The notes below the pieces were generated by a model. The model worked only from the letters and a program-made list of their open reading frames with translations. It searched no databases and was not told where the DNA came from. From a virus, in IMG/VR virus record IMGVR_UViG_3300008111_000181, positions 1-52,907 of that record: a stretch of DNA of 52,907 bases. One strand, 5' to 3'. This document shows positions 1 to 52,907 of this stretch, in pieces. The position numbers and the translations under genes were made by a program. The stretch's first letter is position 1; the number at the start of each line of letters is the position of its first letter.

Positions 1-1
1 T

Positions 2-46
2 AAAATCGGTCAGTTTGACGGTGGAACCACCGTTACTGTGGCGTAA
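2..46 (+). CDS. C-terminal end of an upstream tail gene (partial), probably tail sheath
   Basis: Only the last 14 codons are inside the window, ending in TAA at 44-46. The peptide ends in GGTTVTVA. It lies 15 bases before the tail tube gene, and in contractile-tailed phages the gene just upstream of the tube is nearly always the sheath. The identity is therefore inferred from position only. Confidence 0.4.
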   Translation, partial: KIGQFDGGTTVTVA

Positions 47-61
47 AGGAGATAACCACAA

Positions 62-652
62 ATGGCTAGCAGCATAATCAACCGCCACTCAACCTTGGCA
101 ACAGACCCGTTACGTTCGTTTCGGTTCTTTGCTCAGTTTGAGGCAGCTAAAGAAGGCGGCGTGTTTAATAACAAACTCGTCACTTGGTCAGGCGGCTTTA
201 GCAACATCAGTGGTTTGAGCGTTAATACTCAGGCCATCCAATACCGTGAAGGCGGTTACAACACCACAGTACACCAGGTACCAGGTATGACTACCTTTAC
301 ACCAATTACATTCCAGCGTGGAGTTCTTGACGGAAACGACCAGGCAATCACATGGATGCGCGGACTGTTTGCTGCTGCATCTGGTGAAGGTCTTGCTGTT
401 TCAACAGGTAAAGGCTTCCGCGTAAACATTAAGGTGTTTGTAGCAGACCATCCAAACTCAGGTCCTACAGACGTTCAGCGCTACAAAATGGGCTTCAAGA
501 TTCATAACGCCTGGATTACTGCGCTAAACTATACAGACCTTAATGCAGCAGATGGGGCAATCTTGTTTGAGTCAATGACACTCGTTCATGAAGGATTATC
601 AGTGTTCTTTACAGACGACGATGGCAAAGACCCAGCAGGTCTCATTTCTTAA
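62..652 (+). CDS. Tail tube protein (T4 gp19-like)
   Basis: This 196-residue protein probably forms the inner tail tube through which DNA passes. The N-terminal DPLRSFRFFAQF is the signature of the T4 gp19-like tube family, followed by the usual 'SGLSVNTQAIQYREGG' stretch and a loop with PGMTTFTPITFQRGV. The length is typical for the family. An AAAGGAG ribosome site lies at about 46-52 before ATG 62. It sits between the presumed sheath and the assembly chaperone, as in P2-, T4- and eCIS-type tails. The family call is strong; the structure itself is inferred. Confidence 0.8.
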   Translation: MASSIINRHSTLATDPLRSFRFFAQFEAAKEGGVFNNKLVTWSGGFSNISGLSVNTQAIQYREGGYNTTVHQVPGMTTFTPITFQRGVLDGNDQAITWMRGLFAAASGEGLAVSTGKGFRVNIKVFVADHPNSGPTDVQRYKMGFKIHNAWITALNYTDLNAADGAILFESMTLVHEGLSVFFTDDDGKDPAGLIS

Positions 653-679
653 TTAACAACAACTTTAGGAGTATAAATC

Positions 680-1474
680 GTGCCAGATATTATTACTGAT
701 GCAGAACTTGTAAACAAATTCGCAGCAAAGGCGATGGAGGAGCCCGCACAGGTCATTAAGACGCGGGCCCCTTCAGAGTCAGAAGTATCTTTGCCAGGCG
801 GTTTCTTAGAAGCTAACGGTGAAGTTATCAGGACAGTCGAGGTAAGAGAACTTACTGGAGCTGATGAAGAGGCGGTTGCTAAAGCTGGTTCTTCAGGCAA
901 AGCGCTTGACGTGCTATTGCAGAGGGGTCTAGCAAAAATTGGGTCTAGGACTGTAGAGAAAGAAGACCTAAACTCACTTCTTGCTGGAGATAGAGACGCA
1001 ATTCTTTTAGGTATTAGAAGAGTTACGTTTGGTGACGATATGGAAATCGGTTACCGTTGCCGCACTTGCGGTGAGGAACAGCGAGATTCACTGTTACTAA
1101 GTAAAGATGTACCTGTTGTTTCTTTAGAAGACCGTGCTCAAGAGGGCACTTTTGAAGTAGAAACTAAGAAGGGCACAGCAGTTGTTGCTTTACCAAATGG
1201 TATTACACAGCGCAAGCTGATGGAAAACATTGATAAAACAACAGCAGAAATTAATACCTTGTTACTATCTGGATGCATTGTTTCACTAAACGGCTCACCA
1301 TCTTCTGGAGCTTCTACTGCCCTATCACTAGGTATGGCGGATAGAACAAAAATCGTTGATGAGATTATCAAACGTAACCCAGGCCCACGCCTAGGGGAGG
1401 TGAAGAAGGCTTGTCAGGCATGCGGTGAAAACGTACTTCTACCGCTTAGCTTGCTAGATTTGTTTCGCCTTTAG
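680..1474 (+). CDS. Tail/baseplate assembly chaperone, short form
   Basis: GTG start with AGGAG about 8 bases upstream; 264 residues. Two CxxC pairs (Cys127/Cys130 in CRTC and Cys245/Cys248 in CQAC) suggest one split zinc site. Position between tube and tape measure, together with the zinc pairs, fits the T4 gp26/gp51-like baseplate family (Pfam T4_baseplate), which acts in tail assembly and not as a main structural part. The frame ends at TAG 1472-1474 in the context CTT-TAG. A second frame continues from there to 1613 (next entry), so a longer product by ribosomal frameshift is likely, as with lambda G/GT. The family assignment is moderate, the assembly role likely. Confidence 0.6.
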   Translation: MPDIITDAELVNKFAAKAMEEPAQVIKTRAPSESEVSLPGGFLEANGEVIRTVEVRELTGADEEAVAKAGSSGKALDVLLQRGLAKIGSRTVEKEDLNSLLAGDRDAILLGIRRVTFGDDMEIGYRCRTCGEEQRDSLLLSKDVPVVSLEDRAQEGTFEVETKKGTAVVALPNGITQRKLMENIDKTTAEINTLLLSGCIVSLNGSPSSGASTALSLGMADRTKIVDEIIKRNPGPRLGEVKKACQACGENVLLPLSLLDLFRL

Positions 1475-1613
1475 TGAAGCAGATTACGAAAGCCTACTAG
1501 ACCAATACGAGATTCTTACTAGAACTTTTGTTGGTTGGACACTTACAGAAATTCGTGGGCTCTCACCTAGAGAGCGCATGAACTGGTTAGAGCGGTCGAA
1601 AAGGACAAGATAG
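1473..1613 (+). CDS. Frameshift extension of the tail assembly chaperone
   Basis: Forty-six codons follow in the +1 frame, beginning with AGT at 1473 and ending at TAG 1611-1613. They have no start codon of their own near the beginning. The peptide contains GWTLTEIRGLSPRERMNWLE, which resembles the second-frame part of tail chaperones in other phages. In this frame the last upstream stop is at 1455-1457, so the shift must happen between 1458 and 1474. CTT-TAG-T allows tRNA-Leu to slip from CTT to TTT, like the prfB site CTT-TGA, but no strong Shine-Dalgarno-like stimulator is visible just upstream. The tape measure gene starts 3 bases after this stop. Confidence 0.55.
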   Translation, partial: SEADYESLLDQYEILTRTFVGWTLTEIRGLSPRERMNWLERSKRTR

Positions 1614-1616
1614 TAA

Positions 1617-3893
1617 ATGGATTCTAAGCAAGGCCTAAACTTAGGCGGCTCCCATAGCGGCGCTGCTGCAAGTAACATGCAACGGTTTGAGTCTTCTGCT
1701 CGAGGCGCAAATAATAACTTGCTGCAAATGGCAAGTACGCTTCAGAGCAGAATTTTGCCTACTCTTTCATCTGCTGAGCAGATGCTTGCTCGTTTAGGTT
1801 CTCGCGCTAAAAATGTTTTCTCTGGTATGGGTGGCGGCGGTAGTTCTAATACCGTCATGGCACAACCTAGTTTCTCTAATACTGGTAACAATACAACTCC
1901 TGGAGGACCTACTCCACCATCTGGTGGTGGGGGTGGCGGCGGTGGTGGCACCGCACAACCTGCGGGTAACCAGCCTAGAGGCAACACAGTATTTCAACAG
2001 CCAGCTAATACTGCTGGAACAATTGCAGCCGCAGCGGTTACCGCTGGTGGCATTGCCATGCCTTCAGTTGATGAGGCATTCAGAATGCAGTTATACACTG
2101 CACGTGGTGGACTCGTTCTTGGCGGAGCCTATGGAAGAGCAGGCGGAACATATAACGGTGTAGGACAACCAATCAGCGGTAGTGGTGCTAGTTCTTACAA
2201 CGACACTAGAGATTTATTAAATAGGATGGCCAAGTCAGGCACAGTAAAAGATGAGTTTGACCCTGCTCGTTCTTTGCAAGTAATGCGACAGAGTGGGTTA
2301 TATGGAGGCTCTTCAGCAAACGCTGCACAGCTTGCCATGGGCGCTGCACAGATGTCTAACTTAACTCCTGGTATTGGAGTTGAAGGTGCTATGCAAGCGC
2401 AAGGCGCTGTACAACGTGGACGTTCTGTAAACATGTTAAGGGCAGTTGGTATTCGTATTCGTGATGACCAAGGCAACATGAAACCACTACCTCAAATTAT
2501 TGATGAGTTGTGGATGAAGCTTGAAAGAGAAAAGCGTAAGAACGGCGGTAGTGGCAGCACGCTACGAGACGTACAAATATCTTTACAACCAGGTAATGCT
2601 CTTGCAACCATGCTTGATAACCTATTTGGAAATGACCCATACCTAAGAGCTCAGGTAGAAGACGGTCTTTTGTTTAAAGCTCAAAGCGGCGGCATGAGTA
2701 TGTCTGACCCAAGAGCTGCAAAGAAGATGGAGCAACTAGGGTTTACAACCTTTGCTGCCAAAATGCAGAGCCAAAGAACAGCACAAGCAGCAGAGTTTAT
2801 CTCTCAAACTGCTCCAGCTATGGCTGATGCTAAGGGTAGAGCTGACCAAATACTTTCATACATTAGTGGTTTCTTTACTGAGGTTGAAAAATTTACAGGT
2901 TTAATTAGCGTTCTAGGTGGAACTAAGGGATTCTTTGAAACTCTTGGCGGAGGTGGTAAGGGTGGACTAGGTGGTTTCTTTGCATCACTAATTCCAAACC
3001 CTGTTGCGTCTGCTATTACTGGATTATTTAAAGCTGACGGAGGTCCTGTAGAAGAACAGCGTCCGTACATTGTTGGTGAGCGCGGACCCGAACTATTTAT
3101 GCCTAAAACAGATGGCGTAATTATCCCTAACGACGAATTAAAGAACTACCCATTCCGACACGCTGGTGGCGCTGTAAAGGGAAAAAAGGGACACATAGAT
3201 TTAAACGATAAGTCTTCTAATGAAGACTTTGCTAAAGCTATGTTGTTACATTTAAATGCGCCCATGACTAAAGATGCTATTGAAGCTTTGAAGATATGGC
3301 AGAACTTTGAAGGCGGACACTTCCAAAACTCCGCTAAGTACAACCCTCTTAACACTACATATGATAAGTACTCTAACAAATCTATGAATAGTGTTGGGGT
3401 AAAAATTTACGATAGTTGGGATGATGGACTACATGCAACTATTGAAACTCTTACTGGGGCTAAAGCTGGAGCACGAGGTTACTCAGATATTGTTAAAGCT
3501 TTGCAAGGTGGAGCTAATAAAGAAGAGATTCTTGCTGCAATTAATAACTCAGCTTGGGTAACAGGTAAGACTGGTCAGAACCCATATAAGTTTAGTAAAA
3601 ACCAAAGTGCGTCCGATTTTTCTGGTTTTTCTGGCATGGAACCAAAAGATGGGGGACTACTATCTGGCTCAACTTCAAACTCTTCTTTAGCTAAGCTCGT
3701 AGAAAATTTTTGGGATAGTTCAAAAAAGATGCAGCAACAAGCTGCAGCTCAAGGAGCTCAAACAACTAATAACTACAGTATGGGTGGAGTTTCAATTAAA
3801 GTAGACGGAGGCAGCGGTGCTATAGGCATTGCTGAAGCTCTTAAAAAGATTTTGTCAGACAAAGATTTATTTAAACAAGCGATGGGGTCATAA
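1617..3893 (+). CDS. Tail tape measure protein with lysozyme-like domain
   Basis: The 758-residue protein follows the assembly chaperone, as tape measures do. An N-terminal helical part leads into a Gly/Pro linker (about residues 70-115). The motif DGGPVEEQRPYIVGERGPEL near residue 475 is typical of tape measure proteins. Residues about 545-665 resemble the transglycosylase/lysozyme-like domain found in many of them: EGG, then NPLNTT, then WDDGLHATIETL with a conserved Asn-Pro-Leu core. This part may cut peptidoglycan during DNA entry. The C-terminus (NNYSMGGVSIKV onward) is the usual end. The length would predict a tail of very roughly 110 nm. ATG 1617 is preceded by AAAAGGA. Confidence 0.85.
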   Translation: MDSKQGLNLGGSHSGAAASNMQRFESSARGANNNLLQMASTLQSRILPTLSSAEQMLARLGSRAKNVFSGMGGGGSSNTVMAQPSFSNTGNNTTPGGPTPPSGGGGGGGGGTAQPAGNQPRGNTVFQQPANTAGTIAAAAVTAGGIAMPSVDEAFRMQLYTARGGLVLGGAYGRAGGTYNGVGQPISGSGASSYNDTRDLLNRMAKSGTVKDEFDPARSLQVMRQSGLYGGSSANAAQLAMGAAQMSNLTPGIGVEGAMQAQGAVQRGRSVNMLRAVGIRIRDDQGNMKPLPQIIDELWMKLEREKRKNGGSGSTLRDVQISLQPGNALATMLDNLFGNDPYLRAQVEDGLLFKAQSGGMSMSDPRAAKKMEQLGFTTFAAKMQSQRTAQAAEFISQTAPAMADAKGRADQILSYISGFFTEVEKFTGLISVLGGTKGFFETLGGGGKGGLGGFFASLIPNPVASAITGLFKADGGPVEEQRPYIVGERGPELFMPKTDGVIIPNDELKNYPFRHAGGAVKGKKGHIDLNDKSSNEDFAKAMLLHLNAPMTKDAIEALKIWQNFEGGHFQNSAKYNPLNTTYDKYSNKSMNSVGVKIYDSWDDGLHATIETLTGAKAGARGYSDIVKALQGGANKEEILAAINNSAWVTGKTGQNPYKFSKNQSASDFSGFSGMEPKDGGLLSGSTSNSSLAKLVENFWDSSKKMQQQAAAQGAQTTNNYSMGGVSIKVDGGSGAIGIAEALKKILSDKDLFKQAMGS

Positions 3894-5245
3894 TGCCAAT
3901 TCCACTAGCTGTTCCGTTAGCTTTAGGCGCTATTAGGGTAGGCGCCGCTGTACTTACTCGTTCTCGTGCAGTAAGCGCTGCAAAAATTGCAGTTAACGTT
4001 TCTACTAAAACTAAAGCTGGTGGAACAGTAAAGTCTGTTGTTAATAAGACCGTTAAGAACCCAACTGTTAAGACAGTTAGTGTTAGCGCTAAAGCAGCAA
4101 AGACTGGAAAAACAGCTACAGCCGTAGTAGCACCAACTTTAGTAACTCGTGTACTAGGATTTGCAAAAGCAGCTGGGCCTACCGCTGGTCCAGCAGGAAC
4201 TGTAGCTTCTGCATTAGCTGGTAGCGCTGCTTGGTATTTGACAAATAAAAAGAAAAAAAGCGGAACTGGAACAGGTAATAGACCCCTTGGTCAAGGAAGT
4301 AAAAAAGGCGGTAAAGGTGGAGACAGCGCATCTGGAACTCAAGCAACTCCCGTAATACCAACACCTAACGGATTTAAATTTAATTTACCACCTCATAGTT
4401 GGAGCTTACCTACAAGACCTCAAGTAGTAGTTCCTGGAATATCTAACAGCGTGGCTGAAAATGTTGTGCAACACGGGCTTAGAAGAGGAAGACTTTGGTA
4501 TTTTGATAATGCTGGAATCATATCTACCTATGACTACGACACTGGAAAAGTTAGTAGCGAAAAAATAAAAGCAGAAGAAAGACTTAAAGAAGGAAAATTC
4601 AAAGGAGACAAAAGTACTATAACCTATAGCAAGGATATGTATAACTATGGATTCCAATTCCTTTGGAACCCAGAGTCAATTTCCCTTAGTGTTAACAGAA
4701 ATATGGATGTAACTCCAACTGCAGCTGACGTTTACACCTCTGTGTCTGGAGCGTTTCCTGGTCAAGAGAGTATTTCTTTTACTGTTGTCCTAGACAGAAC
4801 AAATGACATGGCATGTATACGCGGTCAGTCTGGAAATTTGAAAGAGTTTACATCTTTCTATAGTAGTGGGAAACACCCATTAGCTGGTAATACCCCAACA
4901 ATTGAGGAACAAATAGAAGAGCTCTCTCGTATAGGAACAATGCACGATATTGAATATCTTTTAAAAGCTATTAATGGCGATGGGGTTAGTACAGAAAACC
5001 AACCTGGTGGTTGGACAAACTTATTAGGTAAAAAGACAGCAGATATTGGATACCTACAACCTTCTCTTCTTGCTTTTGAATTTGGCGGAGACCCCTTAGA
5101 CCCTACTAACCAAAGCGCACTATCTTACGTGGGTTGGATTAGTTCTTTATCAATAAATCACACAGCGTTTACTGAAGGCATGGTGCCAATTAGAAGCAAC
5201 GTATCAATTGCCTTTGATTGTTTCGCTGGTTCGGCAATGGTATAG
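3893..5245 (+). CDS. Baseplate/tube-initiator protein
   Basis: The start codon overlaps the tape measure stop (TAATG). The 450-residue protein begins with a long Ala/Thr/Lys-rich region (about residues 1-130), then a linker and a globular C-terminal part. The segment YGFQFLWNPESISLSVNR near residue 255 resembles the 'F-NPxSI' motif at the start of LysM-type tube-initiator proteins (P2 gpU/XkdP/Afp7-like) that join tube and hub. The next gene is LysM/gp53-like, which fits. The exact homology is uncertain; a baseplate location is likely from gene order. Confidence 0.5.
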   Translation: MPIPLAVPLALGAIRVGAAVLTRSRAVSAAKIAVNVSTKTKAGGTVKSVVNKTVKNPTVKTVSVSAKAAKTGKTATAVVAPTLVTRVLGFAKAAGPTAGPAGTVASALAGSAAWYLTNKKKKSGTGTGNRPLGQGSKKGGKGGDSASGTQATPVIPTPNGFKFNLPPHSWSLPTRPQVVVPGISNSVAENVVQHGLRRGRLWYFDNAGIISTYDYDTGKVSSEKIKAEERLKEGKFKGDKSTITYSKDMYNYGFQFLWNPESISLSVNRNMDVTPTAADVYTSVSGAFPGQESISFTVVLDRTNDMACIRGQSGNLKEFTSFYSSGKHPLAGNTPTIEEQIEELSRIGTMHDIEYLLKAINGDGVSTENQPGGWTNLLGKKTADIGYLQPSLLAFEFGGDPLDPTNQSALSYVGWISSLSINHTAFTEGMVPIRSNVSIAFDCFAGSAMV

Positions 5246-5253
5246 GAGTAGAC

Positions 5254-5535
5254 GTGTCTATATTTGCAGGCTCTCGATATGAGTATTCAACTATTGATTT
5301 TTTCTCAGTAATTGCAGGTGAATCAGAAAACCCTACCGTGTTCTATGAGTTTGACGACTTAGGCCTTACCTCGTATCAAAACCACAGATATTTATCTGGT
5401 GAACGTCTAGACCAACTTGCATATCGTTATTACAGCCGTCCTGAAATGTGGTGGATAATTGCTGAATACAACCCACAAATTGACGACCATGAAAATATTC
5501 CTAATGGAACAATATTAAGGATACCTAGTGTCTAA
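5254..5535 (+). CDS. LysM-like baseplate wedge protein (T4 gp53-like)
   Basis: GTG 5254 is chosen because AGGAG lies at 5244-5248; an upstream in-frame TTG at 5218 would run into the previous gene without a ribosome site. The 93-residue product has a LysM-like half: LSGERLDQLAYRYY, then MWWIIAEYNP and NIPNGTILRIP. This pattern (attach, low-copy LysM, 'ipxGtxLrIP') is typical of T4 gp53-type wedge proteins. It overlaps the hub gene by 8 bases. Confidence 0.65.
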   Translation: MSIFAGSRYEYSTIDFFSVIAGESENPTVFYEFDDLGLTSYQNHRYLSGERLDQLAYRYYSRPEMWWIIAEYNPQIDDHENIPNGTILRIPSV

Positions 5536-6874
5536 TTTTATATCTATTAAATTTCCTAATGCGTCTGTAAATCCAACATACGTTTATTCATTAACCCTAC
5601 ATCAAAAGTTTTACGAACATGAAATGATTTCTATGACTTTTAAAGATTGGGCATACTCTTTTGATAATGTTAAACCTGGTACACCAGTTGAGATTGTGCT
5701 AAGGTCAGCAAAAGATAGCAGAGACTTTTATGGATACGTTCACCACGTTGAAGCAGATAAAACTCCAGGAAAAGATTTTGTTACTGTCCACTGCATTGGC
5801 GGCTCATTTCCTTTAAAACAGTCAAGTCAGTTGTCATACAAAAATGTAACAGCAAATATGGTTGTAGAAGAGATAGCAAAAAAACATGGACTTGTTGCTA
5901 TTGCAGAACCTCATCCACGCATATTCCAACAAATAGCTCACCCAGGACTAACGGATTGGCAAATGCTTGTAAAACTTGCAAAACAAGTTGGGTGGGGGCT
6001 TCGCTCAGAAAATACAGAAATTTATTTTCAACCACTATTAGAGGATTATAAGACGTACCGAGCTCAGGCTCCTAAGTTCTTTCAAAAACCTGTCGGTCAC
6101 GGGTTTGGTGGTATTTATAGTTTTACTCCAATTATTGGAGACTCTATAAATTACGATGGCGACGTTAAAGCTGCAGTTGCTATAGGTGGTGTAGACAAGA
6201 CTACTAAGTCCGCATTAAAAACCACTAGACAAAAAAGACGCAAGGTAACCAGACGCAGAACTCAAGATGAGTTTTTTGATAGATACAACACTGATGCCGT
6301 TGCTCCTAGCCTTGAGATTATGGATTACGAAGCTGAAGCAGCGGAATTAAGAAACGCATTTCCGTACAGAGCCGCGGTTAAGGTTATTGGACAAACACGT
6401 TTAAGACCAGGAATGCCAGTGTACCTAGGGAACCTTGGTAAAGACTATTCTGGTTTTTGGACCGTGCTTGGTACAGAACATCATTACGAAGAAACTCAAA
6501 CAAGGGTGTATACCTATACAACTACACTAACTGTTGGAACTGACTCTCTTGGTGGAGCAGTTCGTTGGGATGACGGAGAGACAATTGAAGCTCCAGAGGC
6601 AACCGTAAAAAGAGTAATTGTTCCTGGTAAAAAACAGACTAGACAAAGACCAAAAACAAAACTAGTTAGAACAGGTATAAAAATTGGACCTCAAACTAAA
6701 GGCAGTTTTGGAAAAATACAAAATAGGCCTAAAATAGTCAGTGCCAAAAACAGCACTGCTGTTTGGAAGACGGGTTCTAAAAACCTATCTAAATCTAAAT
6801 CAACTAACCCAGAAAAGAAACGTTCACCCGTCATAGCGGCTAGGGTACAAAAAGCAGCAGCGAGGGCCAGATGA
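5528..6874 (+). CDS. Baseplate hub protein (gp27 / P2 gpD-like)
   Basis: GTG start; 448 residues. The N-terminal barrel and the segment DWQMLVKLAKQVGWGLRSEN are typical of late-control D / VgrG-N / T4 gp27 hub proteins, which form the trimeric ring at the tail tip that holds the spike. A basic stretch (RQKRRKVTRRR near residue 235) and a long Lys/Arg-rich C-terminus (about 360-448) are unusual additions. It is followed with ATGA overlap by the spike gene, matching the hub-spike order in other contractile tails. Confidence 0.75.
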   Translation: MSNFISIKFPNASVNPTYVYSLTLHQKFYEHEMISMTFKDWAYSFDNVKPGTPVEIVLRSAKDSRDFYGYVHHVEADKTPGKDFVTVHCIGGSFPLKQSSQLSYKNVTANMVVEEIAKKHGLVAIAEPHPRIFQQIAHPGLTDWQMLVKLAKQVGWGLRSENTEIYFQPLLEDYKTYRAQAPKFFQKPVGHGFGGIYSFTPIIGDSINYDGDVKAAVAIGGVDKTTKSALKTTRQKRRKVTRRRTQDEFFDRYNTDAVAPSLEIMDYEAEAAELRNAFPYRAAVKVIGQTRLRPGMPVYLGNLGKDYSGFWTVLGTEHHYEETQTRVYTYTTTLTVGTDSLGGAVRWDDGETIEAPEATVKRVIVPGKKQTRQRPKTKLVRTGIKIGPQTKGSFGKIQNRPKIVSAKNSTAVWKTGSKNLSKSKSTNPEKKRSPVIAARVQKAAARAR

Positions 6875-7416
6875 AAAACTATAACGAAAAGTTTTACGGT
6901 CTATATGAAGGCATTTGCTCAGACGTAGATGACCCAGATAAAGAAAACCGTATTAAGTTACAGGTGCCGCAGGTGCTTGGTGAAGACATTACCGAATGGG
7001 CTAGACCCTGCCTTCCTGTAACCTCTAATAGCAACCACCCAGACCATAAGAAACATTTAGCATCTGAAGTTGCAGCTTTGTTACAGGCTCACGCTAATCA
7101 TTCTGAAACTATTGGAACTACAAGTAATAGCGTTCCTGGTGTTACTGGTGGCGGTTCTCACAGTCACTCTATTACTATTAACCTTGCTCACACCAACAAC
7201 CACACTGGTAAGAGCCCAGACACTACATACTTTTTAGACCACCCACACGAGACCGACCCTGATGAAGACAATAAGCACAACGATGACCAAGAGATAACCA
7301 CGGACCAACCACACCACACCCCACACAGATTGGTGCCAAAGATTGGTCAAAAAGTATGGGTTATGTTTATTGGTGGGGACCCTAACTTTCCAGTATGGAT
7401 GGGAGTAGAACTTTAA
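6871..7416 (+). CDS. Baseplate spike protein with OB fold (gp5/VgrG-like)
   Basis: ATGA overlap with the hub gene. The 181-residue protein has the gp5 OB-fold halves at its ends: FYGLYEGICSDVDDPDKENR followed by IKLQVPQVLGEDITEWA, and at the C-terminus VPKIGQKVWVMFIGGDPNFP. Between them lies a His/Asp-rich insert (about residues 70-145) with many HxH and HH pairs, which could bind metal ions. No long beta-helix follows, so the puncturing tip may be a separate protein or formed by this insert. Confidence 0.75.
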   Translation: MKNYNEKFYGLYEGICSDVDDPDKENRIKLQVPQVLGEDITEWARPCLPVTSNSNHPDHKKHLASEVAALLQAHANHSETIGTTSNSVPGVTGGGSHSHSITINLAHTNNHTGKSPDTTYFLDHPHETDPDEDNKHNDDQEITTDQPHHTPHRLVPKIGQKVWVMFIGGDPNFPVWMGVEL

Positions 7417-7820
7417 TGGAAACACCAGCAGCAATATCTTTGCCCTTTTCATTTAACTCTAACGGCTCATTGACCGTTAGCACAGACCCTAAAAAAATAT
7501 GGCAAGACCGAGTAACTATTGCGGTCATGACCTACTTTGGAGAAAGGGTGATGCGCCCTAACTACGGAAGCGGTGCAAAAGGTGCGGTGTTTGAAAACGC
7601 TGATACCGCTAAATCTGTTATTAACGAGGCTGTAAGCAAGGCATTCTCAGTATGGCTATCTCCGCTAAAGCTTACAAACATTAAATACAGGTACGAGAAC
7701 AACCAGGTTGATAGCTTTGAAGTGTTTTATACATACGGCGGCGGCGGTATAGCAGAGAGTGTAACTATCAATACTGCTATCCTAAGCAGGGCCGCAGAAC
7801 AGGTACTGGCGGTTAGATAA
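7416..7820 (+). CDS. Baseplate wedge protein (T4 gp25-like)
   Basis: ATG 7416 overlaps the spike stop codon (TAATG) and gives 134 residues; an in-frame ATG at 7395 lies inside the spike gene and is less likely. The segment MTYFGERVMRPNYGSG is the hallmark of the gp25/gpW lysozyme-like wedge family (no lysozyme activity expected), which triggers sheath assembly. The gene is followed directly by baseplate J, the usual partner. Confidence 0.75.
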   Translation: METPAAISLPFSFNSNGSLTVSTDPKKIWQDRVTIAVMTYFGERVMRPNYGSGAKGAVFENADTAKSVINEAVSKAFSVWLSPLKLTNIKYRYENNQVDSFEVFYTYGGGGIAESVTINTAILSRAAEQVLAVR

Positions 7821-9532
7821 TGTCAGAACAAAACTATATCCCGCAGGTTGACTATACCTCTAGGGACTACGCAGCTCTTAGGGAAGACTTAACTGAGTTA
7901 ATTCCTTTCTTTGCTCCGCAATGGACAAACAGAGACCCGTCTGACTTTGGCATGGCTATCTTAGAGTTGTTCTCCTATGTAGCTGATGGTCTACATTTTT
8001 ATATAGACCGAACAGTAAATGAGTCGTTTATTGATACTGCTAGTCAAAGAGAAAGCGTGCTGCAAATTGCTCAACTGTTGGGATATACACCAACAAAAAC
8101 TACTCCTTCTGCAGCATTGCTTACTTTTCAAAATTCGACAGCTAGCATCATCACTGTTCCAGCTAAAACAAAAGTTGCTGCTAACGTAACTAACAACGGC
8201 GTTGTAACACAAGTAATTTTTGAAACAGACTCTGCTGTTCAAGTCCCAGCTAAAACTTTAGGTACTAATGGTTCTGCTACAGTAACCGCTACACAAGGTG
8301 AAACTGTATACGATGAGGTTATTGGAACATCTGACGGAACAGCAAATCAAGAGTTTGAGTTGTCAGAAAGCCCAGTAATTAATGGAAGTATAACTATAAA
8401 TGTTAACGGTGTTATCTATACCGAAGTCCCATACTTGGTTGACTACAGCGGTTATGACCCAGTGTTTTCTACTTATACAAACTCTGAAAAAACAACTTTT
8501 ATAAAATTTGGAGACAGCATTAGTGGACGCATCCCGTTAAACGGAGTGCAAATGACTGCTACTTACAGAGTTGGCGGCGGTCTTTCTGGAAATATTCCAG
8601 TTAACACAATTAAGTTTATTAAAACAAATGCGGTAGCAGGATTATCAGTTAACAACCAAGATGTTGGTTTAGTATCTGGAGCCGCTGTTGGAGGAGCTGA
8701 CGAAGAAGCAACTGACTCTATTAGAGTTAATGCTCCTAAATCTATTAGAGCATTAAACCGTGCAGTTTCTCTTTCAGATTATGCTTCTCTTGTAATTCAG
8801 GTAGCTGGTGTTGCTAAGGCCGTATCAACAGCCGACGTGTACAGCAGCGTTACTGTTTATTTTGCCCCATACGGTGACAGCGGTCTACAAAGCGACGGTG
8901 TTACTTCTTCCCTAGTCTTTAATAATTTAAAAACAGAGATTGAAGAGTATTTAGTAGATAAAATTCCTGCTGGAACTACTGTTACGCTGCAACCGCCGTC
9001 ATACGTAAATTGTACAGTTGTAGGAAGTATTATTGTTCTTCCAACATATAGACAAGACCAAGTTAAAGCTGCTGTTGAAGATGCGGTACGAGAGCTATTT
9101 GCTTTTGATAACGTTGTGTTTAATGACTACATTGGTTATACAGATGTATTAAAGACTATTGACTCTGTAGAAGGCGTAAGCCGAGCTAACCTACAAAAGC
9201 TTGTAAGAACTGCAAATGACCAAACATTTACTATTAATAATAAAGCACTTAATAATAGTGTGGCAACCCTTACGACTTCCGTAAACCATAATATTACTGT
9301 AGGTCAGGTTGTTAACGTGACGGGCGTTGATAGCACGTTTAATGGAATCTTTAGAGTCACTGCTAAGACTAACAACACATTTTCTTTTGAGTGTGTTGCT
9401 ACAAATGTTAGCTCTACCGCAGCTGTTGGTTCGGTAACTGTATACGAAGTTAATGACATAGAGTGCGCTAAGAGTGAGCTACCTCAACTATCTAGTCTAA
9501 CCATTGCGGCCTCTGGAGGTATTGTTATCTAA
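7820..9532 (+). CDS. Baseplate J / gp6-like wedge protein
   Basis: TAATG overlap with the gp25-like gene. The 570-residue product begins with DYTSRDYAALREDL and SDFGMAILELFSYVADGL, typical of the baseplate J/gp47 family (Pfam Baseplate_J). The central region with ATDSIRVNAPKSIRALNRAV is also characteristic. The C-terminal 90 residues contain a beta-rich insert (about 470-540) not needed for the core fold. It forms the inner baseplate ring with gp25 and the following gpI-like protein. Confidence 0.8.
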   Translation: MSEQNYIPQVDYTSRDYAALREDLTELIPFFAPQWTNRDPSDFGMAILELFSYVADGLHFYIDRTVNESFIDTASQRESVLQIAQLLGYTPTKTTPSAALLTFQNSTASIITVPAKTKVAANVTNNGVVTQVIFETDSAVQVPAKTLGTNGSATVTATQGETVYDEVIGTSDGTANQEFELSESPVINGSITINVNGVIYTEVPYLVDYSGYDPVFSTYTNSEKTTFIKFGDSISGRIPLNGVQMTATYRVGGGLSGNIPVNTIKFIKTNAVAGLSVNNQDVGLVSGAAVGGADEEATDSIRVNAPKSIRALNRAVSLSDYASLVIQVAGVAKAVSTADVYSSVTVYFAPYGDSGLQSDGVTSSLVFNNLKTEIEEYLVDKIPAGTTVTLQPPSYVNCTVVGSIIVLPTYRQDQVKAAVEDAVRELFAFDNVVFNDYIGYTDVLKTIDSVEGVSRANLQKLVRTANDQTFTINNKALNNSVATLTTSVNHNITVGQVVNVTGVDSTFNGIFRVTAKTNNTFSFECVATNVSSTAAVGSVTVYEVNDIECAKSELPQLSSLTIAASGGIVI

Positions 9533-11079
9533 TGGCACGTTACGGTCTTGATTACTATAGCGCTAAAAGTTTTCCTTTAAGCTATTACGGTCCTGACTCC
9601 CCAATTAGCTTTACTGCTGAAGACTTTTTTGGTCAATCTGTGGGATATGGTCAGGTAAATCTTACCTGGATTACCCCTACTGGAGCCTGGGCTAAACTTC
9701 GTATTGTAAAAAACAAATACGGGTACCCAATTAACATTAATGATGGTCAAACTATATTTGAAACTACTAGAGGTAACGACCCACAGTTTTACTTAGATGT
9801 AAATAGACCAAACGAACCTAAGGTATTTTACTATTCCGTTTTTGTTTTTGAAACTACTCAACTTTCCTGGGTGTTAGCTGGAAGAACAACTGGTTTATCT
9901 GTTTATAACTATGGAACACAGACCCGTTTGTACGACTATTTGCCAGATGTGATGAAGCTCGTGTCACCATACTCTGCTGGTTCTAGCACAGACAACAAAG
10001 ACCTAAAAGACTTTTTATCTGTATTTGGGTTTAAATTTGACTATATTAAATCATTAGCTCAGCTATCTAAAGAAAAATATAATACGGAAAAAACAGTTGG
10101 CACTCTTATTCCACCGTTACTAAATCAATTTGGTGTTACCTATGAACCTGAGATTGGTTTTGAACGTTCAAGGGTTCTTCTTAGAGACGTTTTGCTTATT
10201 GAAAAGACTAAAGGCAGCCGTGACGGATTAAAGAGTTACATAAAGGGGTTTACTGGTTGGGGGGTTCCACAACCAAACGCAACCACACCAAACCCATCTG
10301 TAGAAGGAATAACCTTAAGTCACAATATAATGTTGGATTACAACGACTCTTCTTTTGAAGAGGGTATTGGACACTGGACTTCTCCAAACTCTTCTTCTTT
10401 GCTTTTTCAAATTGGAAAAAAAGATATATCAGCTGTATCTATAGTCTCTAATCAAGCTCGTTTAAAGATTGGTACCCATGGGTTTGGAGTTGGACAAGAA
10501 ATATTTATATTTAACTGTCCGTTTCCTATATTTAATAGTCCAATAACCACTAAGACTATTACAGCAGTAGATACAGACTCTATATATTTTGCACTTACCG
10601 CAGCAGACTTTCCATTAAGAAGTGCTTATAACTTTACAATTGAAGAGTTTCCTTACGTTGTTCCTAATCCAAATCCTTGGGTGGAAAACACAACTCCAGC
10701 TCTTTTTCCAAATAAACGAAAAGGAATTTTAGCTGTTAAAAACGCTGATGCAACACAGCCCGCAGAAATTTATATTTCCTGTGGAGACGCAAAACCTGTC
10801 ACATTAGGTATACCTGTAAAAACTGGTATTGAATATACTTTTAGTGGATATACAGCATCTAGTGGAACTGGTCGTTCTATACAGGCAGCTATTAAATGGT
10901 ACGACAGATTTGGCGCGTTGATGTCTACCTCTACAGGCAATAGCGTAACTAACTCTACAAACACTTTTAGCGCTAGGGTAACACTAACCTTGGTGGAACT
11001 GGCTCTGGTTTTGAAATTACTGTCCAAAGATGTCAAGAGTGTTATTACGCGGTTCCTCAATTTGTTTTGTCTTCTGTAG
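9532..11079 (+). CDS. gpI-like tail protein / receptor-binding protein, N-terminal part (frame broken)
   Basis: TAATG overlap with baseplate J. The N-terminal 240 residues contain LYDYLPDVMKLVS and a 'GSRDGLKSYIKGFTGWG' segment typical of P2 gpI / 'phage tail protein' families that connect fibres to the baseplate. From about residue 270 a beta-sandwich of the carbohydrate-binding (CBM_4_9-like) type begins (SSFEEGIGHWTS). After about residue 483 the frame leaves the conserved pattern and ends at 11077-11079. The natural continuation (GGTGSGFEITVQRCQ) lies in the -1 frame and is part of the next entry, so the full protein would be about 850 residues. Confidence 0.7.
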   Translation: MARYGLDYYSAKSFPLSYYGPDSPISFTAEDFFGQSVGYGQVNLTWITPTGAWAKLRIVKNKYGYPININDGQTIFETTRGNDPQFYLDVNRPNEPKVFYYSVFVFETTQLSWVLAGRTTGLSVYNYGTQTRLYDYLPDVMKLVSPYSAGSSTDNKDLKDFLSVFGFKFDYIKSLAQLSKEKYNTEKTVGTLIPPLLNQFGVTYEPEIGFERSRVLLRDVLLIEKTKGSRDGLKSYIKGFTGWGVPQPNATTPNPSVEGITLSHNIMLDYNDSSFEEGIGHWTSPNSSSLLFQIGKKDISAVSIVSNQARLKIGTHGFGVGQEIFIFNCPFPIFNSPITTKTITAVDTDSIYFALTAADFPLRSAYNFTIEEFPYVVPNPNPWVENTTPALFPNKRKGILAVKNADATQPAEIYISCGDAKPVTLGIPVKTGIEYTFSGYTASSGTGRSIQAAIKWYDRFGALMSTSTGNSVTNSTNTFSARVTLTLVELALVLKLLSKDVKSVITRFLNLFCLL

Positions 11080-12089
11080 GTGCTGGAAACAGCAACGAGT
11101 ATCACTACTTTGATGCTTGCCAATTTGAACAGGCAGCTTCAGTGACTTCGTACGATGACGCTAGAACCGTTCACCTTACACTAAAAGCCAACCGCATTAA
11201 CGAGCTATTAAATCCTAGGTTTGAGTCACCCTATACCCCTTGGTCTGTAACCAACTCTACGGCTACAGTTGTTAGTGGAAGCGCGGAGCCTAACCTAGAC
11301 TCCTACCAAATTACATCTAAGGTAGTAAATGGCGGGGTTGCAACTTTGACTACAGATGTAGTTCACACATTTAAATCTAATGACTCTGTTGTTATTGAGA
11401 ATATGGGTGCTCCTTTTGATGGAGTAAAAGTTTTAAACTCTGCTGGAGACAATGTTCTTTCTTTCCCTGTTACTGGTGGAAACGTATCAGCTACAGTTAC
11501 CACAGGTCAGGTTTACAAATCTGGAAACTCCTTGCGGGTTACCTCTACTGGTACATCTCAAGTATTAGTTAAGTCAACTACAACTAGCGCCGACCTAACC
11601 AGCATTCACTATCCAGATACAGCATATAGTTTTAGTTCTTATGTAAAAGCTGGTCAGGTTGGTGTGTCGGTTTCTGCGGTAATTGTTTGGTACAACAGCA
11701 GTAAGACTGTTATATCTACCTCTCAAGGAACCTCTAGAGCCGCCACAACAACTGGGTGGGTGAGGCCTTCTGTAACCGCCATAGCTCCGTCTAATGCAGC
11801 TTATGCACACGTACAGCTGGTGTGGGAACCCGCAGCTCCTGGAGATATTATATATACAGACGCTGCTCTATTTGAAAATAGCTTCTTTGTATTAGATTAC
11901 TTTGACGGTAGCACTGGATTTAGCTCAACAGCTGAGCTCTTCTGGGAAGGCAGCACCCCTAACGCTGGGCGCAGCCACTACTACAAGAACCGAGTCTCTA
12001 TTGAAAAGCGACTTAATGCGGGTGCGCTTGATGAGTATGTTGGACTGGGGGCATCGTACGCCGTTTACCTGGCACAGCCAAAGACGTAG
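10977..12089 (+). CDS. Receptor-binding protein, C-terminal part in the -1 frame
   Basis: The open frame begins after a stop at 10974-10976 and has no credible start codon; a TTG at 11067 would cut a beta-sandwich in half. It continues the first domain (YYAVPQFVLSSVGAGN, then EYHYFDACQFE), followed by a second carbohydrate-binding-like domain starting NPRFESPYTPW at about 11208, and ends with DYFDGSTGF, a motif common at the ends of actinophage minor tail proteins. The split is best read as a one-base deletion or sequencing error near 10980-10990. It may form cell-surface binding fibres. Confidence 0.65.
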   Translation, partial: GNTNLGGTGSGFEITVQRCQECYYAVPQFVLSSVGAGNSNEYHYFDACQFEQAASVTSYDDARTVHLTLKANRINELLNPRFESPYTPWSVTNSTATVVSGSAEPNLDSYQITSKVVNGGVATLTTDVVHTFKSNDSVVIENMGAPFDGVKVLNSAGDNVLSFPVTGGNVSATVTTGQVYKSGNSLRVTSTGTSQVLVKSTTTSADLTSIHYPDTAYSFSSYVKAGQVGVSVSAVIVWYNSSKTVISTSQGTSRAATTTGWVRPSVTAIAPSNAAYAHVQLVWEPAAPGDIIYTDAALFENSFFVLDYFDGSTGFSSTAELFWEGSTPNAGRSHYYKNRVSIEKRLNAGALDEYVGLGASYAVYLAQPKT

Positions 12090-12101
12090 TAGGATAGCGG
12101 C
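12090..12101 (+). promoter_or_regulatory. Possible -10 element (TAGGAT) for a leaderless start
   Basis: TAGGAT at 12090-12095 lies exactly 6 bases before ATG 12102, the spacing seen at several other starts in this window. AGGA inside it could also serve as a ribosome site, so the reading is ambiguous. Confidence 0.35.
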
Positions 12102-12383
12102 ATGCTAGACCTGATATTGATTGGTTGTTTTACGGGATTTCTATTGGCGACAATAGAGCCGTTAATTTCTATTCTGAGTATATTTATCAGTAATAGGGTT
12201 ATGAACGCTATTTCCTCAATTCTTTTTTCAAGCATTGCAACATGGTTAGTTGAAGTTTCAACTATCAAAGGTTTTATTCTGTATGCGGTAGCGGGAGCTT
12301 TCCTAGGCTCTGCCCTATTAGCAGCAGTTGAACGTGTGGCAACTTATCGCCCCGCCGTTGTGCAATCCCTAAGAGAACAGTAG
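12102..12383 (+). CDS. Small membrane protein, possible holin
   Basis: A 93-residue protein with hydrophobic stretches at about residues 3-28, 35-52 and 56-78 separated by short charged turns, ending in a basic/polar tail (RVATYRPAVVQSLREQ). It follows the tail genes, a common place for lysis genes, and its size and topology fit a holin. No endolysin gene is adjacent, so the function is only suggested. I recognise no family. Confidence 0.5.
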   Translation: MLDLILIGCFTGFLLATIEPLISILSIFISNRVMNAISSILFSSIATWLVEVSTIKGFILYAVAGAFLGSALLAAVERVATYRPAVVQSLREQ

Positions 12384-12410
12384 TATCAGGTCTCCATACA
12401 AGGAGGACCT

Positions 12411-13067
12411 ATGTCTAAATATTTTGTAATCGTTGCTGGTAACGGCACAACTAGCAGAGCAAACATAGAAGCTCTGATGGAAGATTATTACTATGCAAAC
12501 GGTGAGGGTGGAACTCTTCTTCTTCCTTACACTAATAAACCGTCTCAAGGCCAAGTTTTTGCTGCACAGTATGCAAAAGATAACGGAAAAGATATTGTTG
12601 TCTTTGCTCTAGAGGGGGCGTCTCACGACAGCATCCCATCATCTAGTGCTGTACTAACTACTGAACCTTTTTCTTCCGCTGCAGATGAGGCAAAAGGAAA
12701 TAACCCATCCGCCTTTATTTTGTGGGCAGATGAAGACGGTGACTCACAAGTAATACTTACCCACTGTAGAGATGCAAACATCCCATGTTTTGATTTAACT
12801 AATGGTCTTGGGCCTTTGACCGCAACTCAAGACGCGGTACCTATTGTTACTCCTGTTGTACCTAAACAAGAACAACTTCCTATTGCTGAGGTAGAAACCG
12901 AAGAAGAGGACGAAGAGGAAGAAGAGGACGACGAGGAATATGAAGAGGACGAAGAGGAAATAGAAGACCTAGACGGCCTTTATGAGGGCGTCGAGGCGGT
13001 GGCTCGAATCTTTGCTAGAGTACTAATTGAGGAGTGGAATAAGGCGAATGAAAAACCTAAGCCCTAA
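12411..13067 (+). CDS. Unknown protein: Rossmann-like N-terminus, acidic tail
   Basis: Strong AGGAGG at 12401-12406 before ATG 12411. The first 135 residues alternate beta and alpha (YFVIVAGNG, IVVFALEGA, SAFILWADEDGD, IPCFDLTNG), suggesting a nucleotide- or ligand-binding Rossmann-type fold. Residues about 165-190 are almost entirely Glu and Asp, encoded by a purine-rich tract at about 12895-12970. The acidic tail may mimic DNA or bind basic proteins. The end overlaps the next gene by 20 bases. No family recognised. Confidence 0.6.
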   Translation: MSKYFVIVAGNGTTSRANIEALMEDYYYANGEGGTLLLPYTNKPSQGQVFAAQYAKDNGKDIVVFALEGASHDSIPSSSAVLTTEPFSSAADEAKGNNPSAFILWADEDGDSQVILTHCRDANIPCFDLTNGLGPLTATQDAVPIVTPVVPKQEQLPIAEVETEEEDEEEEEDDEEYEEDEEEIEDLDGLYEGVEAVARIFARVLIEEWNKANEKPKP

Positions 13068-13956
13068 GGCCCTAGGCCTGCTGGTACATATAAACCGATA
13101 TGGGGCTGTAAACGGAGCTGAGGGCCTTGCAGAGGCCTTTGGTACTGGGGTTAAGTCCGTCCGTACAGGACTTACGGAACTCCGCTCTAATGGCCTTATA
13201 AGCCTTTCTAAGGGGCGTACAGGCAACGGTCATTACTGGTCTGAGGTTTTAATTACGGAGGCTGGTCAGGCTGTGATAGAACGGTATGCCGAAATGGCAC
13301 ACGGACGGAGTGCCAAAAAGGCACCCCGACGGAGTGCCAAAACAGGCAACTACATATCACCGAATAGCCACTCAGCTAATACTCCGTATAGTAAGAGAGC
13401 TAATTCAATATTAAAAGAGGGTCGGACGGAGTCCGACGAGAAAGAAGAATTTGATAAAGTCCCAATGCCGATAGGAGAGCAAATGCAAAGAGACCCAGAC
13501 GACGAAGCCGAGGCCAAGAAAAAGTGGGAAGAAGAAACTCGGGTGAAGCGTCGCGAAGCCAAAGAGTCTCGTCGTGTAGAAAAGATTAAATACATTGCTT
13601 CCCGTCCCGTTGAAGACTGGACCCCGACTCAGTTAGCAGAATACTTTGCTGACCACATGAAGCAGATGAACTGGAAGATTGCTGAGTGGACTAGTCGTAG
13701 TGGGTTTAAGGGTGGCATTGAAAACCTGCGCATGAATCACAACACTAATGGTGTTATCGAAAAAGAATTGATTGATAGGTTCTTTTCAACTATTAAACAT
13801 GACAAAGGACTTGACAACCCAGACCTCATATGGCGTATGTTTATCAAACGGGCACCGCAGATGTTAAATGATGCTAAGGCTTCTTTGAGAACTGATAAAG
13901 ACGTTGTAGCATTAAGAGAGCAAGCTTCTAAATCATGGGAAGGTCTTGATGTATAA
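13048..13956 (+). CDS. Winged-helix protein, probable replication initiator/accessory
   Basis: ATG 13048 is preferred; an in-frame TTG at 13027 has no advantage. The 302-residue product starts with a winged helix (about 1-80): LAEAFGTGVKSVRTGLTELR as recognition region and KGRTGNGHYWSEVLIT as wing. A charged linker (about 90-175) has repeated RSAKK/RSAKT segments encoded by short direct repeats at 13303-13346. The C-terminal domain (about 190-300) resembles DnaD-like helical domains in phage replication proteins. It precedes a helicase loader, as origin-binding proteins often do. Confidence 0.55.
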   Translation: MKNLSPKALGLLVHINRYGAVNGAEGLAEAFGTGVKSVRTGLTELRSNGLISLSKGRTGNGHYWSEVLITEAGQAVIERYAEMAHGRSAKKAPRRSAKTGNYISPNSHSANTPYSKRANSILKEGRTESDEKEEFDKVPMPIGEQMQRDPDDEAEAKKKWEEETRVKRREAKESRRVEKIKYIASRPVEDWTPTQLAEYFADHMKQMNWKIAEWTSRSGFKGGIENLRMNHNTNGVIEKELIDRFFSTIKHDKGLDNPDLIWRMFIKRAPQMLNDAKASLRTDKDVVALREQASKSWEGLDV

Positions 13957-14638
13957 GTTAGAAGAGCAAAAGATTCGCCGTCGTACTTGGATACAGGCAG
14001 CAAACATTCCACCTGCTATGCAAGGTTGGAGATTAGAAGATTGCGTAGAGTCTGACCCAGAAGATAAAACAAATATCATTCGTTGGATTAAGGCTGTAGA
14101 AAAGGGTTTGGTTATCAGAGCTGTTGGTAGCAAGGCTTGTGGCAGAGGGTTGTTGTTAGATGGAAATCCTGGCCGAGGCAAGACCACGCTGGCTTTAGCC
14201 ACTTTACAAGAGATGATGCTCACTCTTCCTATAGAAGCTTTTAGTGTAAAAGATGGCGATACCCTTACAAAACCTTGCTATTTCATGACTTTTAACGATT
14301 TTTTGGAACTTAAAGGTTCCATGATGGATGACCCGACAGACGCACAGGACACGCTCTATCATGGTGTCTTAGGAGAGTGCTTGGCTGACGCCTACAACAT
14401 TCGTATACTTGTACTAGACGATGTTGGTAAGGAACACGCTGGGCTCTCTGGGTGGCAGAAGAATATGCTTCATCATCTTCTTCGCACCCGTTTTAACAAC
14501 GGACTACCTACTATCGTTACAACAAACGTAAAACTAGAAGATTGGGCAGGCCTCTACGGTGATGCTACAGAAAGTTTCGCACGTGGAGCTTTTGCCTACT
14601 TACCAATCGTGGCAGAAAAAGGAGACCTACGTCGATGA
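13949..14638 (+). CDS. Helicase loader, DnaC-like AAA+ ATPase
   Basis: ATG 13949 (a TTG lies one codon before) overlaps the previous gene. The 229-residue protein has Walker A GNPGRGKTT, Walker B ILVLDDVGKE, and sensor-1 like TIVTTN, the pattern of DnaC/IstB-type ATPases. It should load the DnaB helicase encoded 700 bases downstream. The N-terminal 40 residues (RRRTWIQAANIPPAMQGW) would hold the helicase contact. The stop overlaps the next start (ATGA). Confidence 0.75.
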   Translation: MYKLEEQKIRRRTWIQAANIPPAMQGWRLEDCVESDPEDKTNIIRWIKAVEKGLVIRAVGSKACGRGLLLDGNPGRGKTTLALATLQEMMLTLPIEAFSVKDGDTLTKPCYFMTFNDFLELKGSMMDDPTDAQDTLYHGVLGECLADAYNIRILVLDDVGKEHAGLSGWQKNMLHHLLRTRFNNGLPTIVTTNVKLEDWAGLYGDATESFARGAFAYLPIVAEKGDLRR

Positions 14639-14949
14639 GGAATGCGGTGAATGAAGAACTAAGACTAGTGCAGGTGTTCTTGAGTCAGTCTCAGACGCCT
14701 GGACCAAGTATCTTTGAAGTGTCGGTTCAAGAAGGAACCGATAGATTGTTCTGCACATGCCCAGGATTCAGTGGACGAGGTTCTTGTAAACATACAAAGT
14801 TTGTCAAAGCCCGTATTGAAAATAACAACGGCAACTATCCTCTAGAAATATCTAATCGTGCATCGAAAGAAGATGCAGACAAAGCGCGGTCTTCTAATTC
14901 ACGGTTCCGCGAGTTCATTATAAAGTTCGGTAAGATAGAGGTATTCTAA
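14635..14949 (+). CDS. Small SWIM-type zinc finger protein
   Basis: A 104-residue protein overlapping the loader by ATGA. It contains CTCPGFSGRGSCKH, i.e. CxC-xn-CxH, the SWIM zinc finger signature that binds DNA or proteins. The rest is short and charged. SWIM proteins are known partners in recombination and in larger helicases; here the finger stands nearly alone inside a replication operon. A DNA-binding accessory role is inferred. Confidence 0.55.
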   Translation: MRNAVNEELRLVQVFLSQSQTPGPSIFEVSVQEGTDRLFCTCPGFSGRGSCKHTKFVKARIENNNGNYPLEISNRASKEDADKARSSNSRFREFIIKFGKIEVF

Positions 14950-14953
14950 TCCC
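14942..14953 (+). promoter_or_regulatory. Possible -10 element (TATTCT) for a leaderless start
   Basis: TATTCT at 14942-14947 is followed by exactly 6 bases and then GTG 14954. No Shine-Dalgarno sequence precedes this start, which favours a leaderless transcript. Confidence 0.35.
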
Positions 14954-15361
14954 GTGAAGCACGGGGACATAAGTAACGAACTGCCAAAAAGAATACTCGT
15001 TACTACAGATATATTTTTACGAATTGAACTTACGAAGCAGCGCAAGTTTAAAATTATTCCTACCATAAAGGTAGACAAAAAAGTTGACCGAGCTGTTCTC
15101 AGTTGGCTATACCTGTACACATCTAGGACAGGAACAACACTAGAGCTTATTTCTTATGAGCTTAACGAAAACGATTTACAAGATTTTGTAGATGGACTTG
15201 ACAGACTAGGTACTAATCCATTTAGATACTTTACAGCATACCAATCGGTACAACACTTGGTTCAAGAGTTACCACTCAGACCTGAGGTTGTTGGTGTCGT
15301 TGATATACAATCAAGGATGCTAATGTACGGGCACTGGGGACGTAACATAAACGAACTATGA
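14954..15361 (+). CDS. Conserved phage protein of unknown function
   Basis: GTG start without a ribosome site. The 135 residues look like a compact alpha/beta protein: RILVTTDIFLRIEL, TTLELISYELNENDLQDFVDG, and VVGVVDIQSRMLMYGHWG. It overlaps the DnaB-like gene by 4 bases, so it is probably translated together with it. I do not recognise a family. Its constant position between loader and helicase suggests a replication link. Confidence 0.5.
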   Translation: MKHGDISNELPKRILVTTDIFLRIELTKQRKFKIIPTIKVDKKVDRAVLSWLYLYTSRTGTTLELISYELNENDLQDFVDGLDRLGTNPFRYFTAYQSVQHLVQELPLRPEVVGVVDIQSRMLMYGHWGRNINEL

Positions 15362-16581
15362 ATAATGAAACTAGATTACTAAGCAAAGTCCTAGAGGACA
15401 GGTCCATAACCCTATTGTTTGATAGGGGTGCAGGCGACCAATGGTTTGTAGACCCAGAAAATAAAAACATATGGAAGTTAGTTCGTGAGCATTATTTTGC
15501 TTATGGAGAGGTTCCAAGCCTCGATGTTATTACCGCTAGTTATCCAAACTATAAATTAACTCAGGCACAAGATAGCCTTGAGTATCTTGTAGATGCTGTT
15601 ATTGATGAAAGACGCAGAGCATCAACTATTAAGATGGTTGATACTGCTATCAAGCACATAGAAAAACAAGACCATGAAACAGCGCTTCTTGCAATTCAAT
15701 CAAGCCTTAGCCAACTTGAGGCTGATGGTCTTAGCGGTACTAGCGATTTAGATTTAACAGTTGATGCACAAAAACGCTATGACGAATATGAATACCGAAA
15801 GAACAACCCAGGTCTATTAGGTGTTGCAACTGGTTTTAATACTATGGACCAGGCAACAGGCGGGTTACAGAACGGTCAGTTGATTGTTATCGTGGCTCCT
15901 CCAAAGACTGGTAAGTCAACTCTTGCGTTACAGATTGCACAGAACGTTCATATGAAAGACAAGAGAGTTATGTTCCAATCATTTGAGATGAGCAACCACG
16001 AGCAATTGACTCGTTACGATGCAATGAGGGCACGAGTTTCACACAGTCGTCTTATCAACGGTTTACTTACACCAGAAGAAGAAGGACGTTACAAAGCAAA
16101 GCTTGCAAGCATTGAGAAGATGAGAGAAAAGTTTTGGCTAGTTGACTCAGCAGCAGGCATGACTGTCACTGGTATCTCCAGCAAGATACAGGTGTTGCAT
16201 CCAGACGTTGTATTTATTGACGGTACATATTTAATGATTGACGAGCAGACTGGAGAGGCAAATACTCCGCAGGCTATTACCAATATTACTCGTAGCTTGA
16301 AACGTATGGCACAGAGGTTTAAAGTACCAATTGTTATTTCTACTCAAGCGTTGAAGTGGAAGATGAAAAAAGGACAAGTAACTGCAGACTCAATTGGTTA
16401 CTCCTCTTCTTTCCATCAAGACGCAGATGTAATATTTGGACTACAAAGAGAGGATGAAGCAGTGGACGACACTCGCGTACTAAAGATTCTAGACAGCCGT
16501 AACTCTGGTCGTGGCGAAGTATCACTTATGTGGGACTGGAACAACGGTCAATTCCGCGAACTAGAAAATGATGACTTATGA
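15358..16581 (+). CDS. dnaB: Replicative DNA helicase, DnaB-like
   Basis: The 407-residue protein has a short N-terminal helical domain and a RecA-like motor: Walker A APPKTGKST (about residues 180-188), Walker B VVFIDGTY, and a final DSRNSGRGEVSLMWDW arginine-finger segment. GVATGFNTMDQATGGL before Walker A is typical of DnaB/gp41-type hexamers. It is shorter than bacterial DnaB (about 450-470), mainly at the N-terminus. It is coupled to the primase downstream by ATGA overlap. Confidence 0.85.
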   Translation: MNNETRLLSKVLEDRSITLLFDRGAGDQWFVDPENKNIWKLVREHYFAYGEVPSLDVITASYPNYKLTQAQDSLEYLVDAVIDERRRASTIKMVDTAIKHIEKQDHETALLAIQSSLSQLEADGLSGTSDLDLTVDAQKRYDEYEYRKNNPGLLGVATGFNTMDQATGGLQNGQLIVIVAPPKTGKSTLALQIAQNVHMKDKRVMFQSFEMSNHEQLTRYDAMRARVSHSRLINGLLTPEEEGRYKAKLASIEKMREKFWLVDSAAGMTVTGISSKIQVLHPDVVFIDGTYLMIDEQTGEANTPQAITNITRSLKRMAQRFKVPIVISTQALKWKMKKGQVTADSIGYSSSFHQDADVIFGLQREDEAVDDTRVLKILDSRNSGRGEVSLMWDWNNGQFRELENDDL

Positions 16582-17525
16582 CATTAGACGAGATGCAGGA
16601 AACGTTAGAGAGGTTAGGCCTTGAAGTCGTATCCACTAGAGGTTCAGAAATCCAAAGCTATTGTCCAGCACATGTTGAAAGAACAGGTCACGAGGACAGA
16701 AACCCATCGTGGTGGATTAACGCTGATACAGGTGCGCATATCTGTTTCTCATGCCACTACAAAGGTGGACTGCTGTCATTGGTTTCCTATATTCAAAAGT
16801 GGGACTTCGACAAATCTAAAGAGTGGCTTAATGACGGGTCATCTAACCTTGCGGCTTCTTTACAAAAAGCAATCAAACCAAAAAAAGTATTTGAAGACAT
16901 CACTTACATAACCGAGTCAATGCTTGCGGCCTTTATTGACCCGCCAGCAGATGCTCTTGCTTCACGCGGTCTCACATTGGCTGCAGCGCAAGAGTATGAA
17001 GTTCTATGGAGTGAAAGACACAGCAATTGGATTACTGTTATTCGTGACCCACACACCCATAAATTATTGGGGTGGCAAGAAAAAGGTCACAAGTCTAGAT
17101 TCTTTAGAAACCAGCCTGTTGGGGTACCAAAGAGCGCAACCTTATTTGGCTACAAGCAATACAAAGGTGGAGACATGATTATTGTTGAGTCTCCGCTAGA
17201 TGTGGTAAGACTGGCCTCTGTTGGTATCAAAGGTGGGGTCAGCACTTACGGCTCTATGGTATCTATGCAACAGTTCAACTTAATGCGTGGAGCCGATAAG
17301 GTTATTTTTGCTATGGACAACGATAAGGCTGGTCAAGACTCTTCAGTAAACTTGTTGATTCTTGCACAGGAGTATGGCACAGACGCTTGGTTCTTTAATT
17401 ACAGCAACACGGATATGAAGGATGTTGGCGCTATGAGCAAGTCTGAGATAGTCTATGGATTAGAGAACGCACGCCATATGGTAAATGGAAAAAAAGCACT
17501 AAGAGGAGAACATGCCGTTACGTAG
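16578..17525 (+). CDS. DNA primase (CHC2 zinc finger plus Toprim)
   Basis: A 315-residue primase. The zinc-binding residues are Cys29, His32 (CPAH), Cys56 and Cys59 (CFSC). The Toprim part has the conserved Glu in IIVESPLDVVRL and the acidic pair in AMDNDKAG. It would make RNA primers for the family A polymerase. It has no helicase-binding C-terminal domain, consistent with a separate helicase gene just upstream. Confidence 0.85.
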   Translation: MTLDEMQETLERLGLEVVSTRGSEIQSYCPAHVERTGHEDRNPSWWINADTGAHICFSCHYKGGLLSLVSYIQKWDFDKSKEWLNDGSSNLAASLQKAIKPKKVFEDITYITESMLAAFIDPPADALASRGLTLAAAQEYEVLWSERHSNWITVIRDPHTHKLLGWQEKGHKSRFFRNQPVGVPKSATLFGYKQYKGGDMIIVESPLDVVRLASVGIKGGVSTYGSMVSMQQFNLMRGADKVIFAMDNDKAGQDSSVNLLILAQEYGTDAWFFNYSNTDMKDVGAMSKSEIVYGLENARHMVNGKKALRGEHAVT

Positions 17526-17997
17526 GATAAAGAAAAGACCAGCTTGGATATTTGATGTAGATGGAACGTTGGCTAACGTAGATTCAATATTAAAGTACAT
17601 AGTTAACAAAGACGACACTGATGATTTTAAGAAAGATTTTGATAAGTTCCACAGAGAATCCGTCCATGTTCCACCCCATCCTCATGTGGTGGACATGCTG
17701 TGGAACGTTGTTGACAGGGGCGATGCTGACATAATCATTGTAACCGCCCGCAGAGAAGAGTGGCGTGCCCACACCTCATACTGGCTAGAAACAAAAGCAA
17801 ACGTCCCACACACCGCATTGTTCATGCGTGGCAATAAAGACTACAGACCAGACTATGAGGTTAAAAAGGACATACTGGAACACATAAGATTATTTTGGGA
17901 CGTTAAACATGCTGTTGACGACAACCCAAATGTGATTAGACTTTGGCAAGAAAATGGCATACCCACTACAAAGATAGGAAATTGGGACGGCAAATGA
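17512..17997 (+). CDS. HAD phosphatase, polynucleotide 3'-phosphatase-like
   Basis: 161 residues, overlapping the primase by 14 bases. HAD motif I is FDVDGTLANVDS, motif II lies in IIIVTARREEW, and motif III/IV in HAVDDNPNVIRLW. The order and the segment NKDYRPDYEVKKDILEHI resemble the 3'-phosphatase half of T4 Pnkp (PseT). No kinase domain is present. It may trim 3'-phosphates during end repair or act on nucleotides. Confidence 0.7.
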   Translation: MPLRRIKKRPAWIFDVDGTLANVDSILKYIVNKDDTDDFKKDFDKFHRESVHVPPHPHVVDMLWNVVDRGDADIIIVTARREEWRAHTSYWLETKANVPHTALFMRGNKDYRPDYEVKKDILEHIRLFWDVKHAVDDNPNVIRLWQENGIPTTKIGNWDGK

Positions 17998-18536
17998 TTA
18001 TTGGACTCACTGGTTACGCACAGTCAGGCAAGGACACTCTTGCAAACATCCTTGTTGAAAAATATGCATTTAAACGCATAGCCTTTGCAGACCCTATACG
18101 TGAGTTCTGTTATGCCATGAATCCTGTAGTAGGTCATGTAGCTAATGAAGAAACAATATTAAGACAGCTAGTAGACCGAGTAGGTTGGGACGAGGCTAAG
18201 CAATACGGCGGGGTACGCCGTCTATTGCAGAACGTGGGCATTGCTGCACGTGAAGTATTTGGTGAACAGTTTTGGGTAGCACAGGCTTTAAGAAACGTGC
18301 ACTTTACAGAAAACGTTGTTATTACAGATGTTAGGTTTCTTAATGAAGCAAATGCTATTAAAAAATACGACGATGCACAGATATGGAGAGTCAAACGTCC
18401 TGGGTTTGGCCCAGTAAACGAGCACGTCTCTGAGTCTGAAATGGCAGATTACAAAGCAGACCAGATTTTTTATAATGCTGGGACTTTAGAAGATTTAAAA
18501 GTGTTGGTAAACACTCGCATGAGAGCGTACGTTTAA
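17994..18536 (+). CDS. Deoxynucleoside monophosphate kinase
   Basis: ATG 17994 overlaps the HAD stop (ATGA); the longer frame from TTG 17943 lies inside the previous gene. The 180-residue protein starts MIIGLTGYAQSGKDTLAN, a P-loop with the GxxxxGKD form of phage dNMP kinases, followed by FADPIREFCYAMNP and TDVRFLNEANAI, both typical of this family. It would supply dNDPs, working with the class II RNR encoded further on. Confidence 0.8.
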   Translation: MIIGLTGYAQSGKDTLANILVEKYAFKRIAFADPIREFCYAMNPVVGHVANEETILRQLVDRVGWDEAKQYGGVRRLLQNVGIAAREVFGEQFWVAQALRNVHFTENVVITDVRFLNEANAIKKYDDAQIWRVKRPGFGPVNEHVSESEMADYKADQIFYNAGTLEDLKVLVNTRMRAYV

Positions 18537-18769
18537 TGCAGTATTGGTCATGGGTATTAGCAATCATTGGGGTTGCTGGCATCTACTTTGTAGGTCGTAA
18601 GACTATTTGGGGATGGCTAGTCCTATTGTTTAATGAGGGTTTGTGGATTACTTACGCTTTGATTACGGACCAGTACGGATTCATATTTTCCGCCCTTGCC
18701 TACGCTATTGTTTATATAAGGTCTTACGTACATTGGTCTAAAGATAAAGTTAACGAGATACCTCTGTGA
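18536..18769 (+). CDS. Small membrane protein
   Basis: TAATG overlap with the kinase. The 77 residues form three hydrophobic segments (about 4-20, 24-44, 47-64) and end in a charged tail (HWSKDKVNEIPL). Similar short proteins are frequent in actinophages, but I know no function. It is translationally coupled to both neighbours. Confidence 0.55.
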   Translation: MQYWSWVLAIIGVAGIYFVGRKTIWGWLVLLFNEGLWITYALITDQYGFIFSALAYAIVYIRSYVHWSKDKVNEIPL

Positions 18770-20355
18770 CATTCACTGGCTCCCTTCTTCCCTATCAACC
18801 TGAGGCAGTTGACAAAATGTGCCTTCGTAAGCGCATGTTGGTTGCCTACGACCTTGGGTTAGGCAAAACAGTTATTACTATTGCAGCCATAGAACGTTTG
18901 ATGGATGAGAACAAAGTAACTGAGCCAGGCCTTATAATTTGCCTGTCTTCCCTAAAATACCAATGGGCTGGACAGATAGAGAAATTTACTGATGGAACTT
19001 CACGAGCTTTGGTTGTGGATGGAACGCCGAAGAAAAGAGCAGAGCAATATGCTCAAGCCCAAGACTGGCGTAACACAGGGATTGATTACATCATTCTTAA
19101 CTACGAGCAGATTGTTAACGACTGGGACTATATCAAGGAGCTACCAAGAGGATTTGTCGTCCTTGACGAAGCCACAGCAATCAAATCTTTTAAGTCCAAA
19201 CGCTCAAGAGCAGTCAAGAAGCTTGTCAACGCCCCGTACCGTTTTGCACTCACAGGTACTCCTATTGAGAATGGCAAGCCAGAAGAGTTGTATAGCATTA
19301 TGCAATTCGTTGACTCCAACGTACTTGGTAGGTTTGACATCTTTGACGCCGCTTTTATCGTAAGAAACTCTTGGGGCGCACCACAGTACTACCGTAATTT
19401 AAAAACTCTTCACGAAAAGATGAAAGAAGCATCTGTTCGTAAAGCACAGAAAGACGAAGACGTCGCTCCTTATCTTCCAGACACAATCCATAAAGACCCA
19501 ATAAATATATTCTTTGACCGAAAGTCTTCTAAGTTATACAGACGTATAGTTGAAGATTTGTTGTCAGATTTAGATGAAGCTCAAGATTTGTTTGGCAGTA
19601 ACTTTAATATTATGGCTCACTACGGCATGGAGTCTAGACGCGGTGGTCCAGAGGATGAGATGCGTGGCAAGATTATGTCTAAGATTGGCGCTCTTAAGAT
19701 GCTGTGCTCTCACCCAGACTTGTTAAAGGCTAGCGCTGCTAAATTTAGAATGATGGGAGGCGAGGGTTCAGCATACATAGCTGAGCTTGTCGATAACGGT
19801 TTTCTAGATGAGATTACTAGTTCTCCAAAATTAGATTACTTAATTCAATATGTAAAGGACCACCTAGAGCAAGATGACAACAACAAGGTGGTTATTTTTG
19901 CTACCTATGTTGACATGCTTGATAAGATAGTCGCAGCACTCGGCGAAGACATGTGCAGAAAGTACTCAGGTAAACTAGATGCTCGTACTAAAGAACTTAA
20001 CAAAACTGACTTCAATACTAATCCCGCTGTACGCGTACTGGTTAGTTCTGACGCTGGGGGTTACGGTGTGGACCTTCCTGCTGCTAATATGCTTATCAAT
20101 TACGACCTCCCTTGGTCTTCAGGCAGCGCAACGCAAAGGAATGGCCGCATACAAAGAGCGTCATCTACCTGGCCAACAATAGTTATTCAAGACATTATCG
20201 TTTCTGGTTCTATAGAAGAAAGACAACACGAAGCTTTGCAACAAAAGAGCGCGGTAGCAAGTGCGGTAATTGATGGAGAGGGGTTTGACGATAACGGTAA
20301 CATGCCGTTAAGCGTTGGAAGTTTAAGACAGTTTTTACAAGCAGCAATTGTCTAG
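18766..20355 (+). CDS. SF2 helicase, SNF2-like
   Basis: GTGA overlap with the membrane protein. The 529-residue protein carries motif I AYDLGLGKTV, motif II VLDEATAI (DEAT), motif III FALTGTPIENG, and a C-terminal helicase half with VVIFATYVDML, SSDAGGYGVDLP, and motif VI QRNGRIQRASS. This is a SNF2/RapA-type translocase, probably in repair or fork remodelling. Its TAG stop (20353-20355) lies inside the acceptor stem of tRNA-Asn. Confidence 0.8.
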   Translation: MTFTGSLLPYQPEAVDKMCLRKRMLVAYDLGLGKTVITIAAIERLMDENKVTEPGLIICLSSLKYQWAGQIEKFTDGTSRALVVDGTPKKRAEQYAQAQDWRNTGIDYIILNYEQIVNDWDYIKELPRGFVVLDEATAIKSFKSKRSRAVKKLVNAPYRFALTGTPIENGKPEELYSIMQFVDSNVLGRFDIFDAAFIVRNSWGAPQYYRNLKTLHEKMKEASVRKAQKDEDVAPYLPDTIHKDPINIFFDRKSSKLYRRIVEDLLSDLDEAQDLFGSNFNIMAHYGMESRRGGPEDEMRGKIMSKIGALKMLCSHPDLLKASAAKFRMMGGEGSAYIAELVDNGFLDEITSSPKLDYLIQYVKDHLEQDDNNKVVIFATYVDMLDKIVAALGEDMCRKYSGKLDARTKELNKTDFNTNPAVRVLVSSDAGGYGVDLPAANMLINYDLPWSSGSATQRNGRIQRASSTWPTIVIQDIIVSGSIEERQHEALQQKSAVASAVIDGEGFDDNGNMPLSVGSLRQFLQAAIV

Positions 20356-20421
20356 TAGCTCAGTTGGCAGAGCAGGCGACTGTTAATCGCCAGGTCCCTG
20401 GTTCGAGCCCAGGCTAGACAG
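20349..20421 (+). tRNA. tRNA-Asn: tRNA-Asn (anticodon GTT)
   Basis: A complete cloverleaf of 73 bases. The acceptor stem is TGTCTAG/CTAGACA, the anticodon stem GGCGA/TCGCC with loop CTGTTAA, and the T arm is CCTGG-TTCGAGC-CCAGG. No CCA is encoded. The first 7 bases overlap the end of the SF2 helicase gene, whose stop codon is part of the acceptor stem. Confidence 0.95.
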
Positions 20422-20425
20422 CTTC

Positions 20426-20498
20426 GCGGATGTAGCGCAGTTGGTAGCGCGGAACCTTGCCAAGGTTCAGGTCGCGGGTTCGACCCCCGTCATCCGCT
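20426..20498 (+). tRNA. tRNA-Gly: tRNA-Gly (anticodon GCC)
   Basis: A 73-base cloverleaf: acceptor GCGGATG/CATCCGC, D stem GCGC/GCGC, anticodon stem GAACC/GGTTC with loop TTGCCAA, T arm GCGGG-TTCGACC-CCCGT. No encoded CCA. It ends one base before the GTG start of the adenosyltransferase gene. Confidence 0.95.
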
Positions 20499-20499
20499 C

Positions 20500-21087
20500 G
20501 TGGTTAGACTAAACAGGATATATACCAAGACGGGTGATACAGGCACGGCCGCACTTATGGGCGATGGCCGCCATCCCAAAGAAGATATTATCTTTGATGC
20601 AATTGGCACAGTAGACGAAGCTAACTCTTCTATTGGTGTTGCTATGTGTTATGTAGAAAACAAAGATGTACATAAAGTATTAAAAAATGTACAGAATGAT
20701 TTATTTGATTTAGGTGCTGACCTAGCGTATCCAAAAGCTTCTGTAACTGAAGCACATATTACTTATCTTGAAACCACTATAGATTTTTATAACTCTCAGC
20801 TAAAACCTTTAGAGTCATTTGTTTTACCTTCAGGCACCCAGGCTTCGTCCTACCTACATCTTTCTAGAACAATAGTACGAAGAGCCGAGAGGGACGTGTG
20901 GGATGCCGTAAAACAGCGGGAGACCAACCCCCTCATAGCCAAGTACCTTAATAGGCTTTCAGACCTGCTATTTGTCCTAGCTAGATACATGAATCACGGG
21001 GACGATATACTGTGGGAACCAGCAGTAAAACTATTGGCAGATGGTGTAATTGGCAACACGCCTGGCTCTGAACCAGGAGACGTCTAG
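20500..21087 (+). CDS. Cob(I)alamin adenosyltransferase, PduO type
   Basis: The 195-residue protein should transfer the adenosyl group of ATP to cob(I)alamin, making adenosylcobalamin. All family marks are visible: ATP-binding TKTGDTGT (residues 9-16), GDGRHPKED, GTVDEANSSIG (36-46), FVLPSGTQ (107-114), RTIVRRAERDVW (123-134) and YLNRLSDLLFVLARYMN. The length is normal for the family. GTG 20500 comes one base after tRNA-Gly with no ribosome site, so expression from the tRNA transcript is likely. The last 17 codons lie inside tRNA-Gln. Its product is the cofactor of the class II RNR at 39909. Confidence 0.85.
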   Translation: MVRLNRIYTKTGDTGTAALMGDGRHPKEDIIFDAIGTVDEANSSIGVAMCYVENKDVHKVLKNVQNDLFDLGADLAYPKASVTEAHITYLETTIDFYNSQLKPLESFVLPSGTQASSYLHLSRTIVRRAERDVWDAVKQRETNPLIAKYLNRLSDLLFVLARYMNHGDDILWEPAVKLLADGVIGNTPGSEPGDV

Positions 21088-21108
21088 GTTCGACCCCTAG
21101 TCTGCCAG
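21035..21108 (+). tRNA. tRNA-Gln: tRNA-Gln (anticodon CTG)
   Basis: A 74-base cloverleaf: acceptor TGGCAGA/TCTGCCA, D stem GTGT/ACAC, anticodon stem CCTGG/CCAGG with loop CTCTGAA, T arm CTAGG-TTCGACC-CCTAG. Fifty-three bases overlap the end of the adenosyltransferase reading frame on the same strand, so processing of the tRNA would cut the messenger. Confidence 0.9.
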
Positions 21109-21115
21109 CTTTACA

Positions 21116-21134
21116 CCCAACAATTATTGTTGGG
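21116..21134. repeat. Perfect inverted repeat, operator or terminator
   Basis: CCCAACAAT and ATTGTTGGG pair over 9 bp around a single T. It has no T-run on the plus side and lies just upstream of a possible -10 (TACACT, 21139-21144), so an operator for the adjacent ribbon-helix-helix gene is as likely as a terminator of the tRNA transcript. Confidence 0.6.
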
Positions 21135-21138
21135 CGGG

Positions 21139-21150
21139 TACACTTATAGG
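21139..21150 (+). promoter_or_regulatory. Possible -10 element (TACACT) for a leaderless start
   Basis: TACACT at 21139-21144 stands 6 bases before ATG 21151. The inverted repeat at 21116-21134 would cover the spacer/-35 region. Confidence 0.4.
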
Positions 21151-21297
21151 ATGCCTAACGCACCTAAGACCCCAACGCGTACTATCCGCGTGTCAGACCA
21201 GCTATGGACCGCTGTCCAAAAGAAAGCTGCAGCTGAGAAGGTTACTGTAACCAGTATTATTATTGAAGCCTTAGAAAACTATATTAAAGAAGACTAA
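21151..21297 (+). CDS. Ribbon-helix-helix DNA-binding protein
   Basis: A 48-residue protein: TRTIRVSDQLWTAVQKKAAA, then a turn, then TVTSIIIEALENYIKED. This is the Arc/CopG-type ribbon-helix-helix pattern (one strand, two helices) of small dimeric repressors and antitoxins. A perfect inverted repeat just upstream is a natural candidate for autoregulation. No toxin gene is recognisable next to it. Confidence 0.65.
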   Translation: MPNAPKTPTRTIRVSDQLWTAVQKKAAAEKVTVTSIIIEALENYIKED

Positions 21298-21301
21298 TCA
21301 A

Positions 21302-21457
21302 ATGGGAAAACACCACGATAAGGTTGCCGCTGCTTTGAAGTGGCGTCAAGAGACCATGCCTAAGGGCAGTGGTTTTAAGAAGCCTGGGTCTATGAACCCA
21401 CGCAAGACTGGGTTCCGCAGTTATACAGCAGCAGAAGCTCGTAAAAAGATAGGTTGA
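21302..21457 (+). CDS. Small basic protein, unknown
   Basis: 51 residues, ATG four bases after the previous stop. It is rich in Lys/Arg/Gly (KGSGFKKPGSMNPRKTGFRS) and probably unstructured or nucleic-acid binding. No family recognised. Reading frame and spacing fit a real gene, but the ribosome site is weak. Confidence 0.45.
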   Translation: MGKHHDKVAAALKWRQETMPKGSGFKKPGSMNPRKTGFRSYTAAEARKKIG

Positions 21458-21484
21458 CAAGTATCCAAACCCTGTAATAGGTTG
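21454..21484 (+). promoter_or_regulatory. Possible promoter before the 21514 gene
   Basis: TTGACA (21454-21459) is a perfect -35. The best -10 is TAGGTT (21479-21484) after a rather long 19-base spacer. It would start transcription about 20 bases before ATG 21514. Confidence 0.4.
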
Positions 21485-21513
21485 TGTATGTAAACAACAA
21501 CCAAAGGGGATTT

Positions 21514-21924
21514 ATGGATATCACCTCAGTACGCGGCTACATTAAGCAGTACTCTGCTATTAAAGATGAAGTCGAAACATTAACTAAAAGACAATCAGAA
21601 CTAAAGTCTCGTCTTACACAGACGATTGATGAATATGGTTCAGCCGACGAACGCGGTCACATCGTTCTTTCCGTCCCAACCGATACATCGGAAGAAGACG
21701 ACCTAACAATTATGAAGCAACGTCGTGTGTCTAAGAATTTAGACATGGACCTTGCTGAAACTATTTTAACTAAAAAAGGTCTCAAAGATAAATGCATCAA
21801 GATGGTGCCACAGATAGATGAAGCAGCAATCATGGCCGCTTTCTATGAGGGCTATCTCACGGAAGAGGATATTGATACAATGTTTCCCTCAAAGGTTACA
21901 TACGCGTTTATCGTAGGGAAATAA
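21514..21924 (+). CDS. Unknown protein with coiled-coil N-terminus
   Basis: ATG 21514 is chosen because AAAGGGGA precedes it by 4-5 bases; the frame is open back to GTG 21484. The 136 residues start with a predicted coiled coil (about 8-40) followed by a compact part with TIMKQRRVSKNLDMDLAE. It lies among replication genes and has its own possible promoter. I recognise no family. Confidence 0.5.
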   Translation: MDITSVRGYIKQYSAIKDEVETLTKRQSELKSRLTQTIDEYGSADERGHIVLSVPTDTSEEDDLTIMKQRRVSKNLDMDLAETILTKKGLKDKCIKMVPQIDEAAIMAAFYEGYLTEEDIDTMFPSKVTYAFIVGK

Positions 21925-21938
21925 CTGTTAAAGCTACT

Positions 21939-22325
21939 ATGACAGATGAAATAGATAAGATGTTTTCTGACTTGGATACATACTATCCAGGCAGTAAACG
22001 AAAGCGCAGGGAACCAAAAGCTCCCGAGGTAGAAGTTGACGATACGTGGGAATCAAAGTCCTACACTAAGACTCTACCTAATGGTAAGGACATGGAGTTC
22101 TATACCATTGGCGCTCTCGCTCAAGCGTTAGGACGACCAGTGATTACTATCCGTCAATGGATAAAGTCAGGTTACCTACCGCCATCACCATACAGGCTTC
22201 CTACAAAGAAGAATGTAAAGGGAGAAGACCACAAGGGTCGCAGACTATATTCTAAAGCTCAGATTGATAGCGTGGTAGAATTGTTTAAGGTTTCGACACC
22301 GCAACCATCGAAGAACGACCAGTAG
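21939..22325 (+). CDS. MerR-like helix-turn-helix protein
   Basis: A 128-residue protein. After an acidic/basic N-terminus the segment YTIGALAQALGRPVITIRQW and IKSGYLPPSPYRLP is a MerR/excisionase-type HTH and wing, followed by RRLYSKAQIDSVVELF. Such proteins act as regulators or recombination directionality factors. The end overlaps, in another frame, the beginning of the SSB-like frame. Confidence 0.6.
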   Translation: MTDEIDKMFSDLDTYYPGSKRKRREPKAPEVEVDDTWESKSYTKTLPNGKDMEFYTIGALAQALGRPVITIRQWIKSGYLPPSPYRLPTKKNVKGEDHKGRRLYSKAQIDSVVELFKVSTPQPSKNDQ

Positions 22326-22909
22326 CAGCAACTACAAATGCTGTTCAATCAGGCTGGGATGCAGCAGAAAAGCTAACTACAGCCACAGGTGACTACCCAA
22401 CAGAATTTAAATTTGTTGATGGTGAGTTCACAATCGTCAAGTTCATTGACCAAAATGGTCCATTCGCAATCTACAAACAGCATTTCCTACAGCAGAAAAC
22501 TGTTGGTAAGCGTTCGTATGTTTCACTTGGACCCAACGACCCACTATGCACAAAGCTAGGTAGCAAGCCAGAAGATAAAAGAGCATTCACTATTGCAGTG
22601 GTTACTCCTTCAGGCGTTGTTCGCCAAATGCTTATTGCAAGCCCACGTTTGTACAAGACATTGTACGCAGCAGAGTTTTCTCCACAAGGACCTCTGACAA
22701 AGAACTACTGGGCTATTAGCCGTACAGGCAAAATGCAACAGACTGTGTATCACCTCAACGCAGTAAAGCCTCGTGACCTCATGGAAGATTGGGGTATTGA
22801 TGAAAAGATGGCGGAAGAAGGCGTGGCAACAATCAAGCCATTTGAACGCTCTGTAATCAAAGAACACACATGGGCTGAACTAGAAGAGATTGCAAACTCT
22901 CTTCTATAA
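22289..22909 (+). CDS. Putative single-stranded DNA-binding protein (start unresolved)
   Basis: The frame opens after TAA 22286-22288 and has no ATG, GTG or TTG at its beginning; the first in-frame start-like codons come far inside conserved sequence. The 206 codons start GFDTATIEERPVAATTNA and contain GPFAIYKQHFLQQK, SYVSLGPNDPLCTKLG and KPRDLMEDWGI, which resemble SSB-like proteins annotated in actinophages. Position just before DNA polymerase supports this. The start may be lost by a base error, be non-canonical, or be reached by a -1 frameshift from the MerR-like gene. Confidence 0.5.
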   Translation, partial: GFDTATIEERPVAATTNAVQSGWDAAEKLTTATGDYPTEFKFVDGEFTIVKFIDQNGPFAIYKQHFLQQKTVGKRSYVSLGPNDPLCTKLGSKPEDKRAFTIAVVTPSGVVRQMLIASPRLYKTLYAAEFSPQGPLTKNYWAISRTGKMQQTVYHLNAVKPRDLMEDWGIDEKMAEEGVATIKPFERSVIKEHTWAELEEIANSLL

Positions 22910-22920
22910 CCACTAGAGTT

Positions 22921-22964
22921 CTGAGGGCCAGTAAACTTAATCCCCTTTCGTCGCTGGCCCTCAG
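22921..22964. repeat. Inverted repeat with long loop before the polymerase gene
   Basis: CTGAGGGCCAG (22921-22931) pairs perfectly with CTGGCCCTCAG (22954-22964), with a 22-base loop. No T-run follows, so it is not a classical terminator. It fills most of the 79-base gap and may be a transcription or translation control element. Confidence 0.55.
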
Positions 22965-22988
22965 ACACCTATCAATCGAGGCAATCAT

Positions 22989-24962
22989 TTGAATATCATT
23001 ACTACAAAAGAACAGCTAAAAGAACTTGTTGATTATTACCTTGCACAAGAAGCATTTGCATTTGACGTAGAAACGGTCGGCGATAGAAGAGGAGTACCTG
23101 TTGTTAATCAAGTACTATGGCTTAGCCTTGCGACTTATGGTCGTGGGGATGTTATACCGATGGGCCATCCTCATGGTGAATTTGTATCAGAAAGCTTCCC
23201 ACTTACAGGACAGGGGGAGAAGCGTGTATTGGCTGGTTTACAAGCCCGCGAAAGCGATTACTCTAGGGACAAGCGCAAAGCTACTAGGACTTTCGAATCT
23301 GCTCCTGAACAACTATCGCCAGCAGAAGTCTTTGCTGAGTTAAAACCTTTATTTTTTAGTGACAAGTTAAAGATTGGTCACAACCTAGTATTCGACCTTT
23401 GTTCTGTAGCAAAGTACTTTGATAAAACAATTCCAGTAGGTCCATACTTTGACACAATGGTGGGCTCGTTTATTTATGACAACCGCAATAAGAACAAGTG
23501 CGGTCTTGATGATTGCTTAGAGCGCGAGCTTGGATACATGATGGAGAAGGGTGTGGGTGCTCAAGTAGAGGTCCACGCTTTTAGCGTTGTTGCCAAGTAT
23601 GCGTACTTAGATGCTAAGTATACGTTTATGCTTTGGAAAGTAGTACGCGATAAGATTAAAGAGTCTGGCGTAGAAAACATTATGAAGCTAGAGATGGATG
23701 TGCTTGAGGTTTTATGCCACATGAAACTTCACGGTGCTCCTATAGATACAGATGCGCTTTCTGAGTTGCATACCAAACTAGAAGCAGACATTGAGGCTGC
23801 TAGAGCACAGATTTATAAGCAAGCAGGCAGAGTATTTAACATTAACTCTAACCAAGAGAAACAGTATCTTTTGTACAGCAAGAAGTCTGAGGGAGGACGA
23901 GGTCTTAAGCCAAAGATTCTTACTAACAAAGGTGCTGAAAAAGAAATGCAAGGCAAAGACCTTGACTACATGGACTACTCAGTATCAGCTGAGGCTTTAG
24001 AACCATATCGAGATAAAGACCCAATGGTCCACGCCTTACTGGAGTACGCTGACCTTAATAAGTTGCTTAGCACTTATGTTATTCCGTACCTTGGTGGAGA
24101 TGTTGTTCGTACAGTGGGTGGTAAATCTAAAGTAGAGTATAAAGAAAGCCTGTTAGTAAGCGGTCGTATACATGCTGACTTTGTACAGCACGGTGCTGAG
24201 ACTGGCCGTTTTTCTAGCCGTAACCCAAATCTGCAGAACATACCTAACCCATCTGCTAGTGAAAACGGTAAAGCTATTCGTAATCTCTTTTACGCACCTG
24301 AGGGCTACAAGTTAGTGGTCGCTGACTACTCACAGATTGAGCCTCGTATTATTGCGTCTATGTCTAAAGATAAAACCATGATGAAAAATTATCTTGAAGG
24401 GCAAGACATCTACACCACTGTAGGAGATGTCATGGGCGTCAACCGTCAGGCTGGTAAAGTCTTAGTTTTATCTATGGCTTATGGCGTAGGACCAGACAAG
24501 ATTGCTCGCTCCATAGGTTGTTCAGTTACAGAGGCTAGAAATCTTCTTGGTGACTTTGCCTCCAAATTTGGTGCGGTTAACTCCTATAGATTAAAAGTAG
24601 TGGGCGCAACTAAACAAAAAAAGTACGTTACTACCATAATGGGTAGAAAACGGTACATTCCAGACATTGTATCCAAGGACTTTATTAAACGTGGTAGTGC
24701 TGAGCGCCAAGCATTCAACACACGTATCCAGGGTTCTGCTGCCGACATCATGAAACTTGCTATGATTAGGGCACATAGACTTATCCCAAAGGAATCAAGC
24801 ATCCTACTTACCGTACATGATGAGTTGGTTACTTTAACCCCAGCCAGTCTTGCTGAAGAGACAGCCGCGGCTATCAGAGAGGCTATGGAAGGTATTCAAC
24901 TTCTTGATGTTCCGTTATTAGCGGACATCACGACCGTGCAGAGGTGGGGTGAGGCAAAGTAA
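22989..24962 (+). CDS. DNA polymerase, family A, with 3'-5' exonuclease
   Basis: TTG 22989 with GAGG about 8 bases upstream; 657 residues. The exonuclease domain starts at FAFDVETVGD (Asp-x-Glu) and contains IGHNLVFDL. The polymerase has motif A VVADYSQIEPRII, motif B RQAGKVLVLSMAYGVG, and motif C TVHDELV. There is no 5'-3' exonuclease domain, as in T7-type replicative enzymes. It is the replicase of the module. Confidence 0.9.
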   Translation: MNIITTKEQLKELVDYYLAQEAFAFDVETVGDRRGVPVVNQVLWLSLATYGRGDVIPMGHPHGEFVSESFPLTGQGEKRVLAGLQARESDYSRDKRKATRTFESAPEQLSPAEVFAELKPLFFSDKLKIGHNLVFDLCSVAKYFDKTIPVGPYFDTMVGSFIYDNRNKNKCGLDDCLERELGYMMEKGVGAQVEVHAFSVVAKYAYLDAKYTFMLWKVVRDKIKESGVENIMKLEMDVLEVLCHMKLHGAPIDTDALSELHTKLEADIEAARAQIYKQAGRVFNINSNQEKQYLLYSKKSEGGRGLKPKILTNKGAEKEMQGKDLDYMDYSVSAEALEPYRDKDPMVHALLEYADLNKLLSTYVIPYLGGDVVRTVGGKSKVEYKESLLVSGRIHADFVQHGAETGRFSSRNPNLQNIPNPSASENGKAIRNLFYAPEGYKLVVADYSQIEPRIIASMSKDKTMMKNYLEGQDIYTTVGDVMGVNRQAGKVLVLSMAYGVGPDKIARSIGCSVTEARNLLGDFASKFGAVNSYRLKVVGATKQKKYVTTIMGRKRYIPDIVSKDFIKRGSAERQAFNTRIQGSAADIMKLAMIRAHRLIPKESSILLTVHDELVTLTPASLAEETAAAIREAMEGIQLLDVPLLADITTVQRWGEAK

Positions 24963-25444
24963 TGTGGCCTTTTAAGAAAAGAAAACCCTTAAACATACAG
25001 TTTGAAACTGTAAATTCAGAAATACCTTTGGGTACACTAATGCGTTGGTTTTTGTATGACACCGACCTAGCTGAAGACCCTAACACTATTGCTAAAATAT
25101 TAGGTATGACTCCCGTCAGTGAAGAGGGAGACGAGCATGAGATGCAAGAAAGCGAAAAAAGATTAGAGCAGATTGCTTATTTACTTCCATACATAGACAT
25201 GATGTCTGATATGACAGCGGATGTTATAACTGGCATACAGCTCGATGAACTAATGAAGCACGACCCAGGCAATGAAAAAGAACGTGAGCGCGAAAGAGAA
25301 ATGATGCGCATGATGTATAAGATGATTGCGTTTTCTTCACTTCTTGGGGGCTTGTCTTCTGGCGTACAACTTGGTTTAATTAACCCAGGGGAAGTATTTA
25401 GTACAAGTTTAGATTTTAGAAAGTTGGAGGACTTAGGTGAGTAA
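24962..25444 (+). CDS. Unknown protein
   Basis: TAATG overlap with the polymerase. 160 residues: a basic start (WPFKKRKPLN), an acidic middle with EKEREREREMM near residue 110, and a hydrophobic C-terminal helix (IAFSSLLGGLSSGVQLGL). Coupling to the polymerase suggests a replication-linked role, but no family is recognised. Confidence 0.5.
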   Translation: MWPFKKRKPLNIQFETVNSEIPLGTLMRWFLYDTDLAEDPNTIAKILGMTPVSEEGDEHEMQESEKRLEQIAYLLPYIDMMSDMTADVITGIQLDELMKHDPGNEKEREREREMMRMMYKMIAFSSLLGGLSSGVQLGLINPGEVFSTSLDFRKLEDLGE

Positions 25445-25769
25445 CAACTGGTGGGCAAGCAAACTTGGTGGTCAGCCTTCAAACACATTTCAAACGCCAC
25501 CGCCTGCTCCACGACCAGTACAACAACCAACCCCGCCAGTAGAAAACATCCGAGTATCAGAGCGTTGCCCAGGATGCGGCAGTCAAAATTATGGTGGAGC
25601 AACCCCAGAGTCTAGAAAGCGTTGTTACGATTGTGGCTACCCTATAGTACAATCGGGTACTGGAATGAGAGGAGTAAACACGGGTCAGTCGGCTGCGGGG
25701 CCAGCGCAACCAGCTAAACAAGTATCAACTGGCGGATACAATCCAACCACAATCATAGGGAAGATTTAA
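25437..25769 (+). CDS. Zinc-ribbon protein with Pro-rich linker
   Basis: GTG 25437 with TGGAGG upstream. The 110 residues contain a proline-rich stretch (about 20-38) and a zinc ribbon with CPGCGS and CYDCGY. Such small ribbon proteins bind nucleic acid or proteins. It lies directly before recA and is coupled to it (TAATG). Confidence 0.55.
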   Translation: MSNNWWASKLGGQPSNTFQTPPPAPRPVQQPTPPVENIRVSERCPGCGSQNYGGATPESRKRCYDCGYPIVQSGTGMRGVNTGQSAAGPAQPAKQVSTGGYNPTTIIGKI

Positions 25770-26821
25770 TGAATGCAGAATTAGTAAAAGTATTACGAAA
25801 CATAAATAAAAAATACGGCGAAGACACAATCATTTTAGGTTCTGAGATTAAGACCGATGTATCTCAGCGTATAACAAGTGGTTCAATAAGTTTAGATGTA
25901 GCCCTTGGTGGTGGGTGGCCAGTAAATCAATGGCACGAAATTATTGGCGAGGCAAGTAATGGCAAGACTGCTATCGCACTTAAAACAATTGCTGCTAATC
26001 AAAAGAAGAACCCAGAGTTCACTACCGTTTGGGTAGCCGCTGAGCAATGGGTCCCTAGTTACGCAGAGATGTGTGGAGTAGACGCAAGTCGTGTGTATGT
26101 AGTTTCAACAAATGTAATGGAGGAAGCCTATGAATCGGTCATCCAAATTACTGGCAGTAAAGCGGTCGATTGTATTGTTATTGATTCGTTACCTGCCCTG
26201 GTCCCTACAACAGAGGACGATAAAGAGATGGAGATGGCTACTGTAGGTCGTGGCGCTCTTCTAACTAATAAGTTTTTTCGTAAGGTTGGTAAAGCATCTA
26301 AGCGTTCATTGGTAGAACCAGAGCGCCCTTTTATAGGTATTGTTATTAACCAATGGCGCTCAAAGATTGGCGTCATGTACGGAGATGACCGTACTACCCC
26401 AGGCGGTTTAGGTAAAGACTATGCGTTCTTTACCCGCCTAGAAATACGTCGTGCTGGCTGGATTGAGGTTGGTTCAGGCCAAGAAAAGAGACGTGTGGGT
26501 CAAGAGGTTAAGGTACGAGTAATCAAAAACAAGTCTGCCCCACCATCCCAAGTGGCATCTTTTGACTTTTATTTTGCCAAAGGCAATGGGCTTTTGGCTG
26601 GCGACCTGGACTTTGCCAAAGAAGTATTGGCTATCGGAATTGTCAACAAAGTGATAACCAGAGCTGGTGCTTACTACCGCTACGGCGATAGACAGTGGCA
26701 AGGTTCCGATGCTATGCTTGACTCTATACGGGAAGAAATTGATTTAAAGGAGACACTCGAGCGTGACGTTCTTGACTCAATCAAACAAGGCTCTAAGTTA
26801 GTAGCCGAGGATGAAGAGTAA
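25769..26821 (+). CDS. recA: RecA-like recombinase
   Basis: The 350-residue protein has Walker A GEASNGKTA, Walker B VDCIVIDSLPALVP, the loop region with EMEMATVGRGALLTNKFFRK, and NQWRSKIGVMYG. These fit RecA; ITSGSISLDVALGGGWP before Walker A is the RecA start of the core. It would catalyse strand exchange in phage recombination-dependent replication. It is followed by two resolvases and a RecB/Cas4-like nuclease in the same operon. Confidence 0.85.
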   Translation: MNAELVKVLRNINKKYGEDTIILGSEIKTDVSQRITSGSISLDVALGGGWPVNQWHEIIGEASNGKTAIALKTIAANQKKNPEFTTVWVAAEQWVPSYAEMCGVDASRVYVVSTNVMEEAYESVIQITGSKAVDCIVIDSLPALVPTTEDDKEMEMATVGRGALLTNKFFRKVGKASKRSLVEPERPFIGIVINQWRSKIGVMYGDDRTTPGGLGKDYAFFTRLEIRRAGWIEVGSGQEKRRVGQEVKVRVIKNKSAPPSQVASFDFYFAKGNGLLAGDLDFAKEVLAIGIVNKVITRAGAYYRYGDRQWQGSDAMLDSIREEIDLKETLERDVLDSIKQGSKLVAEDEE

Positions 26822-27152
26822 AGGACAAAGGGAGTCGAAGAAACACGAGGACCGATTAGCAAAAGCAATTGGTGGTCAGCGTAATGCTGGCAGCGGTGCG
26901 TTTTGGAGTCGGAAGGGTGATGTTCGGTCTAAAGACTTGTTAATAGAACACAAGTGGACTGGCAAAGCCACCGTGACTATCAAGGCCACGGTTCTAGAGA
27001 AGATTGTTAAGGAAGCAATCCTTGACAGTCGCACTCCAGTACTCGGTTTCAGTCTCAACGATGAAAACTATGTGATGTTACTGGAGGACGATTTTCTAGA
27101 ACTACGCCAGAAAACTTTGGAGTGTAGTTGTTCGAAGATATCGGCCACTTAG
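26811..27152 (+). CDS. Hjc-like Holliday junction resolvase
   Basis: A 113-residue protein overlapping recA by 11 bases. KKHEDRLAKAIGGQRNAGSG, then GDVRSKDLLIEHKWT, shows the Glu...Asp...Glu-x-Lys arrangement of archaeal Hjc-type PD-(D/E)xK resolvases found in several phages. The C-terminus (ECSCSKIS) has two Cys. The function is inferred from the motif and from recA next door. Confidence 0.6.
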   Translation: MKSKGQRESKKHEDRLAKAIGGQRNAGSGAFWSRKGDVRSKDLLIEHKWTGKATVTIKATVLEKIVKEAILDSRTPVLGFSLNDENYVMLLEDDFLELRQKTLECSCSKISAT

Positions 27153-27445
27153 AAGGTTGGCGACATCAAGCCAAGTGTCGGGGGATGGACACAGAGCTTT
27201 GGTTTCCTCCTAGAGATAAAGCCAAATATAAAAAAATTGCATCCGTATCTAAAGCTGTCTGCTTTGGACGTGATGGCTTACCTGAATGCCCAGTGCGTAA
27301 GGAATGTTTGCTGTATGCAGAAGCACAAGAAGAACAACACGGTATATGGGGTGGCATGTCGCATCGTGAGCGTAATGCGCTTAAGCGTAAAGCAAAGAAG
27401 CACGGCAAAACCCTAGAGGAGTGGATACTTGACGGAGACCTGTGA
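27128..27445 (+). CDS. WhiB-like Fe-S regulator
   Basis: TTG 27128 with GGAG about 5 bases upstream gives 105 residues. Four Cys (AKC, AVC, PEC, KEC) would hold a 4Fe-4S cluster, followed by GIWGGMS, the Wbl signature, and a basic C-terminus RNALKRKAKKHGK. WhiB proteins are confined to actinobacteria and their phages, so this gene points to the host. The spacing between Cys 2 and 3 is eight residues, unlike the usual two. It may redirect host sigma-dependent transcription. Confidence 0.85.
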   Translation: MFEDIGHLEGWRHQAKCRGMDTELWFPPRDKAKYKKIASVSKAVCFGRDGLPECPVRKECLLYAEAQEEQHGIWGGMSHRERNALKRKAKKHGKTLEEWILDGDL

Positions 27446-27457
27446 TACGGTGTCGGT
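27446..27457 (+). promoter_or_regulatory. Possible -10 element (TACGGT) for a leaderless start
   Basis: TACGGT at 27446-27451 lies 6 bases before ATG 27458, which has no Shine-Dalgarno sequence. TTGACG at 27429-27434 is too close for a standard -35. Confidence 0.3.
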
Positions 27458-28309
27458 ATGACAGAAAAGTACAAGCCAGGTGGGGCACTAAAATCATTTT
27501 TAGATGCGGGCAAAAAACCTTCACGAGTTCTAGGTTCGGTAGAACGCTACGTTCTATCTAAACCAACGGATAAATCTAGACGCACAGACGTCTTACACCC
27601 TTCAGAGATGGCTGGCGATGAGTGGTGCTATAGAGCATCTTACTTTCAGTTAAAAGGCCATTTACCATTAGAAAGCTCACGTCGTAATAGTCTAAGGCTT
27701 CAATCAGTTTTTGCAGAGGGTCACGGCATTCACGCTAAGTGGCAACGATGGTTTCAAGAAATGGGCCACTTGTACGGAAAATGGTACTGCAAAGATTGCG
27801 ACGAGTATTTTTGGGGCGGGTCTGACTGCCACGAAGGTCCACTAGAGTATAAAGAAGTTCCGTTGTTTTACGAACCACTGCGCATCTTTGGGCATGCAGA
27901 TGGTTGGCTTACTAATTTTGGTGACCCGTTAATGCTAGAAGTAAAGTCAATAGGTTTTGGAACTATACGCTGGGAGAACCCAGAAATGGCAAAAGAGTTT
28001 GGAACCATGGAGAAGGTGTGGCCAGAAATCAAAGCTCCATTTGCTAAACACGTAACTCAAGTACAAATCTATATGAAACTTGCAGAGCTATTAGGGTATG
28101 ACAATTACCCACGAGAAGCTGTTCTTATTTATGAGAACAAAGCTACGCAAGATGTAAAAGAATTTGTTGTACCAAAAAGTGATTTTGCTATTGCGCCTTT
28201 ATTTGAGGCTGCCGCTATGATTGTCGAATCAATTAACAACAACACTCCACCCGCTTGTAACTTAGATAAGTGGGGCGGATGTTCAAAGTGCGGAGGCTAT
28301 AATGAGTGA
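27458..28309 (+). CDS. Cas4/RecB-like Fe-S nuclease
   Basis: The 283-residue protein has a PD-(D/E)xK core: GHADGWL, then MLEVKSIG, then HVTQVQIYMKL (the QxxxY helix). One Cys near residue 53 (WCYRAS) and three near the C-terminus (CNLDKWGGCSKC) match the four-Cys Fe-S arrangement of Cas4 and AddB nucleases. A further zinc-like insert (CKDCDEYF...CHEG) is present. It probably resects DNA ends for RecA. No CRISPR array or cas1/cas2 is present. Confidence 0.7.
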   Translation: MTEKYKPGGALKSFLDAGKKPSRVLGSVERYVLSKPTDKSRRTDVLHPSEMAGDEWCYRASYFQLKGHLPLESSRRNSLRLQSVFAEGHGIHAKWQRWFQEMGHLYGKWYCKDCDEYFWGGSDCHEGPLEYKEVPLFYEPLRIFGHADGWLTNFGDPLMLEVKSIGFGTIRWENPEMAKEFGTMEKVWPEIKAPFAKHVTQVQIYMKLAELLGYDNYPREAVLIYENKATQDVKEFVVPKSDFAIAPLFEAAAMIVESINNNTPPACNLDKWGGCSKCGGYNE

Positions 28310-28796
28310 GTTAGTTGCTACAGGTATAAGTGAGATTGTTCTACAGCAGTTAGAAGCACAAGGACTTCCATTAAAAAGAAAGATGGACATTGCCCCACCC
28401 CCATTCCCTGAGGATATAACGTTAGTTGATGACCAAGACTTAATGATTATGGCTGCAAAGTACATGGAGAATCTAAACTTTCTTAGAACTCAAGTTGCCT
28501 GTGCATCATTGGCAGAGTTAGAGGCTACTAATAATTATGAGATAGAAGTGGCTCGTGGACTATTAACTAAGACCAACGGAAAGACTACGGAAAAAGCCGT
28601 TATGTTAAAAGCATCTGTGTCTACCGATGACACGGTAATGGTGTTAGAGAAAGCAAAGAACTATGCCCATGCTTATCGTAAGTTATTAGAGACAGCATTA
28701 GAAAACCTAGAGCGGTACTACTCACTAACTAGTAGAGAGCTTACTCGACGTACCTCTAACGGTAGGTCAGGATTTGGAAATAGATTTGTACCATGA
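28302..28796 (+). CDS. Unknown helical protein in recombination operon
   Basis: 164 residues, overlapping the Cas4-like gene by 8 bases and the RuvC-like gene by 4. The middle (about 50-145) is strongly helical with repeated KxxLE-type charges. The N-terminal part has DIAPPPFPEDI. It may assist the adjacent nucleases. No family recognised. Confidence 0.5.
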   Translation: MSELVATGISEIVLQQLEAQGLPLKRKMDIAPPPFPEDITLVDDQDLMIMAAKYMENLNFLRTQVACASLAELEATNNYEIEVARGLLTKTNGKTTEKAVMLKASVSTDDTVMVLEKAKNYAHAYRKLLETALENLERYYSLTSRELTRRTSNGRSGFGNRFVP

Positions 28797-29350
28797 CCTT
28801 AAAAAAATTTGATGGAGGTCTGTCGGTCACAGGCAGTAGCCTTTTGTATTTGGGTATTGACCAGTCATACAGCGGTTTTGCGTGCACGCTGCTTTCAACA
28901 AATGGCACATACTTAACAACAGTATTTAAGTCTGAGATTAAAGGCATAGATAGACTTGTTGAGATTAGGAAGTTTTTAAAAGAAACGCTTGATGGTGCAA
29001 AGTACCCTATAGAAGACATAGCCATGGAAGATTACGCTTTTGCTGGTCAAGGCAGGGTGTTCCATCTAGGTGAGCTTGGGGGTATGGTTAAACTTGTATG
29101 TAGAGACGCGGGGTACTACCCGCTTCTTGTCCCGCCTACGAGCCTAAAAAAGTATGTAACAGGCAAGGGGACGGGTATACAAAAGGCTCAAATGCTACTT
29201 TACATTTATAAAAAATGGGGGGTAGAATTTACCGACGACAACGCCGCAGACTCGTATGCATTAGCAAGACTTGTGGCTGGGCTTCATGGACCAGCATACG
29301 AGAAAGAAGTGTATGACAAGTTGCAAGGCGCAGACCATAGGGAACGATAA
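28793..29350 (+). CDS. RuvC-like Holliday junction resolvase
   Basis: 185 residues with an RNase H fold: LYLGIDQSYSGFA (first Asp), IAMEDYAF (Glu), and FTDDNAADSYALARL (final Asp pair), the order seen in RuvC and phage RuvC-like resolvases. It would cut recombination or replication junctions before packaging. A second resolvase (Hjc-like) lies 1.6 kb upstream. Confidence 0.75.
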   Translation: MTLKKFDGGLSVTGSSLLYLGIDQSYSGFACTLLSTNGTYLTTVFKSEIKGIDRLVEIRKFLKETLDGAKYPIEDIAMEDYAFAGQGRVFHLGELGGMVKLVCRDAGYYPLLVPPTSLKKYVTGKGTGIQKAQMLLYIYKKWGVEFTDDNAADSYALARLVAGLHGPAYEKEVYDKLQGADHRER

Positions 29351-29911
29351 ATGACAACAATCGTAGGAGTGCAGCATAAAAACAAATGCGTACTAGGTGC
29401 AGATAATCAAGTAACCGATGACGACGGCCGCATTTTTAGACACAAGAACATGGTTAAGATTTCACAATTAGCTAATGGAGTGTTGCTTGCTGGTGCAGGT
29501 GAGGTTGGGGCCTGCGATATTGCCCAACACCTGTGGAAACCACCCCGTATGACATCTAAAGATAAGGCTGACACCTATCACTTTGTTATTTCAAAGTTGA
29601 TTCCTTCTTTGCGTGAGTGCCTAAAAAATAATGGTTATAACTTTGATGAAGAAAGACCAAAGAACGACAAGGGCCAAAGATTTCACTTCTTGATAGCTGT
29701 TAATGGTGAAATATTTGATGTTAGCGAAGACCTATCTGTGTGCCAAGCTAATACAGGGTTCTATGGAGTAGGTAATGGTTCTGGTTACGCTCTAGGGGCT
29801 TTGCATGCTGGCGCAACCATACAAGATGCGTTAAAGATAGCTGAAGATTTAGATGTGTATACCTCAGGACCTTTTCTTATATTAGAACAGAAAAAATTTA
29901 ATGAAAGATAA
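29351..29911 (+). CDS. HslV/proteasome-beta-like Ntn hydrolase
   Basis: 186 residues. Met1 is followed by Thr-Thr-Ile-Val-Gly, as in HslV where Thr becomes the catalytic nucleophile. Mature Asp17 (GADNQVT) is in the right place; Lys (HKNMVKI) is displaced by two residues. GNGSGYALGALHAG matches the Ser129 region, and AEDLDVYTSGPF the Asp166/Ser169 region. This is the fold of the proteasome beta subunit. It probably forms a ring peptidase. No regulatory ATPase of HslU type is seen in the window, so the host's may be used, or the AAA+ protein at 47017 could act. Confidence 0.75.
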   Translation: MTTIVGVQHKNKCVLGADNQVTDDDGRIFRHKNMVKISQLANGVLLAGAGEVGACDIAQHLWKPPRMTSKDKADTYHFVISKLIPSLRECLKNNGYNFDEERPKNDKGQRFHFLIAVNGEIFDVSEDLSVCQANTGFYGVGNGSGYALGALHAGATIQDALKIAEDLDVYTSGPFLILEQKKFNER

Positions 29912-30131
29912 GCAGCTTGATAAGCAGTTTAGGGCCCACGGTTATATGACCGTTGATGAGTTCATTAATAAGTTAACCCCTGGTCTGAAATACTATCTAT
30001 TACATAACTGGACTAAGGATGAAACTAGCCTTCACCATCCTGAAGACCTTGCCTCAAACGCCCTTGTTTATATGGAGGTAGCATTCTCAGTGATAGGACA
30101 GTTTGGTGCAGCGCCACACGAAAAATATTAG
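29901..30131 (+). CDS. Small unknown protein
   Basis: 76 residues overlapping the Ntn hydrolase gene by 11 bases. It starts MKDKQLDKQFRAHGYMTVDE and is mainly helical. Coupling suggests co-expression with the hydrolase; a substrate adaptor is possible but unsupported. No family recognised. Confidence 0.45.
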   Translation: MKDKQLDKQFRAHGYMTVDEFINKLTPGLKYYLLHNWTKDETSLHHPEDLASNALVYMEVAFSVIGQFGAAPHEKY

Positions 30132-30336
30132 GGAATTAAAGCCCGATTACACAGGTTCTATGGACTATGCAGACCAGGTTATGCATGAATGCCCTATTTG
30201 CGAGTCAACTATATGGAATATAAAAGCTCAATTTGAGGATTATGAAATGGCTACGTACTTTCTGGACATGGAGTGCAGCAGCTGCGGTACCTATGGCAGG
30301 GCCCCTACCCCTTTAGACAGACCAAATCTAATTTAG
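30106..30336 (+). CDS. Zinc-ribbon protein
   Basis: GTG 30106 is preferred because AGGA lies 7 bases upstream; ATG 30160 is the alternative. The product has CPICES and CSSCGT, two CxxC pairs 30 residues apart, forming a zinc ribbon. It overlaps the previous gene by 26 bases. Function unknown. Confidence 0.5.
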   Translation: MQRHTKNIRELKPDYTGSMDYADQVMHECPICESTIWNIKAQFEDYEMATYFLDMECSSCGTYGRAPTPLDRPNLI

Positions 30337-30387
30337 ACTTCATAATTGTACTTACGGGAGTCCCACTATACGTAAACCGAGGTACAA

Positions 30388-30666
30388 ATGTCCGAACAAC
30401 CCCAAGAACAAATCCTACGCGTAAGCGCTGGGTCCAATCCACAGGCTGTGGCATCCGCAATTGCTCATAGTATTTATGAGACACGTAATTGTAAGATTCG
30501 TGCGGTAGGTGCAGGTGCAGTCAATCAGGCTGTAAAAGCTATCGCTATTGCTCGTGGATATACAGCTCCCCGCGGTCTTGACCTCATCTGCGTCCCAGGG
30601 TTCTCAAGCATTGAGAGCCATGACGGCCAGATTTCCGCAATTGTCTTTGAAGTAAAGGCAAGTTAA
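30388..30666 (+). CDS. SpoVS-like (AlbA-superfamily) protein
   Basis: 92 residues, ATG with GAGG 6-9 bases upstream. LRVSAGSNPQAVASAIAHSI, then IRAVGAGAVNQAVKAIAIAR and GLDLICVPGFSSIE, match Stage V sporulation protein S along almost its whole length. SpoVS proteins are small and AlbA-like; nucleic-acid binding is assumed. In a phage it may affect nucleoid state or cell-cycle timing. It is not tied by overlap to neighbours, so it may be transcribed separately. Confidence 0.75.
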   Translation: MSEQPQEQILRVSAGSNPQAVASAIAHSIYETRNCKIRAVGAGAVNQAVKAIAIARGYTAPRGLDLICVPGFSSIESHDGQISAIVFEVKAS

Positions 30667-30726
30667 CCCTGTATTTATCCAATAATAAGGCTACCCTTAT
30701 TTAAACCCTTGGCCAAAGGAAACTAA

Positions 30727-31071
30727 ATGAAAAAAGATTCAACTAAGAATAAGGCACCATTGGCTCCGACATCAGCGGAACCAAAAAATGCCGCAGGCGC
30801 AAAGCCACGCGTTGCTATGCCTTCAAAAGGCACACTTGTTAAAAAAGGTGGAGCTCAAGCTGGAGACCCATACAAGCAACCAAAACCTGCACGCTCTAAC
30901 ATCATGGGCAAGCTTGCTCGTGGCGGTGCACGTTATGGTATTCGCGTTAAATTCCAAAAGACCGTAGCACCAGAAGCAGGAGCAACACAGGCAAACGGCC
31001 GTATGTTTGCACCTGCAGTTCGTCGTCAACGTCCTAATTTTCAGGACGGCGGCGGGTCACACGGTAACTAA
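30727..31071 (+). CDS. Basic, low-complexity protein
   Basis: 114 residues with many Lys, Arg, Pro and Ala and almost no hydrophobic core (KNKAPLAPTSAEPKN, GTLVKKGGAQ, RQRPNFQDGGG). It probably binds nucleic acid or is a virion internal protein. A rho-independent terminator follows immediately at 31086. Confidence 0.5.
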   Translation: MKKDSTKNKAPLAPTSAEPKNAAGAKPRVAMPSKGTLVKKGGAQAGDPYKQPKPARSNIMGKLARGGARYGIRVKFQKTVAPEAGATQANGRMFAPAVRRQRPNFQDGGGSHGN

Positions 31072-31085
31072 AACTTAATAGCTTA

Positions 31086-31107
31086 GGCCCCCGCAAGGGG
31101 GCCTTTT
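31086..31107 (+). terminator. Rho-independent terminator
   Basis: GGCCCCC-GCAA-GGGGGCC followed by TTTT. The 7-bp GC stem with a GCAA tetraloop is canonical. It closes the transcript ending at 31071. Confidence 0.85.
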
Positions 31108-31142
31108 GCATTTACAGGAATATATTTAAATTTAGAATGTTG

Positions 31143-31148
31143 TATACT
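31143..31148 (+). promoter_or_regulatory. Possible -10 (TATACT) of the hsp20 gene
   Basis: TATACT fits a -10, but no clear -35 is present at 15-19 bases upstream in the very AT-rich region. The leader to ATG 31207 is about 50 bases and contains a short stem GACC/GGGTC at 31156-31175. Confidence 0.35.
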
Positions 31149-31206
31149 ATTGATGACCGCTCAATTCCGAGGGTCACTAAACATTTATCGTCTAAGGAGA
31201 TAAATT

Positions 31207-31599
31207 ATGGCTTCAGGCTACCCAATTCAATGGTCAGGAAACAACGACTGGTCTCACCCTAAAGAAATGAAACTAGGCAAGTCAACCTATCCCCCATACA
31301 ACATTAAGACCTTACCCAATGACAAAGCCGAGATTGAACTGGCGGTTGCGGGGTTCAAGAAGTCTGAAATTAACATTGAGTATAAAGAAAATGTTATTAC
31401 CGTATCGGGAGAAAAGGAAGAGGAGAACGAGGCAACTTACGCCTACAAAGGCATAGCTGGCCGTACTTTCTTGCAACGTTTTGCCGTGTCAGACGACGTG
31501 GTAGTAAACGGTGCTAAGCTAGAGGACGGGTTCTTGACCATCGCACTAGAGAGAATCGTTCCAGAGGCTAAGAAAGCTAAGACTATTTCAATAGAATAG
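31207..31599 (+). CDS. Small heat shock protein (Hsp20)
   Basis: 130 residues with AAGGAG upstream. PPYNIKTLPNDKAEIELAVA, GFKKSEINIEYKENVITVSG, and a C-terminal DGFLTIALERIVPE are the alpha-crystallin domain of Hsp20 chaperones (the A-G-x-x-x-x-I core). The protein holds unfolding proteins in solution. Hsp20 is frequent in phages with large tails, where it may protect assembly. It has its own leader and is isolated between terminators. Confidence 0.85.
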   Translation: MASGYPIQWSGNNDWSHPKEMKLGKSTYPPYNIKTLPNDKAEIELAVAGFKKSEINIEYKENVITVSGEKEEENEATYAYKGIAGRTFLQRFAVSDDVVVNGAKLEDGFLTIALERIVPEAKKAKTISIE

Positions 31600-31600
31600 T

Positions 31601-31640
31601 TGTTCATGGTTGTACATAGATGTCCATGGTTGTCCAACAA
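31601..31640. repeat. Two 20-bp direct repeats
   Basis: TGTTCATGGTTGTACATAGA and TGTCCATGGTTGTCCAACAA stand head to tail, sharing TGT-CATGGTTGT-CA. The 20-bp period (two helical turns) suits binding of one protein to one face of the DNA, such as a repressor upstream of the promoter at 31654-31683. Confidence 0.55.
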
Positions 31641-31653
31641 TCTTATTATAATA

Positions 31654-31683
31654 TTGCAAGACTGACAGTAACCATGTTATAGT
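31654..31683 (+). promoter_or_regulatory. Promoter-like sequence before a terminator
   Basis: TTGCAA (31654-31659), 18 bases, TATAGT (31678-31683). Transcription would start near 31690 and meet the hairpin at 31706 after about 15 bases, so it may be regulated by attenuation or may not be used. Confidence 0.4.
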
Positions 31684-31705
31684 ACGACTCCCCCCTCTTG
31701 TACAA

Positions 31706-31735
31706 AGCCCCCTGCAAATATTTTTGCAGGGGGCT
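31706..31735. terminator. Perfect 13-bp hairpin, probable terminator
   Basis: AGCCCCCTGCAAA pairs with TTTGCAGGGGGCT around TATT. The T-run after it is weak (ACTTTAC), but the strong GC stem after hsp20 suggests termination. The next promoter begins 2 bases downstream. Confidence 0.7.
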
Positions 31736-31737
31736 AC

Positions 31738-31766
31738 TTTACATACCACTAGTGATTCTTTATGAT
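31738..31766 (+). promoter_or_regulatory. Strong sigma-70-type promoter
   Basis: TTTACA (31738-31743), 17-base spacer, TATGAT (31761-31766). Both boxes differ from consensus by one base. It probably drives the operon from 31809 on. Confidence 0.6.
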
Positions 31767-31808
31767 ACGCTTAAGATGCAGTGCAAGACGGGATGAAAGG
31801 AACTTGTG

Positions 31809-32108
31809 GTGCCGAAACTATCGGACAAAAAGAGTCTTGGTGATTTGTTAACCGAATTAGAAACTAATCCTAAGAGACGTAGAAGCGCAGGCGGATGCAT
31901 ATGCGCTAGATGGTTAGAGACTGTTGATGAAGAAACAGTTGAACGAATGTATAAAGCATTCGGTGGTCAGAAAATCCTTGTAGATATGTCTAATTACTTT
32001 TTTGCAATTAAAGAAGTGTACCCAGAGATACCTTTACAAAGGACCACGTTTTACAATCACTTTAGAAAAAAGTGTTCATGCTATAAACAAGAGAAAGAAC
32101 TGAACTAA
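31809..32108 (+). CDS. Unknown small protein
   Basis: Two GTG codons (31806, 31809) follow AAAGGA; 31809 has better spacing and gives 99 residues starting MPKLSDKKSLGDLLTELE. The next gene starts with a related MTKMSIGDLLD. A CICARW segment and a C-terminal CSC are the only Cys. The second half (PLQRTTFYNHFRKKC) looks helix-turn-helix-like. No family recognised. Stop overlaps the next start (TAATG). Confidence 0.5.
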   Translation: MPKLSDKKSLGDLLTELETNPKRRRSAGGCICARWLETVDEETVERMYKAFGGQKILVDMSNYFFAIKEVYPEIPLQRTTFYNHFRKKCSCYKQEKELN

Positions 32109-33139
32109 TGACAAAAATGTCTATAGGGGATTTATTAGATAAAGCTATAGAAGAACAAATAGTTGCTGCACCTAGCGTAGATTGGGCTTGGCCTCCAGTA
32201 CAACCAGCAAAGCCAACAATAATTAAGCCAGCAACATATAAAGAACGCAAAGGTAAAAAAGATGGCACACGTTTAATAATGTTCGTGCCAGACCCACAGA
32301 TTGGTTATCGTAAATACGAAGACGGAACACTAGACCCATTCCATGATGAAGCAGCGATTAATGTTCACTTCCAATTACTTGCGTATCTAGAAGAAAAATA
32401 TGGCGTAGATGAAATTATTCATCTGGGGGATTACTTAGATTTACCAACCATGGGCAAGTACGCACAAGAAGAAATGTTTGCCCACACAGTACAACCAGCA
32501 CTTGATTACGGCCACAACCTACTAGCAAAACAAAGAGCTACTTGCCCAGACGCAAAGATTGTTTTGTTAGAAGGAAACCATGATTGCCGCATGAATAAAT
32601 TTGTAGTCATGAATGCCATGGCAGCCAAAGGAATTAAGAGGGCAGCGTCAAAGCCAGAAGACTGGCCTGTCATGTCCATTCCATACCTTCTACGTCTAGA
32701 TGACATTAAGGTTGAATATGTAGGCGCCTACCCAGCAGGAGAGTATTGGGTAACCAAATACCTTCGCGCTATTCATGGAACTACAGTGCGTTCAGGTGGC
32801 TCAACAGCAAGCGCTTATATAAATAAAAACCCACACATCTCAACAGTGTTTGGACATGTCCACAGACAAGAGATGCAGTACAAGACTGTGCATGACCAAG
32901 ATGGTCCTATCCGCAGTGTGTCTGCAAGCCCTGGATGCCTATGCCGAATTGATGGCGCGGTTCCTTCATACGGCTCTGGTCTTACCGATAACGGTCGACC
33001 AGTTAAACACTGGGAAGACTGGCAGCAAGGAGTGATGATTGGTTGGGTCAGACCTGACGATTCGTTCACTTTACAGCCTATCCACATCATGGATGGCTGG
33101 GCTGTTTACGAAGGCAAAGAGTTTACAGCGACCCTGTAG
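32108..33139 (+). CDS. Calcineurin-like metallophosphoesterase
   Basis: 343 residues. The metal ligands are visible in order: FVPDPQIGY (DxQ in place of DxH), HLGDYLDL (GDxxD), EGNHD (GNHD), RAIHG, and FGHVHRQE (GHxH). This is the Mre11/calcineurin phosphoesterase set, with Gln in place of the first His. Substrate unknown; DNA ends or a nucleotide are possible. It sits downstream of a strong promoter. Confidence 0.7.
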   Translation: MTKMSIGDLLDKAIEEQIVAAPSVDWAWPPVQPAKPTIIKPATYKERKGKKDGTRLIMFVPDPQIGYRKYEDGTLDPFHDEAAINVHFQLLAYLEEKYGVDEIIHLGDYLDLPTMGKYAQEEMFAHTVQPALDYGHNLLAKQRATCPDAKIVLLEGNHDCRMNKFVVMNAMAAKGIKRAASKPEDWPVMSIPYLLRLDDIKVEYVGAYPAGEYWVTKYLRAIHGTTVRSGGSTASAYINKNPHISTVFGHVHRQEMQYKTVHDQDGPIRSVSASPGCLCRIDGAVPSYGSGLTDNGRPVKHWEDWQQGVMIGWVRPDDSFTLQPIHIMDGWAVYEGKEFTATL

Positions 33140-33150
33140 TTTTACAGGCG

Positions 33151-33162
33151 TATGATTGATGC
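33151..33162 (+). promoter_or_regulatory. Possible -10 element (TATGAT) for a leaderless start
   Basis: TATGAT at 33151-33156 is followed by exactly 6 bases and ATG 33163. No ribosome site is present. Confidence 0.4.
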
Positions 33163-33702
33163 ATGCCTAATCCACATCAAAATACGCAGAACTTAGGTGC
33201 CAATGGCATGTACGGCACCTACACCAATTATGGTGGCGGTGGTACTCCTGTTGCTCGTTCAGAGCTTGACTTTTTGCGCCTTGGTGTTGGCCGTGTTCCA
33301 CAAGCTGAATATCCAGACGGTTATTTAGGCACGATACGAACACGTCGCGATGACCGCGGTCGCCCCAACGGACAGTCAGAACGTGTATCAGACTCACTTA
33401 AAGTTAGAATAGGACAGCGTTCCTACCAACGTGGTGTTCACCGCGGTGAGCGCATTGACCAGTCTGATTACTATTACCCAGCAGGATTAGATAACATGCG
33501 TGGTATTGAACGTCAGATGAAAGCTACCAAAGACGGTAACGTTTATCGTGTAAAAAGAAATGTAGAAGTAACCACACTAGTTCCAGCTCCTCATCTACCT
33601 AATGATGGTAAAGCGGGTCCATCAGTAAGAAGCGATTCTCCATACAACATTAACAAAGTACGCGTAGAGCAAATGTCTCGTATGCGACCACAGTGGAAGT
33701 AA
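33163..33702 (+). CDS. Unknown protein, first of a small-gene cassette
   Basis: 179 residues, rich in Gly, Tyr, Arg and Asn (GMYGTYTNYGGGGTP, HRGERIDQSDYYYPAG). The composition suggests an extended or virion-associated protein. Followed after 3 bases by the next gene. No family recognised. Confidence 0.5.
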   Translation: MPNPHQNTQNLGANGMYGTYTNYGGGGTPVARSELDFLRLGVGRVPQAEYPDGYLGTIRTRRDDRGRPNGQSERVSDSLKVRIGQRSYQRGVHRGERIDQSDYYYPAGLDNMRGIERQMKATKDGNVYRVKRNVEVTTLVPAPHLPNDGKAGPSVRSDSPYNINKVRVEQMSRMRPQWK

Positions 33703-33705
33703 AAA

Positions 33706-34098
33706 ATGCCAGGTAAATATGCAGACGGTACCTACGGCCGCAAGCCGTGGCAGGATGACGGCCGCAAGCCTTATCACACACCGATTGAGGCTGCGTTCCC
33801 ACCACAGGATTACCTTGGACCTTTTCAGTCTAACCAAGACCGTTTACTTAATCAGGCGCTTGCTACATGGACTATGACAAGTGAAGAGGTACAAGAATAC
33901 GTACGTCCTAACCTTCCACAGGTTAACCTGTTTCCAGACAGGTATGGATTTGTTACAGAAGAAATAGGCATTCGAGATATTATTGACCTACCAGGTAGAA
34001 GCGGAAACCAAGCAGGTCAACGTGTAGAGTCTGACTTCTCCAACACACCTAACACTCCGCAATCTACTAGCCGCAACACATTAGGAGGCTCAGTATAG
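33706..34098 (+). CDS. Unknown protein
   Basis: 130 residues, ATG with GGAAG upstream. It starts with GKYADGTYGRKPWQDDGRKP, a tandem 'GRKP' motif, and contains EEVQEYVRPNLPQVNLFPDR. It overlaps the next gene by one base (GTG start). Cassette position only; function unknown. Confidence 0.5.
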   Translation: MPGKYADGTYGRKPWQDDGRKPYHTPIEAAFPPQDYLGPFQSNQDRLLNQALATWTMTSEEVQEYVRPNLPQVNLFPDRYGFVTEEIGIRDIIDLPGRSGNQAGQRVESDFSNTPNTPQSTSRNTLGGSV

Positions 34099-34349
34099 TG
34101 CCACGTAATAATCAAGACTTTAAAGAAGGTAAAGAGCCCGCCTTAAAAGATGTTATTATCGCTCTAAACCGCGACCAAAAAATTACGTGGGAAGAGGCAG
34201 CCGACCTTAGTTCAGGTTGGAGTGATAGAGCGGTAGCTTCGCACGGACGTTCATCAAGATTAGCCCACAGAGATAAGGACGTACCTGCTATTCAACCAAC
34301 ATCAGATAACAGAGTTTCTAAAATACACAAGAATGCAGGTTTAAAATGA
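34098..34349 (+). CDS. Unknown small protein
   Basis: GTG 34098 with TAGGAGG upstream gives 83 residues, charged and helical in the middle (DVIIALNRDQKITWEEAADL) with a disordered end. Overlaps the next start by ATGA. Function unknown. Confidence 0.45.
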   Translation: MPRNNQDFKEGKEPALKDVIIALNRDQKITWEEAADLSSGWSDRAVASHGRSSRLAHRDKDVPAIQPTSDNRVSKIHKNAGLK

Positions 34350-34558
34350 GCAAAGACCCAGGACTTTTCACAGATAGCACGGGCGAAGGCATGGCAGGGG
34401 CTACAGATGTGTCTTTAGAGACGATTTATAACGGCACCAAGGCCTGTAAGGCATGTGGTATTTCAATGAACCCAGTACAATCATTGAAAGACCAGAGTCT
34501 ATGCCCAGGTTGTACTCGACGTAAGGCAGCAAGACTAGTTAAAGGACGGATGGCATAA
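34346..34558 (+). CDS. Small zinc-finger protein
   Basis: 70 residues containing CKACGI and CPGCTR, two CxxC pairs 20 residues apart, followed by a basic end (RRKAARLVKGRM). It probably binds zinc and nucleic acid. Overlaps both neighbours by 1-4 bases. Confidence 0.5.
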   Translation: MSKDPGLFTDSTGEGMAGATDVSLETIYNGTKACKACGISMNPVQSLKDQSLCPGCTRRKAARLVKGRMA

Positions 34559-34767
34559 TGGCAGTTAATCAATCACGCTCCCTAAACGGAGACATGAACG
34601 AGGGCGCAACAGACGGTAAGTATCGTAAGCGCCGTCCAAATACAACTGTACAACCAGGCATGGGAGACCAGCTTGTTGTACAAAACCGTGCAGACTTACA
34701 TCCATATATGAATTATGGATTTATTAATTCAGAAGAGACTTCTAAAGTAAACCCAGCGGGTAACTAA
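34558..34767 (+). CDS. Unknown small protein
   Basis: 69 residues, polar and Asn/Arg-rich (NEGATDGKYRKRRPNTTVQP), probably extended. TAATG overlaps at both ends make it part of one polycistronic unit. No family recognised. Confidence 0.4.
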   Translation: MAVNQSRSLNGDMNEGATDGKYRKRRPNTTVQPGMGDQLVVQNRADLHPYMNYGFINSEETSKVNPAGN

Positions 34768-35045
34768 TGATTAAAGGCATCCGCAGAGAATTGGATGCAC
34801 GTCGTCAATCAAAAGCGACGGAGTCATCAATTAAGGCACATAAAGACACTATGCTCGGGCTACTTCGCGCTTCAGTTGGAAGATATAGCGATAGTTCAGA
34901 AGTTGCACAGCGTCGTCGTGTCGCTGCAGGAGACCCAACAGCTACCGCAACAGGTTCAGACGGTAGAAAAATTAAAACAAATAACCCAACACCTCGAGAT
35001 TCAGGCGGACATGTAAATGCCCCAGCGTCGAGAAACGGATATTAA
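34767..35045 (+). CDS. Unknown small basic protein
   Basis: 92 residues with a helical basic first half (IKGIRRELDARRQSKATE) and a disordered second half. It overlaps the next gene by 29 bases in another frame. Function unknown. Confidence 0.4.
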   Translation: MIKGIRRELDARRQSKATESSIKAHKDTMLGLLRASVGRYSDSSEVAQRRRVAAGDPTATATGSDGRKIKTNNPTPRDSGGHVNAPASRNGY

Positions 35046-35208
35046 AAGACAGGGTGGGCCATGGCCTACACCTGTTGGCATGGGGGCATTAGTAAGCCCA
35101 GATGATTTTTATGCGGCAAAAGCACGTCAAGAAGCTCATCAAGCAGAAGAAGCTGCCTTTGATAAAGGTGGTATGTCTGCTGTCAATAAACTAAGGAATA
35201 AAAAGTGA
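35017..35208 (+). CDS. Unknown small protein
   Basis: 63 residues: PQRRETDIKRQGGPWPTPVG then a helix DDFYAAKARQEAHQAEEAAF. It resembles phage proteins of unknown role with a charged helix. Stop overlaps the next start by 4 bases. Confidence 0.4.
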   Translation: MPQRRETDIKRQGGPWPTPVGMGALVSPDDFYAAKARQEAHQAEEAAFDKGGMSAVNKLRNKK

Positions 35209-35660
35209 ACCCCACTGAGATGCAGTTCTCTGGAACAAGAGATGAAAAAGGTGAGATTAAACTTTCAGCCAAACCTGCGCTGAACCCTAGAGAACACCAA
35301 TTCATTAAGTTCGATAAAGAGTCACCATCCCACAGGGCGTTACTCGGCGCCTCCGCTAACACAGAGCACCCTAATTACGTAGAAGGGCTTGCTATTCACA
35401 GCGGAGGCTTGTTTTCTGTACCAAAAACAGCAACACGTAAGCCAGGAAAAAATGCTAGTGCTCCAGAGCAAAGACGCAGTAGGCTTATTAGCGATGCTAT
35501 GGCTGCTGGGCCACTCGTCTCAAAAAAACCAAAGGAAACAAGTCCAGTAAAGGCAGTAGCCGATAAATTAAACGTAGACCAAGAACGTTCAGCCAAGCGT
35601 AAAGATACCTCAGAGGCAATAGCCAAACGAAACGCGCAAATTAAGAAAGCACGGGGATAG
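35205..35660 (+). CDS. Unknown protein
   Basis: GTG start overlapping the previous stop (GTGA). 151 residues, Lys/Ala/Ser-rich, with REHQFIKFDKESPSHRALLG as the only conserved-looking part. Likely disordered in the C-terminal half. Function unknown. Confidence 0.4.
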   Translation: MNPTEMQFSGTRDEKGEIKLSAKPALNPREHQFIKFDKESPSHRALLGASANTEHPNYVEGLAIHSGGLFSVPKTATRKPGKNASAPEQRRSRLISDAMAAGPLVSKKPKETSPVKAVADKLNVDQERSAKRKDTSEAIAKRNAQIKKARG

Positions 35661-35694
35661 TAGACATCCTTTAGTTCTGTGGTAGGCTGTTCGC
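35661..35694 (+). promoter_or_regulatory. Possible promoter for a leaderless gene
   Basis: TAGACA (35661-35666), 16 bases, TAGGCT (35683-35688), then 6 bases to ATG 35695. There is no ribosome site, so a leaderless transcript is likely. Confidence 0.45.
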
Positions 35695-36255
35695 ATGGTA
35701 CTTGACCTATCCTACTTAAATAAAGATACGCCGCCTGAAAAGCGGCCAAAAGTTCTACTGCTTGCTTGTTTTACCTGCAAGTCGGTAGAAGAGATTCCTT
35801 ATGATGACCGATTCCCAAACACAGATAGACCAGGTCATGACCAGAACCGTAATCCATTTCTACATGCAGTAGTTGACCGACATGGTCCAGACCATAAAGG
35901 CACCCTGGCTGATGCTGATTTAGTTATTTGGCAACACCCAGATGGAAAACGGCAAATTACTGAGCAATTTCAAAAAGGTTCACCTGGCCTTGATGTATTT
36001 GGTACAAATTTCTATGACACCAAGGACAATTATTCCGCAGATGCAATGCGTTGCTATGCCGAGCACAATCGTCCGCAGGGTCAGTGTTCTGACTACAAGT
36101 CAGAAAAGAAAGTGTTAAAACCAGAAACATCTAAGGACCGTAGGGAAGCTGGACTTGACCCTAGTAAGATGCCAAAAATGCACTTGTGTGATTTCTGCCC
36201 TGTTAAGTCATACAACATGAAGAAGTTTAACGAAAGTAAAGGACTATATAAATGA
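35695..36255 (+). CDS. Unknown Cys-containing protein
   Basis: 186 residues. It contains ACFTCKSVEEIPYDD near the start and HLCDFCPVKSY near the end, i.e. two CxxC pairs far apart, plus a CYAEH...GQCSDY segment. A metal-binding (zinc or Fe-S) fold is likely. Overlaps the next gene by 4 bases. No family recognised. Confidence 0.5.
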   Translation: MVLDLSYLNKDTPPEKRPKVLLLACFTCKSVEEIPYDDRFPNTDRPGHDQNRNPFLHAVVDRHGPDHKGTLADADLVIWQHPDGKRQITEQFQKGSPGLDVFGTNFYDTKDNYSADAMRCYAEHNRPQGQCSDYKSEKKVLKPETSKDRREAGLDPSKMPKMHLCDFCPVKSYNMKKFNESKGLYK

Positions 36256-36536
36256 GCGAAGAAGTTATTGAAGACGCAGTTGTAATACCAGAAGAAGGAA
36301 TTGCAGAAAATATACCTGCAGATGACAACGGAGGAATTACAGCTTTTATTATTGTAAAGAGACCAAGCGGAGACTGGTACGCAACGGCAGACCTGTCAAC
36401 CACCCTTACTGTGGACCGTCAGGCAAGCCTAGATGACATTAAACACGGGTGTCAGGACATAGTAGACAGCATGAACCAGTCCGCAATTGCCTATCAGGTC
36501 CTGGATTTGATAAAGCCGTTGATTTCTGGCGAATAG
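36252..36536 (+). CDS. Unknown acidic protein
   Basis: 94 residues. An acidic N-terminus (EEVIEDAVVIPEEGIAENI) is followed by a compact alpha/beta part: TAFIIVKRPSGDWYATADL and DDIKHGCQDIVDSMNQ. Similar small proteins occur in actinophages without assigned role. Confidence 0.45.
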   Translation: MSEEVIEDAVVIPEEGIAENIPADDNGGITAFIIVKRPSGDWYATADLSTTLTVDRQASLDDIKHGCQDIVDSMNQSAIAYQVLDLIKPLISGE

Positions 36537-36566
36537 TAAGCCAGTATTTAGCCTGTACCTCAGGAG

Positions 36567-36572
36567 TATACT
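36567..36572 (+). promoter_or_regulatory. Possible -10 (TATACT)
   Basis: TATACT in the 65-base gap before ATG 36602, about 30 bases upstream of it. No convincing -35. The gene also has a good AAGGGGG ribosome site. Confidence 0.3.
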
Positions 36573-36601
36573 GTAAGTACACTTCAAGGGGGTAGGTCTC
36601 A

Positions 36602-36820
36602 ATGGCGTTCGTAGAAATGACATGCGTGTGCGTGGCATCTTTTCAAGCAGAAGTCGAAGAAAACGAATCAATGGTCATGATGTGGGCACAGCAATTTATT
36701 AATGCACATAGTCAATGTGGCTATATGACTCCAATAAAGACAGATAGAGCAGAGCATCCAAGCAAATTCATTGCTGATACCGATGTTATGTACAAAGAGC
36801 GGCGGGAAAAAGAACTATAA
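36602..36820 (+). CDS. Unknown small protein
   Basis: 72 residues with AAGGGGG upstream. MTCVCVASFQAEVEE at the start and WAQQFINAHSQCGYM in the middle suggest a small alpha/beta protein with three or four Cys. Function unknown. Confidence 0.45.
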   Translation: MAFVEMTCVCVASFQAEVEENESMVMMWAQQFINAHSQCGYMTPIKTDRAEHPSKFIADTDVMYKERREKEL

Positions 36821-36827
36821 TACCTAG
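36816..36827 (+). promoter_or_regulatory. -10 element (TATAAT) for a leaderless start
   Basis: A perfect TATAAT at 36816-36821 lies 6 bases before ATG 36828. It overlaps the stop codon of the previous gene. No ribosome site is seen. Confidence 0.5.
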
Positions 36828-37757
36828 ATGAACTATTACGACGCGCTGGTACGGCAGGCAGAGCCAGTCAAACTAGAGCCGTCGGAAACTTCATACTTCA
36901 GCACACCTGGAGCTGGTTTAGACCCTAGGTTGTTCAGGAACGGCAAAATTGTACCCCACATCCGTTCTTTAATTTTAAGAATCCTATTTGACCATTTAAA
37001 ACAGAGTTATTACAACCCTGAGGCCTTTGCCCATGTTTGGCTAGCTGGCTCAGCTGTAAGCTACCAATGGACCGCAGCTCGTAAACCAGCAGACTTGGAC
37101 TGTCTAATAGGAATTAATTATTTAGTTTTTAGACAATCTAATTCTAAGTACAAAGGTCTTAGCGATAAAGAGATTTCCCAAATGTTCAACGAGGGGTTCC
37201 AGACCCTTCACCAGTCTACCTCTAATTTTCTAGATGTATTTGAGTTGACATTCTATGTTAATGTTCAGTCTGACATCCGTTCCATTAAACCATACGCAGC
37301 TTACAGCTTGACGAATGATGATTGGACTGTGATGCCAGAGGTTCGCGGTGTTCCGCAGAATCAAATATGGAATAGAAAAGTGGAGCAGGATAAGTCTATG
37401 GCAGTCGATATTTTGTCAAGGTATTCTGACGCCTTAACATCTATTGGCTCAGCAACCACAGATGTAGCAAGAAGGAATGCCGAAGCTGCATTAAAACTTG
37501 CTGTAGAACAAGGTGCTGCTTTATTTGAAGATATTCACCACGGTCGTAAATATGCATTTAGCGCCTCTGGACAAGGCTACGCTGATGTATATAATTATCG
37601 TTGGCAAGCTGGAAAAGCGTCTGGTGTTGTACAAGCATTAAAACAACTAAAAGAAATTTCCACAAAAAGCCGAAAAGAATTTGAAGCACAAACGTATGGC
37701 ATGGAATTGCCATCAACTAGCACTCTGATAAGGAGAGCGGCTACACACTACAAGTGA
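36828..37757 (+). CDS. Nucleotidyltransferase-fold protein
   Basis: 309 residues. WLAGSAVSYQWTAARKPADL continuing to DCLIGIN shows the G-S...D-x-D signature of the DNA polymerase beta / MNT nucleotidyltransferase superfamily. A C-terminal helical part (about 200-309) may bind RNA or a partner. It could modify tRNA, nucleotides or proteins; the substrate is unknown. It appears to start a new transcript with a perfect -10. Confidence 0.6.
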   Translation: MNYYDALVRQAEPVKLEPSETSYFSTPGAGLDPRLFRNGKIVPHIRSLILRILFDHLKQSYYNPEAFAHVWLAGSAVSYQWTAARKPADLDCLIGINYLVFRQSNSKYKGLSDKEISQMFNEGFQTLHQSTSNFLDVFELTFYVNVQSDIRSIKPYAAYSLTNDDWTVMPEVRGVPQNQIWNRKVEQDKSMAVDILSRYSDALTSIGSATTDVARRNAEAALKLAVEQGAALFEDIHHGRKYAFSASGQGYADVYNYRWQAGKASGVVQALKQLKEISTKSRKEFEAQTYGMELPSTSTLIRRAATHYK

Positions 37758-37769
37758 TAGGGTCTATCT
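37758..37769 (+). promoter_or_regulatory. Possible -10 element (TAGGGT) for a leaderless start
   Basis: TAGGGT at 37758-37763 lies 6 bases before GTG 37770. AGGG inside it could instead be the ribosome site. Confidence 0.3.
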
Positions 37770-38228
37770 GTGGCAATATTAGTATTTTTAGACGGCGTAC
37801 TTAGAAATGATAAAAGCGCCCCCATCCCAAATGGTATGGCGCTGTACAGAAGTCTTAAAGAAAAACATCGCGTTCTTGTTCTATGTGAAGACGTAGAAAA
37901 GGATGACCATTGGCTACGTCAACAAAGAATCAATAACTTTGACGACTTGATTGATTACAAAAAAGTACCTGCTATTGGAGATTTTCCAAAGTTACGGCAG
38001 GTAGAGTGGGTGCGCTCGCAAGGTCCTGTAGAATACGTAATAACATCAGACCCAGAATTAGTCACCCAGCTACTTGAAATTGGTATGACAACTTTGGTAT
38101 TTTTACAGCCGTTGTATATTAGAGAAGAATTTAGGCCAGACAGCCGCAAGGGTGTCAAAGCTTGGTCAGACATTGTTGAAGAAATTGAACGCCAACAGGA
38201 TGCCTTTAAGGAGGACCCACGAATATGA
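37770..38228 (+). CDS. HAD-like protein lacking the nucleophile Asp
   Basis: 152 residues. The N-terminal ILVFLDGVLRND aligns with HAD motif I (DxDGT/V), but Phe6 stands where the nucleophile Asp should be; only the second Asp (Asp8) is kept. RVLVLCEDVEKDD and EYVITSDPELVTQLL fit motifs II-IV positions. It is therefore probably an inactive or non-phosphatase HAD fold, perhaps a partner of the nucleotidyltransferase upstream. Confidence 0.55.
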   Translation: MAILVFLDGVLRNDKSAPIPNGMALYRSLKEKHRVLVLCEDVEKDDHWLRQQRINNFDDLIDYKKVPAIGDFPKLRQVEWVRSQGPVEYVITSDPELVTQLLEIGMTTLVFLQPLYIREEFRPDSRKGVKAWSDIVEEIERQQDAFKEDPRI

Positions 38229-38338
38229 GCGAGAAACCAACTTGCCCTAGAGGGTGCGAGGGAAATGTATTAGATTACGTAAGCGGAGATGCGTATCTGT
38301 GTGCCAAATGCGGCATTACCTGGAGCAAGATTAAGTGA
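38225..38338 (+). CDS. Tiny zinc-ribbon protein
   Basis: A 37-residue frame with AAGGAGG upstream, overlapping genes on both sides by 4 bases. CPRGC and CAKC pairs (Cys7, Cys11, Cys26, Cys29) form a zinc ribbon. Spacing and ribosome site support a real gene. Confidence 0.6.
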   Translation: MSEKPTCPRGCEGNVLDYVSGDAYLCAKCGITWSKIK

Positions 38339-39801
38339 AGGTTATCTACCTAGGTGCTGAGGTTCCTTCAAATAGAGTAATACTTGAGGAAACTACCGCA
38401 AACCATGTTGGGGTCAGCTACCACCGACTGGTGAGCCGAGGCCTTCCTAAAACCAAAGAGTATCTATTAGAAAACTACTTTAATAAAGATTTCTATATTT
38501 ATGTGCACCCTGGCCTGCCCAAGACGCTGAAGCTCACAGCTGATGAGCTAGAAGAGTTTGCCGCAGGGTACGAGCATTTTGTAGCCGTTAATATAGATAG
38601 GCTCAACACTGTATTTGAGATTAACAGCCCTACAATCGACCCAGCTTGGGTAGAACGCCATCGTACAAAGGTCTGGTCGGAGTTACCCCCAGGTAAGTTC
38701 GTTCCTGTATGGCAGCCTCAGACGGATTTAAACGGCCTTCAAAGGCTAGCGGACTACTATTTAGATGTCGCAATCCCAGGAGATGCTATAGAAATAGATA
38801 CAAGACTTGCTAGCGCTACCCGATTAAACACCAAGCGCCAAGGTACCAGATGGCATGCATTAGGATGTGCAAAGCCCGACAACCTTCGGTCTATTCTATT
38901 TGAAACCGCAAGTACTTTATCCTGGCTATCACCAATGATGCACGGAGAAACAATCATTTGGGATGGCACAAGGTTAGTCAGGTACCCAAAGAAGATGAAA
39001 GAACAAGCAAGACCAAGGTACAAAGCAATCTATGAAAAGGCTGGCTTGGACCTTGATAAGATAATCGAGGATGACCCGCAAGAAGTCTGTAAGTTGGCGG
39101 TGTGGTCTTATGAACAGTTTGAGATAAGGATGAACAAGATGACCAATAGCCCAGACGACCCATTGTTATATGATAATAGCGAGGGGAGAGAAGTGGAGCA
39201 AAGTGGGGAAACCAATCCTACCGTATATGATAATAAGGGTATTCATACGCGGAAACTTGAACCACGAAATGCCGACGAATATGCCAATCTTCCAGTGTTT
39301 GGATTCGATACAAAGAGTGAAGTTGACGCCGATGGTGTCATCAAAGATGTAACCACTGTAGCCTCACACAGCACCTCACTTAGGGCATGCGATACCTGTT
39401 TTGTAGCCGCTAATTGCCCCGCTTTTAAACCACAATCTATGTGTGCTTTCAAGTTACCAGTAGAGGTAAAGAGTAAAGAACAACTTAAGGCTTTAATCAA
39501 TGCGGTGATAGAAATGCAGGGACAAAGGGTCGCTTTTATGCGATTTGCTGAAGAAATGAATGGTGGATACGCTGACCCCAATGTATCTCAAGAGATAGAC
39601 CGCCTATTCAAATTAATTAAAACAACCAAAGAATTGGACGACTCACGTGAGTTTATTCGAATGACTGTAGAGCGCCAAGGAAGTGCGGGTGTGTTAAGTT
39701 CTATCTTCGGAGATAAGGCACAAGCGCTTCGTGAATTGCCAAACGGAGGGCTAAATGAAGAGCAAACCACCCAAATAATTAAGGGTGCTATCGAAGAATA
39801 A
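38335..39801 (+). CDS. Conserved phage protein, TIM-barrel-like, with Cys4 C-terminal domain
   Basis: GTGA overlap with the small ribbon gene; 488 residues. The first 270 residues look like an alpha/beta barrel (MKVIYLGAEVPSNRVILEE, HALGCAKPDNLRSILFE, TASTLSWLSPMMHGE). The last two segments recall the active-site strands of tRNA-guanine transglycosylases, and a DpdA-like DNA 7-deazaguanine transferase is one possibility, but no queuosine-pathway gene is nearby. A separate part near residue 355 has ACDTCFVAANCPAFKP and CAF, four Cys likely binding metal. The same protein type seems common in actinophages. Confidence 0.45.
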   Translation: MKVIYLGAEVPSNRVILEETTANHVGVSYHRLVSRGLPKTKEYLLENYFNKDFYIYVHPGLPKTLKLTADELEEFAAGYEHFVAVNIDRLNTVFEINSPTIDPAWVERHRTKVWSELPPGKFVPVWQPQTDLNGLQRLADYYLDVAIPGDAIEIDTRLASATRLNTKRQGTRWHALGCAKPDNLRSILFETASTLSWLSPMMHGETIIWDGTRLVRYPKKMKEQARPRYKAIYEKAGLDLDKIIEDDPQEVCKLAVWSYEQFEIRMNKMTNSPDDPLLYDNSEGREVEQSGETNPTVYDNKGIHTRKLEPRNADEYANLPVFGFDTKSEVDADGVIKDVTTVASHSTSLRACDTCFVAANCPAFKPQSMCAFKLPVEVKSKEQLKALINAVIEMQGQRVAFMRFAEEMNGGYADPNVSQEIDRLFKLIKTTKELDDSREFIRMTVERQGSAGVLSSIFGDKAQALRELPNGGLNEEQTTQIIKGAIEE

Positions 39802-39908
39802 GGATTTCTTATTATCATATAAGAGAACCCTGCAATACCCTGGAACAACATAGTTTCTAAATAGATGTATCGCACTAGTAGAATTAACTTTTTAACAGAG
39901 GAGAGAAT

Positions 39909-41936
39909 ATGGCACTGAGTTTCCGACTAACAGAAGAATTCCTAAAGGATTACCGCAGTAAGAAAGTACCTTGGGGTTATAAAGATGCGGCGGGCAACTC
40001 GGTGGGTGAGATTACTTTCCTTAGAACATACTCCCGACTAAAAGAGGACGGAACCAAAGAGACTTGGGTGGATGTATGCCAGCGAGTAATCGAGGGCATG
40101 TATTCCCTACAAAAAGACCACTGCAAAACCAATCGTCTACCTTGGAATGACAGCAGAGCTCAAGCCTCGGCTAAGGAAGCCTTTGACCGTTTATTTAATT
40201 TAAAGTGGACACCCCCAGGACGAGGTCTATGGGTTATGGGAACACCACTGGTCAACGAGCAGAAAAACTCCGCGGCTTTACAGAACTGTGCCTTTGTGTC
40301 TACCTCTAGTATGACTAAGTTGGACCCCGCTAAACCGTTTGCTTTCCTCATGGAAGCATCAATGTTGGGCGTTGGAGTCGGATTTGATGACAAGGGTGCA
40401 GACAAGGACTTTTTGATTTACGAGCCAAAACTGCCTGAGGTCACAATCCAGATTCCAGATACCAGGGAGGGATGGGTTGAGTCAGTAAGTACCCTGATTA
40501 ACTCCTACTTAAAACCAGAACAGCCTATTTATGTATTTGATTATTCTTTAATTAGACCAGCGGGTACCCCCATCAAAACCTTTGGCGGCACAGCTGCGGG
40601 CCATGAACCTCTAGAGAAGCTCCACAATCACGTGCGACGCATCTTTAATAAAAAGAAGGCGGGTTCTAAATTAACAAGAGTAGATATAGCAGATTTGGGT
40701 AATCTAATTGGAGTCTGCGTTGTATCTGGCAATGTCCGCCGCAGTGCTGAGCTGTTAATGGGCCGACTCGATGACCAAGACTTTTTAAATTTAAAGAACG
40801 CAAAGGCTTTCCCTGAGCGCAACTCATACGAAGCTGCAGCTCCTGGCTGGGCCTGGATGTCTAACAACTCTGTAGAAGTATCTGTGGGTTCTAAATTAGA
40901 CCACATAGTTGAGGGTATTGCCTTAAACGGTGAGCCTGGTGTTATCTGGATGGATGTTACTCGTCAGTATGGCCGACTTATAGACCCAATCAACAATAAA
41001 GACCATCGAGCTGCTGGGTACAATCCGTGCGCTGAACAATCGCTAGAATCTTTTGAGTGCTGTACTCTGGTTGAAACTTACCTCAATCGCCATGAATCTA
41101 AAGAAGATTACCTGCGTACTCTAAAGTTTGCCTATCTCTATGCAAAGACCGTCACATTGCTTCCTACCCACTGGGAAGAAACTAACGCAATCATGCAACG
41201 AAATCGTCGTATTGGAACCTCTATGTCTGGAGTGGCTAACTTTGCTGACCGCGTAGGTATGCCTGAACTTCGTGAGTGGATGGACGAGGGGTATAAAACA
41301 ATTCAAGACTACGACCGCACATACTCAGAGTGGCTTGGCATTCGAGAATCAATTAAAACTACCACTGTTAAGCCTAGCGGTACCGTTTCTATATTAGCGG
41401 GAGAATCTCCTGGGGTTCACTGGACTCCTGGCGGCAAATACTTCCTACGTGCAATCCGTTTCTCTAATGAAGACCCAATGTTACCTTTATTTAAAGCGTC
41501 GGGTTATAAAATAGAAAAGGCTTCCGAATCTCCCAAGACAACTAGCGTCGTTTACTTCCCCATCAAATCAGAGGCGCTACGGTCAGAGAAAGATGTTTCA
41601 ATCTATGAAAAGATGTCGCTTGCGGCTACTGCACAGCGATATTGGTCAGACAACAGCGTCAGCGTTACAGTATCCTTTAATGCAAATACTGAAAAAGACG
41701 CCGTAGGAACAGTTCTACACATGTTTGACGGGCAACTCAAAACCGTTTCCTTTTTACCAATGGGGAACGAGACTTACCCGCAAATGCCTTACACACAGAT
41801 AACCGAAGCAGAATACGAAAAGTATGCCTTCAAGTTATTGCCTATTGACTTTGTTGACGTTTATGCAGGTATGGCCGCGGACGCAATAGGTGAAAAGTAT
41901 TGTTCAACTGATTATTGCGAAATCCCACAACAATGA
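39909..41936 (+). CDS. nrdJ: Ribonucleotide reductase, class II, monomeric (adenosylcobalamin-dependent)
   Basis: 675 residues, ATG 39909 with GAGGAGAG upstream. It reduces ribonucleoside triphosphates to dNTPs using adenosylcobalamin. The key residues are in place: Cys127 (LQNCAF), the thiyl Cys374 with Glu376 in NPCAEQSLES, Cys384/385, KPSGTVSILAGESPG, and the C-terminal redox pair CSTDYC. Length and motifs fit the Lactobacillus RTPR type, not the longer dimeric NrdJ. A 107-base leader (39802-39908) shows no B12 riboswitch. The phage also encodes the enzyme that makes its cofactor (20500). Confidence 0.9.
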   Translation: MALSFRLTEEFLKDYRSKKVPWGYKDAAGNSVGEITFLRTYSRLKEDGTKETWVDVCQRVIEGMYSLQKDHCKTNRLPWNDSRAQASAKEAFDRLFNLKWTPPGRGLWVMGTPLVNEQKNSAALQNCAFVSTSSMTKLDPAKPFAFLMEASMLGVGVGFDDKGADKDFLIYEPKLPEVTIQIPDTREGWVESVSTLINSYLKPEQPIYVFDYSLIRPAGTPIKTFGGTAAGHEPLEKLHNHVRRIFNKKKAGSKLTRVDIADLGNLIGVCVVSGNVRRSAELLMGRLDDQDFLNLKNAKAFPERNSYEAAAPGWAWMSNNSVEVSVGSKLDHIVEGIALNGEPGVIWMDVTRQYGRLIDPINNKDHRAAGYNPCAEQSLESFECCTLVETYLNRHESKEDYLRTLKFAYLYAKTVTLLPTHWEETNAIMQRNRRIGTSMSGVANFADRVGMPELREWMDEGYKTIQDYDRTYSEWLGIRESIKTTTVKPSGTVSILAGESPGVHWTPGGKYFLRAIRFSNEDPMLPLFKASGYKIEKASESPKTTSVVYFPIKSEALRSEKDVSIYEKMSLAATAQRYWSDNSVSVTVSFNANTEKDAVGTVLHMFDGQLKTVSFLPMGNETYPQMPYTQITEAEYEKYAFKLLPIDFVDVYAGMAADAIGEKYCSTDYCEIPQQ

Positions 41937-42361
41937 AAATATTTGTAAGTCTTGTTCTAATTGTAGGCGGGCTATTTTATGTTAATCAGCCAGAGAAGTG
42001 TATAAACCTACACGTTGATGGCGGCGGAAACCAGGTGAGCTCCAGCTGCATCCCGTCGCCAGACAATACAAATGCTTTAGTTCTATTAAGAAATGCCGAT
42101 TATAAAATAGAAGGCACAGTTAAATATGGAAATGCTGTCGTATGTAGGGTCAACGGAATGCCAGCTCCAGAGCTCGAATCATGCAAGGACATGCCACCAG
42201 CAGAAGCATATTGGGCAGTTTTAATTAAAAAGCACAGGGCTATCCCACTATTTAATGAGTGGGGTTGGGCTCAAACAGGAATCAACGAAGTTTATTTATC
42301 TCAGGGAGACTCTCTAGGATTGGTATTCGTAGTTAATGGAGAAGTAAAATGGCCGTCTTAA
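41933..42361 (+). CDS. Secreted DUF4430-like (transcobalamin C-type) protein
   Basis: ATG 41933 overlaps the nrdJ stop (ATGA), so it is translated with the reductase. The first 22 residues (MKIFVSLVLIVGGLFYVNQP) form a signal or membrane anchor. The rest, with ALVLLRNADYKIEGTVKYG, VVCRVNGMPAP, CKDMPPAEAYWAVLI and WGWAQTGINEVYLSQGDSLG, matches actinobacterial DUF4430 proteins, whose fold is that of the C-terminal half of transcobalamin/intrinsic factor and which often lie near B12 transport genes. A cobalamin-binding role outside the membrane is inferred. Confidence 0.55.
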   Translation: MKIFVSLVLIVGGLFYVNQPEKCINLHVDGGGNQVSSSCIPSPDNTNALVLLRNADYKIEGTVKYGNAVVCRVNGMPAPELESCKDMPPAEAYWAVLIKKHRAIPLFNEWGWAQTGINEVYLSQGDSLGLVFVVNGEVKWPS

Positions 42362-42477
42362 CACCAGTAAAAAAAACAACTAATTGGCTAATTCCACAAC
42401 TTATTACAAACCTATTCGCTCTTTACATAGCAAATAAGATAAGCGTCGATATATGGCGCTCGCTAACAGGTCATTAA
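42349..42477 (+). CDS. Very small membrane-type protein
   Basis: A 42-residue frame overlapping the previous gene by 13 bases. It has one amphipathic to hydrophobic helix (WLIPQLITNLFALYIANKI). The ribosome site is GGAGAAGT, about 6 bases upstream. A real gene is plausible; function unknown. Confidence 0.45.
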   Translation: MAVLTPVKKTTNWLIPQLITNLFALYIANKISVDIWRSLTGH

Positions 42478-42488
42478 CGACTTAAACA

Positions 42489-42527
42489 GAAAGGCCACCT
42501 AGACCCGAAACTAGGTGGCCTTTCTTT
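42489..42527. terminator. Bidirectional terminator at the strand switch
   Basis: GAAAGGCCACCTAG pairs with CTAGGTGGCCTTTC around an 8-base loop (14 bp), followed by TTT on the plus strand and preceded by A-rich sequence on the other side. It separates the plus-strand operons from the convergent minus-strand genes. Confidence 0.85.
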
Positions 42528-42563
42528 GCGTTAGGGGTAGAGGCGACCCTGACGCGAGTGGGT

Positions 42564-42590
42564 GCGTTGGGGAAGCAAGAAACCCAACGC
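42564..42590. repeat. Inverted repeat between convergent operons
   Basis: GCGTTGGG (42564-42571) pairs with CCCAACGC (42583-42590). No T-run on either expected side. It may assist termination of the minus-strand transcript. Confidence 0.5.
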
Positions 42591-42600
42591 GGACAAAAAA

Positions 42601-42750
42601 CTATTTACATGAGGTACAGTAGTTCTGCGTTCGTAGGTTCTCTTTGGTGACCACCATAGTTCTTGAACAATGATAGCAAGTCACTAATTTAAATGCTTTA
42701 TCCGCTCTCCTACGAAGGAACAACGCTACAAGTTCCTCTTTAATCTTCAT
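42601..42750 (-). CDS. Small zinc-ribbon protein
   Basis: Start ATG 42750 is preferred because AAGGAG lies 12 bases upstream; longer starts at 42762 and 42786 are possible. The 49 residues contain CYHC and CTSC. It is the last gene of the minus-strand unit and overlaps the previous frame by 11 bases. Confidence 0.5.
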   Translation of the reverse strand: MKIKEELVALFLRRRADKAFKLVTCYHCSRTMVVTKENLRTQNYCTSCK

Positions 42751-42841
42751 AATCGTCATCATCTCCTTCTTCGTAAATCTCTTCATCGGGGATATTGGGC
42801 ATCGGCCTATCCCACAATGGCTCAGGTACTATCCTACTCAA
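42740..42841 (-). CDS. Very small acidic protein
   Basis: A 33-residue frame from TTG 42841 with AGGAG 8 bases upstream, located inside the end of the preceding gene. MSRIVPEPLWDRPMPNIPDE then a Glu/Asp-rich tail. Good ribosome site and position between two genes support it; function unknown. Confidence 0.5.
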   Translation of the reverse strand: MSRIVPEPLWDRPMPNIPDEEIYEEGDDDDYED

Positions 42842-42843
42842 TT

Positions 42844-43149
42844 TTAAGACTCCTGCTTATAAATTAGAGTACCTTGAATCTTTACTGGCTTTCCGTTCTC
42901 ATCTTCGTTAACAACAGCGAGCTTAACGCTCTTGCGTGGGGTCAACTGCTGAACCCTCTCTTTAATATAACGCTTACCTGCGCTGGCGTTAGCCCACGCG
43001 GTTACGTTGTTATCAATTTCAATGTCGTCATACCCACCGAGTCCGTTGCTACGACTTTCGGTAATGATGTAAGTGACCTTCCATGCGCCACCTTTAACGG
43101 TGTTTTTCATGAGTGTTGCTTTGAACGTGCGTTCTACTTTGCGAGCCAT
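42844..43149 (-). CDS. Unknown small protein
   Basis: ATG 43149 is chosen over 43170 because AAAGGAG lies 5 bases upstream. The 101 residues are beta-rich (TFKATLMKNTVKGGAWKVTY, DIEIDNNVTAW, KLAVVNEDENGKPVKIQG). It overlaps the next gene upstream by 16 bases. No family recognised. Confidence 0.5.
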   Translation of the reverse strand: MARKVERTFKATLMKNTVKGGAWKVTYIITESRSNGLGGYDDIEIDNNVTAWANASAGKRYIKERVQQLTPRKSVKLAVVNEDENGKPVKIQGTLIYKQES

Positions 43150-43556
43150 GTTGTCTCCTTTGTTGGCCAATAGTACGGTAATGTTTCATCTACCTCGGGA
43201 AAGTATTTGCGATAATGTTCGGGCAACTTTCTTACGAGGTTGGCTTGGTGCGACGTGTGGAACTTGTCGTAACCTAGCCATGCTGGCAATATTACCCTAT
43301 CTTTAGGGAATTGCTCTAACAGGGAATCTTGGAAGCCTCGTTCGCGCCACTCAACACAAACTAATCTGCCGTATTCGTATAGTGCGCCTTCATAATCTCT
43401 CCACATAAGAACGGCGGGGTGGTTTCGCCAACCTTTTGTCATACCTGCTAATACACGCATGACTTGGTAGGCTTCTACTCTCTGCTTACCTAATCTTTTA
43501 TCGTCAAGAACTCTAGCGCTCTCTTTAAAGTCAGGAAGCGGTAAGAACGTCTGAAT
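43134..43556 (-). CDS. MSMEG_6728-like protein (pyrimidine-dimer glycosylase family), ATT start
   Basis: Residues 1-140 match the actinobacterial MSMEG_6728 family: IQTFLPLPDF, VLDDKRLGKQRVEAYQV, GWRNHPAVLMWRDYEGALYE, and LPAWLGYDKFHTSH, ending LPYYWP. Pfam groups it with pyrimidine-dimer DNA glycosylases, though the T4 DenV nucleophile Thr2 is not conserved. No ATG, GTG or TTG lies at the natural start; ATT 43556-43554 stands where homologs have ATG and has AAGGAG 6 bases upstream. The upstream stop TAG leaves no other start. Confidence 0.65.
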   Translation of the reverse strand: MQTFLPLPDFKESARVLDDKRLGKQRVEAYQVMRVLAGMTKGWRNHPAVLMWRDYEGALYEYGRLVCVEWRERGFQDSLLEQFPKDRVILPAWLGYDKFHTSHQANLVRKLPEHYRKYFPEVDETLPYYWPTKETTWLAK

Positions 43557-43566
43557 CTTTCTCTCC

Positions 43567-43710
43567 TTAGAACGGTGGCTTGTCCCCTTGCGGAACTATA
43601 CACATTACGCAGAACGCTACACCCGCAGTAACCGCCTCGTCAATAGCCATGCCGTCAGGAATCACAACCTCTCCGTTGTCGTAATCAATTAAGCAACGTG
43701 AGCACTCCAT
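43567..43710 (-). CDS. Small two-CxxC protein
   Basis: A 47-residue frame from ATG 43710, overlapping the previous stop (TAATG). CSRC near the N-terminus and CVMC near residue 34 form a zinc- or Fe-S-binding pair of knuckles. Unknown function. Confidence 0.5.
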   Translation of the reverse strand: MECSRCLIDYDNGEVVIPDGMAIDEAVTAGVAFCVMCIVPQGDKPPF

Positions 43711-43850
43711 TAATTATCTTTCTTTACAATAGGTAATTCGTTTTCTATATTTGAACTCTCTTGTTGGCAGGTACACCCGCCACACCCGCAGCGTTGAGCT
43801 GGCTCTTCAGCGGGGGTATAAAGAATCTCTCTTCCAACGTTATCTCTCAT
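43710..43850 (-). CDS. Small Cys-cluster protein
   Basis: A 46-residue frame from ATG 43850, overlapping genes on both sides by 1-4 bases. It holds four Cys in seven residues (CGCGGCTC), a pattern resembling metallothionein-type metal binding. It is unlikely to be random, given the precise couplings. Confidence 0.5.
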   Translation of the reverse strand: MRDNVGREILYTPAEEPAQRCGCGGCTCQQESSNIENELPIVKKDN

Positions 43851-44368
43851 TTATTCTCTCCACTTTCAAATAGACTCTCTCCACCTTCTATTTTTCCTTC
43901 AGCAAGAGTTAGTTTCTCTCCGTACCCTTGCCACACAATATTTCCCTCGTTGTCGTGGATAGTTATTAGTTTTTGATTTGGTATCCATTGGTGAAGCGCG
44001 TGGCTATCCACCATAGTCTTGACGCTGGCTTCGGGCTCTCCTTTGTATAGATTTCCGTCAGGTAGTTTAATCATTGAATCCCACTCGCCATTATTTGCTC
44101 TCTCGATAGCCTCTAAGCATGGGTCTATCATGGCTAGTGGTATGGGCTTATCGAATCTTGTTTGAAGGTGGTGTCCAACCTCGTTCCATAACGGCGGTAA
44201 TTCCTCTACGCCGTCGTCGTCACTCTCGCTAATAATCTCAGCGTCAATAATCTCGTTACCGTAGTTATCGTACTCAGTTACCATCAGGGTTCGAATCTTT
44301 CTTGTAGTCGGGCTTGTACTTGGGCTTTCTATTATATAACTTCTTGTTTCTAATTGGAACACTCGCAT
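43847..44368 (-). CDS. Unknown acidic protein
   Basis: 173 residues from ATG 44368; a later ATG at 44284 is possible. A basic N-terminus precedes an acidic stretch (NEIIDAEIISESDDDGVEEL) and a folded C-terminal half (HHLQTRFDKPIPLAMIDPCL). A perfect 11-bp hairpin at 44370-44400 stands directly before the start. Function unknown. Confidence 0.5.
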   Translation of the reverse strand: MRVFQLETRSYIIESPSTSPTTRKIRTLMVTEYDNYGNEIIDAEIISESDDDGVEELPPLWNEVGHHLQTRFDKPIPLAMIDPCLEAIERANNGEWDSMIKLPDGNLYKGEPEASVKTMVDSHALHQWIPNQKLITIHDNEGNIVWQGYGEKLTLAEGKIEGGESLFESGENK

Positions 44369-44369
44369 T

Positions 44370-44400
44370 ACTACGGCGTAACTCGAGGATACGCCGTAGT
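44370..44400. repeat. Hairpin directly before the 44368 start
   Basis: ACTACGGCGTA pairs perfectly with TACGCCGTAGT around a 9-base loop. On the minus-strand transcript it ends one base before ATG 44368 and would cover the place where a ribosome site should be. Confidence 0.6.
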
Positions 44401-44422
44401 TGCTCTGCGGTCTTTGAGAATC

Positions 44423-44512
44423 TCACTCGTCGGTTTCGTCGGGCTCGATACACTTGTGGTTATCCCACGCGTAAGGGCTTTGCTCGTCACCGCACCATGT
44501 ACACGTTGCCAT
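44423..44512 (-). CDS. Very small CxxC protein
   Basis: A 29-residue frame from ATG 44512 (TAATG overlap with the next gene upstream): CTWCGDEQSPYAWDNHKC and an acidic end. The CxxC...HxxC arrangement suggests zinc. Coupling supports translation. Confidence 0.45.
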   Translation of the reverse strand: MATCTWCGDEQSPYAWDNHKCIEPDETDE

Positions 44513-44823
44513 TATTCACCGTCTAATCCGTAACCGTTTTCAAGGTCACGTTCGTCGGCTTCGTCGAATATAGGCGCTCGTAATCCTAGCCTATCTGCGT
44601 ATGGCTCGATACTATCAACCGCCTCATCTATCTCACCTCTTGTGTCGTGGTAATCAAATAACTCGGTTAAGCGCTCGTCGGTATCGTTTCGTAGCGCCAT
44701 AAGGTCAAGGCTTGCGCCTATTGCGGTATCGATTAGGTAGATAGCGTCGCTATCTCCTTCCATATATTTCTTTACTACGTCTTGGTATTGACCCGATAGT
44801 AGTAAGTCTTTCATAGCACCCAT
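44512..44823 (-). CDS. Unknown acidic helical protein
   Basis: 103 residues; ATG 44823 or the ATG three codons later. Helical with many Asp/Glu (DERLTELFDYHDTRGEIDEA). Part of the minus-strand unit, one base from the upstream gene. No family recognised. Confidence 0.5.
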   Translation of the reverse strand: MGAMKDLLLSGQYQDVVKKYMEGDSDAIYLIDTAIGASLDLMALRNDTDERLTELFDYHDTRGEIDEAVDSIEPYADRLGLRAPIFDEADERDLENGYGLDGE

Positions 44824-44824
44824 A

Positions 44825-45025
44825 TTAGTTTCCCTTTCGTATTTGGTACTGCTTCGAAGTATCCTCTAAGTAGAACGAATAGTCAATAGCGGTATGCGCT
44901 AAGTTGGTTAGATATTCTGCTTGAGGGTGGTCACTTACTTCGGTTGCGCCGACTATCTTGAGTAGCGTATCCCTTAGTAGTTGTTTGTAATCTATATTTG
45001 TTTCCTCTGCTATTTCTATTTCCAT
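44825..45025 (-). CDS. Unknown small protein
   Basis: 66 residues from ATG 45025 with AGGG upstream. Helical, e.g. DYKQLLRDTLLKIVGA. It is the first gene after the CobT-like gene and a hairpin (45071-45101), so may be read from readthrough or an unseen promoter. Unknown function. Confidence 0.45.
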   Translation of the reverse strand: MEIEIAEETNIDYKQLLRDTLLKIVGATEVSDHPQAEYLTNLAHTAIDYSFYLEDTSKQYQIRKGN

Positions 45026-45057
45026 AATCCCTGCTTCTGTAATCCTTCCGTTTGCGG

Positions 45058-45101
45058 GTTTGTGTTGAAGCGCGGTGGGGGGAAGGGATAGCCCACCGCG
45101 C
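45058..45101. terminator. Hairpin after the CobT-like gene with half of the repeated arm motif
   Basis: GCGCGGTGGG (45071-45080) pairs with CCCACCGCGC (45092-45101) and sits 9-40 bases after the stop at 45110. The sequence GTTTGTGTTG at 45058-45067 is the conserved outer arm of the inverted-repeat modules at 50343, 51139 and 51781, but its partner arm is missing here. Confidence 0.6.
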
Positions 45102-45109
45102 CAACCTTA

Positions 45110-47014
45110 TTAGCGCCTTACGACCTTCATCTGTGATTTAACTAGGTCTTTGGCTACGTCGAGAATATCTTTGGCTTCGTCAACGACCCTAAAGAACTTA
45201 GCGCCATGACGTAAGGTAATCATGTATTGGTCGTAACGCTCTCGGTCGTTATCTTTGACCCATTGAAGGCTACCTAAGAATATGACACTCGTTAGAACGT
45301 TGTTGGCGTTCATGCGAGAGATAATACCGTCGTTAACCTCTGTACTATCCCACTCGCCGTCGGTAATCATGAAGCATATCTTGATACCTTTACGGCTTGC
45401 GTTAAGTATGCGCTCGGCTTCGATAAGTGCCTTGAACGGATTAGTGCTACCGCTACTATCAACGAATCTAAACTCGTCGGGCTTAGCCTTATCGTCTGCT
45501 TTGTAAATTAGACGGCTATCGTGGTTGAACTTATAGACGGTTACTCGACCGTTGATACGTTCGATACCGCGCTTGAGAATCCACGCCGTTTCCATTGTCT
45601 TAAAGATACGAGCGCCCATGCTACCCGAGGTATCTACTAGGATTACCGCTTCAATATCATTAGACGAGTTACCTTCACTCCAACGGTCGAATAACTTATT
45701 GATGTCATTGACGTCGGCGTTCATGGCTCGAGATACGTTAAGCCTACCGCTTTCTACCTCTAACTCCCACGCAGGGTCGTTATCAATACGAATACGCTCT
45801 AACTCTACGGCGAATCTACGAGCGCTCGCCGTAGCGTTCATAGGTACGCTCACGTTTTTATAGTTAGCAGGTCTAACACCTGAACGCATGATGTCGTTAT
45901 CCATAATCGCTCTACGAACTTCGGCGGTATCACGACGTACGTTTTCGTCGTTTCTTATATTAGATAACTCGGAGTTAATCTTATCTTTGAGTAACTTCTC
46001 GCTATCTGTATATTCGTACTGTACGTCTTGAGTAGTAACCGAATCGTCAACCGTACCGTAACCTTGCCCTACGCTATCGTCATTGATGTCGTCGAACTTC
46101 TCGGTCTGTGTAGATTTCTCGGTTGCGTTAGCCTTATCTTGTAGTCGGTCTTGTTCCTTCTGACCTTCTGCTCGACCCTTTCTCATCATTTGGCGGTCGA
46201 TATGACCGTCGCATTGACCTTTACCGTTTTGTGGTACTTGAGGTGGTGGGTTTTGCTCATCATTACCGATAACCTTAGCGAACTCTGCGATAAGCCTTTT
46301 GGCTCTATCGTAATCGCGTGGGAAGGCGAGTGTGCGGTACTCATGAATAATATCTGCTAGGAATATCGCTGTGGCTTTGCCGAACTGCTGTGAGAATCGT
46401 GTGGCGATTTCCTGACGAATATCATAATCTAAGTATTTTCTACCTGTGATTAATATAAATAAGGAAGCCCACTCACTTGAATCACCTTTGAGTATGTAGT
46501 CAAGCGTTGAAGCCTCTACGAACGGTTGAACGGCAGGATACTTAGCGATAATTAAGCGCTCGATACGACTATCCTCGAGTATGTTCATGGCTCGACGATA
46601 TTGATTTTCTATGACCCACTTACCTAACTCCGAGTTTTCGCGTGGCGTATAAAGAACGTGTGCGACCTCATGGTAGTTGAATCCATGAAGGCTAACGATA
46701 GTGTTATCGTCAATATCCTCGAGTAGATGAGCGTTGAACACGATAGCCTTACCGTCATTGTAGGCGGTAGTTTCTAGGTCGGGATTATCGTCAACCCTGA
46801 CCTCTATCTTGTCACCTGTGATAATACTATCGGCGCGTGAGTAGATAACACCCACGCTCGATAGTTTTTCTTTGTGCGCTTGATAAGCCTCTTGCTTGGC
46901 TTCGATTAGGTCTTGGTCGATTTCCATTTTGCCTAACTCGTCGTTCCATTGATAGGCGTTATGAATCTCGCGCAATAGGTCGTCGGTAGAATCTGCTTGG
47001 TAGCGGTATCCCAT
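45110..47014 (-). CDS. CobT-like / VWA-domain protein with HExxH motif
   Basis: 634 residues. The N-terminal part has HEVAHVLYTPRE (HExxH) followed by a helical section with NILEDSRIERLI. The middle (about 255-340) is charged and low-complexity. The C-terminal VWA domain carries the MIDAS motif ILVDTSGSMGAR and a later FMITDGEWD. This arrangement resembles CobT of the aerobic cobaltochelatase and the VWA partners of MoxR ATPases. It follows the CobS-like AAA+ gene by 2 bases. A chelatase or a protein-remodelling role are both possible. Confidence 0.6.
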   Translation of the reverse strand: MGYRYQADSTDDLLREIHNAYQWNDELGKMEIDQDLIEAKQEAYQAHKEKLSSVGVIYSRADSIITGDKIEVRVDDNPDLETTAYNDGKAIVFNAHLLEDIDDNTIVSLHGFNYHEVAHVLYTPRENSELGKWVIENQYRRAMNILEDSRIERLIIAKYPAVQPFVEASTLDYILKGDSSEWASLFILITGRKYLDYDIRQEIATRFSQQFGKATAIFLADIIHEYRTLAFPRDYDRAKRLIAEFAKVIGNDEQNPPPQVPQNGKGQCDGHIDRQMMRKGRAEGQKEQDRLQDKANATEKSTQTEKFDDINDDSVGQGYGTVDDSVTTQDVQYEYTDSEKLLKDKINSELSNIRNDENVRRDTAEVRRAIMDNDIMRSGVRPANYKNVSVPMNATASARRFAVELERIRIDNDPAWELEVESGRLNVSRAMNADVNDINKLFDRWSEGNSSNDIEAVILVDTSGSMGARIFKTMETAWILKRGIERINGRVTVYKFNHDSRLIYKADDKAKPDEFRFVDSSGSTNPFKALIEAERILNASRKGIKICFMITDGEWDSTEVNDGIISRMNANNVLTSVIFLGSLQWVKDNDRERYDQYMITLRHGAKFFRVVDEAKDILDVAKDLVKSQMKVVRR

Positions 47015-47016
47015 GA

Positions 47017-48471
47017 TTAGATTACCGCCTGATGTTGAGTGATAGGGATATTAAAGGTGGTAACGCCGTCGCTAACCTTATCCTCTAGCATTTCTACTTT
47101 AGCCTCGTCGGTCTTAATTGAAAGTACCGCTAAGCCTAACTCCTCTGCGATATTATCGCGGTGAGTGTTGACTACCAACCGTACCGCCGAACGTTCCTCA
47201 TCACCTTCGAAGGAGTTGATGTAGTTGTATGTAGCGAACTCCATGCCGAAGGTTTTGGCGTTAGTTACGAACGCTACGAGCGAACGAGTTGAGATAGGAG
47301 TAACGAGCGTACCTTTATTGAACTCGTCGCGTAGTTGATTTGCCATTTCAACGAGCGCTCTATTCTTGAGTAACTTCTGCTCGATAGGCTTGTCGTATGG
47401 GAACGATAGTCTTATTGAGAATCGGTCTGCGAGTGCTTGGTTGAGTGGTCGAGTGCCACGATAGTCGGGGTTCATGTCACCGATAATCAATAGATTAGGG
47501 TGAGCCTTGATTACCTCGCCACCGTTTTCCATTAGTTGAATCTCACGACGATAATCGAGTAGTGAGAATATGAAAGTTAAGAATCGCTCGGGCGCGAAGT
47601 TAATCTCGTTAAATAGGAGTACGCCACCGTTACGAACTATCTCTGTAACTGCGCCGTCTTGCCACCTAAAGTGACCGTCGGGAGTTGGTATCCAACGACC
47701 GACTAGGTGAGAGGCTTCTAGCCCGATATGGCATGCGACGTTGAAGTACCTCATGCCTCGAGCGCTTGCGTACGCTTGAGCGCTCATAGTCTTACCGCTT
47801 CCTGCGTGACCTTCAATTAGAACGTTCATGCCGTTGGCGAGTGCGTGGTCGTACACCTGATAATCGGTTAAGCCGTCAACGACCTTGCGGTTGATGTAGG
47901 TATCTGCCCATTTCTTGTCGGGTACGCTTACCATAGCATTGACGAGCGCTTGGCTTGTCGTTGATACGGTTGGTCGTTCGATAACCTTAGTAGTGGTGGT
48001 TGCCACCTGTGCTACTTGCGCGATAGGCGTATCAACACCCTTCGCAATAGGCTTAATAGATACACCCTGATTACGTCGCTTGTCGGTGATGTAATCGTTG
48101 AGTGAGTTGTCGCCGATTTCTAGTCGAGCGATAAGACTACCTGCGACCTCATTGTGCGCCTCGGGCGCGGTTGCGGTAGGAGTGGTTTCAAGGGCATATA
48201 GCGCCTTGATACCGACGTTAGTGATTTGACCTAGTTTCATCATGTCGCGGTCGCGGTCGCTAATAACGACGGCGCATGGTTCATGAGAGATAGGGTTATT
48301 TGGTAGTTGTGTGAGTGATACTTGCTTCCACGCCTGACCTCGACCTTTCATGCCGTTCGATACGCGGTGGTATAGATATACCTCGGTATCGTCGGATAAG
48401 ATGAGTGTCTGCGCTTGGGCAGGTAATCCCTCGAGTTGGTCGTCTGATACGACGAGTAACGCGAGTGACAT
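47017..48471 (-). CDS. CobS/MoxR-like AAA+ ATPase
   Basis: 484 residues. After a 190-residue N-terminal part the AAA+ module shows Walker A EGHAGSGKTMSA, GRWIPTPDGHFRWQDGAV, Walker B GGVLLFNEINFAPE, and sensor GDMNPDYRGTRPLNQALADR, the pattern of CobS/MoxR ATPases. Cyanophages carry related cobS genes. Start ATG 48471 with AGGG upstream. The conserved promoter element at 48575-48603 drives it. With the VWA protein it forms a typical ATPase/VWA pair. Confidence 0.7.
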   Translation of the reverse strand: MSLALLVVSDDQLEGLPAQAQTLILSDDTEVYLYHRVSNGMKGRGQAWKQVSLTQLPNNPISHEPCAVVISDRDRDMMKLGQITNVGIKALYALETTPTATAPEAHNEVAGSLIARLEIGDNSLNDYITDKRRNQGVSIKPIAKGVDTPIAQVAQVATTTTKVIERPTVSTTSQALVNAMVSVPDKKWADTYINRKVVDGLTDYQVYDHALANGMNVLIEGHAGSGKTMSAQAYASARGMRYFNVACHIGLEASHLVGRWIPTPDGHFRWQDGAVTEIVRNGGVLLFNEINFAPERFLTFIFSLLDYRREIQLMENGGEVIKAHPNLLIIGDMNPDYRGTRPLNQALADRFSIRLSFPYDKPIEQKLLKNRALVEMANQLRDEFNKGTLVTPISTRSLVAFVTNAKTFGMEFATYNYINSFEGDEERSAVRLVVNTHRDNIAEELGLAVLSIKTDEAKVEMLEDKVSDGVTTFNIPITQHQAVI

Positions 48472-48895
48472 TTGTTCGGGTTTCCCTTCTTAATCGCCAT
48501 TGTTGGCTTAGTACCTATCTAAGCCTATTTCCGTATTTAATTCCACTTGCGAGCCTCATATTTTGATAACGAACTTATAACGATTTTCTCTCACTTATCC
48601 ACAACCCTCTCTATGCGCCCGACGGCGCGGTAATAGGGTTATCTCTTGTATATATAGAGAGAGAGTAAGGGGGGCGAACACTAGCCTTATTGCTTCTTAT
48701 CATATAGCCCACCCACTCTCTTAGCCGTAGGTCTGGCCTTACGCCTAATAAGCCTATCTCTCGTCGTGGCAGTAGCCTAACTCTCTCGGCTAGTCAAGCC
48801 GACACGCCGTTGCTCTCTTGTGATATGCGCCACAGCATTTCCGCGCCGAAGTTACTCGCGAGTAGCAACAGAATCAACGGGTGGCGGCAAACAAG
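48472..48895. other. Long intergenic region: promoter, leader, no gene seen
   Basis: About 420 bases without a convincing reading frame. 48575-48603 holds the conserved promoter/DnaA-box element, followed on the minus strand by a leader of about 100 bases. 48610-48890 has short hairpins (GCGCC-CGAC-GGCGC at 48616-48629) and no recognisable RNA gene. Confidence 0.5.
48575..48603 (-). promoter_or_regulatory. Conserved minus-strand promoter-like element with DnaA box (copy 1)
   Basis: On the minus strand: TGTGGA, 17 bases, TTATAA. The plus-strand TTATCCACA (48595-48603) is a perfect DnaA box. It lies about 100 bases before the AAA+ gene start. Three further copies with identical spacing occur at 50300, 51101 and 51746. 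Confidence 0.55.
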
Positions 48896-48932
48896 CAATA
48901 AGCCTACCGCCGAAGGAGCGGTAGGCTTATTG
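48896..48932. terminator. Hairpin terminator after the 48948 gene
   Basis: CAATAAGCCTACCGC pairs perfectly with GCGGTAGGCTTATTG (15 bp, 7-base loop), 15 bases after the stop of the minus-strand gene. The trailing sequence on that strand is moderately T-rich. Confidence 0.7.
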
Positions 48933-48947
48933 GTGAGAAAGGGGAAC

Positions 48948-49469
48948 TTAGCAGATAGAGAAGCCACCACAGTCCTGCAGGAAGTCTGCAAACTCTTTGA
49001 TGTTCTCCTCATTGAGCGGATAATGGCTTTCCCATGGTTCGGTCTTTCCGAAACCGCGACAGCCGTTACACGTTCCCTTCGTTCTACCTACTAAGAGTGC
49101 TATGTCCTCATCTAGGACTTTTTCAGGCATACCTGCCTCTACGCCAACCTTATCGGTTCTTATGCCAACGCCTTCGCATTGACGACAGGTATCCCACTCT
49201 AACTCCGCGATACGCTTATCGCGCTCTTTGATGTATGTGAGTGCGCTACCGTCGGCTAGAGATTCAAGAAGCAAATCTGCGAGCGCCAAGCACTCCTCAT
49301 GCGTTTTCAGGCCGTCGCCGTCGTTAGAGTGTCCATTTGGAACTCTATAGTGGAGAGTGCTATCTACCTCACAGCAGTACTCCCACAGAGGTCGCCACCA
49401 CCACACGTTATTGCGGAAATACTCACCGCGCTCGCTCTTAGGGTTATTACCCATTACGTCCATACCCAT
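48948..49469 (-). CDS. Conserved protein with DnaJ-type zinc-finger motifs
   Basis: 173 residues. MGMDVMGNNPKSERGEYFRN then NVWWWRPLWEYCCEV is a widely conserved start of unknown function found in phages and bacteria. CRQCEGVG and CNGCRGFG are DnaJ-like CxxCxGxG half-fingers. It is the last of a three-gene unit. Chaperone-like or RNA-related roles are guesses. Confidence 0.6.
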   Translation of the reverse strand: MGMDVMGNNPKSERGEYFRNNVWWWRPLWEYCCEVDSTLHYRVPNGHSNDGDGLKTHEECLALADLLLESLADGSALTYIKERDKRIAELEWDTCRQCEGVGIRTDKVGVEAGMPEKVLDEDIALLVGRTKGTCNGCRGFGKTEPWESHYPLNEENIKEFADFLQDCGGFSIC

Positions 49470-49471
49470 GA

Positions 49472-49702
49472 TTATCTTATCCTTTCCACTAAAACGTTAT
49501 TCCAACCGCGTTGTTTTTCCTCTAACTGTTGGTCTACTTGTAATACATCTAGTAAGGCTTCCTTAGCCTTGCTAGTGAGTATCTCGTCTGATACTCCTAT
49601 CGTTGCGTAGTTGAAGTATTCGTGCTCTTCCATATAGGTCACGAACTCGACACTAAAGGGAAACGCCTTGAAGGTCTTGCCGTTGATAACCTTAGTCGTC
49701 AT
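49472..49702 (-). CDS. Unknown small protein
   Basis: ATG 49702 is preferred to GTG 49711 because AGGTG lies at suitable distance. 76 residues, partly helical (KAKEALLDVLQVDQQLEEKQ). Overlaps the upstream gene by 11 bases. Function unknown. Confidence 0.5.
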   Translation of the reverse strand: MTTKVINGKTFKAFPFSVEFVTYMEEHEYFNYATIGVSDEILTSKAKEALLDVLQVDQQLEEKQRGWNNVLVERIR

Positions 49703-50225
49703 TAGATTCACCTAAGACTTTCTCGATTACCGTCTTGAACTTTTCCACGTCCATATCCTCATCAAGCATGTCTAGTGGATTGAACTTGCCGAACATTTGT
49801 GCGTGTGCGTTAGGACGAAAGACTAGGCTTATGTCCTCGGGAATATCTATCTCGAAGTTTTCTGATATTTTTCCAGTTACGCCTAATAAGGCTAGTAGCG
49901 GATTGAAAGCCCCAACTCCCCAACAAGTATGGATAGCGGTAGATAGTGCGTACATGTCGTCCTCGCTAGGCTTATCGTTAGTGTTGATAGATTCCATAGC
50001 GGTATTGGCGAGCACATTGACGAGCCTCGCAGAGAACTCCTCGTCCTCTTTGAACACTTGGCACATGATAGCCGAGCGAAGTCGGCCGTCTGATAGTCCT
50101 GTCGTTCCATTAGGAAGTCGGAACTCTTCACCGCTTTCTGCCTCACTCATAGTTGGAGTAAGATGAACTGCGGTCATAATCTCTGAGAAGCGGTATTTCC
50201 GTTCCTCGGTTGTCATTTTAGACAT
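49692..50225 (-). CDS. Unknown protein
   Basis: 177 residues from ATG 50225 with GGGGAGAAT upstream. Helical N-terminus (TTEERKYRFSEIMTAVHL), followed by a conserved-looking LPNGTTGLSDGRLRSAI, and an acidic end. First gene behind promoter copy 2. No family recognised. Confidence 0.5.
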   Translation of the reverse strand: MSKMTTEERKYRFSEIMTAVHLTPTMSEAESGEEFRLPNGTTGLSDGRLRSAIMCQVFKEDEEFSARLVNVLANTAMESINTNDKPSEDDMYALSTAIHTCWGVGAFNPLLALLGVTGKISENFEIDIPEDISLVFRPNAHAQMFGKFNPLDMLDEDMDVEKFKTVIEKVLGESNDD

Positions 50226-50299
50226 ATTCTCCCCTTTCTTGAGAGTGCTCTCACTCTACTACGGCGGTGGCGCGGTAACAAGGATTCTCTATAACAGAT

Positions 50300-50328
50300 A
50301 TATAACGATTCTCTTATAGTTATCCACA
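50300..50328 (-). promoter_or_regulatory. Conserved minus-strand promoter-like element with DnaA box (copy 2)
   Basis: Minus strand TGTGGA, 17 bases, TTATAT. The plus-strand DnaA-box TTATCCACA is at 50320-50328. It lies about 70 bases before ATG 50225 and 15 bases from the inverted-repeat module. Confidence 0.6.
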
Positions 50329-50342
50329 GGACGAGCGATAAG

Positions 50343-50426
50343 GTTTGTGTTGGGCTTGCTTGGCGCTTGGCAGGCAGGCCTGCCAAGCAATAAAGCTACT
50401 AATAGCCAAGCAAGCCCAACACAAAC
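50343..50426. repeat. Structured inverted-repeat module 1
   Basis: Outer arms of 22 bases (50343-50364 and 50405-50426) pair perfectly; their first 12 bases are GTTTGTGTTGGG. Directly after the left arm comes a 10-bp hairpin (50365-50388, GCTTGGCAGG/CCTGCCAAGC, loop CAGG), then 16 unpaired bases. The same plan with other inner sequences recurs at 51139 and 51781. Confidence 0.8.
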
Positions 50427-50431
50427 AAAAT

Positions 50432-50461
50432 AGCCCTAGCGCTTGCGCACTAGGGCTTTTT
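50432..50461. terminator. Terminator hairpin between minus-strand units
   Basis: AGCCCTAG / CTAGGGCT with an inner CGC-TTG-CGC. It has a T-run on the plus side and ATTTTG on the minus side, so it works in both directions. It lies between the 50517 gene and module 1. Confidence 0.75.
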
Positions 50462-50463
50462 GT

Positions 50464-50502
50464 AGACTAGCGGGAGAAAGTAGTCGAAACGACCGCTAGT
50501 CT
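50464..50502. repeat. Second hairpin after the 50517 gene
   Basis: AGACTAGCGG (50464-50473) pairs with CCGCTAGTCT (50493-50502). Directly behind the stop codon lies a further TTAGTC-GGGG-GACTAA at 50505-50520. Together with the terminator they stack three hairpins after this gene. Confidence 0.6.
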
Positions 50503-50516
50503 TATTAGTCGGGGGA

Positions 50517-51002
50517 CTAATCCTGTTCCGATACCTCTACTTCGAGGTTGTCGGTGATGAAATCGTCAAGGTCACCGTAGATGTCACCCTTGAAGTAACC
50601 AGCCTCGCCTTGGGATTCCACGTCGAAACTGATACGTACGTTGCTGATATTGAAATCGTCCCATACGGACTGCTTTGCTGACTCCTCGTCGTCCGCTTCA
50701 ATATCGTTGATTGTAAACAATTCGTCGCCCATGAAGTTGACGGTTGCTGTGTACTTGACACTAAGGTTGTCAATGGTGCTCCAATCGAGTTGTGAAGCAA
50801 GGTTATTGTAGAGTCCGACCGCATAGTCTTCCTCCATGTTACCTTCACGTACTTCTGACTTGAAGGTTGTTTCTACCACATTTGATATGCGGTTAGATGT
50901 GTATTTGTTCGCTAAGTCGGTGGCGATAGTCTTAGCCTCTGCCACCTTCTCTTGAACGTCGCTGTCGGTGTAGATGTTCACACCGTCGGGCGTTGTAATC
51001 AC
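50517..51002 (-). CDS. Unknown acidic protein
   Basis: GTG 51002 with GGGGG about 10 bases upstream; 161 residues. Beta-rich C-terminal half (KYTATVNFMGDELFTINDIE, VRISFDVESQGEAG) with repeated acidic turns, possibly a small beta-sandwich. Single-gene unit with own promoter copy 3 and terminators. No family recognised. Confidence 0.55.
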   Translation of the reverse strand: MITTPDGVNIYTDSDVQEKVAEAKTIATDLANKYTSNRISNVVETTFKSEVREGNMEEDYAVGLYNNLASQLDWSTIDNLSVKYTATVNFMGDELFTINDIEADDEESAKQSVWDDFNISNVRISFDVESQGEAGYFKGDIYGDLDDFITDNLEVEVSEQD

Positions 51003-51100
51003 TTGGGTATGTCCCCCTTTGTCTCTTGTAAGAGGCTTTCTCTTACATAGGCTAATCTAATATAAGACTGCAGTAATCTCTACTTACATTGGTAAATATT

Positions 51101-51129
51101 TGATAACAATTCCAGGGAAGTTATCCACA
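51101..51129 (-). promoter_or_regulatory. Conserved minus-strand promoter-like element with DnaA box (copy 3)
   Basis: Minus strand TGTGGA, 17 bases, TTATCA. DnaA-box TTATCCACA at 51121-51129. About 95 bases before GTG 51002. Confidence 0.55.
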
Positions 51130-51138
51130 GGCGGCAGA

Positions 51139-51221
51139 GTTTGTGTTGGGCTGGCTGGCTATCTACTAAAGCATTAGTAGATAGAGATAAGTAATAGCCA
51201 GCCAGCCAGCCCAACACAAAC
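51139..51221. repeat. Structured inverted-repeat module 2
   Basis: Outer arms 51139-51160 and 51200-51221 are perfectly complementary over 22 bases, again with GTTTGTGTTGGG outside. The inner hairpin ATCTACTAA-AGCA-TTAGTAGAT (51161-51182) follows the left arm without gap, then 17 unpaired bases. Confidence 0.8.
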
Positions 51222-51226
51222 AAAAA

Positions 51227-51247
51227 CCCCCGTGCTTGGCACGGGGG
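51227..51247 (-). terminator. Rho-independent terminator of the 51263 gene
   Basis: CCCCCGTGC/GCACGGGGG with a 3-base loop, followed on the minus strand by TTTTT. Canonical. It lies 16 bases after the stop codon. Confidence 0.85.
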
Positions 51248-51262
51248 CATTTGCTAGGCTTA

Positions 51263-51658
51263 TTACAGCCATTGACTTACAGATTTATACACAGATGCTG
51301 GAACGCTCTGCTCGTTGGTCATACCCAACAACTTGATAGTCCTACCAAGTTCTTCGTAATCACTATCGTGATACATACCTGCTGGTCGGTCAGGTCGGTC
51401 AGGTGAAGCAGGAATAACAGCCTTATCAACAACGAACTCAATTTCTAGTGTGTTGTTCCAATGACGGAAACAGGTGTTCTTTACTTCCAACTTACCTTGC
51501 TTGGCTAACGCAACTACCTTCTCGGCAAACTTTGCGTTATCCTTCTCATACTTGTCCTCTGCCTTCTTGTATTCGGCACGGAACTTGTCTTGCTCAGCAA
51601 GACGACTCTTGAGTGCGTCCATTAGGACTACTCTATCTACCTTTATGGTGGTTGCCAT
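51263..51658 (-). CDS. Unknown protein with coiled-coil N-terminus
   Basis: 131 residues from ATG 51658 with AAAGGGG upstream. Residues about 15-50 form a charged coiled coil (EQDKFRAEYKKAEDKYEKDN). The C-terminal part is beta-like with a PDRPDRP repeat (in DNA, a GGTCGGTCA duplication at about 51383-51402). Single-gene unit. No family recognised. Confidence 0.55.
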   Translation of the reverse strand: MATTIKVDRVVLMDALKSRLAEQDKFRAEYKKAEDKYEKDNAKFAEKVVALAKQGKLEVKNTCFRHWNNTLEIEFVVDKAVIPASPDRPDRPAGMYHDSDYEELGRTIKLLGMTNEQSVPASVYKSVSQWL

Positions 51659-51745
51659 AAAAGCCCCTTTCTCTTGTATCGGTATCTCCGATAGGACTAT
51701 CTAATCATTTCTTGTTATCTATCTCAAGCGTAGTAGGTATCTTTT

Positions 51746-51774
51746 GTATAACGATTTCTTTGGAGTTATCCACA
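51746..51774 (-). promoter_or_regulatory. Conserved minus-strand promoter-like element with DnaA box (copy 4)
   Basis: Minus strand TGTGGA, 17 bases, TTATAC. DnaA-box TTATCCACA at 51766-51774. About 80 bases before ATG 51658. A second candidate pair TTGAGA-N17-TTAGAT lies between it and the gene. Confidence 0.55.
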
Positions 51775-51780
51775 GGCAGA

Positions 51781-51860
51781 TGTTTGTGTTGGGGCTTTAT
51801 ATATGGGCAGGAAAGACAACTACCCTGCCCATAAGCGCATATAAAGCCCCAACACAAACA
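51781..51860. repeat. Structured inverted-repeat module 3
   Basis: Outer arms 51781-51802 and 51839-51860 are perfectly complementary over 22 bases and contain GTTTGTGTTGGG. The inner hairpin ATGGGCAGG/CCTGCCCAT (51803-51832, 12-base loop) follows the left arm without gap; 6 bases stay unpaired. Confidence 0.8.
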
Positions 51861-51862
51861 AG

Positions 51863-51890
51863 AGAGCCCCCCGCTGGGTGCGGGGGGCTC
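51863..51890. terminator. Hairpin terminator after the DUF932 gene
   Basis: GAGCCCCCCGC pairs with GCGGGGGGCTC around a short loop, 15 bases after the stop of the minus-strand gene. The T-run is weak (TCTTGTTTG), but the stem is very strong. Confidence 0.7.
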
Positions 51891-51904
51891 GGGGGCGTTA
51901 CGCG

Positions 51905-52907
51905 TTACGCGTTAGCGAATTCGCGGACCGCGGATAGAATGCGTGCCTTTTCGGCATTTACCATGGCGTCAAATCCGCTAGCAGCAGCCTTGATTGCCTC
52001 GCCATTGGCGGTGCGTGAAGGGCGGAAATAATCTAGGCGCTCAGTTAGCGCATTAAGCGCACCCCATGCAGTCCCGCGGATTCCGTCCTGAGTAGGCGCC
52101 TTGAAATATAGGTCATTCAAGACGTCGATTTTTTGCGCATGCTTAGTGACAGTGCCTTTTGGCGCATTATCATCAAGCGGATATATAGCGGTGAGCAACT
52201 TACCCCATTGCACATTGTCAACTGGTGTTTCGAATAAGGCTTGCGCCATAGTTTCGAATTCATCCATGTGATTGAATGTTAGGCCTAGCACACGGCGGGC
52301 CTCAGCGACGCGTCCCTCAACTTTTAAAGTGTGACGCACTTTAAAAGATTGCTTAGTGGACTTTAGCGCCATGTTCAGCGTGTTTTGGCATACGACGCGC
52401 ACGGGCGTGATTGACGCCTGCACACTGGCGCTACCGTCATGTGAAGAGTGCACCAATAAATAAGTGACGGTCTTATCAGCGACGCCTTGCGGGTCTAGAA
52501 TAAATTCGCGTGGCACAACTAGGCTACCGAATACAATTCGGCCGTCCTTGATTGAGCCAGCGGATTCCCATTTGGCGCCACCGTCCAAAATATTATCGCC
52601 AAAATTGAAGAGGTCCTCATTTTGGAATACGGAATAGCGGTCACCTACGACGGAAAGCACATCAGCGCCAGCGTCGACGGGATTAGTACGCACAACATAG
52701 TTGAGCGCGGATTTAGTACGATACCCTGCAGGATAGATGACTGGCTCAAGACGTACATTCCAGTCATTTAGCAATGCGCCCTTGAGCATGTCCGCGGTAG
52801 TAATATCCGCGTCCACGTCAAAAGTTGCATTTGCTAACCCATGCCATGCAGGAGCGCCACGTAGGGCAAAAGCAACTTGCCCGTTTTCGTGAGTTTCGAG
52901 GTTATGA
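51905..52907 (-). CDS. DUF932 phage/plasmid-like protein (5' end outside window)
   Basis: At least 334 residues; the frame is open to the window end, with in-frame HNLETHENGQVAFALRG and APAWHGLAN before an internal GTG at 52816, so the true start lies beyond 52907. The region with YRTKSALNYVVRTNP, GDRYSVFQNEDLFNF, and PVRVVCQNTLNMAL is the DUF932/TIGR03299 signature found in phages and plasmids. Its role is unknown; early expression is likely. Confidence 0.8.
   Translation of the reverse strand, partial: HNLETHENGQVAFALRGAPAWHGLANATFDVDADITTADMLKGALLNDWNVRLEPVIYPAGYRTKSALNYVVRTNPVDAGADVLSVVGDRYSVFQNEDLFNFGDNILDGGAKWESAGSIKDGRIVFGSLVVPREFILDPQGVADKTVTYLLVHSSHDGSASVQASITPVRVVCQNTLNMALKSTKQSFKVRHTLKVEGRVAEARRVLGLTFNHMDEFETMAQALFETPVDNVQWGKLLTAIYPLDDNAPKGTVTKHAQKIDVLNDLYFKAPTQDGIRGTAWGALNALTERLDYFRPSRTANGEAIKAAASGFDAMVNAEKARILSAVREFANA

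Follow-up and report, generated by a model that had tools for sequence, protein, structure and literature searches.

The described systems closest to the elements reported here are the extended start-associated sequences (ESAS) of Cluster K mycobacteriophages and other repeated intergenic sites of actinobacteriophages. ESAS, described in 2011, are inverted repeats of 17 bp, imperfect in their match and separated by spacers of 4-14 bp; most of them are linked to a start-associated sequence (SAS) of 13 bp at the start codon, and they are said to hold SigA-like hexamers (PMC3203893, PMC11373665, PMC12699233). Cluster O mycobacteriophages carry 17-18-bp dyad repeats, TGTTCGG-N3-CCGAACA (PMC4351075), and Cluster EG Microbacterium phages likewise carry dyads (PMC7302621); in both groups a genome has many near-identical copies. 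Stoperators, the phage-specific sites of Cluster A, occur at several positions within non-structural regions (PMC4351075).

Here we describe a family of fold-back elements from dozens of IMG/VR phage contigs, whose uncultured carriers probably infect actinobacteria and for which no earlier description was found in the open-access literature. In each element, a phage-specific site of 11-12 bp, the tip, occurs twice in inverted orientation, and the two copies enclose about 36-120 bp of fold-back DNA. Three members, with the tip GTTTGTGTTGG(G), lie in the window, the whole 52,907-nt stretch analysed (record IMGVR_UViG_3300008111_000181). The family differs from ESAS and the other repeated actinobacteriophage sites. 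ESAS are similar in being inverted site pairs with a variable spacer, placed in intergenic gaps among non-structural genes and with an unproven role. However, the interiors here are folded in several architectures, the elements stand directly behind terminators and upstream of a separate operator-like repeat, and instead of 17-bp repeats with a short spacer we find 11-12-bp tips in whole elements spanning 59-142 nt (tip-pair set). The Cluster O and EG dyads, repeated many times per genome as are the elements here, are short simple palindromes without a folded core, about a third of them inside genes in Cluster O. Cluster A stoperators are short, asymmetric and oriented with transcription, whereas the sites here form inverted pairs, with the tips in the opposite direction in some elements (L044-L046, L049, L052, L060, L105). 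The conserved inverted repeats of phiC31 are also phage-specific and lie at several places in non-structural regions; they and the stoperators are short repressor sites without a fold-back interior, and no integrase was found in the records here.

A further comparison is offered by the cultured Streptomyces phage Bmoc. Its first 14 kb contain 16 copies of CCGGGGCGG, of which 15 lie between annotated genes, and the following 49 kb contain none. Bmoc has a homologous DUF932 gene region with many small units and a site between genes that, by eye, mostly lies behind a terminator; its GGCCGCCCCGGCC-type repeat differs in being a dyad of 13 bp that has neither long arms nor a core, and in having no second class. 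No earlier description of this repeat was found in the open-access literature.

Structure and setting of the window elements

The three inverted repeats of the window lie at 50343-50426, 51139-51221 and 51781-51860, matching the original prediction to the base, and the plan ascribed to them there was confirmed in all its parts: 22-base perfect arms (22, 22 and 22 bp, 100% complementary, with loops of 40, 39 and 36 nt), a conserved tip (GTTTGTGTTGGG) common to all three, an inner hairpin and an unpaired stretch. On the plus strand, the left arm passes at once into the inner hairpin, followed by 16, 17 and 6 unpaired nucleotides, respectively. Also as predicted, the inner arm halves and the hairpins differ between copies and remain complementary. 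No strand is assigned to the elements. Element 1 has arms at 50343-50364 and 50405-50426, tips at 50343-50354 and 50415-50426, an inner hairpin at 50365-50388 and unpaired AATAAAGCTACTAATA at 50389-50404 (plus strand), with orthologues at L004:9412-9495, L013:2042-2124 and L020:682-766. In element 2, the arms are at 51139-51160 and 51200-51221, the inner stem pairs 51161-51169 with 51174-51182, and 51183-51199 is unpaired (orthologues L004:8664-8745 and L013:2815-2897). Element 3 has arms at 51781-51802 and 51839-51860, an inner stem of 51803-51811 with 51824-51832 and unpaired 51833-51838; its orthologues are L004:8024-8102, L012:1012-1090 and L013:3548-3625, the last of which has a compensated tip, GTTTGTGCTGGG/CCCAGCACAAAC. 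The three are the longest of eight inverted repeats in the window (arms of at least 12, loops 3-75). Chance was rejected as their origin, since 60 dinucleotide shuffles (loops 15-75) gave a single repeat with arms of at least 14 in total and no arm above 16 bp.

Terminator-like hairpins on the minus strand adjoin elements 1, 2 and 3 at 50432-50457, 51226-51248 and 51864-51890, ending units 50517-51002, 51263-51658 and 51905-52816, respectively. Just beyond each element is an operator-like repeat of the form TGTGGATAAC-N12-GTTAT, again on the minus strand: at 50290-50331 for the unit starting at 50225 (DnaA-box-like TGTGGATAAC plus GTTAT repeats), at 51091-51132 for unit 51002-50517, and at 51736-51777 for unit 51658-51263. 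A fourth copy (TGTGGATAAG, 48566-48603, minus strand) lies upstream of the AAA-ATPase/VWA operon and has no fold-back element in the window. The exact 9-mer TGTGGATAA is found four times in the window (48595, 50320, 51121 and 51766), every copy in a gap between minus-strand units. The expected placement between a terminator and a promoter-like element thus held for the terminator-like hairpin (3/3), with an operator-like repeat beyond each element, but not for the promoter: a consensus scan of 48400-52907 gave no minus-strand sigma-70-like site, and its six promoter-like sites, all on the plus strand, are not above chance (6.3 expected). This one scan also sets the elements apart from ESAS, which are said to hold SigA-like -35/-10 hexamers.

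The unit genes, all on the minus strand, are mostly small. The DUF932 protein (51905-52816; 303 aa as listed, the true start being uncertain near the record end) matches Pfam PF06067 (E 8e-52) and PHROG 1221, and its AlphaFold model is poor (mean pLDDT 52.9). Neither g5 (51263-51658, 131 aa) nor the D/E-rich g1 (50517-51002, 161 aa) has a Pfam or PHROG match; a relative in L035 gives a weak DNA-binding-protein match. The first gene of the unit behind element 1 is g4 (49692-50225, 177 aa).

Distribution and tips in related phages

A real, repeated and structured feature between separate gene units, as originally predicted, proved common to related phages. We collected loci through the DUF932 gene, keeping 80 of 117 stretches; the main element scan required perfect arms of at least 14, and a search for copies with shorter arms covered part of the loci. 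The DUF932 gene also occurs in loci without detected elements. The set of 26 chosen loci behind the counts of spacing, operators, terminators, strand, loop motif and tip agreement includes the window and contains near-identical loci, and redundancy was removed for the strand test, the loop-motif count and the tip-agreement test. Copies are clustered in one region, about one per gene gap and two to seven within up to about 7 kb, usually with the terminator of the preceding gene unit on one side and the operator-like repeat upstream of the next unit on the other. A terminator-like hairpin with a T tract was found in the 70 bp before 83 of 101 elements, counted over the 26 chosen loci with near-identical ones included, and before 11 of 303 positions drawn at random from these loci. 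The operator-like repeat behind the elements differs by phage (TGTGGATAAC, ATAACGATTTGATAACG, GTTTACCTAATGTTCACCT, CTGTGAATTCC or a TGTGA-N6-TCACA-like sequence), so that tip and operator seem, from their sequences, to be read by different factors. As to the originally suggested partition site, a parS-like 12-mer is present in only four loci. Outside these phages, a BLAST search of the element-3 region against named phages returned 28 records, all weak (best E 0.04), and the exact tip pair (gap 36-66) had one match among the genome contigs, in an Acetobacteraceae MAG stretch with unrelated repeats of its own; this lone match was taken as chance and a bacterial source of the elements rejected.

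The tip is uniform within a phage and variable between phages. At the variable tip dinucleotide, 118 of 144 within-locus pairs agree, compared with a permuted mean of 45.9 and a maximum of 66 (20 loci and 81 elements, after dropping five near-identical loci; one of 101 elements gave no tip), and all disagreements are AG/GG and confined to three loci. ESAS are alike in this respect: members of one subcluster share a similar consensus, which differs from that of other subclusters. The tips of the GTTTGTG group came from a pattern search, which makes their constancy partly a matter of construction and leaves only the DUF932-based loci free of it, and agreement within a phage could in part come from descent or copying. 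In L067 and L072, the tip letters YGG/CCR form local hairpins, and T-G and C-A face each other between partner tips, yet the tip is still kept, which argues that its sequence is recognised and not its pairing alone. Relatives without long complementary arms, which the original prediction had named as evidence against it, do occur in part: among 105 tip pairs, 60 have arms of at least 17 and 45, as in distant relatives, have arms of only 8-12 bp, with other folds inside, so long arms are not a general feature. Of 55 non-redundant loops, 35 contain the recurrent motif A[AT]AGC, compared with 6.4 expected and a maximum of 12 in 300 shuffles, with both strands alike.

A second, C-rich architecture is located before the AAA-ATPase operon. 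We picked 14 copies by eye for CCCACCC or GGGTGGG beside the tip, leaving out at least two similar ones (G022:4227 and G021:1149). The AAA-ATPase gene starts 0.3-0.6 kb downstream in 11 of the 14 and 2.3 kb downstream in L038, while the L013 and L022 loci end first. In all 14, the C-rich strand is the gene-sense strand, 12 judged by the direction of the AAA gene and two by neighbouring elements, and in all 14 there are at least four CCC tracts (shuffled mean 0.09, maximum 2), a contrast inflated by the selection criterion. The class keeps its gene and orientation across phages with AAA proteins 45-100% identical to that of the window. The window itself has no C-rich element; a 99.9% identical contig behind L018 has one of 107 nt (L018:3673-3779), corresponding to 114 bp absent at the window junction 48835/48836, where there is no target-site duplication. 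The missing copy is either dispensable or lost in assembly.

Pairing and exchange of interiors

Arm pairing beyond the tip is almost purely Watson-Crick. At arm positions 13-19, 230 of 231 pairs in 33 copies found by their tips only are Watson-Crick, with no G-T and no A-C, while the arms of different copies in this set match each other in a fraction of 0.407. G-U makes up 46 of 1913 predicted pairs (2.4%) in the long-arm class compared with 142 of 958 (about 15%) in shuffled interiors, and 21 of 561 in the C-rich class compared with 47 of 337. The remaining elements, neither long-armed nor C-rich, are close to the shuffled level (106 of 857), which limits the strict DNA stem to two classes. 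All five altered pairs of the outer stems are altered on both sides and none on one side; comparison of element 1 orthologues gives four double changes in inner stems, two of which rest on an uncertain alignment. Covariation scores of elements 1, 2 and 3 were equalled by 4, 14 and 34 of 500 shuffles.

Interiors are exchanged while tips stay. Between L010 and L012, the 120-bp flanks are 98% and 92% identical and the tips identical, but the cores are unrelated (57% in a forced alignment), and between L044 and L046 the loop is inverted with the arms kept. Whole units are exchanged as well. The difference between L035 and L036 is a single gene together with one element: homology extends 21 nt into the left element and starts again in the last 13 nt of the right one. 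L034 and L037 show this unit too, the borders being less exact in the comparison with L037. L105 differs from L049, L050, L052, L053 and L054 by a unit of about 0.8 kb, flanked by a repeat of 53 bp in three comparisons and 29 bp in two. Relative to the window, L032 has g8, of another family, in place of g5, with both bordering elements kept. The original argument that copies differ yet remain complementary, and that structure is therefore selected, is not supported in that form by the both-sided changes, the core swap and the loop inversion, because coupled changes could also arise, without each pair being selected, when one arm serves as the template for copying the other. The tip and the place are the better evidence for selection.

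Alternative explanations

The exchanges raise the possibility that the element is a recombination site or hot spot, selected for shuffling small gene units between phages in the manner of gene cassettes, a folded strand or cruciform being cut by the phage resolvase and repaired by its recombinase. The unit and core exchanges and the inverted loop would fit, as would the RuvC-like resolvase, UvsX-like recombinase and Cas4/exonuclease-like protein encoded in the window. We nevertheless consider it unlikely: the C-rich class holds its gene and orientation across divergent phages, and, with an element in most gaps, a breakpoint close to one looks the same as ordinary intergenic mosaicism. Tyrosine (PF00589), Y1 (PF01797) and serine recombinases were found in none of 30 mostly incomplete records, on which ground elements of serine or tyrosine recombinases acting in cis were rejected. 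Integron attC sites have outer boxes RYYYAAC ... GTTRRRY and are recombined, as a folded bottom strand, by a tyrosine-recombinase integrase. The elements resemble them in conserved ends, variable complementary arms, unpaired spots, one copy per unit and exchanged units, but the window elements read GTTGGG(C/G) ... (C/G)CCCAAC, with the box order reversed, and the units have their own terminators and presumably promoters; given this order and the lack of PF00589 in those records, attC was rejected. REP/BIME sequences with RAYT and IS200/IS605-type hairpin ends are served by a Y1 transposase in cis or trans; within the phage records, PF01797 was found in 0 of 30. More improbable still is passive or selfish fold-back DNA, bounded by tips, that would spread, owe its perfect arms to hairpin-templated copying and be of little use to the phage. 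Such DNA would account for unrelated interiors between the same tips, for presence and absence in otherwise 99.9% identical contigs and for the coupled stem changes, but hardly for confinement to one region at about one per gap, a class tied to one gene, a tip kept where pairing is not needed, the lack of all three recombinase families in the 30 records or a window junction without target-site duplication.

A role in RNA, in which read-through or antisense transcription puts the element into a transcript whose fold matters, would suit the very stable predicted folds of the window's three elements (z about -10 on both strands) and the orientation to genes that is fixed in the C-rich class and, by eye, in a GT-rich class. 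Raw sense folds are also stabler than antisense (58 vs 26 of 94, p 0.0002), but the advantage falls to p 0.098 after removing redundancy (55 of 94 copies kept) and is matched by shuffled loops (observed -1.10 vs -1.14 kcal/mol, p 0.68), so the sense-strand signal was rejected. Few G-U pairs in the two main classes and the position behind a terminator and before an operator further make this role improbable. Rfam 15 found only three tRNAs over the whole window, and at 50200-51950 nothing at the gathering score, with 10 sub-threshold matches (nine microRNA precursors and one sRNA); a known RNA family was rejected accordingly. A second intrinsic terminator was rejected by eye, with no terminator-like T tract behind the right tip of sense-oriented copies and the terminator scan calling the adjoining hairpins instead of the outer stems. 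Little probability also attaches to a replication element, with hairpin and DnaA box forming a phage origin, primosome assembly site or single-strand initiation site. The exact 9-mer TTATCCACA stands beside each window element, it lies within 70 bp downstream of 30 of 31 elements in L028, L029 and L032-L037 and of all three copies in L059, and the window genes include a weak O-like initiator (E 4e-7), a DnaB-like helicase and a primase. DnaA-box-like operators are typical of the window's near relatives, but the downstream 9-mer is absent from phages of the same tip family with other operators (L048, L067, L072) and from phages with other tips (L043-L046, L049, L052, L056-L058, L060, L105), so DnaA boxes do not stand at every copy, as they would in a DnaA-box origin. 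Two to seven copies over up to about 7 kb, one per gap, are unlike origins, and the 9-mer at 48595 has no element.

Proposed role and significance

Among the options originally put forward, DNA structure is favoured because of the almost pure Watson-Crick arms, the low G-U content and the lack of strand preference once controlled. Given the anatomy, usual place, tip agreement within and difference between phages, G-T scarcity in two main classes and exchange of interiors with tips kept, all directly observed, our tentative preference is to read the modules as elements that act at the DNA level as boundaries or controls of small transcription units, probably early ones, with a putative factor binding the tips. 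This factor would be a trans-acting protein encoded either by the phage or by the host group. If the stretch is unwound, for instance through the negative supercoils that polymerases leave behind them on the downstream gene, the interior may fold out, and the tip-bound fold could then set the upstream unit apart from the operator and promoter that follow, by insulation, torsional buffering or promoter control. Transcription from an extruded hairpin is known from the hairpin promoters on single-strand templates of phage N4 and plasmid leading regions. Core and unit exchange would, on this boundary reading, be a consequence of repeated tips and operators and not the selected function.

A broader and more doubtful reading is that of a new genetic part, a 'fold-back bracket', in which the tip pair and the ability to fold would be selected and the core sequence would not. 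It may separate or control small units through DNA structure and also serve as a joint for their exchange, with permitted interiors that would comprise long strict Watson-Crick hairpins, three-way junctions, multi-hairpins, or a one-strand four-GGG quadruplex with a hairpin in one loop.

The repeated intergenic sites of actinobacteriophages, such as ESAS and the Cluster O and EG dyads, are still without a shown function. The element family offers handles on this question: phage-variable tips, swappable cores, a second class tied to one gene, and an apparent presence/absence pair in near-identical contigs. Cultured Streptomyces phages have a possibly parallel arrangement, in which function could be tested. 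Should the interior prove to act through its DNA structure, the family would be one of the rare examples of conserved fold-back elements that organise, at the DNA level, the transcription units of a double-stranded DNA virus.

Fold-back inverted repeats between small phage gene units

Three inverted-repeat modules had been proposed at 50343-50426, 51139-51221 and 51781-51860 of the window, each with perfect 22-bp arms, a conserved tip, an inner hairpin starting directly after the left arm and then an unpaired stretch; both coordinates and anatomy proved to be exactly as the original prediction gave them, and 60 window shuffles produced nothing comparable. Each module sits immediately beside the terminator of the unit before it, and a TGTGGATAAC-N12-GTTAT repeat lies on its other side. 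A fourth such repeat stands at 48595, before the AAA-ATPase/VWA operon, where the module is absent. Across chosen loci of the window and related phages, a terminator-like hairpin and T tract precedes 83 of 101 elements, as compared with 11 of 303 random positions. The operator-like repeats behind the elements belong to unrelated types from phage to phage, even within one tip family, so that tips (the 11-12-bp inverted end sites) and operators look like the sites of two different factors. In L067 and L072 (L numbers denote stretches, or loci, of related phage contigs), CRP/GlxR-like TGTGA-N6-TCACA-type sites lie downstream of each element, in the position that DnaA-box-like or GTTAC-type repeats take in other phages. 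A parS-like TTTCACGTGAAA has only four matches in 1.52 Mb of loci (L017:2293, L033:7699, L005:2470 and L042:4318), the first two in the same contig, and adjoins an element at L017/L033 and L005.

The window, a single IMG/VR virus record of 52,907 bases, carries structural genes for tail and baseplate proteins, replication and recombination genes (DnaB-like helicase, primase, DNA polymerase, UvsX-like recombinase and RuvC-like resolvase), and genes for a B12-type ribonucleotide reductase and a queuine tRNA-ribosyltransferase. Its right end consists of small minus-strand units around a DUF932 gene; these units may be early genes. The MoxR-type AAA-ATPase and VWA protein genes, which related phages name ‘porphyrin biosynthesis’ or CobS/CobT, occupy 45110-48471. 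The top-scoring named phages infect Streptomyces for DUF932, and Gordonia and Brevibacterium for the AAA protein; relatives of each are found in phages with other hosts as well, including cyanophages. Judged by sequence, the host is likely actinobacterial.

Distribution and architecture of the elements

Twenty viral contigs have the exact window tip pair, in 21 stretches all told, and a tip with two free pyrimidines occurs in 42 stretches. A tip-blind search by DUF932 protein retained 80 loci out of 117, and 32 of these 80 had tip-bearing inverted repeats with perfect arms of at least 14 bp (hand count). DUF932 was detected in 26 of the 30 carrier records, some of which had been selected by DUF932. 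Tips vary among phages and are mostly uniform inside one (GTTTGTGTTGGG, TTGTTACGTTGG, TTGTTGAGTTGG, TTGTTAGGTTGG, TGTTTGGGTTGG, TTGTTGGGTTGG), with the variable dinucleotide the same in 118 of 144 within-locus pairs (permuted maximum 66). Within a record the elements cluster in a region of up to ~7 kb, about one per gap; in the 95-kb record G007 they lie at both contig ends. Some phages have type B elements with reversed tips (L044-L046, L049, L052, L060, L105); these have a simple short loop, and CCCCTAATAAA is common to the loops of L044:1630 and L046:1626.

Among 105 tip pairs at a spacing of 30-170, arms reach at least 17 bp in 60 and only 8-12 bp in 45. The same tips can enclose a three-way junction fold (L005), an 8-bp stem bearing several short hairpins (L067, L072), or a left half rich in GT or G (L047, L126, L113). 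G-rich, quadruplex-like tracts follow the tip at L113:6341, L116:297 (minus strand), L047:117, L126:6655 and L040:553. The loop motif A[AT]AGC occurs in 35 of 55 non-redundant elements (6.4 expected), on both strands alike.

A C-rich class, comprising 14 copies of 93-142 nt selected by eye, follows the plan tip-CCCACCC-hairpin-CCC-hairpin-hairpin-tip. The C-rich strand is the gene-sense strand in every copy, and the AAA-ATPase gene starts downstream at a distance of 0.3-0.6 kb in 11 copies and 2.3 kb in one, and lies beyond the available sequence in two. At least four CCC tracts fall in the first 80 nt of 14 of 14 copies (shuffled mean 0.09, maximum 2), though selection by eye inflated the figure. 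The opposite strand could form a quadruplex. This pattern is present in 14 of the 30 records, and the same scan did not find it in the window.

Pairing of the arms and inner stems

In 33 unique copies found by tips alone, the arms extend to 18-26 bp, and 230 of 231 pairs at arm positions 13-19 are Watson-Crick, with no G-T and no A-C, while the match between arms of different copies is 0.407. Orthologue alignments of three to four sequences gave double changes at all five changed pairs of the outer stems, and four double changes (two on uncertain alignment) and one single change in the inner stems. Predicted pairs include G-U in 46 of 1913 cases in the long-arm class, 21 of 561 in the C-rich class and 106 of 857 in the remaining elements. 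A raw advantage of the sense strand was accounted for by redundancy and loop composition. For the long-arm and C-rich classes, these results speak for DNA rather than RNA. Strict arm pairing is not in itself proof that the arms are under selection, because arm-to-arm copying in a hairpin gives the same outcome.

Exchange events and possible roles

Several comparisons point to exchange, gain and loss. L010 carries the same tips as L012, and their 120-bp flanks match at 98% and 92%, yet the cores are unrelated; L004 and L012 share a core and not the terminator, and between L044 and L046 the loop is inverted within arms whose differences are compensated. L034/L035 differ from L036/L037 by the presence or absence of a single gene with a single element, L105 differs from five relatives in the same way by a unit of ~0.8 kb, and in L032 a gene of another family replaces the window unit gene at 51263-51658 (minus strand, 131 aa). 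The L018 contig and the window match at 99.9% identity over 3673 + 7874 bp, but the former has an extra 114 bp at window 48835/48836, holding a tip-bounded C-rich element (L018:3673-3779); this difference could be a real loss or a polymerase or assembly artefact at the hairpin (hairpin jumping). Such events feed a reading of the elements as recombination sites, which we consider rather unlikely: tyrosine, serine and Y1 recombinases were found in 0 of the 30 mostly incomplete records, and recombination leaves unexplained why gene and orientation stay constant in the C-rich class. We tentatively prefer a boundary between small units, at which a factor would bind the tips, the interior would extrude as folded DNA, and the tip-bound fold would control or insulate the next promoter.

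A possible parallel exists in the cultured Streptomyces phage Bmoc, in which the DUF932 relative is gene 2. Within Bmoc 1-14000, CCGGGGCGG/CCGCCCCGG has 16 copies, of which 15 lie in gaps of the gene annotation and one inside gene 21; the next 49 kb (14001-63000) has none. Most copies lie, by eye, directly behind the terminator hairpin of small units. Unlike the elements here, the Bmoc site, a 13-bp dyad, has no fold-back core. A different repeated motif, GGGGTCTGACAT(T), is perhaps a phage-specific promoter part; it occurs in L071, L077, L080, L099, L101 and other DUF932 loci, with as many as 16 copies in one locus (L077), and CCACCGACATT in L087 resembles it.

By anatomy alone, we know of no equal of the fold-back elements. 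The nearest known kinds are the ESAS and dyad repeats of actinobacteriophages, whose function is unproven (PMC3203893, PMC4351075, PMC7302621, PMC11373665, PMC12699233); as described there, they differ from the elements in spacing, arm length, folded interior and place. We class the elements, whose role is putative, with the repeated phage control sites.
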